Part shown: positions 1 to 64,000 of the stretch, piece after piece
How positions within the stretch are numbered: position 1 is the stretch's first letter
Layout of the letters: the number at the start of each line of letters is the position of its first letter
Assembly (NCBI GenBank): GCA_021234155.1
Contig: JAJEKV010000059.1
Coordinates: 6,061,215-6,125,214 of the forward strand
Reading direction: 5' to 3'
DNA length: 64,000 nt
From: Isoetes taiwanensis
Taxonomy: Eukaryota > Streptophyta > Lycopodiopsida > Isoetales > Isoetaceae
The notes under the pieces: model-generated
What the model was told of the DNA's origin: nothing
Database searches by the model: none
What the model saw: the letters and a program-made list of their open reading frames with translations, nothing else
Program-made: the position numbers and the translations under genes

Positions 1-756
1 GTGCCTAACATTCTTAGGTTCCTTGGATAAGTTGGATAATAAGTTAACACATGGTTTAGTCAATCTGATATAGACATGTATGATATACAATGTTCTCTCC
101 CACAATTATGGTTATGGAAACATCAACTACCCTTGCCCAATGGTAATATTGCAAGTTTAATTTTGAACTTGGTGTTCCTACTTTTCATTGACGTTCCTAC
201 TTAAGCAAGATTTGTTCTCTTATCCTTTGTATGCAAACTACCCTTCAATTATTATTGTATTCCACCTACATGTACAATTAATGCCCAATTAATTTATTAT
301 TCATGATGATGATTTTATTTGTACTAGTATTCCACCTACATGTCCCGACATTTCTAAGCACACGTTTTAGAGTATAATGCCAGTTGCGAAATATTGGGAC
401 AAGTGGTAGTGGATTTTATAACTGTGTTACTTGGTGCAACTTATGGTAGTTATGTTGCTTTACAGACAACAAACTACCTAGAATGTAGTTCAAATGCATG
501 ATATTGTCAAGTGTGACTTTTGAGCATTTAGACATGCGCTATTACCAAACATGAGTCCACAATGGCATGGAACAGGGACTTGATTCTATCATTAACAAGT
601 TAGTTGAACATAATATTACAATGTAAGACGATGTTACATTTTGCTAGAACGATACTACAATAGTAGTAGCACTACAAAATTGACATTGTTAGTGTGCAGC
701 CCAAAAAATTTACAGGCTCTCAACTTATGCCCAGCAACGCTGGGCACCCTTACTAG
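1..756 (+). mobile_element. Helitron 3' portion (H1), 5' end outside window
   Basis: The right end has the canonical Helitron 3' structure: a GCCCAGC/GCTGGGC hairpin at about 729-745, then CTAG at 753-756, followed by a host T. The DNA to the right is the tRNA array in inverted orientation. No coding region is recognised in these 756 bases; they are AT-rich non-coding filler. The same hairpin recurs at most other Helitron ends in the window. The left end is not visible. Confidence 0.75.
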
Positions 757-813
757 TCAATACAAAGATTTGATGCGTTTAGAAATGAAACTCCTTGCAT
801 GCCATTATCACTT

Positions 814-887
814 TGCTTTCATTGAGAGTTGAACTCAAGACCTCCCGCTTACTAAACGGGTGCTCTAACCAATTGAGCTACAAAAGC
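814..887 (-). tRNA. tRNA-Thr(AGT)
   Basis: On the minus strand a 74-nt cloverleaf reads 5' GCTTTTG acceptor, GCTCAATTGGTTAGAGC D-arm, anticodon loop TTAGTAA (AGT) and a GTTCAACTC-type T-arm. It lies in an inverted fragment of the array seen at 28.6-35.4 kb, just beside a Helitron end. Confidence 0.85.
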
Positions 888-944
888 TTCAACACCTTTA
901 TTTAAAACAAAGTACATCACTTTCACCTTCAGTTTCTTTTTGCA

Positions 945-1017
945 CACTCTCGATGGGACTCGAACCAACAATCTCTTGATTAGAAGTCAAATGCCTTACC
1001 CATTAGGCCACGAGAGC
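945..1017 (-). tRNA. tRNA-Arg(TCT)
   Basis: A 73-nt cloverleaf on the minus strand has acceptor GCTCTCG/CGAGAGT and anticodon loop CTTCTAA (TCT). The T-stem has one change (GTTGG instead of GTGGG) that may weaken pairing. Confidence 0.85.
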
Positions 1018-1092
1018 CTTCCAACTTTGATTTAATAATCAACATTATAATCACAAGACCTATCCATAGGAGTACGCGGCTTCGTTTAAATA

Positions 1093-1166
1093 TGCTTTCA
1101 CTGAGAGTCGAACTCGAGACCTCCTGCTTACTAAACGGGTGCTTTACACAACTGAGCTACCAAAGT
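1093..1166 (-). tRNA. tRNA-Thr(AGT), slightly degenerate
   Basis: A 74-nt minus-strand copy of the Thr-a subtype with anticodon loop TTAGTAA. The first acceptor base is changed (ACTTTGG) and the anticodon stem and D-arm carry single changes, so it may be decaying. Homology to the tRNA array stops immediately beyond it. Confidence 0.7.
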
Positions 1167-1170
1167 GTTG

Positions 1171-2300
1171 TACTTAGAGACTGAACCTAAGCACAACACT
1201 CAATTAACTACTCTCACAAGTTTATGTTACCAGCCTTGCTACTGTCGTGAAATCTACTGTTGCAGGACTACCTCAGCATAGGTGCAAATAGAACAAGACC
1301 ATTTACAAGATATAGTCAACAACAATTGCTCAAGATAACTTAAGCTTCAACAAATGTTCACAGCTTCATAAAAGAAGGAGATATAGAAATACGTATTGCT
1401 CAACAAGGATTGTATTAAAAGAAGTTCCCAACTTACAATCCCATGATCATGGATAAATACATTGCATCATGCAAAAAAACTGTAATGAAATGGAATAAGA
1501 TGCCCAAACAAAATATATTATCTTCAAGAACTGAACATAAGCAATTTTCTTCAATAACCACAGCTTCTCATTGATCTTTAGTCTCCAGTTGTCTAGCGAG
1601 ATCACCACACTAATTTCAATCTGTCAAATATCAACCTCAGCAACCAATGAATCTTCAATCTTCAAACGTCTAATAAGGTCGCCACATTAACTTTCATCCT
1701 TCACATAATAATCCCTTACTTTAATTGCTACCTCAAAACAATATTTCCTGATTCCTTTTTCTTCAATAGGTCTCAACCGCCTGAATCGATCAAAAGCAGG
1801 GGAGGGTCGGAAAAGAAGGGAGAAAGTGGAAAAGCTTGAGAAACATGAAAGGAGAACACAGGAAGATCAAATTTAGACTAGATGTTGAAAGGAGAACACA
1901 GATAGTGGTGTCCATTTCAATTAGATGTGTTTGTTTGTTTGCTTCAGTTTGGTTGCTCTGGTTTGGAAGTGCAACATTTGTAACTACTTTGGTTTTTGTA
2001 TTTCCTTTGACAGTATTTTTAAGTAGGACTTGCAGAAAAAGATGATTCACAAAGTAAACACATTACTAGATCTGGACAAAAGAAATTACACAGTTTCTGG
2101 ACATAAGAAATTACACAAAGTTTCTGTCATATATTAAGGAAAAACCATCAGGTGGTTGTCTTACAGGAAAAGCAAGCTCGAAATTACACAAAGTTTCTGT
2201 TTCGTACTACATAGAAGGAAAACCATCAGGTGGATGCTTTACAAAAAAAATCAAGCTCGAAGCTCTAAACCTTAAACCAAAAAAAAAAACAAGCTCTAAG
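1171..2300. other. Non-coding stretch with a short tandem duplication
   Basis: I see no convincing gene here. Two direct copies of about 75 bp lie at roughly 2108-2179 and 2180-2258; both contain ATTACACAAAGTTTCTGT and ACCATCAGGTGG. Short overlapping open frames at 1790-2050 on both strands have no recognisable domain. Confidence 0.5.
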
Positions 2301-2319
2301 CTGCTGGACATTATATTGG

Positions 2320-2595
2320 CTAGTGATCAGGAGGGGGCATCTGCAGCTCCACATAAAGATAAAGTCCATCAGATTGCATGGTCATCTGCAAAAGGCGCTC
2401 CTCATGAGGCAAAACACGGTCAATCCACTGCTGAACTCTCTTAGAAACTTTAGCTCCTTGCTCAATGACTCGATTGACTTCCCTGCATGAAAATTTAGCA
2501 ACAAAGGTCATTTGCATGCCCCCATTGCTGGAAGTGGAGGAAGCCGGGGAGGATTCTGCGTCGGCCTTCCTGGCCGTGTACTTGATCCTGGCCAT
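2320..2595 (-). CDS. Small ORF with histone H3-like first residues
   Basis: A 91-residue frame on the minus strand begins MARIKYTARK, which resembles the H3 start MARTKQTARK. A Ser/Ala-rich linker and a helical-looking stretch with an ERLLQMTMQ-type segment follow. The rest does not match the histone fold and no H3 core is present. The GC content is higher than in the surrounding AT-rich DNA, so it looks like a captured exon. A good acceptor-like sequence (TTTTCATGCAG) lies inside the frame, so the ORF may mix exon and intron. It could be an N-terminal exon of an H3 variant, an unrelated protein, or chance. Confidence 0.3.
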   Translation of the reverse strand: MARIKYTARKADAESSPASSTSSNGGMQMTFVAKFSCREVNRVIEQGAKVSKRVQQWIDRVLPHEERLLQMTMQSDGLYLYVELQMPPPDH

Positions 2596-2779
2596 GTCTC
2601 TCTGGAAGAAATTGGAGGACTCAGTGATCTGAATGGGAAGAACAAGGAACTGGATGTCGGAAGTGAGTGGAAGACGAAAAAATCGCGCGAAAAAATGGCA
2701 TTATATAGAAACGGCAGTAAAGGTGCCATCAATGTCCTTGCCTCGGAACCCGAGCCCATGCAAGCATACCTAGATTTTT

Positions 2780-3345
2780 TTCGTAAAGAGAATGTTCTAA
2801 CTTACATAAATTTATTCTTTACATTCGAATCTAAAACTTATGTGATGTAGAAACTTATGTGATGTAAAACAATTTGACCATATGAAACTTATGTAGACCA
2901 TATTCAAGTGATGATCAATAGTTCAAGTGTTCAAGAGAATGTTCTACATAAATTTATTCTTTACATTCGAATCTAAAACTATGGAAGCATCAATAGTTAA
3001 AAGAAACAATGTAGACAAGTCATGATTTCAATATAAGGCACATTGTGGCACTTAAACTATGGATGCATTTGAAGATGCCTTAAACTAGTGCATTTGGTCA
3101 TAAGATACTCTAACTAATGCCAAAAGGCAAATTCCAATAGGCATTTAAAACTATGGAATCATAAATAGTTCTAATGTGTTCTAATTAACCCTAAACCCAT
3201 AACACACTTATGAAGTTAAAAGAAATGATGTGACCATATGCAAGTGATGTAGAAACTTATGTGACCATATGTAGAAACTTATGTGATGTAAAACAATTTG
3301 ACCATATGAAACTTATGTAGACCATATTCAAGTGATGATCACGAA
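2780..3345. repeat. Dispersed direct repeats
   Basis: A block containing AAACTTATGTGATGTA, ACAATTTGACCATATG and AGACCATATTCAAGTGATG occurs at about 2840-2915 and again at 3240-3342. A second motif (AATTTATTCTTTACATTCG) occurs at about 2811 and 2949. The stretch is non-coding and looks like a local tandem or segmental duplication. Confidence 0.6.
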
Positions 3346-3418
3346 ATTATGGCTAAAGAAATGGAGCTAGATTTTCACGCTTATGTAACAGATAGGTAGT
3401 GAGATAAGTTCACAGTAT

Positions 3419-3610
3419 TAACTAGCAATGAGATTAGCTATAGTTTCACGAAAATTTTGCAAAAGGATAGCAATGAGATTAGCTATAGTTTCACGGAAAT
3501 TTGGCAAAGTTCATAGTATTAACTAGCAATGAGATTAGCTATAGTTTCACGAAAATTTTGCAAAAGGATAGCAATGAGATTAGCTATAGTTTCACGGAAA
3601 TTTGGCAAAA
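3419..3610. repeat. Tandem duplication, ~100-bp unit
   Basis: A unit of 100 bp is present twice, about 3419-3518 and 3519-3610. Each unit contains two ~44-bp subrepeats with AGCAATGAGATTAGCTATAG and TTTCACG, so the basic module occurs four times. Reading frames through it are produced by the repeat and are not treated as genes. Confidence 0.75.
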
Positions 3611-3619
3611 GGAATGGCT

Positions 3620-4760
3620 GCTCATGGATTCCAGGGTGCCAGGGGTCCATGAACAACCAATCCAACCTAAATTTGTGCATAGGTCCAAGACAACACACAC
3701 ACACACAACTGTGCATCAAGAAGGCATCCCATGCCCCCACATTAACCCATTTACTCGAAATTATGTGAAGCCCTTTCATTTGGGTTAGGCTTGTGGGATA
3801 TACGCCAGCAATAACCATTGGTTTTTTTTTCTAGGGTTCACGGTTCACTTCCTTCCGGATCTGCCCTAAACCTGGTGCATGTATGAAGTGATGGGTCCTT
3901 CCTATGCATGCGAATTCTGCTAGGAGCAGAAAAGATGCTTTTTATAAATATATTTGCCTAATTTGGTTGCATGGCCTTTTGGGTTGGCCTTTTTTTTCCT
4001 TTCTCACCATACTTTTTCCTTTTTTCCCCCTCGATTATTTCTATTTAGAGCACGACTTTATGTATGCAATCCTGATTTGTTCCAATCTGTTTTGTAATAT
4101 AAGTGTTCATGTTTTGTATCAGGAAGTTTTGTCTTAGAGCCCTTCCAAATCAAAACAGTGATAATACAAATACACATCCAATCTGATATTTCCAAACCAA
4201 GCGGGGGATATTTGTTTTATTCAAGAAAAAGAATAAGACAATAGAAGTCCAAAATTTGACTTCAAAATTAATTTGCTTTGTTGATGATGCAAAAGACAAG
4301 AAAACATCAACAACTTAATAACAAAGATACATCGTGGTTGCACACAATATAAATCGGACCCTTCGATCTGCTTTGTTTCACTTAAAGCTTCAAGCACGAA
4401 AAAATGCGCAACACTAACTACATTCCAATCAATAATCAATATTTAATCCTCTTAACGTCGATAGCACATCGGGAGATTGTCTAAAAAATCTTTTCAAGCA
4501 CCGCCTTTTCAACAATTCTTCAATATGTAGCATAATAACAGGGGGCTTCTTTTGTGTTTTTGTACGCTTTTCACAAAGGTTTTCCTAAGATTTCATGGCG
4601 TATTCGAATGGATGTACTAATGCGTACATCTAGAGTGCACCATTTCTTAGTCGTTGATTTAGCTTTTTTTTTTCAATGGTCCAACATCCAAGGGCTCACA
4701 ACAAAAGCCCTCTTTTTATTTTAAGGCTGAACATGCAAGCCTCGTGGATAGCATTTCAGG
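3620..4760. other. No recognisable gene
   Basis: The stretch is AT-rich with a short CA run near 3692 and several T-runs. No open frame has recognisable domains or splice structure, and no mobile-element termini were found. Confidence 0.4.
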
Positions 4761-4769
4761 GCATTCTTG

Positions 4770-6140
4770 CAAAAATTAATGTTCTTGTTGGATCTGTGTT
4801 GTTTGTTGCCATACTGAATCTGTGTGGGCATTTTTGGAGCTGCTTAATAGCATTCCGGTGAGTTGTAGGCCGAACTCAAGAACTCTTTTTCTCGGAGCTT
4901 ATTTTGATCTGAAATATTGTAGATGGTTGGGAATGATCGCCGGATTGGCTATGGGCTCTTCACATGATGGATCGATCCAATATTCTTACAGAAATCCTTT
5001 TTGGTTCGGTTCAAAGGGAGTTTGTTCTAGCGGAAAGGCGGTGCGGAGTTCTCAATCAGATGAAGGTAGTCGCATGCGCTTTAGAAACCATTGCTCCCCA
5101 TGAATGGAAGATTCAGCTTTATTCAAAAAAAAAATGGAGCAAGGCGGGGAAGAAACAAAGTTTTCCTATTTACCTTCAAATGATAAATGTTTTCTCAAAC
5201 TAGGCTTGTTATCGAAACCATCTCCAAAGAAGAAAATATCACTCTTGGGTCCACATCTATCTCTTTAAATTGGCTGCCGAGATTAGGCCAATGTGAGCAA
5301 CTGCTTGAAGAAGAATCGGAAGGATCTACTCAATGAGATTTCATTTGGGGATGTGCAAGCAGAGAGAGAACCATTCTTTCTTGTTAATAAAGTTCGAGAA
5401 CCGTGGAGCCCAATAGCCTACAAGGTTATTTGATGGGAAGGGTAAGGGAAGTCGCTGGGCTGGAATGGGAAAAGGGAATTTCAAGTGATGAATCCGTCCA
5501 ATTCTGATGGATGGAATAGAATAGAGCAAGGGATTTTGCCCCTTTTGGTGGACCGAGCCGTTTTTAAATCCGATCACGAGCAAAGATGAATGTGATTGGA
5601 TGTAGAGAGTTTTGTTTCTAGTCCCGAAAGTGATCTCGCTACAAACTCATCCCGATCTTCAAAAAAAGAGCTTTCACAAAAGAATCAAAGCGCCGGATGT
5701 TTCAAATTTTAAAGGTAGGGAGTTACTTTAACTAGATGAAAGGTTCAAGATCCGATCTTGTTCAAGATCCGATCTTCGTTCTAGGATCTGAAGGGGGTAA
5801 GAATGTAAAAGCTTCAACAGATGGCGATGTTAGGAGGTCCGTTGTTCTAAAAGTAGGTGCAAAAACTCTGGGCAGCAGCGGATTCAAAAAGGCAAGCAAA
5901 TCAGAACCCATCTCTGTATCTCTGTATTGAATAAGGCAACCATGAAGAGGACTCCGAGGCTGCAGAAAAGGACTAGTCTCGAGCTAAAGTATAAAAGTAA
6001 GCAGATGGCCATGGATAGCCCTTCCCAATGTTTGACGTTGAGTTCCGGTCCTATAGTTGGTTTAAAGCGTGGAAGAATCCAAGCACTTCCTACTCAAATT
6101 GAATTGAAGAAGCAACGCCAACAACGGTTTGCTTTTTAAG
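4770..6140. other. Possible organelle-derived (mitochondrial-like) DNA
   Basis: Composition changes here to a more balanced GC level, with phrases typical of anonymous plant mitochondrial spacer (for example around 4860-5000 and 5590-5720), including a short local duplication of GATCCGATCTT near 5750. No complete organellar gene is recognised, so this is an impression from composition. It could equally be low-copy nuclear DNA. Confidence 0.25.
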
Positions 6141-6601
6141 GTAGTCGCTTTTTTTTTACCTTGTTCATTCTTCTACTCCTTTACACAGAAACATCACTCT
6201 TGCAATTTGATGTCTAGAAAGAAGTCTTTCCCTGTGATTTCAATCTGTTTATTATATCTATCCTGTATCAACAAGAAATTTTGATGTGCGAAACGGGCAT
6301 TGGCTTTAAGGTAGCTGCTTTTTTATCTTGTTTATTCTTCTACTACCTTGTACACGGAGACATTACTTACTTGCAATTTGATGTCTAGAATCAAGTTTTG
6401 CAAGCCAGCTTTAGCACAAAATAGTGGAGCAAAATGGTGGAACAAAATGGTTAACAATTGCAACACACACAATTGTTTATTGTTGCGTGGAAATGCTGTT
6501 CTGCATCATTATTATTTACGTTGGTTTCTTCAAAGTCCTACTACAGTAAAGATTTCTATGAGATATGTTTTTTCACATTCTATTGCTTGTTGAGCAAGAA
6601 T

Positions 6602-8220
6602 TTATATATATGGTCTTTGAACTTGTAATAGTGCTAAATGGTCTTTCAACACACAACTACCATTAATATTATTAACATAAACCATTGCATTTAACACATT
6701 TAAATTAAAATCCCCCTTAAACCCCCTTTGGTTTGGGTGCATATTCACACGGGGGGTGACGTAGGGCAGCCTATAAACAACCTGGTTTCCTTTCAGCCTA
6801 TGTTTTGCTTGTGCCATCACAAGTCTTATTGAGCAAACTTGGGTAGCATAAACAATGCCTTTTGGCTCGTTAGAACATAAAGTGTAACCTGTAAGCGATC
6901 TTGGGACTTTTTTGTAGTAAGTTCCCTCTAAAACTTCTTCCCCTTTATAAAACCAATTCCCATAGGCTTCAAAATCTGTCTGAACCACATATTTCTCTTT
7001 CGTACACAATAATATCCAAAATAAAGTGTCCTCATCATTGTCCTTTGGAGCTGCGACAGCGAAGTTATCTTCTTCCCTTACCAAATCACTCAACACAGCT
7101 GCATCTCCAGAAAATAGAGCTCTTTCAGATCTCGCAACTCGTATTCATCAGCTATAGCCTTGCTTGGCTCAACAACTACGAGCTCCCAATCATCTACATA
7201 TTCCTTTATTCCCATTGTGCATCAAGGCAATATGCACAGAAACAAGATAAACGCCTTATATGCAATTGCGTAGGAGATGCTAAGTTAAATGCATGCACAG
7301 AATGAATGTTCCTCGTGTCCTCCACCGGTCCTCAAAGACCCCATGCATTCTTTCTATCCACATTTTTCACTTTTCAAAACGACCTTCTTCTTTGGTTTCT
7401 TGTTCACACTTGAAGATGGAGCAACAAAGAAGAAATTCTCCTGGCTATATTCACAATATCAGTGAAAGACATTCTACTTTTTACATTTGTGATCTCTTCA
7501 TCATCTCCCTTAGCCACCATTTCAACTCTGCAGGCCTTCCCATCATGCTCCCATTTGCCGTGATTGGAGCCGAAAAATTCCACATCATTTCAATGAGTGT
7601 CTCATGAGAATACCTTCCTACAAAATAGATGGTCGGGCAGCTTTTGGAACAAATTGGGATGCAACTCCATCCTAAAATACCCAATGCTTTTTGGATGTAT
7701 GCCCCCAATATATATAAAAAAGTTCTTTCATGAGTTCGTGATGCATCATAAATGCATCTTTTTAAGGACCCTAATAGTGTGTCATGTTTTGTATCATCAG
7801 ATATATAGTAATGGGTGTCCTTGATGACATCACCGATGAAGGCTCCAAATAGTATGTGATTTGTACAAGAATGGTGACTGTTTGCTTGTCCAAAGACGCA
7901 GATTGAACTTGATCCCAATCTGAATTGTGAAGTTCTGCAAAGTCTACTACAGATACAATAACCCCAAAAGGGAGGTTGTCTAACATATCCCTAAACTGCA
8001 TCGCTTGCCATTTGTGCCTAAAGCTGTGCACTGGAAACTTTGCCAATCTGTCAATCAATGTGTGCATAAGATGTTTTGGTTTTGTTTTCCTCCACAGATG
8101 CTGGAGTACTTTCTTGGGTTTCCCCCACTTATCCTTACCTCCTTCCTCATAATCCCAATACTCCCAACTCACAAATCCTTCTTCGGACAACTCTAGAGGA
8201 CACACAGGTAGCCGAGACAC
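6602..8220 (-). pseudogene. Decayed transposon-type coding relic (DFAE/HGK family)
   Basis: Several minus-strand frames join into one broken gene. The N-terminal part (7771-8220) has a Trp-Gln...Gln-Phe stretch followed by VVDFAE and QSA...VTILV. The middle part switches frame: GVASQF-like residues near 7660 and FFGSNHGKWEHDGKA near 7560 are readable only after a frame change from the 7481-7918 frame. A C-terminal part at 6602-7096 contains FWILL and a YGNWFYKGEEVLEG-type segment. This order (DFAE..., Asp-Gly...Gln-Phe, His-Gly-Lys...Asp-Gly, then a C-terminal module) is one I associate with a large transposon-associated family in eukaryotes of uncertain superfamily. Frame breaks indicate decay. 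It probably sits in the minus-strand Helitron whose 5' end is at 10522. Confidence 0.4.
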
Positions 8221-8399
8221 ACCACACTCACTTTGCCATTTTCTCCTCCCTTTTCCTTTTCCCTTTCCTCTTCAGACATTAGAGCATGGCCAATCATGGT
8301 GGAGGGAAGTCGTGCGATAAATCTCGACCTCCGAATGCAATCGAATGATCCCAACCATCCAAATTAGGGTTTCATTCATGACATAATTACGCTATAACA

Positions 8400-10509
8400 T
8401 CTTATATTATAATGTTGTGTAATGGACCGCACCCTAAATCGGACGGTCGAGGATTTGATTGACCAAATGTTGTGTAATGGACCGCACCCTAAATCGGACG
8501 GTCGAGGATTTGATTGACCAATGGTGGAGATGATGTGTGCGTGTCTTCAACTAAAATTTCATCTTGACTATGGCTTCAATATGAAAGGGAAAAGGAAAAA
8601 GGAAAAGGAAAAGGAAAAGGGAAAAGGGAAAAGGGAAAAGGGGAAGGGGAAGGGGAAAAGGAAAAACGATGAAAGGGAAAAGGGAAAAGGGAAACAGAAA
8701 AGAAGAAAGGAAAAGGAAAAAGGAAAAAAGCGATGAAAGGGAAAAGGAAAACTATGAAAGGGAAAAGGGAAAAGGAAAAGGGAAGGGAAAAGGAAAAATA
8801 TGACAGGGAAAAGGGAAAAACGGAAAAGGGAAAATGGAAAAACTAAAAGGGAAAAGGGGAAAAGGGAAAAGGGAAAAGGAAAAGGGGACCGGAAAAGGAA
8901 AACGATGAAAGGGAAAAGGGAAAAGGGAAACGGAAAAGGGGGGAGGGAAAAGGAAAAATGATGAAAGGGAAAAGGGAAAAAGGAAAAGGAAAAAGGGGAA
9001 GGGAAAAGGAAAAACGATGAAAGGAAAAAAGAAAAAGAAAAGGGAAAAGGGAAAAGGGAAAAGGGAAAAGGGAAAAGGGAAAAGGAAAAAGGAAAAGGAA
9101 AAACGATGAAAGGGAAAAGGGAAAAGGGAAAAGGAAGAGGGGAAGGGAAAAGGAAAAAAGATGAAAGGGAAAAGGAAGAGGGGAAGGGAAAAGGAAAAAC
9201 GATGAAAGGTAAAAGGAAAAGGGAAAAGGAAGAGGAGAAGGGAAAAGGAAAACGATGAAAGGGAAAAGGAAAAGGAAAAAAAGAAAAAGGAAAAGGAATA
9301 AAGGAAAGGTAAGAGGAAAAGGAAAGAGAAGGAGAAAAGTAAAATGGAAAGATAAAAGAAAATAGAAAAAAGAATAGAATAGGCGAGGGGGAAAGGGAAC
9401 GGAAAAAAGAGCACCGCGAGAAGGGTAAGAAGTAAAGGTGAGAAAAGGAGAAAAAGGTAAGGGAAAATAAGAAAAGGTTGCAAAGTCTATGGGAAAAAGA
9501 AAAGTAAAAAGGAAAAGAGAGGGGGAAAAGGGAAAAAGAGAACTTGGGAAAAGGGAACGAGAAAAAGAGAAAAAATGAAATGGCGTGAAAAAAGGGGAAA
9601 AGAGAAAGGGTGAAGAAAGAGAAAAAGGAAAGCAAAAAGAGCATCGAGAAAAAGGAAGAGGGAAAGGATGGAAAAATGAGGAAAAAGGTGGGGGGGAATT
9701 AGAATAGACAAAGGGTAGGGAGCAAGGAATAGGAAAAGAGGAAGGAGAAAAGGGCACGAGAAAAATGGAAGAGGGAAAGGGTGAGGAAATAGAAGAAAGA
9801 AAGGGAAAAAGAGTATGGGAAAGGGAAAAGAAAAAAGAAACAAGAAAGGAGAAAGTGGAAAGGGAAAAGGGGAAGAAGATGGGGAAAAGAAGGAAAAAAG
9901 GTACATAAAAAGGTTGAGAAAAGGGAATGGAAAGAGGCATATGAAAAGCGAAAGGGAACGGGAAAGGAAAAATGTAAAGGAAGGGGAAAGAGAAAGGAAA
10001 GGGAAAAAGGGAACATCGCAAAGCAAAAGGGTGGGGAAAGTATGAAAAGGGAATGGAAAGTTGAAAGGAAAAGGGAAGCGGAAAAAGGAGAAGGAAAGCA
10101 AAAAGAGCATGAGGAAAAGAGGAGAGAGAAATGGGAAAAGAGATGGGGAAAAGGGCACGTGATCAAGAGGAAGAGGGTGGGGAAAGGAAGAAAAGGGCAC
10201 ATGAAAAGGTAAGCAAAAGAGAATGAAAAAAAAATGCATGAGAAACCTGGAAAGAGAAAAGGAAAAGGAAGAGGAAGGGGAAAAAGGAAAGGGAAAGAGA
10301 GTAGTGGAAAAATGGGAAGAAAAGCGGGGAAAGATAAAAAGGAAGGGAAAAAAGTTGATAAGAAAAAGAAAAGAAAAAAAAAAAGGAAAGGGGAAAGGGA
10401 AGGCAAAGGGAGGTAGAACGGGGTTAGAAAAAAAAAAAGGGAGAATAAAAAAAGAAAGAAATTAAAGGTTCTTAATTTATACTGGCAAAATTTTAGGTAC
10501 CATTACTAG
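8400..10509 (+). mobile_element. Non-autonomous Helitron H3, nested in H2
   Basis: It starts TCTTATATTATAATGTTG at 8400, preceded by A, and ends CTAG at 10506-10509, followed by T. Removing it rejoins ATAACA with TTATAATATAAGA, which is the terminal sequence of H2, so insertion was between A and T without target duplication, as Helitrons do. The interior is almost wholly a degenerate AAAAGGG-type purine array. The usual GCCCAGC hairpin before CTAG is missing. It is closely related to H11 (45165-47241), which lies in the opposite orientation. Confidence 0.85.
8576..10466 (+). repeat. Degenerate (AAAAGGG)n purine array
   Basis: Nearly 1.9 kb is A and G only on the plus strand, built from GGGAAAA/GGAAAA units with a recurring AACGATGAAAGGG higher-order motif in the left part. 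The long open frames across it in several phases encode Phe/Ser/Pro-rich or Lys/Gly/Arg-rich low-complexity peptides and are not genes. Confidence 0.95.
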
Positions 10510-10583
10510 TTATAATATAAGATTGTACTAAAGGCAAATAATGGTCACGTATTGCCATTAACAAAGCATGACATATGGTAAGT

Positions 10584-10633
10584 CATATGCGCAGATGAGC
10601 AGATGGCTTACCATCTGCTCATCTGCGCATATG
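10584..10633. repeat. Perfect 23-bp inverted repeat with 4-nt loop
   Basis: Arms at 10584-10606 and 10611-10633 are exact reverse complements, and the loop is CTTA. The stem has both AT and GC pairs and is far longer than expected by chance. It could be the core of a small foldback element or a small-RNA precursor. Confidence 0.9.
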
Positions 10634-11039
10634 AGACATTACTAGTAATTTGCATTTACACGGACCCTCTACATGCCAGTACTCCGCAACCACCTCTTAG
10701 GCCAATTGACTACGAACATGTTGGACCTGAACTACTTTAAAGCAGAGTTTCATTAAAGTTGGAAATTTCGTGATTCCAATTTCTCGTGAAATCAGTTTCT
10801 TCCCTGTTTTATCACACATTTATGGCTAGATATGGCACTATTTACTTAAAAAGAAACCAGTTATCATGCAAAAACCGCTACATTTAATATAAAGCAACAG
10901 CGTTTTAGTTTATCGAAGAGAAGTATGGCGCCATTTACTTGGAAAGTATGAGGAAAAAGCGCCCGAGAACCACAAAAAAGCGGATATTAAATTGCCAAAA
11001 AGCACCAGCAAAACAAAACAAAATGGTGCGCGCCTCCTT

Positions 11040-11270
11040 TTAGCTTAGAAATAACCACAAAGCAAATAGCAAACGCGCTATTTGCTTTAACGTGAAAGGA
11101 ACAAATGGTGCAGCATCGCTATTTGCTTGAACGTGAAAGCAAGCAAAGTAGTCAGCGCCGCTATTTACTTCAAGGTGTAGAGCGAGCAAAATAGTGTGCG
11201 GTAGCGCTATTTGCGTGAACGTGAAGACCAAACAAATAGTGCTCTCGCGCCATTTTTCTATAGATAACAC
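11040..11270. repeat. GCGC/ATTTGC repeat cluster left of methyltransferase-like gene
   Basis: Several diverged copies of a ~45-60-bp unit carry GCGCTATTTGC, AACGTGAAAG and CAAATGGTGC. Related sequences (ATGGCGCAGCTGCGCCAT) occur on the other side of the gene at 12925-13060, so the two clusters may be remnants of terminal repeats of one element. Confidence 0.55.
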
Positions 11271-11348
11271 ATATTTTCAGAGGACCATGTAGATATATAT
11301 TAATAGAAATATTATATAAGATACAATTTTTCAAAACACAGAATTTTT

Positions 11349-12889
11349 TTAATAGTCATTGCCGAAGTGTTCATCATCGACTTTCTCATAATCATCCAGG
11401 TTAATTTTACGGCGGTCAATTTGCTCCTGATCTGCTCCAGCTTGGCCCGACGTCTCACCTTTCTCTGTATGAGAAGCTTCTTCGTCTGCCCCCTTCTGAG
11501 ATTCACCATCTTGCAAAGTCAAGACTTCCCGTTGGCGTTGGTCAATGGCCTTTGGGTCAAGCCAGGGGTACATGACGTTCTCGACCCTACCCAGAATGCC
11601 CGCTACGCATTTCATCTTTCCTAAGTCATGCTCGTATGTCACACTGATTCTTCCTACATGAAGGGATGCCCTAGAGAAGGCTCCACCAGAGAAGAAATCT
11701 AGTACGATGTTACCTTGAGGGCAGAGCTTATCAACAAGGTAGAACGCAGTTGCAGGACCAATCTGTTTATGCACCAGATATTCTCCCTCCATACCCTGCC
11801 AACTCCACTTAAACCTGTCTTGCATGAGTTTTTTAGCCATAACATCGCCCTCACTTCCGATGGCTTCCTTAGGAATAGGAGGAATTTCTGGGAGCTTTAG
11901 GATGGTCGCCATATAGCCTCGAGGTCCGTCTTGTCGAGGCTCTCCCGTGCAGTCTTGAAATCCTCAGCAAATAGAAGAGCTTGTGGCTCTTTGATTCGGA
12001 ACCACACAGTAGCTCCATCTCCTCTTCATAGATTCCTACAAACACTCTTGACCTGGATTCTAGTCTTTCAAGCGCACTGGCAAATAGTAAGTTATGCTCC
12101 GGCCTGACGAAACATAGAATCCAGTATGTCTCTACATCTGTCATCTGTGAGACTTTATTGAAGAACGCGGTTACAGTCTCACTATTCCAAACTGGAGTAA
12201 GCTGCCTTGCATCTAAACATATCATCATGGCGGTAGTATAATCGCATGTTCTGCCGGAATCCCCCGGCAGTGACATGCTCCACGATCCATCTTGGCAGAG
12301 CAGATTCTGTTTCAGGCTGAAGGATTTTTCGAATGGATCTGGCCAAGGAGAATGGCATGTTACCATGAACTCCCTCTTTGAGTATTCCTTCCTGTACCCA
12401 CTTATGGTGGCATACTCCCCAAGCCAGAAGTGCATTATCTGAGAAGTGGTCTGTGGCTTTCCGTAGGTCCTCGAATATCTTGTACTTAGTGCCAATTTGA
12501 TCTGCAATGAAGTGCAGTATCTCCTTCTTCATGTAAGCAAGTATTCTTAAGTTCTGCGCCCTCGTCTTGAAGAAATTCTCGCCTTTGTAATCTGAGGTGA
12601 CTTTGACGTATATATCCCCGCTTAAAGCTTCTTCGAGGACCTTGCTACAATCATCATAGTCCAAGCCCCTCATGCATCTAAGGTAGTTGTCACTGAAGTA
12701 ATCTTTGTCTTTAGCAAAATTGATTACTATAGCTTGACCCCTATTGTCCTTAAGTTCTCCCTTCCTCCATTTGTTCCACATCTGGCGGAAGAGTGCATAG
12801 ACATCATCTGGCATGAAGACAAACCGATTGACATCCTTCGTGTGTTTGCCCCTTAGAATCTTGTCTGTCATTTCAAGGTAGTGCTGCAA
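11349..12889 (-). pseudogene. Broken N6/N4 DNA methyltransferase-like gene
   Basis: Three minus-strand frames join head to tail. Frame one (12182-12889) is a Lys/Asp-rich helical region with no recognised domain and follows an acceptor-like CTTGCAG at ~12890. Frame two continues from about 12220 and carries CLDARQLTP then a WILCF segment, in the position where beta-class methyltransferases have DPPY (motif IV) and the following strand. Frame three (to 11349) has HKQIGPATAFYLVDKL then NIVLDFFSGGAFSRASL, a motif I (AdoMet-binding FxGxG-like) signature, and ends in an acidic Glu/Asp-rich tail. The order IV then I fits the beta class. Two frame changes (near 12200 and 11930) and the absent DPPY argue for a relic or a non-catalytic relative; sequencing indels are an alternative. 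The same layout is seen in the gene at 37.7-44.0 kb. Confidence 0.55.
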
Positions 12890-12950
12890 GAAAAATGGCG
12901 ATGTTAGAATTTCAAATGTTGCTATTTACATCTAATGGCGCAGCTGCGCT

Positions 12951-13018
12951 ATTTACATCAAATGGCGCAGCTGCGCCATTTCAACTCAAATGGCGCAGCT
13001 GCGCCATTTGATGTAAAT
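12951..13018. repeat. Perfect 31-bp inverted repeat made of GGCGCAGCTGCGCC palindromes
   Basis: Arms 12951-12981 and 12988-13018 are exact reverse complements around the loop CAACTC. Each arm itself contains a 22-bp perfect palindrome (12960-12981 and 12988-13009) with core GCGCAGCTGCGC. Further partial copies flank at ~12934 and ~13021-13052. Confidence 0.95.
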
Positions 13019-13104
13019 AACGCAGCTGCGCCATTTGAGTTGCTGCGCCATTTCGATAAATGTATGGCTAAGGAGACGTAAATGTACCAAACACCAGATG
13101 ACTT

Positions 13105-14056
13105 ATAAAATGAGCCACCTTGGCCACCTTGGCATGTTGGAGCCTGCGTGGCATGTTTGAGCCACCTTGGCATGATTGAGACTAGCTCGCATGTTGAAGC
13201 CTTGGTGGCACGTTGTAGCCCAGAGCCACGTGGCATGTTTGAGCCACCTTGGCATGTTGGAGCCTAGGTGGCATTTTGGAGGCCACGTGGCATGTTTGAG
13301 CCACTTGGCATGTTAGAGCCTAGGTGGCATGTTGGAGCCGCTTGGCATTTTGGAGCCTAGGTGGTATGTTTGAGCCTAGGTGACATGTTGGAGCCCACGT
13401 GGCATGTTTGAGCCACCTTGGCATGTTGGAGTCTAGGTGGCATGTTGGAACCCACGTGGCATGTTTGAGCCACCTTCACATGTTGGAGCCTAGGTGTCAT
13501 GGTGGAGCCCACGTAGGTGGCATGGTGGAGCCCGCATGTCATGTTTGTGCCGCCTTGGCATGTTGGAGCCTAGGTGGCATGTTGGAGCCTGCATGGCATT
13601 TCAGAGCCTAGGTGGCATGTTGGATCGTAGATGGCATGTTGTAGCCCACTTGGCATGTTTGAGCCACCTTGGCATGTTGGAGCCCGCATGGCATTTCGGA
13701 GCCTAGGTGGCATGTTTGAGCCACCTTGGCGTGTTAGAGCCTAGGTGACATGTTGGAGCCCGCATGGCATTTTGGAGCCTAGGTGGCATGTTTAAGCCAC
13801 CTTGGCATGTTTGAGCCTAGGTGGCATGTTGGAGCCCACGTGGTATGTTTGAGCCACCTTGACATGTTGGAGCCTAGGTGGCATGTTGGAGCCCACGTGG
13901 CAGGTTGGAGCCTAGGTGGTGTGGTGGAGCCCACGTGTTCAAATTGGATAAAATTTTATGTCAATGAATTGTAAGAAAGAGCCAGCAAACAATTTCAGAC
14001 CCTAAGTGGCATGTTTGAGTCACTTTGGCATGTTTGAGCCTAGGTGGCCTGTTGCA
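13105..14056. repeat. Minisatellite, ~19-20-bp unit
   Basis: Tandem variants of GGCATGTTGGAGCCTAGGT and GGCATGTTTGAGCCACCTT run from about 13105 to 13945 and again at 13998-14056. Related repeats reappear at 20410-20530, on the far side of Helitrons H4 and H5. Open frames across the array are by-products of the repeat. Confidence 0.9.
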
Positions 14057-14744
14057 AGGGGGAGTCACTTACAAGAACTCCCCAAACCACGTGCGTAAAC
14101 ATGAAGGGGTTACTTTTGTGGGTTCTTAGTATGTATACCTACGGTACAATGTACTTTATTTTTTGAATTCTTCGTACACTAACGGAGAGGGGTGCTCCGT
14201 GGCGAGGAACCGAACATGGTATGATACGGAGAGGGTGATTCGGCAGCTTATTCGTAGGGGCATCAATCAGATTGCAACACTAAGATTACTGGTAGTGTTT
14301 TTCTTTTGTTCTACTCGTTTTTTTTCCTTGGATGGGATTACAAATTTGAAAACGATTTGGCTTCCACTTGAGATTTTTTTCATCTTGTTTGGAGGATGGG
14401 TCACGAATGCTGAAACGATTTGGCTGCCACAGGTTGCAGATGTACCAGCTGTCTATTGCTAGTTCTATGTTGTTGTGGCTTACAAGATTCAATTCAAGCT
14501 TAATAATGAATGCAGTTTTGCTCTCATTGTTCTAAAGCTACGTCCAAGGATCATGCTTACTACATTTAGGCATTAAGTATTAATCAAAAGAACTTGTGTT
14601 TATGAGTGATTATAATGATCTTCCATACATGATAGAAAATAGATGTCTTTGTGAGAAAAGGGCTTTTGATCTATAAAGGAGACAATTCCAATTATAAAAA
14701 AACAGAGGTCTCTTATTCTTGATTTAGAAGGAAATAACTATATA
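14057..14744. other. Spacer without a recognised gene
   Basis: A 99-residue plus-strand frame at 14163-14462 has no identifiable domain. The motif AACGATTTGGCT(T/G)CCAC occurs twice (about 14352 and 14413). Nothing else is seen. Confidence 0.4.
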
Positions 14745-17449
14745 CTAGTAACAGTGCCCAGCGTTGCTGGGCATAAGCTGTGGGCCTGTAAATGATAAGG
14801 CAGCAGTGATACTGAGGCGCTGGCTCATCGCTCATGCATTATCCTTTCATTCAATGTCTAGCTTGCTTTCCAGTTCATCGCTCTCTTAGAAGCTTCTGCA
14901 TTTGTGTCCTTGGGCCTAGAATAGCTTGATGCATTGGGAAGGTTTCTTAATGTCTTCTATGTTTGTTAGTTGAAGTACTAGAGGTCAGCTCAAATTCATA
15001 ATGCATTGGAGGTGCCCTTAGATTGAGTTTACACTTTCTTTGATGGATTTCTTTTATTTTGTTTCTAAAAACCCTTCCACTTTTTTAATTTGTTCCTTTT
15101 CTTTTGTTTCTCTTATCTCTTGCATTTGTCTCACGTTGTAAGATGGTGTTCTCGCATCAACTCATGACCATAAGGTTGATGTTTTGATTAGAAGGGAAAA
15201 AGGACATAAATTTAGGCTGTTGACAAAGACTCATGAATTTGGATCCTTCGATCACTATAGCATTAAGATTCTTGCAATTTGGACCTAAATTCCAATGTCA
15301 TTGCTATGTTAAGGCTTATTGATCTAAACAAACATCTCTTAGAATACGATCTTCATGAAATTTCATAATACATCTGTTAGAGCATGTACAAAAGTTTCAG
15401 TAATTTATTGCACATGAATAACAATCATAAACTGCACAATTTAACAAAAGGGTAGGTAGGTTCAACTTGTTGAGACTCCTGCTATCCTTATATATTACTC
15501 AGAAACTTAGATTCTACAAATGCAAAATACAATATGGAATTAAATACCAAGAGCGAGCCCCATTAAGTCCCATTCTCAGATTTGTTTCATGCTCAAGGGC
15601 GGAACAGGGAGAAACCTGGCACACAACCAATCAGAAAAAATCTGCCATGTCCTTTCTCTTAAGTATAGAACCTGCTTTTGTAATCATTTGCTTCCTCAAT
15701 GATCTGTGATGGCCTTTCCTGTTATTTTGTCCGCTTCTCTTCCAAAATGCTAAACTTTCTTTTTGCGATGAGCATATCATTGGAAGACCATTTTAAAATA
15801 TGAATAAAGATAACATAGAACACAATAGCCAGCCCTGTAATCCGAATCCACTACATAACCCAGATTTTGCACTGCATGCAGCTCTGTTGCAAAGCAGAAT
15901 CCATTTTTTATGCGAGCCTTGTAAAATCATGTGTAGGAAGAACAAACACCATATGCACTTTTTCATTCTTCTTCTCTGTGGCTGTGATGACCTGATGCTT
16001 TGCCTACTAAACTCTGCCCCCGATTGATGAATTCAAATAGAAGGAAAAGGGTAAACGTAACCTAAGATATGAACAGAGGAGTAAAAAACCTAAAACATCC
16101 AAATATGAAGAACCGCATCATGCAGACTTGCAGTTCAGAGCGGCAGCTTCCTATTTGCTGCTGGAAATTGTGCCCTAATATTTTGCCATATTTTCATGAT
16201 CCTTAATCCGAGCGAAAAGGTCACAGATTCAACCACATCTTTGTTTCTTAGGTTTTACAGCAGTGCTAGGAATTGAACTGCGCCAGTGGTGCAAATCCGC
16301 CATGAATCAAAGGCCATGGCTTATGCTTCGCACTGCCATAAGACATTAATAGCAGCTCTGTCGTCATATGTTTCGTAGCTGATAAGCATAGTTTTTATAT
16401 AAGAACCAACCTTATCCTTCCTTACGGCAGCAAGCAGAAGAAAACATAAGAAAAGAATCATTTTTAAGAAAAACCAATATCATAAACTTACAGCACCCTA
16501 TATCTGAAGACTATTCCAGCACATCACCATGAATGGCATCACCTTCTCAAATGTGTGCTTTAGATCAGCTCAAATGTGTTTCCAAATTGAGGCTCTGCAT
16601 TAATAGCAAGTAAGAAATGTACTGAAATACTGACAAAATGGAATCAGGTAAAATAATGGATTTAAGCTTACTTTTTCTAAGAAGAAATTTGGCAACCCTC
16701 AAGAAACCTCTGTTACTCTTCAGAATGTTAAATACGCATCCAGACATCTTTACACCATCTAGATGCATGCACCTTGCCTCACAAATCTTGCATCATACAT
16801 GAGCAGAAACAATCTCGAATGAAGTGTAGTTGGACCCTCCCAATAAAATTTAACCATGAATGGCATCGCCTTCTCAAATGTGTGCTTTAGATCAGCTCAA
16901 ATGTATTTCCAAACTGCCTAAAATAGGCTCTGTCTACAAAAAACATCCAGCTTGGTTAAAACGGGGTACATCCAACAACCCCTGTTTTATAAAAAACTTA
17001 GCAACTATAGGGGACCGGAATACCATTTTGCACAGCTCCATTCAATGCAGAGAGTCTAGCCTGCTGGGATAAACACAGTAACAACACCATTGATATGACA
17101 TATATCCAGAAGCTTCCAATCATAAAAATTCTGCCTTGTAAAGATAAGCCATCTCATCAACTCCTTTAGAAAATCATCCCAAACCCATCAGGAATCAATT
17201 TCTCTACCTTCAACTTGCTGCAATGTGCTCGATCAGCTCCAACCTCCGGCCGATAAGGGATTAGGGAAACTGTGGCCGATCTAAATAGATAAGGGATTAG
17301 AGAAAACACGATAGGGAAAAAAGGATTTTTTAGGGTTCAAAATCACATAAACCGTGCGATCTAAACCGTGCGATCTAAGCCATGAATAATCTTAGCCGTC
17401 GGATTTAGGGCGTGGTCCATTACTTGCACTAAAACATTATAATATAAGA
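14745..17449 (-). mobile_element. Non-autonomous Helitron H4
   Basis: On the minus strand it begins TCTTATATTATAATGTTTTA at 17449 and ends with the GCCCAGC/GCTGGGC hairpin (14774-14790) and CTAG (14745-14748). Flanks are A at 14744 and T at 17450. No recognisable captured gene is present. A ~63-bp direct repeat containing TTCTCAAATGTGTGCTTTAG occurs at about 16524-16586 and 16853-16915. The region just inside the 5' end carries the CTAAATCCGACGG-type phrase also found in other copies. Confidence 0.85.
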
Positions 17450-17665
17450 TAGTATATACTTAAAGAAAGTTACGTATACATATTGGGGGTATATGTAATG
17501 TTCACAGAAGGTCGTATACGAGGGGTTTTTTAATTGATAAATGACGTATAAAATTGGGAGGGGGTATATGCATGTAAAATTTGAAAATCGTATGGTAGGG
17601 GTTTTTGATTAAAAAAGTGTCGTATATAGGGGTTTTTTTACAACCCTATGTATGCAGGTGGCATA
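17450..17665. repeat. Short degenerate repeats between two Helitrons
   Basis: This host segment has three loose copies of a CGTAT...AGGGGTTTTT motif (near 17510, 17590 and 17620). No coding potential. Confidence 0.5.
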
Positions 17666-17960
17666 TCCTTTATTATAAAATTATTGTGTATGTCTGTCTT
17701 GAACCTCGCCCTAGATTGGGCGGCTGAGATTATATCAGGCCACGTGGGCATCATCTAAGCCCTTCGTATTGTGGTGTGGTTGCCTTCTCCCCGTCGAACG
17801 GCCGCCATAGCCATCCTCTGTGCTAAGTCCTCTGCTTGGCTTGGAGTCGCTATTAGGCTAGAACTCGAGATAGTTTTCTTAGTTTAGGTTATTGTTTGTG
17901 TGGAGTAGCATGCCTCCTCTTTGTCGGGAAAATATGGTTGGGGCATTTTGAGCTCCAGCT

Positions 17961-18146
17961 ATGGTGGATTTTGGCAGCGATGGTGGAACAGTGGACCCAT
18001 TAGGTGTAGGCACAGGATCTGGAGCTCACTTTGATGCTGAACATCAGTCGTTAAAGCGAAGGGCGTCTCGGGAAGCTCGATCTTACACAATAGCAAATAT
18101 GGCATATGATCGCAAAAGGATTCCCGCAGATGTCGGCTTGCGGTAG
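17961..18146 (+). CDS. Unidentified captured ORF in H5
   Basis: A 61-residue frame starts ATGGTGGATTTTGGCAGC and has balanced base composition. A splice-donor-like CGGTAGGT follows at the end of the frame, so it may be a first coding exon. The residues DFGSDGGT superficially recall the Hsp70 phosphate-binding start (DFGTT), but the following sequence does not match. It may be the 5' exon of the HSPA12-like gene downstream, or a separate capture. Confidence 0.3.
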   Translation: MVDFGSDGGTVDPLGVGTGSGAHFDAEHQSLKRRASREARSYTIANMAYDRKRIPADVGLR

Positions 18147-18568
18147 GTATTCGGGAGGAGAAACTCGCAAAACCTTTCTTCATCACTCAAAATCTTTGTT
18201 CCTCGCCGTAATCTCTGCTCATGGCTCTGCAAAAGGGATTATGTCATGCGGGCTGGTATGCATCTTGGTTATGGTAGTCAAAGGATAGATGTTTAAATCG
18301 ATGGTGGTTTATTTTAAATAGGCTGAGCGATGTTGAGGTAAGATTTTGGTTTATGTTTGGCTTTGTTCTTCTTCTTCACTCATTTCATTTTTCATTGGCA
18401 ACGATAATCTAGCTTCGAAACAAAGTGGACCGCGATGCATTTGTTTGTGGATAGGCCCAAGAACATGCATTTGCTGTAGATCTATGCTTCTTAGAATAGG
18501 AAGGCAAAAGCAAAGATAGATAGCTTGCTTTAGGTCCTTAAGTTATTCTGCATATTTGGCTATGGCTT

Positions 18569-19375
18569 TTGTGCCTTTGGGCCTTTGGGCCTTTCGTGAG
18601 TAGGAAGCCTTCTAAGGCAAGATGCTTCCGGCAAGTTTTATTGCAAAACCAGACCAGTTTGTACTATGCCGACCGGACTGATGGCTCCTTGGAATTAAAG
18701 GAATGGGGATGGTCTGCATATGTTAAGTACCTCAAAGAAGCTGCAAAATACAAAGAAACGACAAAAGGGAAAGCATTGGAGATATTGCTTCGATTCTGGA
18801 TGCTAATAATAACGTGTCATACTTCTTCACCAAGTTCAAGCTCTTTTTAATTCCAGAATATCCTAAGGAATTGCCTTCAGGTATCATGGTTGAGAGGCTG
18901 ATAACAGACTATTTGAGAGCCATGTCGGAGTTTGCCATAGGCAAACTGAAAGAAAAGTATGGCAGCAACCGTTTTCAAAAGTCTCATGTAAAATGGTGTC
19001 TCCACAAAGGCACGCAATATGGAGTGAGCAAATAAAGCAGAAAATGGAAGTGTGTGCAGAAAAGGCTGGAATGGTTTTAGGGGCAAATTGTAGGGATCCT
19101 TGCACTAGCACACATCCTCTGGCCATAGTGTTAGAACCTGAAGCAGCTTCTATGTATTCCCAGAAGAAACTGCCTTACTTAAAGGCAGGCGAAAGGTTCT
19201 TAGTTGTTGATATTGGTGATGGAACTATAGACCTTGCATCACATGAAAAAGTCAATGATATCTCGCTACAAGTTCGAGAAATAAATATGAATAGTGGAAC
19301 TATAGGTGGTGGAACGTTTGTGGATGAACACTTCAGGAAATTTGTGTGCCAAAAATTGAATGCTTTGCGGTTTTA
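18569..19375 (+). pseudogene. HSPA12-type Hsp70 fragment captured in Helitron
   Basis: Hsp70-family ATPase fragments lie in order on the plus strand. The frame near 18814-18990 has FFTKFKLFL...LPSGIMVERLITDYLR, as in HSPA12 proteins. The frame from ~19011 to the stop at 19375 has SEQIKQKM, LEPEAASMY (the EPEAA motif), LVVDIGDGTIDL (the phosphate-2 loop, where family members usually have GGGTxD) and GGGTFVDEHF. HSPA12-like proteins are a divergent Hsp70 branch with an actin-like ATPase fold. The ATPase N-terminus and the C-terminal half are missing, and a frame or intron change separates the two parts near 18990-19010. The truncation inside a Helitron is consistent with gene capture. Confidence 0.65.
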
Positions 19376-20389
19376 GTCAAAAGAATCATACTATTGCCTT
19401 AGAGTTCTGCGAGTTGGTGGCTTAATAGGAAATGTGGTTTTACCGGTCATCAAGTCTTCCATGGCCGATTCCATCTTTGCTGTAACCGAGCAATTGCCAA
19501 TAGCCGATGATCTTTGAACATCATTAAATAACAACAAACTTACTATCAGAACATTGTTAAATAACAACATACTTCCTATCAATGCTATTGGCATAAAAGC
19601 AACTTATTATCAATGCTATTGGCATAAAAGCAACTTATTATCGTTCACAACTTATTAGCAAGTGCAAACAGTCACAACTTAATGCTCACTCATGCTTTTG
19701 AAACTTTATCACTTTTCATCAATAAAGATTTAAAGCAATGTCATTGCAATTGAAAGTTCATGTGCATAATAGATGTTAAATTTGCACTCTGAGTTTGCAC
19801 TTAGCTGGGGATTTTAAATATTTTAATCCAATGCAGTTTTCCCAAGGGTATGAGGGCAGCATATACCTGGAGATGTTAAGTCTTTGTGAAGCAAGTTGCA
19901 TGATAGATGTCAAGTTAGATATTTTAAATATTTGAAACCAATGCAATTTTCCCATGTGTGCCTTTCCATGTCGTTTTTTCTTAATTGATGTAGTCTTGCA
20001 GAACAATGCGGCCCATATACAAAAGTCATAGAGTTGTGGGCAAACTATTGAGGCAACAACAACATTCCTAAGGTTCATATAGGTGTGGTTAACAAATTAT
20101 TAGAGGCAACAACAACATTCCTAAGGTTCATATAGGTGTATTTGTATTTGTTGCCCAAACATTGCCCAGCAACACTGGGTATGGTCTAAGCTATATCATA
20201 TTGAATGTTGTGTGCATATTTAAAATAAGAACCTATAATATCACAGAGTGCCTCACTTTACATATGCACACAACAATTACAAAAATAAGAACTACAGAGC
20301 GAGCATATTTTGGGCATGCTTTTCTCATTGCGGCCCAAAATATTTAAGGCCCTCAACATATGCCCAGCAACGCTGGGCACCATTACTAG

Positions 20390-20960
20390 TCCCCTATAGG
20401 ATAGGTGCACCCCCCGGGGCCTGTTGGAGCCCGCAAGGCATATCGGAGCCTAGGTGGCATGTTTAAGCCACCTTGGCATGTTGGATAGGAGGTGGCATGT
20501 TGGAGCTCATGTGGCATGTTTGAGCCTAAGAAGCCAAAGAACATCTATTAGAGATCCCAAAATAGAAAGTAGATGATTTTGATGGATTGGATAAAGGACA
20601 GAAAACAAACATAATTAAGATCATGATGAGACGCCATGATCTCAAATACAAAGTAACAGATGGCAGAAAATCAAAAGGACAGAGAGCATATATAAGCTAT
20701 GCAATCTAAACCAGATAGAAGACGAAGACAACCTGATAAGAAATTGCATGGTCTACAAGGAAATAAGGGAGCGATACAATACAATAAATTGGGATGTAAT
20801 ATCCATATGAATCTTGGAGAGTAAGAACACACTAACACAATTGACATAACACTGGGGGAGCTGACAAAGATATACCAATGTTTGTGCAAGGGAAAGGGGT
20901 TCATAATATGAGTTAAAACTTAAGCAGAACCCCTCGACACAAAAATGTACATATCTAATA
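20390..20960. other. Minisatellite remnant and spacer
   Basis: About 20410-20530 continues the GGCATGTTGGAGCC minisatellite of 13.1-14.1 kb. The rest (20530-20960) has no recognised gene. Confidence 0.6.
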
Positions 20961-23382
20961 CTAGAAAAAGTGCCCAGCGTTGCTGGGCTTTTCGTCAGGC
21001 AAAAAATTTTGTGAGTACGATGTTCAATATTTTTCAACAATTCACAATGGACAATGCATTTCTACAATGTCAAAGCTATGACAACATTAGGGCCTGGTGT
21101 CTGGCAGATGCATCCTTTATGACACTTCTCGAGTAAAATTAAGAATTTTAATAACCATGTATGACAAAGTACATGGAGCCTGTAAAATGTGCATTTGTGC
21201 CTTTTGAAACTGGCATAATGGTGTTATTAGTTAGAAGGCTTATAGGGCTGTAGGATTGACGATTTATAATGGGATTCTTATGGCAAGCCAAAGGAAAAAT
21301 ACTCTAAATAAATATATTGTAAAGACAAATGTACGACACCTTTACATAAGTTCAAGTTGCAGAGGTAGACTATCTTCAGTTATTTCTGTGTCGTGGGTTT
21401 GTATTCATGAGGTATATCGGCCTGCCTTGCTTTAGAATCATTCGATGTTTGATGTGCATTTGCTCAGTGTGCCATGTTTCTTTCTTTGTAATCAATTGCT
21501 TGGTTTACCCATTACTTATTTAGCCTCACATTTACACTTTCCTCTACAGTTTCAGCAGGCCCACTTTGTCTACCTGAAATATATCTAGCTCCAAATGAGC
21601 ATTTTGAGCTATTAAACTCATCGAGAACATACACATACTGGCAATGGGTCCTCTTGAATGAAATTTGATTGAGTCTATTCATCTTTGAATGTCTGGTAAT
21701 GGGATCAATCAAGCATGAGCTTCTTGTATGAGAGATATTTGCTTTTACAACTTTATCCCTCTGGTTAAACTGGAATTCTGAAGTTCTACTGCCACCACTT
21801 GGGCATTGCCAAGTTATGGTCTTCAATAAGGCACCCTTTTTTTTTTTACTTATATCTGCTATGGTAGAAGCTTTGGTTCACCTTGCAAATGGGACAGGAA
21901 TAATGGCTTGTGCAGCTTATAGGTAGGTTTGCCGACTTGCGACAATCCAACGCATGATGTCCCGGATTTTCCACTGGCCTGTATTTTCGCTAAACCTAGT
22001 AGTACCCAGCTTCAAATTTTTTGTATGCCCCAGTTCTGCACAACATCACAGCCCATGCACCCTCCTTTTCCTTTTTTCCCCATCCTCCTCTGCCTTTTCC
22101 CTCTTCCTCTTTCCCCTTTTCTCCCTTTTTTTTTCCTTCCCCAATGCTCTTTTTCCCTTCCTTTTTTCCCTTTCCTCATCCTTTCCCTCTTCCCTTTTTT
22201 CTCGTCCCCTTTTCCCCTTCCTCTCTTCCTCTTTTTTCATTCCTTGCTCTCCACCCTTTTCCCCCTCCCTTTTCCTCCTTTTCCCACCCTTTTCCCTCTT
22301 TCTTTTTTCTCGATGCCTTTTTATCTTTCTTTTCCCCCTCTCTTTTTCTTTTCCCCTTTCTCTGTCCCCTTTTCTATGCCATTTTCCCCTTTCCTTCTCG
22401 TCTTTCCTCATCTTTTCTCTCTAACCTTTTCCCTTTCTTTTTTCGATGCCCTATTTTGCTTCCCTTTTTCTCTTTCTTCACCCTTTCCCTTTTCCTTTTT
22501 TTTTTGCATGTCCTTTCCGCCTTCCCTTTTGCCCTTTTTCTAGGTTCCCTTTTCCCCTTTCCATCTCCCTTTTTCTTTTTTCCTTTCCCTTTCCCTTTTT
22601 CCATGCACTTTGTTCGTCCCCTTCTTCCACCCTTTTCCTCTTCAGCTTTTTTCCCACCCTTTTCTCACCCTTTCCCTATTTCTCTTTTCTCGATGCCTTT
22701 TTATCTTCCTTTTTTCCCTCTCTTTTTCTTTTCCCCTTTCCCTTTACCTTTTTCCATGCCATTTTCCTTTTCCTCTCTCCTCTTTCTTCACCTTTTCTCT
22801 CTAACATTTTCCCTTTCTTTTTTCGATACTATCTTTTCGCTTCCCTTTTCCTCTTTTCTTCACCATTTTCCTCTTTCCTTTTTTCCCATGCCCTTTCCCC
22901 CTTTCCTTTTGCCCTTTTCCTCGTGCCTTTTTTCCAGGTTCCCTTTTCCCCATTCAATCTCCCTTTTTCTTTTTTTCCTTTCCCTTTCTCTTTTCCCATA
23001 TGCTTTGTTCGTCCCCTTTTTCCCACCCTTTTCCCTTACCTTTTTCTCCTTTTCCCACCCTTCTCTTTTTCCTTTCCTTTCTCCCTCTCTATTTCTATTC
23101 TTGTTTTCATTTTTTCCATGCCATTTTTCTCTTTCTTTTTCCCCTTTCTTTGCCTTTTTCCTTTTCCTCTTTTTCCCATACCTTTTTTCCCTTATCTTTT
23201 CCCTTTTACCCGTGCCTTACCTCCCCTTTCCTTTTCCTATCTCCTTAAGAAATCAAATCATGACTAATCACGGTAGTGGAAAGTCGTGCGATAAATCTCA
23301 GCCTTCATTTTCAATCAGATGATCTCAGCCATTTAAATTAGGGATTGATCCATTCAATACGATATAACATTATAATATAAGA
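20961..23382 (-). mobile_element. Non-autonomous Helitron H6, abutting H7
   Basis: On the minus strand it starts TCTTATATTATAATGTTAT at 23382 and ends with the hairpin (20971-20988) and CTAG at 20961-20964, preceded on the plus strand by A at 20960. Its 5' end touches the CTAG 3' end of H7 (23383) with no base between. The interior is largely a CCCTTTT-type array on the plus strand (AAAAGGG on the element's sense strand). No gene is recognised. Confidence 0.85.
22050..23250 (-). repeat. (AAAAGGG)n array in H6
   Basis: The plus strand is almost only C and T; the purine strand is the minus strand, which is the sense of H6. Higher-order subunits containing TTTTTCCATGCC and TTTTCTCGATGCC recur. 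The long Phe/Pro/Ser-rich open frames here are low-complexity artefacts. Confidence 0.92.
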
Positions 23383-23509
23383 CTAGTTAAGGTGCCCAGC
23401 GTTGCTGGGCATAGCTAGAAACTGTGAATGACATACTGGAGCAATTGTTAAATGGATTCTTGTTTTTAAAATTGGATAATCAAGAGCATTTGACCACATT
23501 TCGCACTTC

Positions 23510-25455
23510 CCCTTATCTTTTCCGTTTTCCTTTTTCATTTTGCCTTTGTCTACTTTTTTTTTTCCTATTTTCCCCTTGCCCCTTTTCCCTTTTTACATTT
23601 TTCAATTTACTTTTTTTCTTTTTCCATTATTCCATTTCCTCGTTTTCTCTTTTTTGTTTCTGCTTCCCCATTTTTCCGTTTCTATTTTTCCCTTCCCTTT
23701 TCTCCAATTTGTGGTTGCCCTTTTCCCTTTCCTGCTGCCCTTTCCCCCCTCTCGTTTTCCATTTCCCTCTTCCCCTTTTCCTCGTGCCCTTCTTTCTAAG
23801 TTTTCCTTTCTGCTTTCCCCTTTCCTTTCCCTTTTCCCTTTCCTTCTCCCCACCTTTTCTTTTTTCCCCTTTTTCCCTTCCCTTTTCCTCTTTTGCCCAG
23901 CCCTTCAGTCTTCTTTTTTTTCTAGTGCCATTTTCCTTCCTTTTCCCCCCCTCCTTTTTCTTTTCCCTCTTTCCCTTTCCCTTTTTTCATGTCCATTTTT
24001 CCTTCGGTTTTTCCCTTTCCTCACCCCTTCCCTCTTCCCTTTTTGCCATGTCCCTTTTCTCTTCTATTTTTTCTTGCTCTTTTTTTGCTCCTCTTTTCCC
24101 CTTTCTTCACCTTTTTCCTCCTTCCCCTCCTTTTTCCTTTTTTCCTTCTCTTTTTCTTTTTCTATTTTGCTCTTCCTTTTTATTCACCTCTCCTTTCTAT
24201 TTTTCCATTTTACCTCCCGTTTTTTCCCTTTTGCCTTTTTCCATTTGCTTCCACTTTTTTCACGTTTGCCTTTTCCATTTTCAACCTCCTTGCTTTTCCC
24301 TTTTTCTATCCCCTCCCCTTTTCACATTCCCTTTTTCATTTTACCTTATTTTATTTTCCTTTTCTCCCATTCCATCCCCTTCGCTTCCCTTTCCCCCTTC
24401 CCCTTTACCAATGGCCTTTTTCCCTTCCCTTTTCCTCCTCTCCCGACCCTTTCTCTATTCCGTTTTTTTTTCGTGCCCTTTTTCTCTTCCATTTTTCTCT
24501 CTTCCGCCTCATTTTTATTTTTTTTTTCCTTTTTTTTTTCTCATGTCTTTTTTTCCCTTCCCTTTATTTCTCTTTCCCTTTTTACAGTGCCATTTATTCC
24601 TTCCCTTTGCCCACCCTTTCCCTCTTCCCTTTTTCTCGTAGTCTTTTTCTTTCCCTTTCCTCCCTCATTTGTTCTTTTCTTTTTCCCTTTCCCCTTTCTT
24701 CTCTCCTTTCTCTTCCCTTTTTCCGCTTCTCTCCTCTCTTTTTCTCTTTCCTTTTTTTTTTTTTTCGGTCCTTTTTCCTTCCTTTTTTTCTCCTTTTCCC
24801 CACCTTTTTTCTCTCCCCCTTTCCCACTGTCCCTTTTCGCTCCCTCCTTCTCTCCCCTTTTTTCCTTTCCTTTTTCCTTTTCCTTTTCCCTTCCCTTCTC
24901 ATCCCCTTTTTCCCTTCCCTTTTACTCCTGTCCTCACCCTTTCCCTCTTCTCCTTTTCATAGTGTCATTTTTTCCTTTATTTTCTCTCTTACTTTTCCTT
25001 TCTTTTTTTTGTGCTATTTTCTATTTCCTTTTCCCTTTTATCCGTGCCTTTTTTGCCTTTCACTTTGCTTTTATCTCCTCCCTTTTCCTCCTTTCCCCAC
25101 CTTTTTACTCTTCCCTTTCCCAGTGTTCCTTTTCACTCCCTCCTCCCCCCCTTTTCTTTTACCTTTTCCTTTCCCTTTCCCTTTTCTTTCATTTTTTCTT
25201 TTCCTTTTCCCTTCCCTTTTCTCTACCCTTTTCCTCATCCCCTTTTCAACTTCCCTTTTGCTCCTATCCTCATCCTTTCCATCTTCTCCTTTTCATAGTG
25301 TCCTTTTTTTCTTTATTTTCCTTTCCCTTTTTCGTGCTCTTTTCGCTTTCCTCTTTTCCTTTCTTTCTTTCTTTCCCTTTTACCCGTGCCTTTTTGCCTT
25401 TCACTTTGCCATTTTCTCCTCCCTTTTCCTTTTCCCTTTCCTCTTCAGACATTAG
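23510..25455 (-). repeat. (AAAAGGG)n array in H7
   Basis: Close to 1.95 kb of pyrimidines on the plus strand, built of TTTTCCC/TTTCCC units with interspersed CGTGCC and CATTTT. The 666-, 488- and 405-residue frames through it are repeat artefacts. Confidence 0.92.
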
Positions 25456-25582
25456 AGCATGGCCAATCATAGTGGAGGGAAGTCGTGCGATAAATCTCGA
25501 CCTCCGAATGCAATCGGATGATACCAACCATCCAAATTAGGGTTTCATTCATGACATACTTACGCTATAACATTATAATATA

Positions 25583-28577
25583 CTAGTAATAGTGCCCAGC
25601 GTTGCTGGGCATAATTTGGGAACCTATAAATGTTGGGAACTTGTGCATTTAGGTTGAGTAACTTCTGGACCATTGGAACATTTTGGGAGCCTGTAGATGA
25701 AGCAAAAATAATAAATTTAGGCTTAAAGTAATCATACTTCCCAGTTCGATTAATTATGTGGATTTTATAAATTATTTTGAACTGGTCAACAAATGAATTG
25801 GTTGAATAATAGCTTTTCAAGTACTCGTGATTTAGAATGCTCTCAAGTTGCATTTGTTTCCAAAATTAACCAAATTAGAATCCTTTCATAATTGCAGTCC
25901 ATGTAGCTATATCACATAAACAAAGTATAAGATATGAAGCACAAATACATTTGAAAATATCTCCAACCAATTAAGCCTATGTTGACCTCAAAATGCATTA
26001 CAAAATAAGGTTATGTTGCAAAACTCAACAATGGTTCGAACTATAGAGACATTCAACATCATTTTCAATGCAACAAATGGGTTAAGTAAAGTTTTGGTAG
26101 ATAATTCACCGCGCATACATGATTTTGTATAAGATTTCCATTGAAAAAGTCTTTGAAGAATAATGGACAAATAGTCTCTCAACTGTTTGCTTATGAATAG
26201 GAATTTTGTTTGTGTATTCCACTTGTAGTGCTTATGGTAAAACTTCCACTTATGGTGCTTATGGCAAGAATAGAATAGAATAGAATAGATTTTTTAACGT
26301 ATAGGTATGAACAAATGAATATATCTTAATTATACCTTAATGAAGTTTCTATAAAATTTTGAGTCTCTTCATACACGCAACATCATAGATACATGCAACA
26401 TCATAGACGTGTATTATGTTGGGCATAATACACGAACTTGTAAATGGTGTTCCCACAACAATGAGACATTTTGGTTTAAGCCAATTTTTTAACCAAATGT
26501 ATTATAGCCCATTGTCAATTGATGCGAGCTTGATTTACAAAAAATGCTATAGTAGAGAGAGACCACTACCATTGGGCTAGCATATATAACCCATATTGTT
26601 ACAATCATTTATATGCACACTCAAATGTTTAGCCGTTGCAATGCCCATTTGTTAGTCAGCGTGAAGCAAGCAAATAAACCAACTCTGCTCAAACCAACTC
26701 TGCTATAGTTCCTTCTTTAAATATCTCAAACATACAAATAAACCAACTCTGCTCTAGTTTAAACTGCGAAGCAAGCAAATAAACAAACTCTGCTCTATTT
26801 TCTTCTTTAAACGTCTCAAAAATCCATGCATACTAATATTTGCTTTATTAAGACATACGCTTCAATGTTTTTCAACCATAATAGAAGACTTACATATTAG
26901 TTCATATTGTTTCTTATAAACTACACTTGCCTAAATGGATTCAATGCCTCATTTGTTCTTGTGTGCAGGCAGCTCATTAGACGGTGTTTGAAGCATCAGA
27001 GGACTGATAAACTGATTGTATCATACCACTTGTTGAATAACATATGATACACATCCAAAAGAATAATCCATAACAATAATTTTCAACTTAGTTGACCAAA
27101 CCATGTGGAGGTGTCATAGCTGATTATGAATTTGGTATGACTCTGTCTCTCTTCTCCATGAAGCTGAAACCTTCAAGTTTACCTCGGAGATCTTCAGGAA
27201 GAGCAATTCTGCCTGTTATATTTGCCATCCATTAAGTTTCCTTCAGCCTACTTTTCCAAGCTGGATTGCACATCTGCAGTGAGCTTCACGAATTAGATAC
27301 AAACAGAAAGGAGGCCAACACATTTAAAGACATATCCTTAAGTTTATACTACACCATCCCTTGCTTATAAAACCATATGAGAGGATGCAAGATCAGAGAT
27401 GAGGCTTATCTCAAGCATCAGGCCCATATATTCTGTTCTAGAATGTTGCAACCCTCACCATGCAGACATGATTCAGCGTGCAGACATGATATAGTTGTCA
27501 AACTATAAGAAGACGAATAAAAAGGTAGTGTAGCTTTTAAATTTACTAAACATACCATTTTTGCGTGTTTTTGCCATCGATCAACAGCCTCAAACCTCTG
27601 CATCACAAAAGTAGATGACAAAACATAGACTAAAGAGCTCTGACAACAGATATGCTCTTTTTGTGCATCATACGAATCTGGAGTCCAAGACAGAAAAAAC
27701 AATCAATATATTCAGGCTTCTGTTCTTCCCTCCTCTTAGAACCAAGGCGGCTTTTTAGATCCCTGAGGCATGAGCCAGAGCATAGAAAAATTGCAGATAA
27801 TTGCAAAGCACAGATTGCCTTTTGGTTTACATGATATATACCTGGGCATCTCCACCACACCACCTGTGTCACTCTCAAGATCTCATCACTATGCCCAAAC
27901 AACATAACCTGCATAAACAGAACGAAATGAAAATATTATTTCTTGAGACCTAGCATGCCCAATATAGCATCCTCTAAACATTCCTGTGTTGTTCTTGCCA
28001 TCCACCTCTAAGCTATTGCAAGCTCCCATCCATCAAAACCGTCATATTTCATTGTTCGAAATCCAGACCTCTCAATCTTAAAAGTCCATACTGTCACTGG
28101 AGCGACATCCGCAATTTTTCTAGAAAATCGTCAGTTGCAAAAGTCATAGCCAGACTTGGCTGAGGTTTTTGACGATGCTAAAATTTCATGAAAGAAAAAC
28201 ATTCTCTATTCAAATATCCTCTGCCAGAATCCCTCCAGTTCGTGGCCCTCTGCAAAGCAATGGCTCCAGTGCCAGAAGAAAAACCTATTTCTTTTTTTAC
28301 AAACTTGAGCTGACATAATCCCAGCTGCCTTTAACATAGCACGGCATAGCCATAGCCACCTTGAAGCCATTCTGTTTTGCAAAATGCCAGCACCGAGAGC
28401 TGGAGAGGAGGTCGCCATCGCCAGAGTAGGGTTTTTTGTCTTGGTCTTGAGCCACATAATCTTGGCCATCGAGCTGGCAATATCGTGGCCATCAAAAGTT
28501 TAGGGCAAAATATTCTAGATCGTTAGATTTAGGGCACCATACACAACAGACATTCAATATAATTTTATAATATAGGA
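25583..28577 (-). mobile_element. Helitron H8 nested in the 5' end of H7
   Basis: On the minus strand it starts TCCTATATTATAAAATTATATTG at 28577 (second 5'-end type) and ends with the hairpin (25592-25610) and CTAG at 25583-25586. It carries a short tandem repeat with AAACCAACTCTGCT at about 26690-26800. Minus-strand frames at 27.4-28.5 kb look like captured exon fragments but are not identified. The junction with H7 is A|A on the plus strand rather than the usual A|T. Confidence 0.75.
28206..28469 (-). CDS. Unidentified captured ORF near the 5' end of H8
   Basis: An 87-residue frame on the minus strand begins MAKIMW, then Lys/Thr-rich and Ala/Arg/Cys-rich residues that could be an organelle-targeting presequence. 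Base composition is more GC-rich than the flanks. No domain is recognised and there is no homologous copy in the window. Confidence 0.25.
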   Translation of the reverse strand: MAKIMWLKTKTKNPTLAMATSSPALGAGILQNRMASRWLWLCRAMLKAAGIMSAQVCKKRNRFFFWHWSHCFAEGHELEGFWQRIFE

Positions 28578-28624
28578 AGATTGTACTAAAGGCAGATATA
28601 CTTGTTTTAAACAGAGGTGTTGAA

Positions 28625-28684
28625 GTTGGTTAGAGCACCCGTTTAGTAAGCGGGAGGTCTTGAATTTGACTATCAATGAAAGCA
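28625..28684 (+). pseudogene. tRNA-Thr(AGT) fragment
   Basis: The acceptor 5' strand and the start of the D-arm are missing; sequence resumes at TTGGTTAGAGC, and the T-arm is mutated (TTTGACTATC). Confidence 0.8.
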
Positions 28685-29119
28685 AAGTGATAATGGCCTG
28701 CAAGGAGTTTCATTTCTAAATGCATCAAATCTCTTTATTGATATGCTAAGAAGAAGTGACTTGTACTTGGTTGTTTTACCCAATAATGCTTCTCTTGATA
28801 TTTGGCAACATGCATTACGATGTGTTCTTCACTATTAAATTTTTTTTCGTTTAAGTGGCAATTGACTCGTGACCTCATCTACATATTGCTATGGCAAGAG
28901 ACCGACGTGAGAATGATTGTTTAGATTCAATTATCTTGGATACCTACTCATTTACGTCATCTACCGTGAATCTTTTCTTGCCCATAAGACGTGGCTTTGA
29001 CTACTAGTAGTAACTTTTGGCTTATATCTCAATTGGTTAGGTAATATTAAAAGGAAGATGCGTACTCATATGGCTTGGTTCTGTGATTATATTGTTGATT
29101 ATCAAATCAAAATTGCAAA

Positions 29120-29192
29120 GCTCTCGTGGCCTAATGGATAAGGCATTTGACTTCTAATCAAGAGATTGTGGGTTCGAGTCCCATCGAGAGTG
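29120..29192 (+). tRNA. tRNA-Arg(TCT), Arg-a
   Basis: A 73-nt cloverleaf: acceptor GCTCTCG/CGAGAGT, D-arm GCCTAATGGATAAGGC, anticodon loop CTTCTAA, T-loop TTCGAGT, discriminator G. No CCA is encoded. Confidence 0.93.
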
Positions 29193-29248
29193 TGCAAAAG
29201 AAAGTGGAGGTGAAAGTGATATATGTTGTTATAATCTGAGGTGTTGAA

Positions 29249-29320
29249 GCTTTGGTAGCTCAGTTGTGTAGAGCACCCATTTAGTAAGCGGGAGGTCTCG
29301 AGTTCGACTCTCAGCGAGCA
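29249..29320 (+). tRNA. tRNA-Thr(AGT), Thr-a, acceptor deletion
   Basis: Anticodon loop TTAGTAA is intact, but the 3' acceptor strand lacks two bases (CGAGCA instead of CGAAAGCA), so function is doubtful. Confidence 0.7.
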
Positions 29321-29396
29321 TATTTAAACGGCCACAGCGTACTTCTATGGATAGGTCTTGTGATTATAATGTTGATTATGAAATCAAAGTTGGAAG

Positions 29397-29469
29397 GTTC
29401 TCGTGGCCTAATGGATAAGGCATTTGACTTCTAATCAAGAGATTGTGGGTTCGAGTCCCATCGAGAGTG
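29397..29469 (+). tRNA. tRNA-Arg(TCT), Arg-b
   Basis: Complete 73-nt gene with GTTCTCG acceptor (a U-G wobble at the second pair). A T8 run at about 29503 is the first strong Pol III terminator downstream. Confidence 0.92.
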
Positions 29470-29526
29470 TGCAAAAAGAAAGTGGAGGTGTAATTGATAT
29501 ATTTTTTTTTAAACAGAGGTGTTGAA

Positions 29527-29600
29527 GCTTTTGTAGCTCAGTTGGTTAGAGCACCCGTTTAGTAAGCGGGAGGTCTTGAGTTCGACTCTCAATGAAAGCA
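29527..29600 (+). tRNA. tRNA-Thr(AGT), Thr-b
   Basis: Complete 74-nt gene; acceptor GCTTTTG/TGAAAGC, anticodon AGT. Its 3' 34 bases (from AGGTCTTGAG) are duplicated at 29603-29634. Confidence 0.92.
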
Positions 29601-30068
29601 AAGAGGTCTTGAGTTCGACTCTCAATGAAAGCAAAGTGATAATGGCCTGCAAGGAGTTTCATTTCTAAATGCATCAAATCTCTTTATTGATATGCTAGGA
29701 AGAAGTGACTTGTACTTGGTTGTTTTACCCAATAATGCTTCTCTTGATATTTGGCAACATGCATTACGATGTGTTCTTCACTATTAAATTTTTTTTTGTT
29801 TAAGTGGCAATTGACTCGTGACCTCATCTACATATTGCTATGGCAAGAGACCGACGTGAGAATGATTGTTTAGATTCAATTATCTTGGATACCTACTCAT
29901 TTACGTCATCTACCGTGAATCTTTTCTTGCCCATAAGACGTGGCTTTGACTACTAGTAGTAACTTTTGGCTTATATCTCAATTGGTTAGGTAATATTAAA
30001 AGGAAGATGCGTACTCATATGGCTTGGTTCTGTGATTATATTGTTGATTATCAAATCAAAATTGCAAA

Positions 30069-30141
30069 GCTCTCGTGGCCTAATGGATAAGGCATTTGAC
30101 TTCTAATCAAGAGATTGTGGGTTCGAGTCCCATCGAGAGTG
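30069..30141 (+). tRNA. tRNA-Arg(TCT), Arg-a
   Basis: Complete 73-nt copy identical in the tRNA body to the gene at 29120. Confidence 0.93.
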
Positions 30142-30197
30142 TGCAAAAGAAAGTGGAGATGAAAGTGATATATGTTGTTATAATCTGAGGTGTTAAA

Positions 30198-30271
30198 GCT
30201 TTGGTAGCTCAGTTGTGTAGAGCACCCGTTTAGTAAGCGGGAGGTCTCGAGTTCGACTCTCAGCGAAAGCA
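30198..30271 (+). tRNA. tRNA-Thr(AGT), Thr-a
   Basis: Complete 74-nt copy; acceptor GCTTTGG/CGAAAGC with one G-G mismatch in the sixth pair, a feature of this subtype. Confidence 0.9.
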
Positions 30272-30346
30272 TATTTAAACGAAGCCGCGTACTCCTATGG
30301 ATAGCTCTTGTGATTATAATGTTGATTATGAAATCAAAGTTGGAAG

Positions 30347-30419
30347 GCTCTCGTGGCCTAATGGATAAGGCATTTGACTTCTAATCAAGAGATTGTGGGT
30401 TCGAGTCCCATCGAGAGTG
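30347..30419 (+). tRNA. tRNA-Arg(TCT), Arg-b
   Basis: Complete 73-nt copy; here the acceptor is GCTCTCG as in Arg-a, with the Arg-b upstream flank GTTGGAAG. Confidence 0.93.
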
Positions 30420-30477
30420 TGCAAAAAGAAAGTGGAGGTGTAATTGATATATTTTTTTTTTAAATAGAGGTGTTGAA

Positions 30478-30551
30478 GCTTTTGTAGCTCAGTTGGTTAG
30501 AGCACCCGTTTAGTAAGCGGGAGGTCTTGAGTTCGACTCTCAATGAAAGCA
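30478..30551 (+). tRNA. tRNA-Thr(AGT), Thr-b
   Basis: Complete 74-nt copy with anticodon loop TTAGTAA, following a T-run of ten at about 30452. Confidence 0.92.
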
Positions 30552-30989
30552 AAGTGATAATGGCCTGCAAGGAGTTTCATTTCTAAACGCATCAAATCTC
30601 TTTATTGATATGCTAGGAAGAAGTGACTTGTACTTGGTTGTTTTACCCAATAATGCTTCTCTTGATATTTTTTGGCAACATGCATTACGATATGTTCTTC
30701 ACTATTAAGTTTTTTTTCATTTAAGTGGCAATTGACTCGTGACCTCATCTACATATTGCTATGGCAAGAGACCGACGTGAGAATGATTGTTTAGATTCAA
30801 TTATCTTGGATATCTACTCATTTACGTCATCTACCGTGAATCTTTTCTTGCCCATAAGACGTGGCTTTGACTACTAGTAGTAACTTTTGGCTTATATCTC
30901 AATTGGTTAGGTAATATTAAAAGGAAGATGCGTACTCATATGGCTTGGTTCTGTGATTATATTGTTGATTATCAAATCAAAATTGCAAG

Positions 30990-31062
30990 GCTCTCGTGGC
31001 CTAATGGATAAGGCATTTGACTTCTAATCAAGAGATTGTGGGTTCGAGTCCCATCGAGAGTG
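30990..31062 (+). tRNA. tRNA-Arg(TCT), Arg-a
   Basis: Complete 73-nt copy with all invariant positions and a GTTCGAGTCCC T-arm. Confidence 0.93.
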
Positions 31063-31118
31063 TGCAAAAGAAAGTGGAGGTGAAAGTGATATATGTTATT
31101 ATAATCTGAGGTGTTGAA

Positions 31119-31192
31119 GCTGTGGTAGCTCAGTTGTGTAGAGCACCCGTTTAGTAAGCGGGAGGTCTCGAGTTCGACTCTCAGCGAAAGCA
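31119..31192 (+). tRNA. tRNA-Thr(AGT), Thr-a variant
   Basis: 74-nt copy with GCTGTGG acceptor (T4 to G), giving a G-A mismatch in the stem. Confidence 0.85.
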
Positions 31193-31267
31193 TATTTAAA
31201 CGAAGCCGCGTACTCCTATGGATAGGTCTTGTGATTATAATGTTGATTATGAAATCAAAGTTGGAAG

Positions 31268-31340
31268 GTTCTCGTGGCCTAATGGATAAGGCATTTGACT
31301 TCTAATCAAGAGATTGTGGGTTCGAGTCCCATCGAGAGTG
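31268..31340 (+). tRNA. tRNA-Arg(TCT), Arg-b
   Basis: Complete 73-nt copy with GTTCTCG acceptor. Confidence 0.92.
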
Positions 31341-31397
31341 TGCAAAAAGAAAGTGGAGGTGTAATTGATATATTTTTTTTTAAACAGAGGTGTTGAA

Positions 31398-31443
31398 GCT
31401 TTTATAGCTCAGTTGGTTAGAGCACCCGTTTAGAATGAAAGCA
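31398..31443 (+). pseudogene. tRNA-Thr(AGT) with internal deletion
   Basis: The gene runs to CCCGTTTAG and then jumps to AATGAAAGCA, losing the rest of the anticodon arm and the T-arm (28 nt). Confidence 0.9.
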
Positions 31444-31873
31444 AAGTGATAATGGCCTACAAGGAGTTTCAATTCTAAACGCATCAAATCTCTTTATTCT
31501 AGGAAGAAGTGACTTGTACTTGGTTGTTTTACCCAATAATGCTTCTCTTGATATTTGGCAACATGCATTACGATGTGTTCTTCACTATTAAATTTTTTTT
31601 CGTTTAAGTGGCAATTGACTCGTGACCTCATCTACATATTGCTATGGCAAGAGACCGACGTGAGAATGATTGTTTAGATTCAATTATCTTGGATATCTAC
31701 TCATTTACGTCATCTACCGTGAATCATTTCTTGCCCATAAGACGTGGCTTTGACTACTAGTAGTAACTTTTGGCTTATATCTCAATTGGTTAGGTAATAT
31801 TAAAAGGAAGATGCGTACTCATATGGCTTTGATCTCAGATTTATATTGTTGATTATCAAATCAAAATTTCAAG

Positions 31874-31944
31874 GCTCTCGTGGCCTAATGGATAAGGCAT
31901 TTGACTTCTAATCAAGAGATTTTGGGTTCGAGTCATCGAGAGTG
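31874..31944 (+). tRNA. tRNA-Arg(TCT), Arg-a, T-arm deletion
   Basis: 71-nt copy missing two C in the T-stem (GAGTCATCG), with TTTGGG for TGTGGG. The T-arm cannot pair fully; probably a pseudogene. The same form occurs at 33710. Confidence 0.65.
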
Positions 31945-32000
31945 TGCAAAAGAAAGTGGAGGTGAAAGTGATATAAATTGTTATAATCTGAGGTGTTGAA

Positions 32001-32074
32001 GCTTTGGTAGCTCAGTTGTGTAGAGCACCCGTTTAGTAAGCGGGAGGTCTCGAGTTCGACTCTCAGCGAAAGCA
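32001..32074 (+). tRNA. tRNA-Thr(AGT), Thr-a
   Basis: Complete 74-nt copy of the standard Thr-a sequence. Confidence 0.9.
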
Positions 32075-32149
32075 TATTTAAACGAAGCCGCGTACTCCTA
32101 TGGATAGGTCTTGTGATTATAATGTTGATTATGAAATCAAAGTTAGAAG

Positions 32150-32222
32150 GTTCTCGTGGCCTAATGGATAAGGCATTTGACTTCTAATCAAGAGATTGTG
32201 GGTTCGAGTCCCATCGAGAGTG
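32150..32222 (+). tRNA. tRNA-Arg(TCT), Arg-b
   Basis: Complete 73-nt copy with GTTCTCG acceptor; flank GTTAGAAG. Confidence 0.92.
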
Positions 32223-32280
32223 TGCAAAAAGAAAGTGGAGGTGTAATTGATATATATTTTTTTTAAACAGAGGTGTTGAA

Positions 32281-32354
32281 GCTTTTGTAGCTCAGTTGGT
32301 TAGAGCACCCGTTTAGTAAGCGGGAGGTCTTGAGTTCGACTCTCAATGAAAGCA
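32281..32354 (+). tRNA. tRNA-Thr(AGT), Thr-b
   Basis: Complete 74-nt copy. Confidence 0.92.
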
Positions 32355-32793
32355 AAGTGATAATGGCCTGCAAGGAGTTTCATTTCTAAACGCATCAAAT
32401 CTCTTTATTGATATGCTAGGAAGAAGTGACTTGTACTTGGTTGTTTTACCCAATAATGCTTCTCTTGATATTTTTTGGCAACATGCATTACGATATGTTC
32501 TTCACTATTAAGTTTTTTTTTCATTTAAGTGGCAATTGACTCGTGACCTCATCTACATATTGCTATGGCAAGAGACCGACGTGAGAATGATTGTTTAGAT
32601 TCAATTATCTTGGATATCTACTCATTTACGTCATCTACCGTGAATCTTTTCTTGCCCATAAGACGTGGCTTTGACTACTAGTAGTAACTTTTGGCTTATA
32701 TCTCAATTGGTTAGGTAATATTAAAAGGAAGATGCGTACTCATATGGCTTGGTTCTGTGATTATATTATTGATTAACAAATCAAAATTGCAAG

Positions 32794-32866
32794 GCTCTCG
32801 TGGCCTAATGGATAAGGCATTTGACTTCTAATCAAGAGATTGTGGGTTCGAGTCCCATCGAGAGTG
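32794..32866 (+). tRNA. tRNA-Arg(TCT), Arg-a
   Basis: Complete 73-nt copy. Confidence 0.93.
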
Positions 32867-32922
32867 TGCAAAAGAAAGTGGAGGTGAAAGTGATATATGT
32901 TGTTATAATCTGAGGTGTTAAA

Positions 32923-32996
32923 GCTTTGGTAGCTCAGTTGTGTAGAGCACCCATTTAGTAAGCGGGAGGTCTCGAGTTCGACTCTCAGCGAAAGCA
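32923..32996 (+). tRNA. tRNA-Thr(AGT), Thr-a
   Basis: 74-nt copy with CCCAT in the anticodon stem (G to A), giving an A-C mismatch with GCGGG. Confidence 0.85.
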
Positions 32997-33071
32997 TATT
33001 TAAACGAAGCCGCGTACTCCTATGGATAGGTCTTGTGATTATAATGTTGATTATGAAATCAAAGTTGGAAG

Positions 33072-33144
33072 GCTCTCGTGGCCTAATGGATAAGGCATTT
33101 GACTTCTAATCAAGAGATTGTGGGTTCGAGTCCCATCGAGAGTG
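33072..33144 (+). tRNA. tRNA-Arg(TCT), Arg-b
   Basis: Complete 73-nt copy with GCTCTCG acceptor. Confidence 0.93.
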
Positions 33145-33201
33145 TGCAAAAAGAAAGTGGAGGTGTAATTGATATATTTTTTTTTAAATAGAGGTGTTGA
33201 A

Positions 33202-33275
33202 GCTTTTGTAGCTCAGTTGGTTAGAGCACCCGTTTAGTAAGCGGGAGGTCTTGAGTTCGACTCTCAATGAAAGCA
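33202..33275 (+). tRNA. tRNA-Thr(AGT), Thr-b
   Basis: Complete 74-nt copy. Confidence 0.92.
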
Positions 33276-33709
33276 AAGTGATAATGGCCTGCAAGGAGTT
33301 TCATTTCTAAATGCATCAAATCTCTTTATTGATATGCTAGGAAGAAGTGACTTGTACTTGGTTGTTTTACCCAATAATGCTTCTCTTGATATTTGGCAAC
33401 ATGCATTACGATGTGTTCTTCACTATTAAATTTTTTTTCGTTTAAGTGGCAATTGACTCGTGACCTCATCTACATATTGCTATGGCAAGAGACCGACGTG
33501 AGAATGATTGTTTAGATTCAATTATCTTGGATATCTACTCATTTACGTCATCTACCGTGAATCTTTTCTTGCCCATAAGACGTGGCTTTGACTACTAGTA
33601 GTAACTTTTGGCTTATATCTCAATTGGTTAGGTAATATTAAAAGGAAGATGCGTACTCATATGGCTTGATCTGTATTTATATTGTTGATTATCAAATCAA
33701 AATTTCAAG

Positions 33710-33780
33710 GCTCTCGTGGCCTAATGGATAAGGCATTTGACTTCTAATCAAGAGATTTTGGGTTCGAGTCATCGAGAGTG
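33710..33780 (+). tRNA. tRNA-Arg(TCT), Arg-a, T-arm deletion
   Basis: Same 71-nt form as at 31874, showing that units three kinds apart share one decayed ancestor (alternating higher-order units). Confidence 0.65.
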
Positions 33781-33836
33781 TGCAAAAGAAAGTGGAGGTG
33801 AAAGTGATATATATTGTTATAATCTAAGGTGTTGAA

Positions 33837-33910
33837 GCTTTGGTAGCTCAGTTGTGTAGAGCACCCGTTTAGTAAGCGGGAGGTCTCGAGTTCGACTCTC
33901 AGCGAAAGCA
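33837..33910 (+). tRNA. tRNA-Thr(AGT), Thr-a
   Basis: Complete 74-nt copy. Confidence 0.9.
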
Positions 33911-33985
33911 TATTTAAACGAAGCCGCATACTCCTATGGATAGGTCTTGTGATTATAATGTTGATTATGAAATCAAAGTTAGAAG

Positions 33986-34058
33986 GTTCTCGTGGCCTAA
34001 TGGATAAGGCATTTGACTTCTAATCAAGAGATTGTGGGTTCGAGTCCCATCGAGAGTG
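33986..34058 (+). tRNA. tRNA-Arg(TCT), Arg-b
   Basis: Complete 73-nt copy with GTTCTCG acceptor; flank GTTAGAAG as at 32150. Confidence 0.92.
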
Positions 34059-34115
34059 TGCAAAAAGAAAGTGGAGGTGTAATTGATATATTTTTTTTTA
34101 AACAGAGGTGTTGAA

Positions 34116-34189
34116 GCTTTTGTAGCTCAGTTGGTTAGAGCACCCGTTTAGTAAGCGGGAGGTCTTGAGTTCGACTCTCAATGAAAGCA
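34116..34189 (+). tRNA. tRNA-Thr(AGT), Thr-b
   Basis: Complete 74-nt copy. Confidence 0.92.
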
Positions 34190-34629
34190 AAGTGATAATG
34201 GCCTGCAAGGAGTTTCATTTCTAAACGCATCAAATCTCTTTATTGATATGCTAGGAAGAAGTGACTTGTACTTGGTTGTTTTACCCAATAATGCTTCTCT
34301 TGATATTTTTTGGCAACATGCATTACGATATGTTCTTCACTATTAAGTTTTTTTTCATTTAAGTGGCAATTGACTCGTGACCTCATCTACATATTGCTAT
34401 GGCAAGAGACCGACGTGAGAATGATTGTTTAGATTCAATTATCTTGGATATCTACTCATTTACGTCATCTACCGTGAATCTTTTCTTGCCCATAAGACGT
34501 GGCTTTGACTACTAGTAGTAACTTTTGGCTTATATCTCAATTGGTTAGGTAATATTAAAAAGGAAGATGCGTACTCATATGGCTTGGTTCTCAGGATTAT
34601 ATTGTTGATTATCAAATCAAAATTGCAAG

Positions 34630-34702
34630 GCTCTCGTGGCCTAATGGATAAGGCATTTGACTTCTAATCAAGAGATTGTGGGTTCGAGTCCCATCGAGAG
34701 TG
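34630..34702 (+). tRNA. tRNA-Arg(TCT), Arg-a
   Basis: Complete 73-nt copy. Confidence 0.93.
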
Positions 34703-34758
34703 TGCAAAAGAAAGTGGAGGTGAAAGTGATATATGTTGTTATAATCTGAGGTGTTAAA

Positions 34759-34832
34759 GCTTTGGTAGCTCAGTTGTGTAGAGCACCCGTTTAGTAAGCG
34801 GGAGGTCTCGAGTTCGACTCTTAAATAAAGCA
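34759..34832 (+). tRNA. tRNA-Thr(AGT), Thr-a, altered 3' end
   Basis: Anticodon arm is normal, but the T-arm/acceptor 3' strand reads CTTAAATAAAGCA in place of CTCAGCGAAAGCA, breaking pairs in both stems. Confidence 0.65.
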
Positions 34833-34909
34833 TATTTAAACGGGGTTGGCAGACTCCCTATGGATAGCTCTTGTGAATATAATGTTGATTATGAAATCAA
34901 AGTTGGAAG

Positions 34910-34982
34910 GCTCTCGTGGCCTAATGGATAAGGCATTTGACTTCTAATCAAGAGATTGTGGGTTCGAGTCCCATCGAGAGTG
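34910..34982 (+). tRNA. tRNA-Arg(TCT), Arg-b
   Basis: Complete 73-nt copy. Confidence 0.93.
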
Positions 34983-35039
34983 TGCAAAAAGAAAGTGGAG
35001 GTGTAATTGATATATTTTTTTTTAAATAGAGGTGTTGAA

Positions 35040-35115
35040 GCTTTTGTAGCTCGGGCTTGGTTAGAGCACCCGCTTAGTAAGCGGGAGGTCTTGAGTTCGA
35101 CTCTCAATGAAAGCA
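35040..35115 (+). tRNA. tRNA-Thr(AGT), Thr-b, D-loop insertion
   Basis: 76-nt copy; D-arm reads GCTCGGGCTTGG instead of GCTCAGTTGG. The anticodon stem CCCGC/GCGGG is perfectly paired. The CAG-centred change is discussed in the findings. Confidence 0.75.
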
Positions 35116-35428
35116 AAGTGATAATGGCCTCAAGGAGTTTCGTATTTCTAAACGATCAAATCTCTTTATTGATATGCTAGGAAGAAGTGACTTGTACTTG
35201 GTTGTTTTACCCAATAATGCTTCTCTTGATATTTTTTGGCAACATGCATTACGATATGTTCTTCACTATTAAGTTTTTTTTCATTTAAGTGGCAATTGAC
35301 TCGTGACCTCATCTACATATTGCTATGGCAAGAGACCGACGTGAGAATGATTGTTTAGATTCAATTATCTTGGATATCTACTCATTTACGTCATCTACCG
35401 TGAATCTTTTCTTGCCCATAAGACGTGG

Positions 35429-35437
35429 CTTTGACTA
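35429..35437. repeat. Left 9-bp target duplication of the MULE
   Basis: CTTTGACTA occurs here and at 52235-52243. In uninterrupted array units the site is a single GGCTTTGACTACTAGTAG, so the repeat is a target-site duplication of MULE length. Confidence 0.9.
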
Positions 35438-35472
35438 GAGTGCAAATTTTTAGAGGTTTTTTTTAAGGATGG
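35438..35472. repeat. Left terminal inverted repeat of the MULE
   Basis: About 35 bp with TTAGAGGT then T-run and GGATGG, matching the right end in inverted form at roughly two thirds of positions, best in the inner part. Confidence 0.75.
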
Positions 35473-35860
35473 TTTAGGGGGTTTTTTTGTTTATGATTTA
35501 AAATGTGCATTTAAATGCACCCATTTCGATGAGAGTGGCTTTGAGATGTTATATTTATGTCATTGATTAACAAGGCATTGTAAAGTTAGATATAGAATAA
35601 AGCTCAAACTTTCACTAGAATATAGAACTTTCTACTTCCACCTAATTACCGTTTCAGCAACATCTATTCATATAAAAACAAAAAAAAAACCTTTATGTCA
35701 TAGATCGTAGTTGATTGTGCCAAGAGGATTTTAGAGCTTTTGATTTTAACTTAAAAAAGCATACTTAGAGTTATATGTTGAAGTAAAGAAAACCTTTAAG
35801 CATTTTAACCGGTTTGCATACAAGGAGAAGAAGTAAAACTTAAAGCTCTTGTCCCGTCCA
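35473..35860. other. MULE left arm, no gene recognised
   Basis: AT-rich sequence between the left terminus and Helitron H9. Nothing coding is seen. Confidence 0.5.
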
Positions 35861-37537
35861 TCTTATATTATAAAGTTTTAGCGTATGTCATGAATCAAAC
35901 CCTAATGTAGACAGTTGAGATCGTCTGATTGCATCCGAAGGCTAAGATCTATCGCATGACTCCTCATCACCGTGATTGGACATGCTTTGATCTCTTAAGA
36001 TGAAAGGGAAAAGGAAAAGGGAGGAGAAAAGGCCAAAGTGAAAGGAAAAAAAGGCATGAGTAAAAGGGAAAGAAGGAAAAGGGAAAAGGAAATGGAAAAG
36101 AGGACAAAAAAGGAAAAGAAAAAAAACGGGAGAAAAAGCAGGAAAACAAGATACTACGAAAAAAAAAAAAAGAAAAGGGTGAGGACATGAGTAAAGGGCT
36201 TCAGAGAAGGGAAGGGAAAAGGGAAAGGGAAACGAAAAAGAAAGGGGGCGGAGGAGGGGAGCGAAAAGGGACACTGGGAAAGGGGAACAGGGAAAAGGTG
36301 GGGAAAGGAGAAAAAGGGAAGGGAAAAGGACACACGGAAAAGGGAGTGGAGAAGGGGGAAAAAAGGAAAGAGAAAGGGAAAAGAAAAAGGGAGGGGGAAG
36401 CGGGAAAGGAAAGGAAAAATGGCATAGAAAGAACTGGAAGAGGGAAGGGGGTAAGAGAGAAGGGAAAAAAAGGGAAGAGGGAAAGTGCATGGAAAGGGGA
36501 AAAGGGAAGGTATGGAAAAAAGTAAATGGAAAAGAACAAAGGAGGAGGAAAGAGAAGGAAAAAAGGCACGAAAATAAAGGGACGGGAAAAAAAGTGAAAT
36601 AAAGGGACGGGAAAGAGAAATGGAAAAGGAAAAGGAAAAGGAAAAGGAAAAGGAAAAGGAAAATGGAGGGGGAGATGGGGAAATGGGAGGGAGAGAGAAA
36701 GGGTTGAGAAAGGAGAAAAATAGAAAGGAAAGAGGCCATTAGAAAAGGGGAAGGGGAAGGGGAAGGGAAGGGGAAAGGGAAAGGGAAGCAAAGCGAAGGG
36801 GAGGGGAACAAAAAGGAAGAGAAAAGATAGCAAAAGGGAAAAAGGGAAAAGCAGGGAATAGAAAAAACGGAAAGGGAAGAAAAAAAGGAAAAATGCAAAA
36901 GGGGGTGGAAAAAGGGTATGCCCGCGGGAGGGGGGGGGGGGAGATAAATGGAAAAAGACAAAGGGGAGGGGGAAAGAAAAGGAAAAGCAAAATAGGAAAA
37001 GGGAAAAGAGTAAAGGAAAAAGGGGAAAAAGGGAAGGGGGGGAGGGGAGAGGGAAAAAGGGAAAAAGATGAAGAAAGTGGAAAAGGGGAGCGAGCATGGG
37101 AAAATGAAGAGAAAGGGATTTCCCTTTCTCTTCATTTTCTCAAAAAAAGTGGGGAAAAGGGCACTAGAAAAAAGGTAAGACGCAAGGGCTGGCGAAAGGA
37201 GGGAAATGGAAGAGAAACGAAAAAGAAAAGGTGGGGAGAAGGGGAAAAGGGAAAGGAAAGGAAAAAGAAAAAGGGAAGGGGAAAGGGAGAGATAAACTTA
37301 GAAAAAATGGCACGAGGAAAAGGGGAAGAGGGAAATGGGAAAAGGGAAGGGGGAAAAGACATGAGGAAAAGGAGAAAGGGCAAACACGTACTGGAGAAAA
37401 AGTAAGGAAAAAATAGAAAAAGAAAAATGGGGAAACAAAAACAGAAAAGGGAAAAGGGACATGGGAGAAATGGAATTGCTCCAGTATATCATTTAGAGTT
37501 CCCAGCTATGCCCAGCAACGCTGGGCACCTTAACTAG
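35861..37537 (+). mobile_element. Non-autonomous Helitron H9 inside the MULE
   Basis: Starts TCTTATATTATAAAGTTTTAG at 35861 after A, ends with the GCCCAGC/GCTGGGC hairpin (37510-37526) and CTAG at 37534-37537 before T. The interior is a purine array on the plus strand, the element's sense strand. No gene. Confidence 0.88.
36000..37475 (+). repeat. (AAAAGGG)n-type purine array in H9
   Basis: Almost pure A/G on the plus strand, with one 19-bp perfect inverted repeat at 37100-37118 / 37121-37139 where the strand composition briefly flips. Long frames are artefacts. Confidence 0.92.
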
Positions 37538-37555
37538 TATCATGATAAAAACATC

Positions 37556-37656
37556 TCAATCCTGTTCACATTCATCATCTACAAGGAAACATCGCTTGCG
37601 CCTCTTATCTTTTATCTTTTGAGATCTTGATCCAACTAAAAAGCGAGCCATAGATT
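37556..37656 (-). CDS. Candidate 3' exon of the ParB/methyltransferase-like gene
   Basis: A minus-strand segment follows an acceptor-like CTATGCAG and encodes a short basic tail with KIKDKRRKR (nuclear-localisation-like), ending in TGA. The preceding segment has a GTAAGTG donor-like site overlapping its stop codon, so splicing into this exon is possible but the phase is not settled. Confidence 0.3.
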
Positions 37657-37752
37657 CTGCATAGACAGGAAGAACACTATAATAATTAGCTAATAACCAT
37701 AATTAACTATTATTACAAGAAAAAAGAGGAAAGCCACTTTCATGTACACTTA

Positions 37753-40700
37753 CTAAGCAGGTTCGTCATCTTCTTGAGGTATTTCGTCATCAGATTCTTC
37801 ATCGAAAGATATATTGCGCTTCTCAAGAGTGGTAGGAGGCACTTTTGAAGTTTTGATAAACGCCAAAAAATCTCACATGCTCAACAAGTGCCTTATCATT
37901 GTCAATCCCATAACAATGACGAGACAAAATAGCGATGCAACTAATGTAGAACCCTGCTCCACTAAATAAATCTAATATCAAACCTTCTTTGGGACTCATG
38001 TTCTCAATGATGAATTTCATGAAGTCGATTGATTTCTCAATGAGCTTTCTACTTGGTGATGATTGACTCGCAGCAAGTCTACTTCCAGGTGTAAAGAAAT
38101 GTTTCAGTGAAGCTTTGGCACATGAGAAACTATCACCTGAAAAGACCACATCATAAAAGATTCATAAGATTGTTACCATATAATTTTAACATTCATTACA
38201 TTAAATGAAAATATAGCCAAACTTACTTTCAGAAATGCCACTTGTTTGAAGAGATGGTTTTGTTCCCTTTCTTGACCATAAGTTAACAATAAGCACATTA
38301 TTTGCAACCATCCCCATTCTATCTTTTGTGTAGCCAAAAGCTCCATCTTGTTGCAGAAAATAAAATCTTGTAGTTTCTAGGCATTTCAGCCTTGCCTCTT
38401 TTTCTAATTGTCTTCCATTGTTCTGGTGAACAAATAGATACTATCCAACCATCATCATCTAAACATAAGGTTCCAAAGGAGAATGCAGCTTTGCACCAAA
38501 TCAGGTGCATTTGTTCCACTCTGGAACCTCCAAGTAATCGTTGCTTTGCAAGTCATGTGTGGGAAAGTCAATGATAACTAAATCATAGCCCCAATCTCTT
38601 GTAACTCCGCTTCTGCTATATTTATGAGAGTCCCTGGAATGAACTTTTGCAAACTCCCTCACTTCAGTAAAGCAAGGACAATCTAGCTTCTTAGTATATT
38701 GCTCGTAAGCACGCAGAACATCATCACAAACAATCTGAACATCCACATGTGAACTGATAGATGAAATGTCAAAGGGCGTGGATAAGTCTTCCTCATTTAA
38801 ATCATCAAATACATCCACTTCTGAACTTGTTTTCAGCATATCTTGCTTTATCTTTTTCCTTTTAGTAATTTTACCATCACTACTACGATTTCCCAATTCA
38901 TGACTAACCTTTTCAATAGATTCGCGCGGCCTCTTTGGATGCAAGACCTTTGAGTTAGCTTTGTATTCTGCTTCTTCTTCAAGTGGGTATTCTCCAACAA
39001 TAAAATCAATCCACCAAGGACAATTTTGAATTTCATAATCAGACAAGCCTCCTACTCTATCCAAGTTCCCCTTTTTCGAGTACATACCATTCTCATCCAG
39101 GGTCTTCCAACTCTTCAACTCATTTGGAAGTTTCTCAAGATGTTTGCCATTGTGAAGATGCTTGTAATATCTGATGGAAAAACACATGAAATTAGTCACT
39201 TATAAAAAACACATGAAGTTAGTCAAGGATGAATATCACACATGCCTTTTCATATGATCTTATAAGGATAACTAGTTAGGGTGCCCAGCGTTGCTGGGCA
39301 TGCATAAGTTTGTCGCATGTTAATGATACAACCTGTTGATGATACACGTGATATATCACGAAAACATTGCAATGATAAAAAAAACATTGCAATGACCATG
39401 TTACGACATTATTACATGCATGTTAAATGCAGGATCTTAGCAAATTGAACTGCTCTAGTTGTTTTTTGAAGGTATGATTGTTAATGGGTACAATCGCCTA
39501 GATGTAAACAATACATTTACAACGATGATACAAATGTAACCTTTTTGTTAATGCGGAGTTGGGTTTTTGGCCTCGCTTCGTCCACACCTGCTCATACTGG
39601 TGCTTCCCCCTAAGCTAAGGTGGAACGAAAGGTCAATTCAATATCGCCAGCCATCTTGAGAAGAGCCGCATGAAGTGTAAGTTCCACATACGGCCCGAAA
39701 GCCGAGCCTGCGCAGGGCGCAGTCCAGGCTTAGGTTAACCGATCTCAATTGGCGTTTCTTCCTCTGTTCTCCAGCTCTACGGAGTAACACATCTTATATT
39801 ATAATGTTATAATTATGGTGCCTAGCATTGCTGAGCATAAGTTAGAAACTTGTAAATGATAAGTCAACGCCGCTCCCAACCAAGATGTCCCTACTAATAT
39901 GTAAATGATACCTTGAAGGTGTCCCTACTAATATTCTTAGCGGAAACGTGTCCTTACTAATATTTGTAGGAATGTGCTAGAAGGTATCTCAACTTACCTT
40001 CTCGTGTTTTTTTGTTTGAACTGCCCTTTTAAGGCTAGGTGCTTTCCATTTTTCAAAGTTTCTATAAGATCATTAGTAGGATGCAATAACAATGCACAAT
40101 AGTGTGTGCAACATTGCAATAGAATGCAAAAAATAGCAATTCACCTAATTTGGAAGGAATAAAAGTCATTACCTTGTTTGATATATAGAGGGAAAACCAT
40201 AAAGAAATTTTTTTGTTTATGTGAAGTATGGTTTAGATTAAAGTAAATCATTCTCAATGTACGTGCAGCTAAAGTGACGTACAATTTCTCAAAGGGAGAA
40301 ACTAAATAGTCTTCATTTGGCATAGCCTATATGATTATGGAAAGGTTTGGCTTGTTTCTTTTTGGTAATCTAATGCATGGGCAGAGTTTCCTACCCCTGA
40401 ATATATGAGACAAACAATTTGAAAGTTGTTATTATTATTTTTTAAAATATATGAGAGACTTTTTGAATTTATTGTTATTTTGTAAGTTGCTATTGATTAG
40501 AGTAAGTGCTCAACCGCTCCAGTTTGATGTAATTACCAATTGCGCCGTCATGCTCTTTCAAGTGCGTTTCTACACCAAGTGGTGCTCAATTTTTAGCTGA
40601 AATGTGGCACCGTTGGAGATGGTTCAACACCATTGGCACCCTTTTTCAAGGCCTTTATTAGTGGTGCTCCATGGCAAGCACCCCGCAAAAGGAAGAACCC

Positions 40701-43700
40701 AATTTAAGAATTTAGCGAGCAAGAATTGAAATCGAGGAGAGAGACTATGCAACAATTAAAAATTCATACCCACAACAAAGCAAGCTTCAAATAACAAATA
40801 ACACGCAATCGCATAATATACTCATGGCTGCATATGCATTTCTTCATCCGAGTTGCAAATTCCAACTTTTCGCACATAAACTTTTGTGAGAAGCAAGATA
40901 AGTTGTTCTCCTTGATTGGAAGCATTATCTCGCAAAGATCACATGGAAATTTATATGTAATAAAATGGACTACATCCCAAATCGAGTGTGAGGGGCAAAT
41001 TACCCTCGAAAACCAAACATGGCCTGCAACCAATCTAAAAGATCAACTTCATCGCTTTTTCAAATGAAGGCTCCATCATAGATGGCCATGGCAGCCACAA
41101 ATTGTGCTCAAAGCATCCATCGGCCGCTCTTATCTAGCATTATGGAAATGCCAAAAGCGTAGATGTCCAAATCGAGATGAGCTTCATTATATACCTCATG
41201 CTTGTTGCATTATCGCTGCGCACACACACATCAACTTTAGCCATCCAGTTAAATACCCCAACGGCATCACTAACACTTCCGCGATCTCATGTACATGTTG
41301 ATTCCCTAAAAAGGAGCTTGTTTCAAACATCATTTTGCTCGGATATGCATGAATCGCTTTGCTTTTATTTAATATCATGCGGCTTTTGTTAAAACAGATG
41401 CAAGCATCAAAATGTTCCCTAGAATCTTTATGGTCCATGATCTTAAAGACAGAAAATGCTTCCTTTTAATTTTCCTTTCTTAGCCATTTGCCAAGATACC
41501 TACTTTTCCCACAATGTGGAAACTTTTGAAAAAAAAAAATCGTACCTCTAGAACAACTTCTTCTGTTTTATTATGGCACAGAGTGATTTAAGTCCGCATC
41601 GTTGGTCTAAGCCAAAAGCCTGCAAGGAAACATTTGCAAGCCAAGAAGGAGAAGGTTTTCCCGATCATAAAGCTTATATCACATTCCTTGGTCTCACACT
41701 CAAAGATTCAGTTAAACCCGTGGTAATCAAAGCCTCAACTTGGGAAAATCACTTTGCAAATACGATAGAACTGGCCCGCATGTCCCCGAGCCACGAAGCA
41801 AAGCTAACCCTTTGATGGGAAGAAAAAATATGCGGTTAAAAGCTCGGTTGCAAATGGACGAACCAGTTGCCCTTGAAGAAATTGGCATGCAAAGGCCGAA
41901 AACTCCGTAAGCAAGAAAATAGTTCGATGCAAGATAACCAAAATTCCCTTTATCCGTGTAGTAATACTACCACTTTCTTGAGTGATGAGCTTGGCCATGC
42001 CAAGGTAAAATAACCCCGGCGAGAGGCCCGAACCTTCCAAGCCAAGATCAAGACACGGGAATCAAGCGTGGAGGCAAGGGCGAGCGTAGACTTGGAACCG
42101 ATGTTCGCCAAAGAAACAGGAGGAGCAAGATCCGCTCTTGCAAGAATTGGGCAAATCGATGCCCTCTTCTTTCTGTGCCCTCTTCTTCGATCAAATCTCA
42201 ACCATTAAGTCTCAAACCCTAAATCTCAAATTTTGGATCTAGGGTCAGGGTCCAACACTTACACAATAACATTATAATATAAGATGAAAATAAAAGTTAG
42301 CCATATATACCTATAGCACACTCTTCTCGAACTTTTATCAATCTCATAACATTCGAAGCCCAAAGTTGCGTATATGTGTTTATGATATGTTTTGAACATA
42401 TTTGTTCTATTAGCCAATTTAAAAGCTCGAAACCAGCTTTCTAAATCCTCTCCGTGTGGAACAACTACTTCCAAGCCATATTCATTTGAGGTTTCTTTAA
42501 ATACGTCACAAGCTTTTTCAATAAGATGCTCCAACCAAACCTCTTTCTTCACCCATTCTTTGAATGCTTTATCACCCTTTGGTATTCCATACGTGCTATG
42601 AATTGCAGTGCCTGCTGACATCCAATGCACCCAACGATCTCTTACATGATTAGGCACTTTTGCCTTCACCATATCCAATAATTTCTCTATGGATAACCTG
42701 GATGTTTTTGTATCAATATCAGCCCTAGTTACAGCGTCAAACCAACTTTGTCCTAGAGCAGGATTAACAATGGCCAAAAGCTTCCCCATTTTATGCACCC
42801 ATTTCTCATGTACTTTTTTTGTGGCCACGAGCTTCAAAGCTTCAACATCATCTCCTTCCTTAAGCAAACCGACTTCCATAGATATTTCTTTATCTATTTG
42901 TCTCTGTATGATTAAGAATGTGAAGAAAATACTTAAAAGGAGGCATACATCAAAATCCAGTTCATAGGCAAGTTACTAAATGTTACTAAATTACCTGGAA
43001 AAGCAACTTGCAATATGCAAGCCTTGGCAATTGATACCATTGGTCAGTACCAACACTAGAACTTGCATTATCTTTGATTTTGAGTGATGCCAAATATTGT
43101 GGATCCAATTTGGAACGATATTGTTCAGGGTTTGCATTGGCCACCTCTTGAACACTATATAGTGTGTCTTTCATAGTGTTATGAATAACACCATCTTCAT
43201 TCAACCTGTAAATGAACTAAAGCATTTAGTCTATATTCTTGAACGATAGGAAAGAAAAAATATGCAAACCACTTACTCGTTGATTCTATTTAGAGCAGAT
43301 ATCAATTGCATTACATGACATTTTTCAACATCAATGAAAGAAGCAGAAACGCTGATGTGTCGTTTCTTATCAAACTGGAATTCATGATTTGAGCGTATTT
43401 CTTCCATCCATGCAGCAGTTCTGTGGTTTCCATCCCAACATAGAAACATTCTTCCAGACAATTCTTTCCAATCTTCAGAATCTTTGATTTCATTTTCAAA
43501 CTCCTCATTGATCTCTTTCCAATAATCATCCCACTTTCCTTTTATCACATCGCTAACAAGCACATCATTTCCCTTGCTTGTTTTCATAGATAATACAAAC
43601 TGGCCTTTTTCAGGAAGATAACCGTCATTTCTAAACACCTCTCGCATCTTCAAGTCACATTTTGAGACCACCCTGACAGCCTCATTACGTAATATTCTGC

Positions 43701-44019
43701 ATAAAGGTATTCTTGGTGCATCTGTTTTTCTCTTGATCCGACATCTATTTAAGATGTCTGCGACCATTTCATTTGCAAATACCTCCTCAAACTCCCGATC
43801 AATTGCTGACATATCAACCGTAGATTTGATATTTGGGTCATCATTTTTAGCAACGTTATTCTTATCTGATTGCATGTCTTCTCCCATTGCTATCAATGCT
43901 TGCAAGCTCTCAGGCTTTTTAGATTCAGATGCAACTTGTTGCTTTCCTCGAGGTCGCTTTGGAGGTGAGTACTTAAGTGGAATGAAATTGTTGAAACTGT
44001 TTTTCCTGGTTGTAACCAT
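37753..44019 (-). CDS. ParB-like / N6-N4 methyltransferase-like protein, spliced, frameshifted
   Basis: Five exons fit on the minus strand with consistent splice sites: 43277-44019, 42995-43205, 42311-42903, 38227-39170 and 37753-38136. Exon 1 starts with ATG, a Lys/Arg/Pro-rich segment, then a ParB/sulfiredoxin-like part with IPLCRIL and the signature CWDGNHRTAAW. Exons 2-3 are helical with no recognised fold. Exon 4 has a Lys/Arg-rich linker, then DWGYDLVIIDFPTHD where a beta-class methyltransferase has DPPY, and a WIVSI strand. Exon 5 has LILDLFSGAGFYISC and CYGIDND (AdoMet-binding motif I) and an acidic tail. Exon 4 needs frame changes near 38515 and in an A-run near 38400, and exon 5 needs one in a T-run near 37865, so it is decayed or carries homopolymer errors. 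Helitron H10 sits in the intron between exons 3 and 4. Methyltransferases of this fold methylate adenine N6 or cytosine N4; activity is doubtful with DFPT. The gene is divergent to the transposase. Confidence 0.6.
39272..42284 (-). mobile_element. Helitron H10 (composite) in an intron of the methyltransferase-like gene
   Basis: Minus-strand 5' end TCTTATATTATAATGTTATTG at 42284 (host T at 42285); 3' hairpin (39280-39298) and CTAG at 39272-39275 after A. Inside, at 39792, a plus-strand type 5' end (TCTTATATTATAATG) is followed within 20 bp by a mutated 3' hairpin (GTGCCTAGCATTGCTGAGC), so the element is a composite of at least two copies. It holds an organellar group II intron fragment (39.54-39.79 kb) and no recognised protein gene; an 80-residue frame at 41573-41815 is unidentified. 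Confidence 0.7.
39545..39790 (+). other. Organelle-derived group II intron 3' fragment
   Basis: Positions 39663-39696 read GAGCCGCATGAAGTG...CACATACGGCCC, the typical group II intron domain V hairpin. Upstream GC-balanced sequence and downstream pairing GCCTGCGCAGGGC-type bases fit the end of a plant organellar intron. It is too short for a gene assignment. Capture by the Helitron or earlier nuclear insertion of mitochondrial DNA would explain it. Confidence 0.65.
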
Positions 44020-45164
44020 AATATATCATGTTCCTGGTACAAAAAGGTCAAATACTAAGCAACAAAAAGCTATGTAAAATTACGCAACTTAACATTTAGA
44101 TGTAATGTAAGAAGATGTAATGTAAGAAGCTGTTATGCATGACACTCATGTTTATTAATGCTAATGTTTCCTTTACATATTTAGAACTTAGCTCATAGAG
44201 AAGCAAGCATCAACTCACCTCTGTAGAGGAAGGGCGCCGGCGAACCAGACGTACTCAGCCCATGATAAAGTCTGCAATCAAGAATATTGCATCTATTTTT
44301 AGTGCATTCTGATATTCTGAACTTACTTTCTAGAGGGAGGGTGCCGGCGAACTATAGCTACAGAGACACCTCATTCTTGCCTAGAAAGCAGATAGAGAAC
44401 AAAATGTAGATATAGAAACAACATTTTGATTTGCAGACATCATAATTGTTAAGTGTTTGGAAGCATATTCATGAGTCTTTCTCAGTAATTCTGTTAAGAG
44501 GTCTGTGGATTACACCATCACATTACCAGAATGTACATACCACAGTACACCTGCGAACGCACATATGTTGAGAATCTTGCTTGCAATCAATGAGAATATA
44601 TCAACGCAATTGTCCAGCTTGCACTGCATTTTTAAATCCAGATATGCCCGGTTTGCTATGACAAACAGAAATGCATAATCTAGGTGTTAAAACATGACAT
44701 GATTTTGTACTGCGCATGAATTTTAAAGCTTACAAAAATATTGTTCTAAAATCAACTCCGTAAGCCAAACTCTCCAGTCAAGTGCTAAAAGCTCCTGCCA
44801 AACAATCAACCTCATTAGAGGTTGCACAACCTTCATAGCAGATGAATTCGTTCAACTATACCAAATATGTGTTTCTTTGTAAGTACTTGTCGTAGAAAAA
44901 AATGATTTAGTTAGAATAATACTACAAGCTATGCCAAGATAATTTACAAATGATATTGCTACCCTTTACTAAATAACTTAACAAAATAGCTACCTTTACT
45001 AAAATAGCTACCCTTTACTAAAGAACTTAACAATATATCATTCAGCAAGTAACTGCAGCTTATTTTACTAGCATCACAACCTGGGAAAGCTACTTGCAAT
45101 ATGATAAATCTCAAAAATCCTACCAAAGACGACCAACAAAGTTGTAATCACAAGTATTGCATTA
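44020..45164. other. 5' region of the minus-strand MULE gene
   Basis: It contains two exon-like cassettes (about 44220-44272 and 44333-44370, listed below) and otherwise AT-rich intron-like sequence. No other gene. Confidence 0.45.
44218..44272 (-). other. Exon-like cassette copy 1
   Basis: On the minus strand an acceptor-like TTGATTGCAG precedes a ~50-bp block that ends GGTTCGCCGGCGCCCTTCC then a GTGAG-type donor. The block has high GC in an AT-rich setting and recurs six more times to 48.2 kb. Confidence 0.55.
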
Positions 45165-47241
45165 CTAGTTAAGGTGCCCAGGCCGTTCTTTGTTGAACCG
45201 CAATGTTGGAGACCTAGAAATAATAAGGTTTGTTGGAACTGGTAATGTTGGTGTCCTGGCATTTGTATTGTAGGAACCTTTAATTTCTTTTTTTTTTTTA
45301 TTCTCCTTTTTTTTTTAAACCCCGTTTCTCCCTCCCTTTGCCTTCCCTTTCCCCTTTCCCTTTTTTTCTTTCTCTTTTTCTTATCAGCTTTTTCCCTTCC
45401 TTTTTATCTTTCACCGCTCTTCCCATTTTTCCACTATTCTCTTTCCCTTTCCTTTTCCCCTTCCTCTTCCTTTTCCTTTTCCTTTTCTCTTTCCCTGCTT
45501 CTCATGCATTTTTTTTCGTTCTCTTTTGCTTACCTTTTCATGTGCCCTTTTCTTCCTTTCCCCACCCTCTTCCTCTTGATCACGTGCCCTTTTCCCCATC
45601 TCTTTTCCCATTTCTCTCTCCTCTTTTCCTCATGCTCTTTTTGCTTTCCTCTCTCCTTTTTCCGCTTCCCTTTTCCTTTCAACTTTCCATTCCCTTTTCA
45701 TACTTTTCCCCCACCTTTTGTTTTTCTTGTATGTTCCCTTTTTCCTTTCCTTTCTCTTTTCCCTTCCTTTACATTTTCCCTTTCCCCCTTCCTTTCGCTT
45801 TTCATATGCCTCTTTCCATTCCCTTTTCTCAACCTTTTTTATGTACCCTTTTTCCTTCTTTCCCCATCTTCTTCCCCATTTTCCCTTTCCACTTTCTCCT
45901 TTCTTGTTTCTTTTTTCTTTTCCCTTTCCCATACTCTTTTTCCCTTTCTTTCTTCTATTTCCTCACCCTTTCCCTCTTCCCTTTTTTCTCGTGGCCTTTT
46001 TCTCCTTCCTCTTTTCCTATTCCTTGCTCCCTACCCTTTTTGTCTATTCTAATTCCCCCCACCTTTTTCCTCATTTTTCCATCCTTTCCCTCTTCCTTTT
46101 TCTCGATGCTCTTTTTGCTTTCCTTTTTCTCTTTCTTCACCCTTTCTCTTTTCCCCTTTTTTCACGCCCTTTCATTTTTTCTCTTTTTCTCGTTCCCTTT
46201 TCCCAAGTTCTCTTTTTCCCTTTTCCCCCTCTCTTTTCCTTTTTACTTTTCTTTTTCCCATAGACTTTGCAACCTGTTCTTATTTTCCCTTACCTTTTTC
46301 TCCTTTTCTCACCTTTACTTCTTACCCTTCTCGTGGTGCTCTTTTTCCGTTCCCTTTCCCCCTCGCCTATTCTATTCCTTTTTCTATTTTCTTTTATCTT
46401 TCCATTTTCCTTTTCTCCTTCTCTTTCCTTTTTCCTCTTACCTTTCCTTTATTCCTTTTCATTTTTCCCTTTTCCCTTTTCCCTTTTCCCTTTCATCTTT
46501 TTTCCTTTTCCCTTCTCCTCTTCCCCTTTTCCCTTTTCCCTTTCATCGTTTTTCCTTTTCCCTTCCCCTCTTCCTTTTCCCTTTCATCGTTTTTCCTTTT
46601 CCCTTCCCCTCTTCCTTTTCCCCTTTTCCCTTTTCCCTTTTCCCTTTCATCGTTTTTCCTTTTCCCTTTTCCCTTTTCCCTTTTCCCTTTCATCGTTTTT
46701 CCTTTTCCTTTCCCCTTTTCCTTTTCCCTTTTCCCTTTTCCCTTTCATCATTTTTCCTTTTCCCTTCCCCTTTTCCGTTTCCCTTTTCCCTTTTCCCTTT
46801 CATCGTTTTCCTTTTCCCGTCCCCTTTTCCTTTTCCATTTTCCCTTTTCCCTTTTCCGTTTTCCATTTTCCCTTTTCCGTTTTCCGTTTTCCCTTTCATC
46901 TTTTTTCCTTTTCCCTTCCCCTTTTCCTTTTCCCTTTTCCCTTTCATAGTTTTCCCTTTTCCCTTTCATCGTTTTTCCTTTTCCCTTCCCCTTTCGGTTT
47001 CCTTTTTCCCTTTTCTCTTTCATCTTTTTTCCTTTTCCCTTCCCCTTCCCTTTTCCCTTTTCCCTTTTCCCTTTTCCTTTTCCTTTTCCTTTTCCTTTTT
47101 CCTTTTCCCTTTCATATTGAAGCCATAGTCGAGATGAAATTTTAGTTGAAGACACGCACACATCATCTCCACCATTGGTCAATCAAATCCTCGACCGTCC
47201 AATTTAGGGTGCGGTCCATTACACAACATTATAATATAAGA
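45165..47241 (-). mobile_element. Non-autonomous Helitron H11, sister copy of H3
   Basis: Minus-strand 5' end TCTTATATTATAATGTTGTG at 47241, followed by host T; CTAG at 45165-45168 after A. The 3' hairpin is broken: the left arm GTGCCCAG is followed by GCCGTTCTTTG rather than the complementary arm. The interior closely matches H3 in inverted orientation, including the (CCCTTTT)n array with CATCGTTTTTCC punctuation and the CCAATGGTGGAGATGATG sequence near the 5' end. Confidence 0.85.
45290..47115 (-). repeat. (AAAAGGG)n array in H11
   Basis: About 1.8 kb of C/T on the plus strand; higher-order motif TTTCATCGTTTTTCC spaced every 30-70 bp in the right part. The 596-residue frame is an artefact. 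Confidence 0.93.
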
Positions 47242-47560
47242 TTACATAAGCTTCTTAGGCTTAGCAGGCCAGTTCGTTGCTTCCAATTATTCTGCCAAGC
47301 CGCTTGGAGAACAATCAGAGAGGTATACTGATAGCTCATATTCCATTCTCGAAAATCAAGCTACCCCGCAGTAAAGAATTCGATGTATCCAATTTCGATA
47401 TATCGAGGGAGTGCCCGTAAGTCGAGGCTAGAACTAAACTAGTAAGCGTTTCTAGACCAAGGGCGCCAATGAACCACTCCCAGAAAGCAAGGTAGTGACA
47501 TTTTCGAAATGGTTTTTAATGCAGATTTTTAAACAGTAAGAAAACTAGATTTACCTTTCC
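47242..47560. other. MULE spacer, no gene recognised
   Basis: A short GC-balanced stretch (47.26-47.47 kb) lies between H11 and the cassette repeats. Nothing is identifiable. Confidence 0.4.
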
Positions 47561-48205
47561 AAAGGAAGGGCGCCGGCGAACCTCCTCCAAAACCTACGAT
47601 GAAATGCCCTGTCAGAAAAAATCTCTGTTAAGAAGCACAATAGTTTATGTGGCAAAAACCCATGGAAGAAAGGTTTCAGGCAACAAAAAATAGAAGCTGG
47701 ACTTACCTTTCCGAGGAAGGGCGCCGGCGAACCTACTCCAAAGTGTCCAATCAAATGCCTTATCGAAGTTATCTCTGTTATGTGGCACAACAGTTTATGT
47801 GGCATAAATCTGTGGAAGAAAGGTTTCGGTGCAACAAAGAATAGAAGTTTGAACTTACCTTTCCAGAGGAAGGGCGCCACGAACCTCCTCAAAAATTCTT
47901 GCATAAATCAGGAAGCAAGGTTCCAGGAATAATAATCTCTGTTGCATAAATCTGTGGAAGAAAGGTTCCAGGAAAAAAAAAAGAGAATCTGTGGACGTGC
48001 CTTTCTAGAAGAAGGGCGCCGGCGAACCTCCTCCAAAGCTTGCGATCAAATGCTTGTTGAAGAAATGATTTTTGAAGAAATCTCTAAGAAAGGTTCAGGG
48101 CAAAAGAAGATAGAAGCATTCAGGAAATAGATAGACTTACCTTTCTAGAGGAAGGGCGCCGGCGTACCGTCTCCAAAGCCTCTTAGAAAATCTCCAAAGC
48201 CTTGT
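47555..48205 (-). repeat. Tandem exon-like cassettes (five copies, ~150-bp period)
   Basis: On the minus strand five copies end in GAGGTTCGCCGGCGCCCTTCC(T)...AAAG followed by a GTAAGT/GTAAAT/GTAAGTT/GCACGT donor-like site (near 47555, 47705, 47860, 48003, 48142). Most are preceded by GGCATTTGAT and an acceptor-like AG after a pyrimidine-rich tract (clearest before the copy at 47555: TTTTTTCTGACAG). Each cassette is about 50 bp with ~100-bp intron-like spacers. They lie upstream of the minus-strand cargo gene and could be alternative 5' exons. Confidence 0.6.
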
Positions 48206-48701
48206 AGAAAAGTTTTTGTGCAAAAGTTTGTGGTAGGAAGAAAAAACATCGTAGAAAAAATTTTTGTGCAAAAGGTTTGTAGAAGGGAAAAAACATCGTA
48301 GAAGTTTTTGTGGAAAAGTTTTGTGCAAATTCCGTTGTGCAACTTTTACTTCGGTAATTAAGAGATTGCTATTGTGCAACTTTTACTTTTTCGTTGTGTA
48401 ACTTTTACTTTTTTCGTTGTGCAACATTTACTTTGGTAATTAAGAGTTTGCTATTGTTTAATTGTAAGCGAATATCTTTAATCCACTTATCGCAATTATA
48501 CATTTAATTTGACACATTCTAACCTCCTCCAATCAATACTTTAACGGAAAAAAATCTCGTAATCAATAAAATCTCGCAATCATGGCAAAATTTTGTGATT
48601 ATGGCATAATCTCCTTATTTCGTTTGTGCTGTTAAACGTATTGCACCAACTCACCCATTTTTATTTTACAGGATAATTGGCTCTGAATCTTCTTCTTCGT
48701 C
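48206..48701. promoter_or_regulatory. Probable divergent promoter region of the MULE
   Basis: This AT-rich segment separates the leftward cassettes from the rightward transposase ORF. It includes three or four short direct repeats of TGTGCAACTTTTACTT (48340-48430). No explicit promoter motif is claimed; the call rests on position. Confidence 0.35.
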
Positions 48702-50991
48702 ATGGCTCTAAACGATTGTGATATTCTGAGTTTCACTGCATCCGATGTGATCATCACCTCTCCTGGAAAGCGTATGAGAATCTTCTCGAACTTTGATAAT
48801 GGAGAATGTTGTTTGAACAGGAAGTGGCTATGTGACAGTTTCCAATTCAGGTTGGTCGGTTTGTGTGTTATTCAATCCTTCAATCGGTAGAGAGGGGAAG
48901 CTCAATGCGCCTTTGAAGAATCCAATCGACGATAAAGGTGAAGTTGTTTTCAAAGCACTTGCAAAAGAAATGGTAACTTTATTTCGTCAAGGAGCGCCAA
49001 TTTGTATAAGCACTCCAAATGCACCAATCTTTGTTGAAAGCCCTACTAATGAAGGTCGAGAAACGATCCAACAAGCCCTCAGGTCAACATTTGAAAGAAT
49101 TCTTTGGAGTTTTGGATCAAGTAAGTTGAAAAAGATTTGTGAGTCAGTACAGTTTGCACTAGAAGTTGAATACCTACCGCCTAACTATAATGATACTTTA
49201 GTTTTTGAGTTGCCTCCTGATGTCCTCAAGTCCATGTCTGGTATGGAACGCAAGCTTGATCCATATATTTGGAGCAAGCCAGAGAAAACGAGTGCATTTG
49301 ATGGTGTGGTTAAATATTCTAGATGTTGTGGACATCTAAGATGCATGAATCCTACATGTGACTATTTCCTTTCTAGAGGTGTTCCAAACGATGTTCAATG
49401 GAAAGGTACTTTGACGAAACAACCTACGCTTGGTCTTTTGTCCAAGGCTGAAGGTGTACTAGCTTGTGAATATTGTGAGGAACAACCTTCGTGCATCTCA
49501 TTATGCAAATGTGTAATCTATTACGTATTCCCCGATAATGCCAATCACACAAGATTAGTCCTTCATGTTGGGAAGCATGAACACCCATTTAGATCTCCAC
49601 CAAGTCGGGAGGAAGTAATTCAGTGTAAAAATATTGTTCAAGCAAAAGCAAGTGGATCTGTTCTTAGAAAGGGGCCAAAAGAAATAGAAAAGGAAGTTGC
49701 CATGGAAATGATGATCAATAAATTGATATCATCAGATGAAGCCTCTGAAATACATATGTGGGACAAAGAAAAAATTGATGGACTGCTAAAACAATTGCAG
49801 CCTCTTTGCAACAAACGGAGGTATGGCTAGTATACAAAAGAGAATAACATTGTTCTCTTTTCTTCATTGCATATAACGTGAAGTCTAAGCATTTCTTCAT
49901 TGCAGGATACGTCAATGGATAAACAAGACTCTAGAAACGCGTAGCCAACAGAAAGATGAGATTGGGAAGATCCTCTACTTAAAACAGCATTGCAAGTATC
50001 AGTTTTTCCCTATCAACTTCACGACGAGGTTACTGGTAGATGCTACATATTCAAAATGTCAACAACTGGCCCTGGATCTGGAGTAGAACTTGTGAACAGG
50101 ATGCGTCCTGGAGGAGATTTGGAGAATGCTTGGGTCCATTTTGACCACGTTAAGCGTATACCTGGATGGACAACTTTGGCTTGCCATGTATATGATCCTA
50201 GGTACTCATTCAACTTCAGTCATCTATGTGACTTGTATTGTTTAGTTTACCATATTTAGTTTTTGTTCATTACTTTCAGCATGCGTTGTCTATTGACCAT
50301 TGCAACATGTGAAATGAAAACTGAAGATACCAGCTCACAAGTAAAGTTTTGGAAGAAGCTAAACAACGTGATGGTCTTAAAGACTTCCAAGCCTGCACAA
50401 TTTAGAGGATTCATGGCTGATGAAGCTCAAGCCAATTGGAATGCAGTTCGTCTAGTATTTAATGATGGCCAACCAATGGAAGGGAAAGAGCGTGGATGTC
50501 AATTTCACTGGGAGCAGTGTCTTCAAAGGCATACAAATAAATATATTACACAAGAACATAGACAAGAGCATTTAACTTTATGCAGAGCATGGAGATTAGC
50601 AACATCTTTGAATGAAGCTGAGATTGCTTATCATAATATTATCACATGGTGGCCAGGAAGAGCCAATCCAGGAGACCTACCTTCATTAGGATCTTGGCTT
50701 GCATGGTGGCATCAAAGGGCTAGTAGGTGGGGAAATTTCATGCATGATGGTGTTGATCTAATTACAGCAGCTCAGATACCAAACACAAATATGTCTGAAT
50801 CTGTGCATGCAAGTTGGTTAGCTTCAAGAGGTTATGTTAGTAAGATAAGTTTGTATGATGCTTGTCTACATGATCTCACTGAATCTGTACTGCAAAGTGC
50901 AAAGTGTAAATCACACAGAGATCACAATTTTGTTGGCACAGGTCCTGGACTGGCCACACTGATTCGAAGAATAAGCACTCCCGCTTAGCAA
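48702..50991 (+). CDS. MULE transposase, N-terminal and catalytic part
   Basis: A start at 48702 opens a frame that changes near 48820 into the long frame 48832-49830 (332 residues). That frame has a Cys/His-rich segment CCGHLRCMNPTCDYF and CEYCEEQPSC (zinc-binding, FLYWCH/WRKY-like position). A donor at AG|GTATGG (~49825) and acceptor TTGCAG at ~49905 lead to an RQWINKTLETR exon, with a further frame change before HEVTGRCYIF. The catalytic region follows: HVYDPR, then after an intron FMADEAQANW (second Asp), GCQFHW (the C...H of MULEs), and NTNMSESVHASW (catalytic Glu). This order is that of MULE DDE transposases, which cut and paste DNA with 8-11-bp duplications, matching the 9 bp here. Apparent frame changes suggest decay or indel errors. 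Confidence 0.75.
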
Positions 50992-51038
50992 AGATGGTAA
51001 GTCCTTCGGGTTTGTGTCAATGCGCTTAATTCATCTCT

Positions 51039-52019
51039 TTGCATACTGGAATTCGTGCCACAAATCCAGGTTCTGGAGGGAATAATCAGACAGTTCTTAA
51101 GCGGACAAGAGATAGTTCAGAGTACAATAGGGACAATGGATCAGGTAGCCATCGACCAGATAAGAGGGCTCACACTCGGTCTAGAATCAGAATTGATGCA
51201 TCAATAAGACGTAATATAGTGTTTGATGAAGCTACCTATATTGTTCATGAGTTTGATGTACCTCAAGAAGAGTGGGCTATTAGAAGAACTGAACCAGGTA
51301 GTAGAGTGAAGTGCCAGGGAAAATTAGGACCAAATGGTAGGAAGTGCAACTCCTTTATCAATAAGATCATTACTAGATCAACGGCAGCACCATGTTTCAC
51401 AGGGGCAAGGACAGCAAATGGAAGGGAAGTCGTGCAAAAGTTTTGGTTTTGTCCTGAACATGTGCAACACACTTGGTATCCCTCTACTAACATATTACAT
51501 GTGCCAGCTAGACCAGCTGATTGGCCAGTCAGTATTGGGGTCAAACTAAGCAGTGAAGAGTTGGGAGTATTAGAGAGGGGGAACTACTCAATTAGAGGGA
51601 TCAACCCAGGCAATCCTTGCATGCAAAATGAATCCACCACGGCGAGCAACTCAATGACAGTTATGGTGCGGTTTGGAAAACGTATGAATAAAAGAACAAA
51701 GTTGGGGAAGGAAGCAGAAGTTAGACTTGAACAAGCTCTGCAATTCGAATGTCAAGTGCTTTCAATGAAAGTCATCACACCTCAGTTAGATGTCGAGTAT
51801 TGTATTAGAAGACCAAATGAAACTTACAAAGTGAGAATCTGCAAATATCCAGAGTGCACATGTGCAGATTTCTTGGCTAGAACAGCAAAACAACAATATA
51901 CTCCATGCAAACATCTGATGTTTGTTCTGGCCAAGATATTGAACCATGACCCTAGATTGCATTTAGACGTCATCCAACCTGTGATCACAGATGATGTCCT
52001 ACGATTAATCCTTCGTTGA
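51039..52019 (+). CDS. MULE transposase C-terminal part with SWIM zinc finger
   Basis: A 326-residue frame continues from the catalytic part after a donor GATG|GTAAGT at ~50997. It has an Arg/Lys/Ser-rich start, a Cys-rich stretch (VKCQG, RKCNSF, FWFCPEH), and near the end ICKYPECTCADFLARTA followed by TPCKHLMFV. This is the CxC...CxH SWIM finger usually C-terminal in MULE transposases and FAR1-type proteins, thought to aid DNA or protein binding. The stop lies 215 bp before the element's end. It is likely one protein with the preceding feature. Confidence 0.8.
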   Translation: MHTGIRATNPGSGGNNQTVLKRTRDSSEYNRDNGSGSHRPDKRAHTRSRIRIDASIRRNIVFDEATYIVHEFDVPQEEWAIRRTEPGSRVKCQGKLGPNGRKCNSFINKIITRSTAAPCFTGARTANGREVVQKFWFCPEHVQHTWYPSTNILHVPARPADWPVSIGVKLSSEELGVLERGNYSIRGINPGNPCMQNESTTASNSMTVMVRFGKRMNKRTKLGKEAEVRLEQALQFECQVLSMKVITPQLDVEYCIRRPNETYKVRICKYPECTCADFLARTAKQQYTPCKHLMFVLAKILNHDPRLHLDVIQPVITDDVLRLILR

Positions 52020-52234
52020 TGTCCTGTTTAGTCCTACGTAACATATCTCTTTGAAATTATTTCCATATGTTAATGTTATCTTCATATTAATTATTAAGCG
52101 AAGTGTGCACTATGTCTCATGAAATGCTTATTCATTCTAAGTTGTCAGGTGCAAATTTATAAATTTTAACTTTCTTTTTTTGGTATTTAACCCTCTTTGC
52201 CATCATGAAAAAAACCCTCTAATAAAAATCCCCC
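52020..52234. repeat. MULE right arm and terminal inverted repeat
   Basis: Non-coding 3' region ending in ACCCTCTAATAAAAATCCCCC; the last ~35 bp (52200-52234) are the right terminal inverted repeat. Confidence 0.8.
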
Positions 52235-52243
52235 CTTTGACTA
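52235..52243. repeat. Right 9-bp target duplication of the MULE
   Basis: CTTTGACTA, identical to 35429-35437; the array spacer continues with CTAGTAGTAACTTTTGG. Confidence 0.9.
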
Positions 52244-52359
52244 CTAGTAGTAACTTTTGGCTTATATCTCAATTGGTTAGGTAATATTAAAAGGAAGATG
52301 CGTACTCATATGGCTTGGTTCTGTGATTATATTGTTGATTATCAAATCAAAATTGCAAG

Positions 52360-52432
52360 GCTCTCGTGGCCTAATGGATAATGCATTTGACTTCTAATCA
52401 AGAGATTGTGGGTTCGAGTCCCATCGAGAGTG
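52360..52432 (+). tRNA. tRNA-Arg(TCT), Arg-a, D-arm variant
   Basis: 73-nt copy with ATAATGC in place of ATAAGGC, breaking one D-stem pair. The same variant is at 57093. Confidence 0.82.
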
Positions 52433-52488
52433 TGCAAAAGAAAGTGGAGGTGAAAGTGATATATGTTATTATAATCTGAGGTGTTGAA

Positions 52489-52562
52489 GCTGTGGTAGCT
52501 CAGTTGTGTAGAGCACCCGTTCAGTAAGCGGGAGGTCTCGAGTTCGACTCTCAGCGAAAGCA
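52489..52562 (+). tRNA. tRNA-Thr(AGT), Thr-a variant
   Basis: 74-nt copy with GCTGTGG acceptor and loop TCAGTAA; anticodon still AGT. Confidence 0.83.
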
Positions 52563-52616
52563 TATTTAAACGAAGCCGCGTACTCCTATGGATAGGTCTT
52601 GTGATTATAATATTGA

Positions 52617-55600
52617 CTAGTAAAGTGCCCACCTTCGGTGGGCACTCCATGTATTTCATATTTGTACACAAAGAGTATTTGTTCATGAGTGTTGTTGGGG
52701 TAAGGTTTTTGGTAGTAATGTGTTACATACTTGCAAATTTGAGAACCGTATATCAAACTTGTTTCGTATTTAGACATTGTAAATGAATGAGCAATATTAA
52801 CACTCATAAGTTTGTAGTATTGTAGAAACCTAGAACAATCTAAGGATTCCATTGTACATGAGCTAAATTATCATTGAGTGCTACTTTTTACAATAAATAG
52901 AATGATAAGATAGGGAAAACTCTAATCATGTTGATTGAATCTAAGAATAGTCTTTATATTTTCTCCTAGATAATTTAATACAAATGCTTCATAGAACAAA
53001 AATAATTTAATCATATACCCTTGTTTGTTGCATCCACGTCTTTCTACGTGTATCAAATCCACATCTTTCTACATGTATCACTTTCGTAAACTCGCTCTTT
53101 TCAAAGAGTATATTAATTATTCCAACTAAAGGAATGCTTAACAATGTAGAGAGATATGCTTTGCATAGGCACTGAAGCTTTTGTCTATGGCAAGCAACAT
53201 CGAATGTCATACCAAGAATCTGCCAAGAGATTGTGTTAGAAGAAGAAAAGAGAACAAACTAAGAGATGACTGAGACAAAAGCTTGACCCAGATCATAATG
53301 CCCTTCATATTCAGCATATTGTCAAGTCTCAGAATTACAAAAATGTTATTGGCCTACTAACAAATAAAATACAATGCGAACATGTCTTAAATCCTCCACA
53401 TCATCGCCATCAATATACTTCAAAACCGCCACTACTCTTGTTGAAAATTCAATTTGACTTTTATTTACGCCCTACTACAAAAAGCTTGTCACAGATCATG
53501 ATGCCTCTCATATTCAGCATATTGTCAAGTCTGAGAATTACAAAAATGTTATTGGCCTCTTCAAAAAAAGGAATGTTATTGGCACACTGTACATGTATGT
53601 GATGAGAATGTTTCACTACCTACTGGCATCTACAGTGTTGAAAGACCCTTGAAATTCCAATCTTATGAATACAACTTGGTCACACTATCCAAGATCTTGA
53701 CGATGTTCTTTTACCACCCTCATCAGCTTTGAATTGCTCCATGCCCACTGTAAGTAATTTAAATGGTCAAGCATATATGGAAGAATATCAGAAATATGGT
53801 AGATGAATGCAGAAGGATCTTTAAAACGTTCATCTTCAAGCTTAAGACTTACAGTAGGCCAGGCTATATGCCAGCAACCATGTTTGAAAAAGAAAAAGGC
53901 ATTCGCAGCTTGGCTACCACCTGAGCAAGGAGCTACAATAAGCAGATGGAATTTTAAACATAAACAAAGGCTGAAAAAAAAGGTAAAAATAGCATAAACT
54001 GATCATAGGGGCATGCTGTAGCAGAAACTTCATCACATCTGATAACAATTCCTTCAAGGTTAGCGGTGATATCGGAGTTCCATCTCTGCCATAAATTACA
54101 CCTCCAGCATTGGCAAATGCCCTGATGGCTCTAGCTTGAGTATCCTTAATACACCAAAGGACCAATCTGTTTCAGGAGGTCTTTGCAGTCTAAATCATGT
54201 TATATGAATTTTAAATACACGAATGAAACAAAGAACTAAAATGCATGAATTAGCCAACATACATGCATTCTGCAACATGAGTCGCATGAGTCTACCTAGA
54301 CCAGATTTGCCAGCTTGATGCTAAATAAGTTTGAAAAATACCATAGCAGACATGGATACCAAAATGTTAAAACACTTAGAATGGTAGTAAGCAGCTTACA
54401 GAGATGGCCCTCCATCAATGGAACTTGCCTTTAATCTGCGTTATGTGTTCTTCATGAGTTGGGTTAGCCTGCACCAAAGAAAACACAAATGAAGATCCCA
54501 TGAACAACGACCTGATGTCTCTGGGCTAATGCCTGTGAGATTACCAAGTCCTTTGCAACATTCCTCAGCTACTTTTGATGACTTTTGTTTAAAACCCATT
54601 GCTGGCATAAACAGGAAAAGCTTTCTGCAAGGATATTTTTTTCTCTTAGATGTGCCTATTTGCTTGCAAATGGAAATCTAAAGAAGGTCGTACCTGCGTT
54701 TGGGGCTACTGTTGATTGCAAGAGCTTGACGAAGGAGAGCTCTGGCTTGGCTAGCACTATCTACCTTCGGACAGTATGACTTCTAAGCATTCATGTTCAA
54801 GCCAAAGAAGCATTTAATCTCGGTGTACTACGGTTTCTCTAATCTCGTCCCATATGTGCTACATTACAAAAACAGAGTAGAAATCAAGCTCCATAGTGCC
54901 AACAAACAAATTTAATCTACGCAAAAAACAGGTTCAAACATGAAGTTCTCTAAGCATGGAACCGCAGTTGGCCTCTACAGTCTACGACTGCATCAAAAGG
55001 GGTGGCATGGTATTATTTTGCAATATCTCCCTTCTTCAAACTAAACATACTTCATTTTCGGTTCCATGGTGCTTTTTCTATCTATGCTACTACAAAATTT
55101 ATATCCTACCATTTTGAGGCTTCAAGATTGTGGTAACCTTCCTAGATTTTAAGCATCTCCTTTTTGAATCTTGCTCTTTACACCATCACTCTGCAAACTT
55201 TGGCCTCTGCCACAAAGCATAAATGAAATACAGCTTATTGGACCACTTTTTTTGAATATAAGGATGTACCAACAGACGTCTGCAAATGCCAAAACTTACC
55301 TCTGCAAATGATGGATAGTTGCAAGCACGAAGTCTACCCCAAAATGCAAGCTTAGTTGCAGGTGATTCCTCCGACGTCTACCTTTTTGGGCGGGAGCATT
55401 ATCGAACACAGCTGCAGCAAAGGCATTCAAAGTAGGCCGGCACCATCCTGCTCCAACCACGGCTAAGATGATCGTCCTAGTCCTAATCTACATCCATCCG
55501 ACCCATTCTCTTAGCTTCGATGGGTAGAAAGATCTGAATTGTCTGATTTAGGGCGAAGTTGAATGACTATGTTCTGAGGCTCATACTGACCCTGCTTTTG

Positions 55601-55824
55601 CCTGCAATCCCCTGCTTTGTTTTGTGCTAAAAGAATTTCAAAGAGCAGAAGCAATTGATGGTAAGGCAAGTAGGTCCGGCAATCGCTTCCTTCTCCACTC
55701 CTTGATCACGGAGAGAACCAATTTTCCCTCTCCCAGGACCGCCCGATTTAGGGCTTCAATCTAAGCTATCCAATTTTAGGGCGAGACTCAAGACAGACAT
55801 ACATCATAATTTTATAATATAGGA
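52617..55824 (-). mobile_element. Helitron H12 inserted in the tRNA array
   Basis: On the minus strand it starts TCCTATATTATAAAATTATG at 55824 and ends with hairpin GTGCCCACC-GAAG/TTCG-GGTGGGCAC (about 52624-52644) and CTAG at 52617-52620. The flanks ATTGA and TTATGAAATC rejoin to the array sequence GTTGATTATGAAATC, so insertion was at A|T with no target loss or duplication. Minus-strand exon-like frames (53914-54165; 54400-54600) look captured but are unidentified. Confidence 0.92.
53914..54165 (-). CDS. Captured exon-like fragment in H12, unidentified
   Basis: The minus-strand frame includes IKDTQARAIRAFANAGG, then VIYGRDGTPISPLTLKELL, which reads as real protein-like sequence. A near-identical copy lies in H13 around 58650-58890 but with an indel near 58799. 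A second exon-like piece on the same strand (54430-54600; MGFKQKSSKVAEECCKGL before a GTAAT donor) may belong to the same gene. I do not recognise the protein. Confidence 0.4.
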   Translation of the reverse strand: MVLWCIKDTQARAIRAFANAGGVIYGRDGTPISPLTLKELLSDVMKFLLQHAPMISLCYFYLFFQPLFMFKIPSAYCSSLLRW

Positions 55825-55845
55825 TTATGAAATCAAAGTTGGAAG

Positions 55846-55892
55846 GTTCTCGTGGCCTAATGGATAAGGCATTTGACTTCTAATCAAGAGAT
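55846..55892 (+). pseudogene. tRNA-Arg(TCT) lacking T-arm
   Basis: The gene runs normally to AATCAAGAGAT and then jumps to the downstream flank GTGCAAAA, losing the T-arm and acceptor 3' strand. The same deletion is at 60579. Confidence 0.9.
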
Positions 55893-55950
55893 GTGCAAAA
55901 AGAAAGTGGAGGTGTAATTGATATATTTTTTTTTAAACAGAGGTGTTGAA

Positions 55951-56024
55951 GCTTTTATAGCTCAGTTAGTTAGAGCACCCGTTTAGTAAGCGGGAGGTCT
56001 TGAGTTCGACTCTCAATGAAAGCA
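55951..56024 (+). tRNA. tRNA-Thr(AGT), Thr-b variant
   Basis: 74-nt copy with GCTTTTA acceptor and CAGTTAGTT in the D-loop; anticodon AGT. Confidence 0.87.
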
Positions 56025-56457
56025 AAGTGATAATGGCCTACAAGGAGTTTCATTTCTAAACGCATCAAATCTCTTTATTGATATGCTAGGAAGAAGTGAC
56101 TTGTACTTGGTTGTTTTACCCAATAATGCTTCTCTTGATATTTGGCAACATGCATTACGATGTGTTCTTCACTATTCAATTTTTTTCGTTTAAGTGGCAA
56201 TTGACTCGTGACCTCATCTACATATTGCTATGGCAAGAGACCGACGTGAGAATGATTGTTTAGATTCAATTATCTTGGATATCTACTCATTTACGTCATC
56301 TACCGTGAATCTTTTCTTGCCCATAAGATGTGGCTTTGACTACTAGTAGTAACTTTTGGCTTATATCTCAATTGGTTAGGTAATATTAAAAGGAAGATGC
56401 GTACTCATATGGCTTGATCTGTGATTATATTGTTGATTATCAAATCAAAATTGCAAG

Positions 56458-56530
56458 GCTCTCGTGGCCTAATGGATAAGGCATTTGACTTCTAATCAAG
56501 AGATTGTGGGTTCGAGTCCCATCGAGAGTG
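56458..56530 (+). tRNA. tRNA-Arg(TCT), Arg-a
   Basis: Complete 73-nt copy. Confidence 0.93.
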
Positions 56531-56586
56531 TGCAAAAGAAAGTGGAGGTGAAAGTGATATATGTTGTTATAATCTGAGGTGTTCAA

Positions 56587-56661
56587 GCTTTGGTAGCTCG
56601 GGCCAGTGTAGAGCACCCGCTTAGTAAGCGGAGGTCTCGAGTTCGACTCTCAAAGAAAGCA
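56587..56661 (+). tRNA. tRNA-Thr(AGT), Thr-a, altered
   Basis: 75-nt copy with GCTCGGGCCAGTG in the D-arm and one base missing from the anticodon 3' stem (GCGG). Possibly affected by sequencing error. Confidence 0.6.
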
Positions 56662-56736
56662 TATTTAAACGAAGCCGCGTAATCCTATGGATAGGTCTTG
56701 TGATTATATTGTTGATTATTAAATCAAAATTGGAAG

Positions 56737-56809
56737 GTTCTCGTGGCCTAATGGATAAGGCATTTGACTTCTAATCAAGAGATTGTGGGTTCGAGTCCCA
56801 TCGAGAGTG
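56737..56809 (+). tRNA. tRNA-Arg(TCT), Arg-b
   Basis: Complete 73-nt copy with GTTCTCG acceptor. Confidence 0.92.
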
Positions 56810-56866
56810 TGCAAAAAGAAAGTGGAGGTGTAATTGATATATTTTTTTTTAAATAGAGGTGTTGAA

Positions 56867-56942
56867 GCTTTTGTAGCTCGGGGCTTGGTTAGAGCACCCG
56901 CTTAGTAAGCTGAGGTCTTGAGTTCGACTCTCAATGAAAGCA
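56867..56942 (+). tRNA. tRNA-Thr(AGT), Thr-b, altered
   Basis: 76-nt copy with GCTCGGGGCTTGG D-arm and AAGCTGAGG replacing AAGCGGGAGG. Confidence 0.6.
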
Positions 56943-57037
56943 AAGTGATAATGGCCTGCAAGGAGTTTCATTTCTAAACGCATCAAATCTCTTTACTGAT
57001 ATGCTAGGAAGAAGTGACTTGTACTTGGTTGTATTAC

Positions 57038-57074
57038 TCAACTTACGCCAAAGAACGCCGGGCACCATTACTAG
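57038..57074 (+). mobile_element. Solo Helitron 3' end
   Basis: A fragment reading CTCAACTTACGCC...CGCCGGGCACCATTACTAG is the 3' hairpin plus CTAG of the H1/H5 type with two changes. The left side joins directly to a truncated array spacer, and the right to TCAAATCAAAATTGC. It marks one border of the 4.7-kb duplication. Confidence 0.75.
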
Positions 57075-57092
57075 TCAAATCAAAATTGCAAG

Positions 57093-57166
57093 GCTCTCGT
57101 GGCCTAATGGATAATGCATTTGACTTCTAATCTAAGAGATTGTGGGTTCGAGTCCCATCGAGAGTG
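57093..57166 (+). tRNA. tRNA-Arg(TCT), Arg-a, D-arm variant
   Basis: 74-nt copy with the ATAATGC variant of 52360 and an extra T in the anticodon 3' stem (TCTAAGAG). Confidence 0.65.
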
Positions 57167-57222
57167 TGCAAAAGAAAGTGGAGGTGAAAGTGATATATGT
57201 TATTATAATCTGAGGTGTTGAA

Positions 57223-57298
57223 GCCGTGGTAGCTCGGTTGTGTAGAGCACCTGCTCAAGAAGCGGGAGGTCTCGAGTTATACTCTCGTTAGTAAAGCA
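57223..57298 (+). pseudogene. Degenerate tRNA-Thr
   Basis: Counterpart of 52489, with anticodon loop changed to CTCAAGAA and a disrupted T-arm (TTATACTCTCGTTAG). Confidence 0.7.
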
Positions 57299-57350
57299 TA
57301 TTTAAACGGCCGCGTACTCCTATGGATAGGTCTTGTGATTATAATATTGA

Positions 57351-60300
57351 CTAGTAAAGTGCCCACCTTCGGTGGGCACTCCATGTATTTCATATTTGTA
57401 CACAAAGAGTATTTGTTCATGAGTGTTGTTGGGGTAAGGTTTTTGGTAGTAATGTGTTACATACTTGCAAATTTGAGAACCGTATATCAAACTTGTTTCG
57501 TATTTAGACATTGTAAATGAATGAGCAATATTAACACTCATAAGTTTGTAGTATTGTAGAAACCTAGAACAATCTAAGGATTCCATTGTACATGAGCTAA
57601 ATTATCATTGAGTGCTACTTTTTACAATAAATAGAATGATAAGATAGGGAAAACTCTAATCATGTTGATTGAATCTAAGAATAGTCTTTATATTTTCTCC
57701 TAGATAATTTAATACAAATGCTTCATAGAACAAAAATAATTTAATCATATACCCTTGTTTGTTGCATCCACGTCTTTCTACGTGTATCAAATCCACATCT
57801 TTCTACATGTATCACTCGTAAACTCGCTCTTTTCAAAGAGTATATTAATTATTCCAACTAAAGGAATGCTTAACAATGTAGAGAGATATGCTTTGCATAG
57901 GCACTGAAGCTTTTGTCTATGGCAAGCAACATCGAATGTCATACCAAGAATCTGCCAAGAGATTGTGTTAGAAGAAGAAAAGAGAACAAACTAAGAGATG
58001 ACTGAGACAAAAGCTTGACCCAGATCATAATGCCCTTCATATTCAGCATATTGTCAAGTCTCAGAATTACGAAAATGTTATTGGCCTACTAACAAATAAA
58101 ATACAATGCAGAACATGTCTTAAATCCTCCACATCATCGCCATCAATATACTTCAAAACTGCCACTACTCTGTTGAAAATTCAATTTGACTTTTATTTAC
58201 GCCCTACTACAAAAGCTTGGCCCAGATCATGATGCCTCTCATATTCAGCATATTGTTAAGTTTGAGAATTACAAAAATGTTATTGGCCTCTTCAAAAAAA
58301 GGAATGTTATTGGCACACTGTACATGTATGTGATGAGAATGTTTCACTACCTACTGGCATCTACAGTGTTGAAAGACCCTTGAAATTCCAATCTTATGAA
58401 TACAACTTGGTCACACTATCCAAGATCTTGACGATGTTCTTTTACCACCCTCATCAAATTTTAAATTGCTCCATGCCCAATCGTAAGTAATTTAAATGGT
58501 CAAGCATATATGGAAGAATATCGAAATATGGTAGATGAATGCGTATGATCTTTAAAACGCTCATCTTCAAGCTTAAGACTTACAAGAGGGCTGGCTATAT
58601 GCCAAAGAACCATGTTTGAAAAAGAAAAAGGCATTCGCAGCTTGGCTACCACCTGAGCAAGGAGCTACAATAAGCAGATGGAATTTTAAGCATAAACAAA
58701 GGCTGAAAAAAAAGGTAAAAATAGCATAAACTGATCATAGGGGCATGCTGTAGCAGAAACTTCATCACATCTGATAACAATTCCTTCAAGGTTAGCAGAG
58801 TGATATCGGAGTTCCATCTCTGCCATAAATTACACCTCCAGCATTGGCAAATGCCCTGATGGCTCTAGCTTGAGTATCCTTAATACACCAAAGGACCAAT
58901 CTGTTTCAGGAGGTCTTTGCAGTCTAAATCATGTTATATGAATTTTAAATACACGAATGAAACAAAGAACTAAAATGCATGAATTAGCCAACATACATGC
59001 ATTCTGCAACATGAGTCGCATGAGTCTACCTAGACCAGATTTGCCAGCTTGATGCTAAATAAGTTTGAAAAATACCATAGCAGACATGGATACCAAAATG
59101 TTAAAACACTTAGAATGGTAGTAAGCAGCTTACAGAGATGGCCCTCCATCAATGGTACTTGCCTTTAATCTGCGTCATGTGTTCTTCATGAGTTGGGTTA
59201 GCCTGCACCAAAGAAAACACAAATGAAGATCCCATGAACAACGACCTGATGTCTCTGGGCTAATGCATGTGAGATTACCAAGTCCTTTGCAACATTCCTC
59301 AGCTACTTTTGATGACTTTTGTTTAAAACCCATTGCTGGGCATAAAACAGAAAAGTCAAGCAAGGATATTTTTTCTCTTAGATGTGCCTATTTGCTTGCA
59401 AATGGAAATCTAAAGAAGGTCATACCTGCGTTTGGGGCTACTGTTGATTTCAAGAGCTTGACGAAGGAGAGCTCTGGCTTGGCTAGCACTATCTACCTTC
59501 GGACAGTATGACTTCTAAGCATTCATGTTCAAGCCAAAGAAGCATTTTATCTCGGTGTACTACGGTTTCTCTAATCTCGTCCCCATATGTGCTACATTAC
59601 AAAAATGCAGAGTAGAAATCAAGCTCCATAGTGCCAACAAACAAATTTAATCTCACGCGAAAAAACAGGTTCAAACATGAAGTTCTCTAAGCATGGAACC
59701 TAGAGCTATTCTACAAGTCTTTCAAGCATCAAAAGGGGTGGCATGGTATTATTTTGCAATATCTCCCTTCTTCAAACTAAACATACTTCATTTTCGGTTC
59801 CATGGTGCTTTTTCTATCTATGATACTACAAAATTTATATCCTACCATTTTGAGGCTTCAAGATTGTGGTAACCTTCCTAGATTTTAAGCATCTCCTTTT
59901 CGAATCTTGCTCTTTACACCATCACTCTGCAAACTTTGGCCTCTGCCACAAAGCATAAATGAAATACAGTTTATTGGACCACTTTTTTTGAATATAAGGA
60001 TGTACCAACAGACGTCTGCAAATGCCAAAACTTACCTCTGCAAATGATGGATAGTTGCAAGCACGAAGTCTACCCCAAAATGCAAGCTTAGTTGCGGTGA
60101 TTCCCCAGACGCCTACCTTTTTTGGGCGGGAGCATTACCAACACGGTCTTTGAAAGGCATTCAAAGTAGGCCGGGCACCATCCTGCTCCAACCACGGCTA
60201 AGATGATCGCCCTAGTCCTAATCTACATCCATCCGACCCATTCTCTTAGCTTCGGCGGGTAGAAAGATCTTGAATTGTCTCGATTTAGGGCTAATGACTA

Positions 60301-60557
60301 TGTTCGAGGCTCATATTGACCACTCGCTTTTTGCTCGCAATCCCCTCGCTTTGTTTTGTGCTAAAAGAATTTCAAAGAGCGTAAGCAATTGATGGTAAGG
60401 CAAGTAGGTCCGGCAATCGCTTCCTTCTCCACTCCTTGATCACGGAGAGAACCAATTTTCCCTCTTCCAGGACCCCCGATTTAGGGCTTCAATCTAAGCC
60501 ATCCAATTTTAGGGCGAGACTCAAGACAGACATACATCATAATTTTATAATATAGGA
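57351..60557 (-). mobile_element. Helitron H13, duplicate of H12
   Basis: Same ends as H12 (TCCTATATTATAAAATTATG at 60557; GGTGGGC hairpin and CTAG at 57351-57354) and the same array flanks. Because both flanks are also shared, it arose by tandem duplication of a stretch already carrying the Helitron. It differs from H12 mainly at CAG/CTG sites and by small indels. Confidence 0.92.
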
Positions 60558-60578
60558 TTATGAAATCAAAGTTGGAAG

Positions 60579-60627
60579 GTTCTCGTGGCCTAATGGATAA
60601 GGCATTTGACTTCTTTAATCAAGAGAT
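60579..60627 (+). pseudogene. tRNA-Arg(TCT) lacking T-arm
   Basis: Same T-arm deletion as at 55846, plus two extra T in the anticodon loop (CTTCTTTAA). Confidence 0.9.
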
Positions 60628-60685
60628 GTGCAAAAAGAAAGTGGAGGTGTAATTGATATATTTTTTTTTAAACAGAGGTGTTGAA

Positions 60686-60759
60686 GCTTTTATAGCTCAG
60701 TTGGTTAGAGCACCCGTTTAGTAAGCGGGAGGTCTTGAGTTCGACTCTCAATGAAAGCA
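60686..60759 (+). tRNA. tRNA-Thr(AGT), Thr-b variant
   Basis: 74-nt copy with GCTTTTA acceptor as in 55951 but a standard CAGTTGGTT D-loop. Confidence 0.88.
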
Positions 60760-61196
60760 AAGTGATAATGGCCTACAAGGAGTTTCATTTCTAAACGATC
60801 AAATCTCTTTATTGATATGCTAGGAAGAAGTGACTTGTACTTGGTTGTTTTACCCAATAATGCTTCTCTTGATATTTTTTTGGCAACATGCATTACGATG
60901 TGTTCTTCACTATTCAATTTTTTTTCGCTTATGGCAATTGACTCGTGACCTCATCTACATATTGCTATGGCAAGAGACCGACGTGAGAATGATTGTTTAG
61001 ATTCAATTATCTTGATATCTACTCATTTACGCCATCTACCGTGAATCTTTTCTTGCCCATAAGACGTGGCTTTGACTACTAGTAGTAACTTTTGGCTTAT
61101 ATCTCAATTGGTTAGGTAATATTAAAAGGAAGATGCATTACTCATATGGCTTGGTTCTCAGATTTATATTGTTGATTATCAAATCAAAATTGCAAG

Positions 61197-61269
61197 GCTC
61201 TCGTGGCCTAATGGATAAGGCATTTGACTTCTAATCAAGAGATTGTGGGTTCGAGTCCCATCAAGAGTG
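61197..61269 (+). tRNA. tRNA-Arg(TCT), Arg-a
   Basis: 73-nt copy with one acceptor change (CAAGAGT for CGAGAGT), giving a C-A mismatch. Confidence 0.85.
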
Positions 61270-61325
61270 TGCAAAAGAAAGTGGAGGTGAAAGTGATATA
61301 TGTTGTTATAATCTGAGGTGTTCAA

Positions 61326-61400
61326 GCTTTGGTAGCTCAGTTGTGTAGAGCACCCGTTTAGTAAGCTGGAGGTCTCGAGTTCGACTCTCAAATAAAAGCA
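61326..61400 (+). tRNA. tRNA-Thr(AGT), Thr-a, altered 3' end
   Basis: 75-nt copy with GCTGG for GCGGG in the anticodon stem and CAAATAAAAGCA at the 3' end. Confidence 0.65.
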
Positions 61401-61475
61401 TATTTAAACGAAGCTGCGTACTCCTATGGATAGGTCTTGTGATTATAATGTTGATTATGAAATCAAAGTTGGAAG

Positions 61476-61548
61476 GCTCTCGTGGCCTAATGGATAAGGC
61501 ATTTGACTTCTAATCAAGAGATTGTGGGTTCGAGTCCCATCGAGAGTG
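61476..61548 (+). tRNA. tRNA-Arg(TCT), Arg-b
   Basis: Complete 73-nt copy with GCTCTCG acceptor. Confidence 0.93.
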
Positions 61549-61605
61549 TGCAAAAAGAAAGTGGAGGTGTAATTGATATATATTTTTTTAAATAGAGGTG
61601 TCGAA

Positions 61606-61678
61606 GCTTTGGTAGCTCATTGTTTAGAGCACCCGTTGAGTAAGCGGGAGGTCTTGAGTTCGACTTTCAATGAAAGCA
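61606..61678 (+). tRNA. tRNA-Thr(AGT), Thr-b, D-loop deletion
   Basis: 73-nt copy with GCTCATTGTTTAGAGC D-arm and loop TGAGTAA; anticodon still AGT. Confidence 0.7.
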
Positions 61679-62112
61679 AAGTGATAATGGCCTGCAAGGA
61701 GTTTCATTTCTAAACGCATCAAATGTCTTTATTGATATGCTAGGAAGAAGTGACTTGTACTTGGTTGTATTACCCAATAATGCTTCTCTTGATATTTGGC
61801 AACATGCATTACGATGTGTTCTTCACTACTAATTTTTTTTCATTTAAGTGGCAATTGACTCGTGACCTCATCTACATATTGCTATAGCAAGAGACCAACG
61901 TGAGAATGATTGTTTAGATTCAATTATCTTGAATATCTACTCATTTACGGCATCTATCGTTTATCTTTTCTTGCCCATAAGACGTGGCTTTGACTACTAG
62001 TAGTAACTTTTGGCTTATATCTCAATTGGTTAGGTAATATTAAAAGGAAGATGCGTACTCATATGGCTTGGTTCTGTGATTATATTGTTGATTATCAAAT
62101 CAAAATTGCAAG

Positions 62113-62185
62113 GCTCTCGTGGCCTAATGGATAAGGCATTTGACTTCTAATCAAGAGATTGTGGGTTCGAGTCCCATCGAGAGTG
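62113..62185 (+). tRNA. tRNA-Arg(TCT), Arg-a
   Basis: Complete 73-nt copy. Confidence 0.93.
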
Positions 62186-62240
62186 TGCAAAAGAAAGTGG
62201 AGGTGAAAGTGATATATGTTATTATAACTGAGGTGTTGAA

Positions 62241-62318
62241 GCCGTGGTAGCTCGGGCTGTGTAGAGCACCCGCTTAGTAAGCTGGAGGTCTCGAAGTTCG
62301 ACTTCAAATGGAAAAGCA
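62241..62318 (+). pseudogene. Degenerate tRNA-Thr(AGT)
   Basis: 78-nt stretch with altered D-arm (GCTCGGGCTGTG), anticodon stem GCTGG and a scrambled T-arm/acceptor end. Confidence 0.6.
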
Positions 62319-62392
62319 TATTTAAACAAAGCCGCGACTCATATGGATTGGTTTTGTGATTATATTGTTGATTATGAAATCAAAATTTGAAG

Positions 62393-62465
62393 GCTCTCGT
62401 GGCCTAATGGATAAGGCATTTGACTTCTAATCAAGAGATTGTGGGTTCGAGTCCCATCGAGAGTG
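62393..62465 (+). tRNA. tRNA-Arg(TCT), Arg-b
   Basis: Complete 73-nt copy. Confidence 0.93.
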
Positions 62466-62523
62466 TGCAAAAAGAAAGTGGAGGTGTAATTGATATATAT
62501 TTTTTTTCAACAGAGGTGTTGAA

Positions 62524-62598
62524 GCTTTTGTAGCTCAGCTTGGTTAGAGCACCCGCTTAGTAAGCTGGAGGTCTTGAGTTCGACTCTCAATGAAAGCA
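62524..62598 (+). tRNA. tRNA-Thr(AGT), Thr-b
   Basis: 75-nt copy with one extra base in the D-loop (CAGCTTGG) and GCTGG in the anticodon stem. Confidence 0.75.
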
Positions 62599-63035
62599 AA
62601 GTGATAATGGGCCTGCAAGGAGTTTCATTTCTAAACGATCAAATCTCTTTATTGATATGCTAGGAAGAAGTGACTTGTACTTGGTTGTTTTACCCAATAA
62701 TGCTTCTCTTGATATTTTTTGCAACATGCATTACGATATGTTCTTCACTATTAAGTTTTTTTTCATTTAAGTGGCAATTGACTCGCGACCCTCATCTACA
62801 TATTGCTATGGCAAGAGACCGACGAGAGAATGATTGTTTAGATTCAATTATCTTGGATATCTACTCATTTACGCCATCTACCGTGAATCTTTTCTTGCCC
62901 ATAAGACGGGCTTTGACTACTAGTAGTAACTTTTGGCTTATATCTCAATTGGTTAGGTAATATTAAAAGGAAGATGCGCATCATATGGCTTGGTTCTCAT
63001 GATTATATTGTTGATTATCAAATCAAAATTGCAAG

Positions 63036-63108
63036 GCTCTCGTGGCCTAATGGATAAGGCATTTGACTTCTAATCAAGAGATTGTGGGTTCGAGTCCCAT
63101 CGAGAGTG
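63036..63108 (+). tRNA. tRNA-Arg(TCT), Arg-a
   Basis: Complete 73-nt copy. Confidence 0.93.
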
Positions 63109-63165
63109 TGCAAAAAGAAAGTGTAGGTGAAAGTTATATATGTTATTATAATCTGAGGTGTTGAA

Positions 63166-63243
63166 GCTGTGGTAGCTCAGTTGTGTAGAGCACCCATTTA
63201 GTAAGCGGGAGGTCTCGAAGTTCGACTCTCTCAATAAAAAGCA
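63166..63243 (+). tRNA. tRNA-Thr(AGT), Thr-a, altered
   Basis: 78-nt copy with extra bases in the T-arm (CGAAGTTCGACTCTCTC) and an altered acceptor 3' strand. Confidence 0.6.
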
Positions 63244-63318
63244 TATTTAAACAAAGCCGCATACTCCTATGGATAGGTTTTGTGATTATAATGTTGATTA
63301 TGAAATCAAAGTTGGAAG

Positions 63319-63391
63319 GTTCTCGTGGCCTAATGGATAAGGCATTTGACTTCTAATCAAGAGATTGTGGGTTCGAGTCCCATCGAGAGTG
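63319..63391 (+). tRNA. tRNA-Arg(TCT), Arg-b
   Basis: Complete 73-nt copy with GTTCTCG acceptor. Confidence 0.92.
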
Positions 63392-63450
63392 TGCAAAAAG
63401 AAAGTGGAGGTGTAATTGATATATATTTTTTTTTAAACAGAGGTGTTGAA

Positions 63451-63524
63451 GCTTTTGTAGCTCGGGCTTGGTTAGAGCACCCGCTTAGTAAGCGGGAGGT
63501 CTTGAGTTTGACTCAATGAAAGCA
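63451..63524 (+). tRNA. tRNA-Thr(AGT), Thr-b, altered
   Basis: 74-nt copy with GCTCGGGCTTGG D-arm and a two-base deletion in the T-arm (TTTGACTCAATG). Confidence 0.65.
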
Positions 63525-63942
63525 AAGTGATAATGGCCTTTTTAAGGAGTTTTCATTTCTAAACGCATCAAATCTCTTTATTGATATGCTAGGAAGAAGT
63601 GACTTGTACTTGGTTGTTTTACCCAATAATGCTTCTCTTGATATTTTTTGGCAACATGCATTACGATGTGTAGAGCACCCGTTTTTTTTCATTTAAGTGG
63701 CAATTGACTCGTGACCTCATCTACATATTGCTATGGCAAGAGACCGACGTGAGAATGATTGTTTAGATTCAATTATCTTGGATATCTACTCATTTACGTC
63801 ATCTACCGTGAATCTTTTCTTGCCCATAAGACGTAACTTTTGGCTTATATCTCAATTGGTTAGGTAATATTAAAAGGAAGATGCGTACTCATATGGCTTG
63901 GTTCTGTGATTATATTGTTGATTATCAAATCAAAATTGCAAG

Positions 63943-64000
63943 GCTCTCGTGGCCTAATGGATAAGGCATTTGACTTCTAATCAAGAGATTGTGGGTTCGA
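63943..64000 (+). tRNA. tRNA-Arg(TCT), Arg-a, cut by window end
   Basis: The first 58 nt match the array gene, through the T-loop start; the rest lies outside the window. Confidence 0.9.

Follow-up and report, generated by a model that had tools for sequence, protein, structure and literature searches.

The MULE studied here carries, divergently from its transposase gene, a second gene in which a ParB-like part precedes a methyltransferase-like part, and the question raised by this locus is what such a protein does for a transposon. Through a ParB-methylase-like gene with matching palindromes, the element might mark or protect its own DNA. The element lies in a window of 64,000 nucleotides (the whole stretch of DNA that was analysed) from Isoetes taiwanensis, which has a 1.66-Gb genome.

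The element and its two genes

The whole element spans positions 35438..52235 (no strand assigned) and ends in short, imperfect TIRs, GAGTGCAAATTTTTAGAGG and GGGGGATTTTTATTAGAGGG. It is flanked by a perfect 9-bp target duplication, CTTTGACTA, at 35429..35437 on the left and 52236..52244 on the right (both + strand), as had been proposed, together with the inverted ends, in a preliminary description of this DNA. The insertion site is a tRNA array; empty sites are still present around the element and the five uninterrupted array copies that we inspected and compared run straight across the site. The left end is common to copies L002, L003, L005 and L006, and the right end to L003 and L006. Target duplications of 9 bp were observed for the window, L003, L006, L009, L010 and L011, and none was found within the search ranges of L001, L007, L008 and L012. 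The TIRs are likewise short and imperfect in L009, L010 and L011 (15/24, 18/24 and 15/24 matches, respectively).

The window copy is decayed, with frame breaks read by eye in exons four and five of the accessory gene, and it contains nested insertions (no strand assigned). Two of them have Helitron-like ends: one at 35861..37537 (TC...hairpin...CTAG, with A and T on either side; absent from L001, L003, L005 and L006, with about 1.65 kb unaligned at the matching point of L002) and one at 39272..42283, in an intron of the accessory gene (absent from L001, L002, L003 and L005). A pyrimidine-rich insertion at 45070..47448, whose limits are not exact, is missing in L005 jointly with 44404-45069. 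The idea that the ParB-MTase gene is a separate transposon nested in the MULE and bounded by purine-/pyrimidine-rich tracts was rejected: other copies have the gene and lack these tracts, which are insertions in their own right.

The transposase gene is on the + strand, with a first coding part at 48702..49830 (start read by eye), an open stretch at 49960..50259 ahead of the catalytic part (exon limits not fixed), the catalytic part at 50281..50988 and a C-terminal part at 51030..52019 with a SWIM-like CxC...CxH. The catalytic part contains FMADEAQANW, CQFH and MSESVH, which we take, by eye, to be MULE motifs in the layout D / CxxH / E. The preliminary description had assigned a MULE-DDE plus SWIM transposase. 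In Pfam searches SWIM was detected in L007, barely (19.7 bits for a cut-off of 19.6), fell short of it in the window copy (13.8 bits) and was not found in L010; neither Pfam nor NCBIfam gave a MULE match for the transposase of the window copy or its relatives, so that the SWIM half of this assignment stands marginally and the other half goes unmatched by profiles.

The accessory gene is on the - strand. Its exon with the ParB/Srx-like domain (CWDGNHRTAAW) is at 43277..44019 (limits by eye), the second exon at 42995..43205 (splice sites by eye) and the central exon, which recurs in L053, L055, L056 and L057, at 42311..42903. The exon with motif IV (DFPT) follows at 38227..39170, its frame broken in the window copy, and the last exon, with motif I, at 37753..38136, where the frame is broken near the end as read by eye; motif I is LFSGAGF in the window and FSGTGS in close relatives. 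Structure prediction covered the ParB exon and the MTase part.

The ParB/Srx superfamily has a conserved motif of the G-x-H/R-R type. DGNH is kept in 28/28 aligned ParB-exon rows, and DGNHR in 27. The predicted fold of this exon (pLDDT 75.9) gave, in Foldseek, 33 first rows that are all ParB, Noc, KorB or sulfiredoxin, with a best E of only 0.1; with VIA, the best match was to ParB (6t1f; Z 6.2, rmsd 2.8, 84 aligned), the safe level of this tool being 8. Profile searches of the window copy and its relatives returned no ParB match; three phage methylases used as yardsticks had no hhalign match to the ParB profile either. The predicted fold points to a ParB/sulfiredoxin-like part.

The last exon of the window copy matches Pfam N6_N4_Mtase (5.7e-7), as does L007 (2.1e-8); L010, at 0.008, is below the cut-off. 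The predicted MTase fold matches that of CcrM with Z 22.3 and rmsd 3.1 over 218 residues, and the motif order is that of the beta class, IV ahead of I (at 162 and 333 in L007). The proposed junction of ParB-like and beta-class MTase-like parts in a minus-strand gene divergent to the transposase agrees with the predicted folds, for the ParB-like part tentatively, and with the N6_N4_Mtase match, and of the profile matches expected for these proteins only N6_N4_Mtase was clearly obtained. A bacterial or viral source was considered and rejected: no relative of the ParB exon was found in viral contigs or genome contigs (both scanned for two short patterns) or in phages, and the MTase part matches phage methylases over just ~62 residues around motif I.

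Among the 61 host sequences scanned, motif IV could be read or aligned in 36, many others holding just ParB or intergenic DNA. It reads DFPT in 15 copies, DLPT in 14, IFPT in two and ELPT in one, four copies being unreadable; the catalytic [DNS]PP[YFW] occurs in 0/36, with no DPPY, SPPY or NPPY, whereas motif IV is DPPY in the three phage enzymes examined. We placed D[F/L]PT at the DPPY position because it closes a predicted strand (strand at residues 156-162, motif at 162-165) and because of the overall fold match, hhalign having covered motif I alone. One of the two IFPT copies, L053, has a stop immediately ahead of motif IV. Motif I is kept in most aligned clades and degraded in two (LMPGVGS and LFAGSAPM). 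Since DPPY is replaced in all readable copies, ordinary catalysis is doubtful; the change suggests that a methylase has become a binder or reader, and the MTase part would be inactive as an enzyme. Of the role first proposed, marking or protecting element DNA, marking by methylation is weakened by this replaced motif ([D/E/I][F/L]PT in 32/36 copies).

Recurrence, selection and shared descent of the gene pair

Genome searches scored the best 150 of 456-481 ParB, 692 MTase and 827-831 transposase candidates. A first pairing count used the 150 matches listed for each, 60 ParB matches including two fragments of one gene (C907); it was extended to 179 transposase loci with further matches judged new by eye, one overlapping C1063 match being dropped. 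Among these 179 listed loci, 101 have a partner exon (ParB or MTase) no more than 20 kb away; its orientation is divergent in 99 cases and shared with the transposase in 2. Shifted loci gave 1.0 on average and at most 4. The pair recurs, the point for which the preliminary description had suggested a search for further copies, and in L010 and L011 matching ends with 9-bp duplications enclose both genes in full. Copies of the MULE lacking the minus-strand gene would have spoken against the association. Of the 78 listed loci without a listed partner, five were inspected and four carry the accessory gene, which is mostly favourable; yet deletion derivatives exist (L003, L006 and L009, with parts of the accessory gene lost in L003 and L009), and no accessory gene was found in 7 kb of L054.

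Both genes are under purifying selection. dN/dS was 0.04-0.44 for the ParB exon (median 0.12; 14 pairs, dS 0.1-1.2), had a median of 0.18 for the MTase part (31 pairs, dS 0.15-1.2; the maximum, 0.69, is one near-saturated pair) and was 0.10-0.24 for the transposase (5 pairs); the pairs are not independent, and dS and length limits differ between the ParB set and the MTase and transposase sets. The two genes also share their descent: over the 27 loci already retrieved, the Mantel r is 0.90, a value reached by 0/10,000 permutations (best 0.26), and the two gene trees have 15/24 splits in common, with four conflicting split pairs at support >=0.8 and one at >=0.9. The accessory-gene clades span down to ~42% identity.

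The accessory gene could instead be a passenger, captured once and hitchhiking in a Pack-MULE-like manner with no function for the element. The partial losses in L003 and L009 and the 7 kb of L054 in which none was found would fit such a gene. Purifying selection, the near-constant divergent orientation, the largely congruent trees and the depth of the clades all oppose it, and we consider it very improbable.

GGCGCC palindromes between the two genes

The intergenic DNA between the two genes contains iterated GGCGCC palindromes with family-specific flanks. In the window (no strand assigned), one is at 44233..44238, upstream of the accessory gene, and six more (47462, 47569, 47720, 47873, 48015 and 48155) are at 47462..48160, four of them within GGCGCCGGCG. 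Tandem 151-bp units are also present in the window. At least one GGCGCC was found in 19 of 24 intergenic regions counted, and at least two in 17, the count leaving aside L007, which has almost no intergenic DNA, and L002, where the piece ends inside it (1 site). The five regions with none are L010, L011, L100, L101 and L102; L101 and L102 have related repeated palindromes instead, and in L010 and L011, which are among the most intact copies, GGCGCC is absent from the entire retrieved stretches.

In 12 additional regions (37.8 kb), retrieved after the prediction was recorded and partly non-independent (C372 and C1028 are related to L053, and a number of the regions are close to each other), we counted 41 GGCGCC, for a Markov mean of 1.5 and a maximum of 6 in 300. 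The seven remaining G/C palindromic hexamers sum to 5 in the same regions; in the discovery set they sum to 29, of which GCCGGC, overlapping the GGCGCCGGCG of the window family, makes up 21. As controls, 31 kb of gene parts contain 0 GGCGCC and 47 kb of the window outside the element contain 1.

Genome-wide, AAACGGCGCCGTTT has 51 sites, versus 0 for the reversed control. Fifty of the 51 sites form 22 clusters. For 11 of these, a listed accessory gene is found at a distance of 0.7-2 kb, with the cluster upstream of the gene in every case (shifted control 0.03, maximum 1). Of the remaining 11 clusters three were inspected, and 3/3 adjoin transposase matches of the same family, L106 also having ParB and MTase. 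At L107 and L108 the array is present and no accessory gene was detected in ~5 kb.

At 37/99 sites a splice-donor-like GTRAG lies no more than 45 bp beyond the core in gene direction, versus 2/99 when reversed (10 of the 99, in L101, L102 and L105, have other cores); it occurs in some families, so part of the array conservation could stem from repeated 5' exons. GGCGCC is absent from the termini inspected (window set and L009-L011 set), which argues against end recognition by the transposase. The palindromes suit a dimeric binder. CpG depletion was considered as a sign of hypomethylation and set aside as too weak, since the observed/expected value beside the arrays (0.56) is close to that of other intergenic DNA (0.51) and equal to that of the window outside the element (0.56); coding parts have 0.37.

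The accessory protein and known systems

Our preferred reading, held tentatively and with a little less than even confidence, is that of an old two-gene MULE lineage whose accessory protein would be a VANC-like, element-specific and anti-silencing binder of the GGCGCC arrays. The transposase would move the element. The divergent gene would encode one fused protein, in which a ParB/sulfiredoxin-like domain, a central region and a beta-class methyltransferase fold are joined. This protein would recognise the palindromes between the genes, on the 5' side of its own coding sequence, and load there. So loaded, it would prevent silencing of the promoter region of the element, like VANC in Arabidopsis VANDAL MULEs; we infer the binding of the arrays, and anti-silencing as its outcome would follow by analogy. 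The MTase fold would probably serve for binding DNA, perhaps SAM, rather than for ordinary m6A/m4C catalysis.

A less probable explanation, though the strongest of the competing ones, is that the arrays are repeated 5' exon/promoter cassettes of the accessory gene, or are binding sites of a host factor or of the transposase, with the accessory protein acting elsewhere in transposition as a mudrB-like helper. The GTRAG at 37/99 sites and the tandem 151-bp units agree with this, as do the arrays at L107 and L108 where no accessory gene was detected and the lack of an array in L010 and L011, which look intact. However, the GGCGCC core is common to families with different flanks and to families without GTRAG (L056, L097, L099 and L104), and splice donors need no palindrome. 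It is rather unlikely that the protein is an active methylase that modifies its own element, producing N4-methylcytosine or N6-methyladenine, with GGCGCC as target or landing site. The fold match to CcrM and the motif I retained in most clades favour such an enzyme, and the ParB and MTase pair of the Ectocarpus Sola1 element was suggested, in the part of PMC12477816 concerned with it, to modify its own transposon; against it are the motif IV replaced in every readable copy, the two clades with a degraded motif I and the GGCGCC core, which contains no adenine. Slightly more doubtful still would be a eukaryotic version of ParB-parS, in which an NTP-gated clamp loads at GGCGCC, slides or spreads and carries a methylase-derived reader keeping the transposon open, the protein and palindrome of each family co-evolving so that it serves its own kind only.

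In its predicted MTase fold the accessory protein resembles beta-class methylases of the CcrM type, from which it differs in that the catalytic DPPY is not seen in readable copies; the predicted fold of its ParB exon points towards bacterial ParB. The iterated GGCGCC palindromes are, as we see it, reminiscent of bacterial parS clusters.

The preliminary description knew of no such pairing of ParB and MTase on a MULE; on other eukaryotic transposons, opposite the transposase, it has already been published. The 21.5-kb Sola1-1_Ec32 of the brown alga Ectocarpus, as described in section 5 of PMC12477816, encodes a 1104-aa protein with ParB-like and N4C/N6A-type DNA methyltransferase parts on the strand opposite to its transposase; by this description it is like the Isoetes MULE, from which it differs in host and in its transposase superfamily (Sola1), and the section mentions neither a motif IV change nor a palindrome array. 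Similar proteins from transposons of green and red algae are cited in the same source, whose citations include Iyer 2011 and Petroll 2025. MuDR/mudrB and other MULE accessory ORFs share with the Isoetes element the 9-bp TSD, SWIM and a second gene (PMC6446971); the words ParB and methyltransferase are absent from the main text of this MULE survey. A literature search in which few subscription papers were covered found no report of a MULE, or of a vascular plant, with a ParB-methylase pairing. ParB-methylase proteins on algal transposons and VANC motif arrays being already published, what seems new is the pairing on a MULE and in a vascular plant, which widens the known range of transposons with such proteins. 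In addition, the GGCGCC arrays provide a candidate DNA target, and the published guess that these proteins bind and modify their own transposon becomes directly testable.

The VANC proteins of Arabidopsis VANDAL MULEs are anti-silencing factors that bind motif arrays (PMC5735166). As these elements are described in the portions of that paper concerned, VANDAL and the Isoetes MULE both have an accessory gene and family-specific short motifs, repeated in non-coding DNA, that change with the protein. The VANC21 motif is nine bases long and arrayed in one orientation, whereas the Isoetes sites are GC-rich palindromes; the accessory protein is ParB/MTase-like, unlike VANC, and binding is demonstrated for VANC and putative for Isoetes. 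If the analogy is true, two unrelated protein families independently became MULE anti-silencing factors with motif arrays.

Element ends, complete copies and decay

The preliminary description had proposed a MULE with a 9-bp target duplication, and the related loci fetched from the host genome confirm the element: its left end is common to L002, L003, L005 and L006, its right end to L003 and L006. Elsewhere in the window the corresponding array site occurs uninterrupted five times, which bears out the duplication, CTTTGACTA. L003 and L006 are shortened copies, each with its own perfect 9-bp duplication. The co-occurrence of both genes between matching ends, suggested as a check, was observed at L010 and L011, where such ends and 9-bp duplications enclose both genes complete. 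At L009 ends and duplication are present and little of the methyltransferase is kept. The search that found these ends in L009-L011 found none in L001, L007, L008 and L012. In the window, the MULE (35438-52235) is inserted within one unit of a large array of tRNA-Arg (TCT) and tRNA-Thr (AGT) genes (814-1017, 29120-35115, 52360-52562 and 55951-63524; 45 genes predicted).

The copy in the window has decayed and is broken up by insertions. By eye, its accessory gene, the minus-strand ParB/methyltransferase-like gene divergent to the transposase, has frame breaks in exons four and five. This copy has gained 35861-37537 relative to L001, L003, L005 and L006, 39272-42283 relative to L001, L002, L003 and L005, and material within 44404-47448 relative to L005; L002 has about 1.65 kb unaligned at the point of the first insertion. 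By the end criteria for Helitrons, insertions 35861-37537 and 39272-42283 have Helitron-like ends, namely 5' TC and the hairpin GCCCAGCAACGCTGGGC just upstream of 3' CTAG, between A and T. The former contains a long purine-rich tract, and related ends (GCCCAGCAACGCTGGGC hairpin and CTAG) also occur near 756, 14745, 20389, 23383 and 25583. Segments 8399-8585 and 47111-47260 have end sequences about 98% identical in opposite orientation, adjoin low-complexity tracts and look like two copies of one insertion type.

A conserved and co-descending gene pair

The genome searched comprises 1,658,258,908 bases in 1110 contigs, from which 151 ParB-exon, 150 methyltransferase-exon and 153 transposase matches were listed, each from several hundred candidates. 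Among the matches listed at first, a transposase lies no more than 20 kb from 60 of the 150 ParB rows, always divergent (60/60; shifted control 0.6, maximum 4). After further queries, a ParB or methyltransferase exon was found within 20 kb of 101 of 179 listed transposase loci, 99 being divergent and two on the same strand (shifted control 1.0, of which 0.26 divergent). Copies lacking the minus-strand gene would have spoken against the pairing. When we opened five of the 78 loci without a listed partner, four had ParB, central and methyltransferase matches upstream, but the fifth, L054, showed no accessory gene in 7 kb. The gene pair is conserved, with ParB parts diverging down to 42% identity to that of the window.

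The accessory gene is under selection and co-descends with the transposase. Its dN/dS is 0.04-0.44 for the ParB exon (median 0.12, 14 pairs), 0.15 and 0.19 for the central exon (two pairs) and a median of 0.18 for the methyltransferase part (31 pairs, one outlier at 0.69); the transposase gives 0.10-0.24 (five pairs). ParB and transposase distances over 27 loci correlate with r = 0.90, the best of 10,000 permutations reaching at most 0.26, and the two trees have 15 splits in common, of 24 each. Four split pairs conflict at support 0.8 and one at 0.9, the group of contigs C372 and C1028. Its loci, L094 and L095, are placed differently by ParB and transposase (support 0.999 vs 0.92), which may reflect an exchange of the accessory module together with its sites. 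By eye, their palindromes resemble more those of other ParB clades.

Predicted folds of the accessory protein

Profile searches, which had been suggested as a check, recovered N6_N4_Mtase (Pfam; L007 2.1e-8, window 5.7e-7; in L010 0.008, below the cut-off) but gave no match for the ParB exon. With the predicted fold of this exon, Foldseek rows 1-33 all name ParB, Noc, KorB or sulfiredoxin, but the best E is 0.1; the highest VIA Z is 6.2 (rmsd 2.8, 84 residues), middling by the scale of the tool. We accept the predicted domain as ParB/Srx-like because of the consistent Foldseek list and the DGNHR motif, the scores not being our basis.

The methyltransferase part is predicted to fold as a beta-class DNA methylase (against CcrM, Z 22.3, rmsd 3.1, 218 residues). 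Motif IV, which is DPPY in the three phage methylases used for comparison, reads DFPT in 15, DLPT in 14, IFPT in two and ELPT in one of 36 copies, among which the window copy occurs twice; four are unreadable there. Since hhalign with the phage methylases covered motif I alone, the D[F/L]PT-type motif was equated with DPPY because of its position: it occupies residues 162-165 of the L007 part, closing predicted strand 156-162 inside the CcrM-matching region. Most aligned rows retain motif I; two clades have a degraded form (LMPGVGS-like or LFAGSAPM; L014, L015, L016, L019 / L023, L024), with motif IV still DLPT. The simplest reading is that catalysis has been lost or altered, as in METTL14 beside METTL3.

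Palindrome arrays and comparison with VANDAL elements

Between the two genes of the window there are seven GGCGCC, five of them within GGCGCCGG; the 47 kb of the window outside the element hold one. Other families have the GGCGCC core again with different flanks. At least two occur in 10 of the 12 regions of the discovery set (the first 12 intergenic regions), and none in 31 kb of element gene parts. L010 and L011, discovery-set loci at which each of the two genes has a long open frame, have none across the fetched 10 kb. After the prediction was recorded, 12 further intergenic regions (37.8 kb) were fetched. This test set is partly non-independent, C372 and C1028 being related to L053 of the discovery set and C967/C995, C1074/C1045 and C919/C930 being related pairs. 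It holds 41 GGCGCC (Markov sequences: mean 1.5, maximum 6 in 300), the seven other palindromic G/C hexamers together summing to 5; seven of the 12 regions have at least two and nine at least one. L100, L101 and L102 have none. Repeated palindrome-like motifs with other cores (GGTAGTTCGGCACCGA, GTGCGGCGGCGCAC, GTGCGCCGGCGCAC) occur in L105 (C1055), which has one GGCGCC plus GGTAGTTCGGCACCGA repeats, and, as related palindromes, in L101 (C930) and L102 (C1069), as if the target had shifted.

Genome-wide, the 14-bp palindrome AAACGGCGCCGTTT has 51 sites (reversed control 0), 50 of them in 22 clusters. Eleven clusters are on the upstream side of a listed accessory gene, at 0.7-2 kb, and none on the downstream side. 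At each of three clusters opened among the other 11, the array adjoins a decayed transposase of this MULE family; L106 has ParB and methyltransferase matches too, and no accessory gene was found in about 5 kb at L107 and L108. At 37 of 99 sites, read along the gene, a splice-donor-like GTRAG follows at no more than 45 bp (reversed direction, 2/99); therefore, sites of some families appear to be part of repeated cassettes resembling 5' exons, which counts against their being binding sites and nothing else.

Accessory proteins of this class are already known: PMC12477816 describes one with a ParB-like and a methyltransferase domain, encoded opposite the transposase of a Sola1 element of Ectocarpus, and cites similar ones from green and red algal transposons. 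A word search of a MULE survey (PMC6446971) and the literature searched gave no report of the class on MULEs or in a vascular plant; as far as these searches show, both occurrences are new, and likewise the altered motif IV and the arrays of palindromes. In Arabidopsis, VANDAL MULEs encode VANC, a protein that removes silencing and binds short motifs, particular to each family, which tandem duplication has accumulated in the non-coding DNA of the element (PMC5735166). The Isoetes MULE is similar in outline, having an accessory gene and a family-specific repeated intergenic motif that both vary between families. Because of this matching anatomy, we infer that the ParB/methyltransferase-like protein may bind its own palindromes and, once bound, would open the promoter region, an anti-silencing role comparable to that of VANC.
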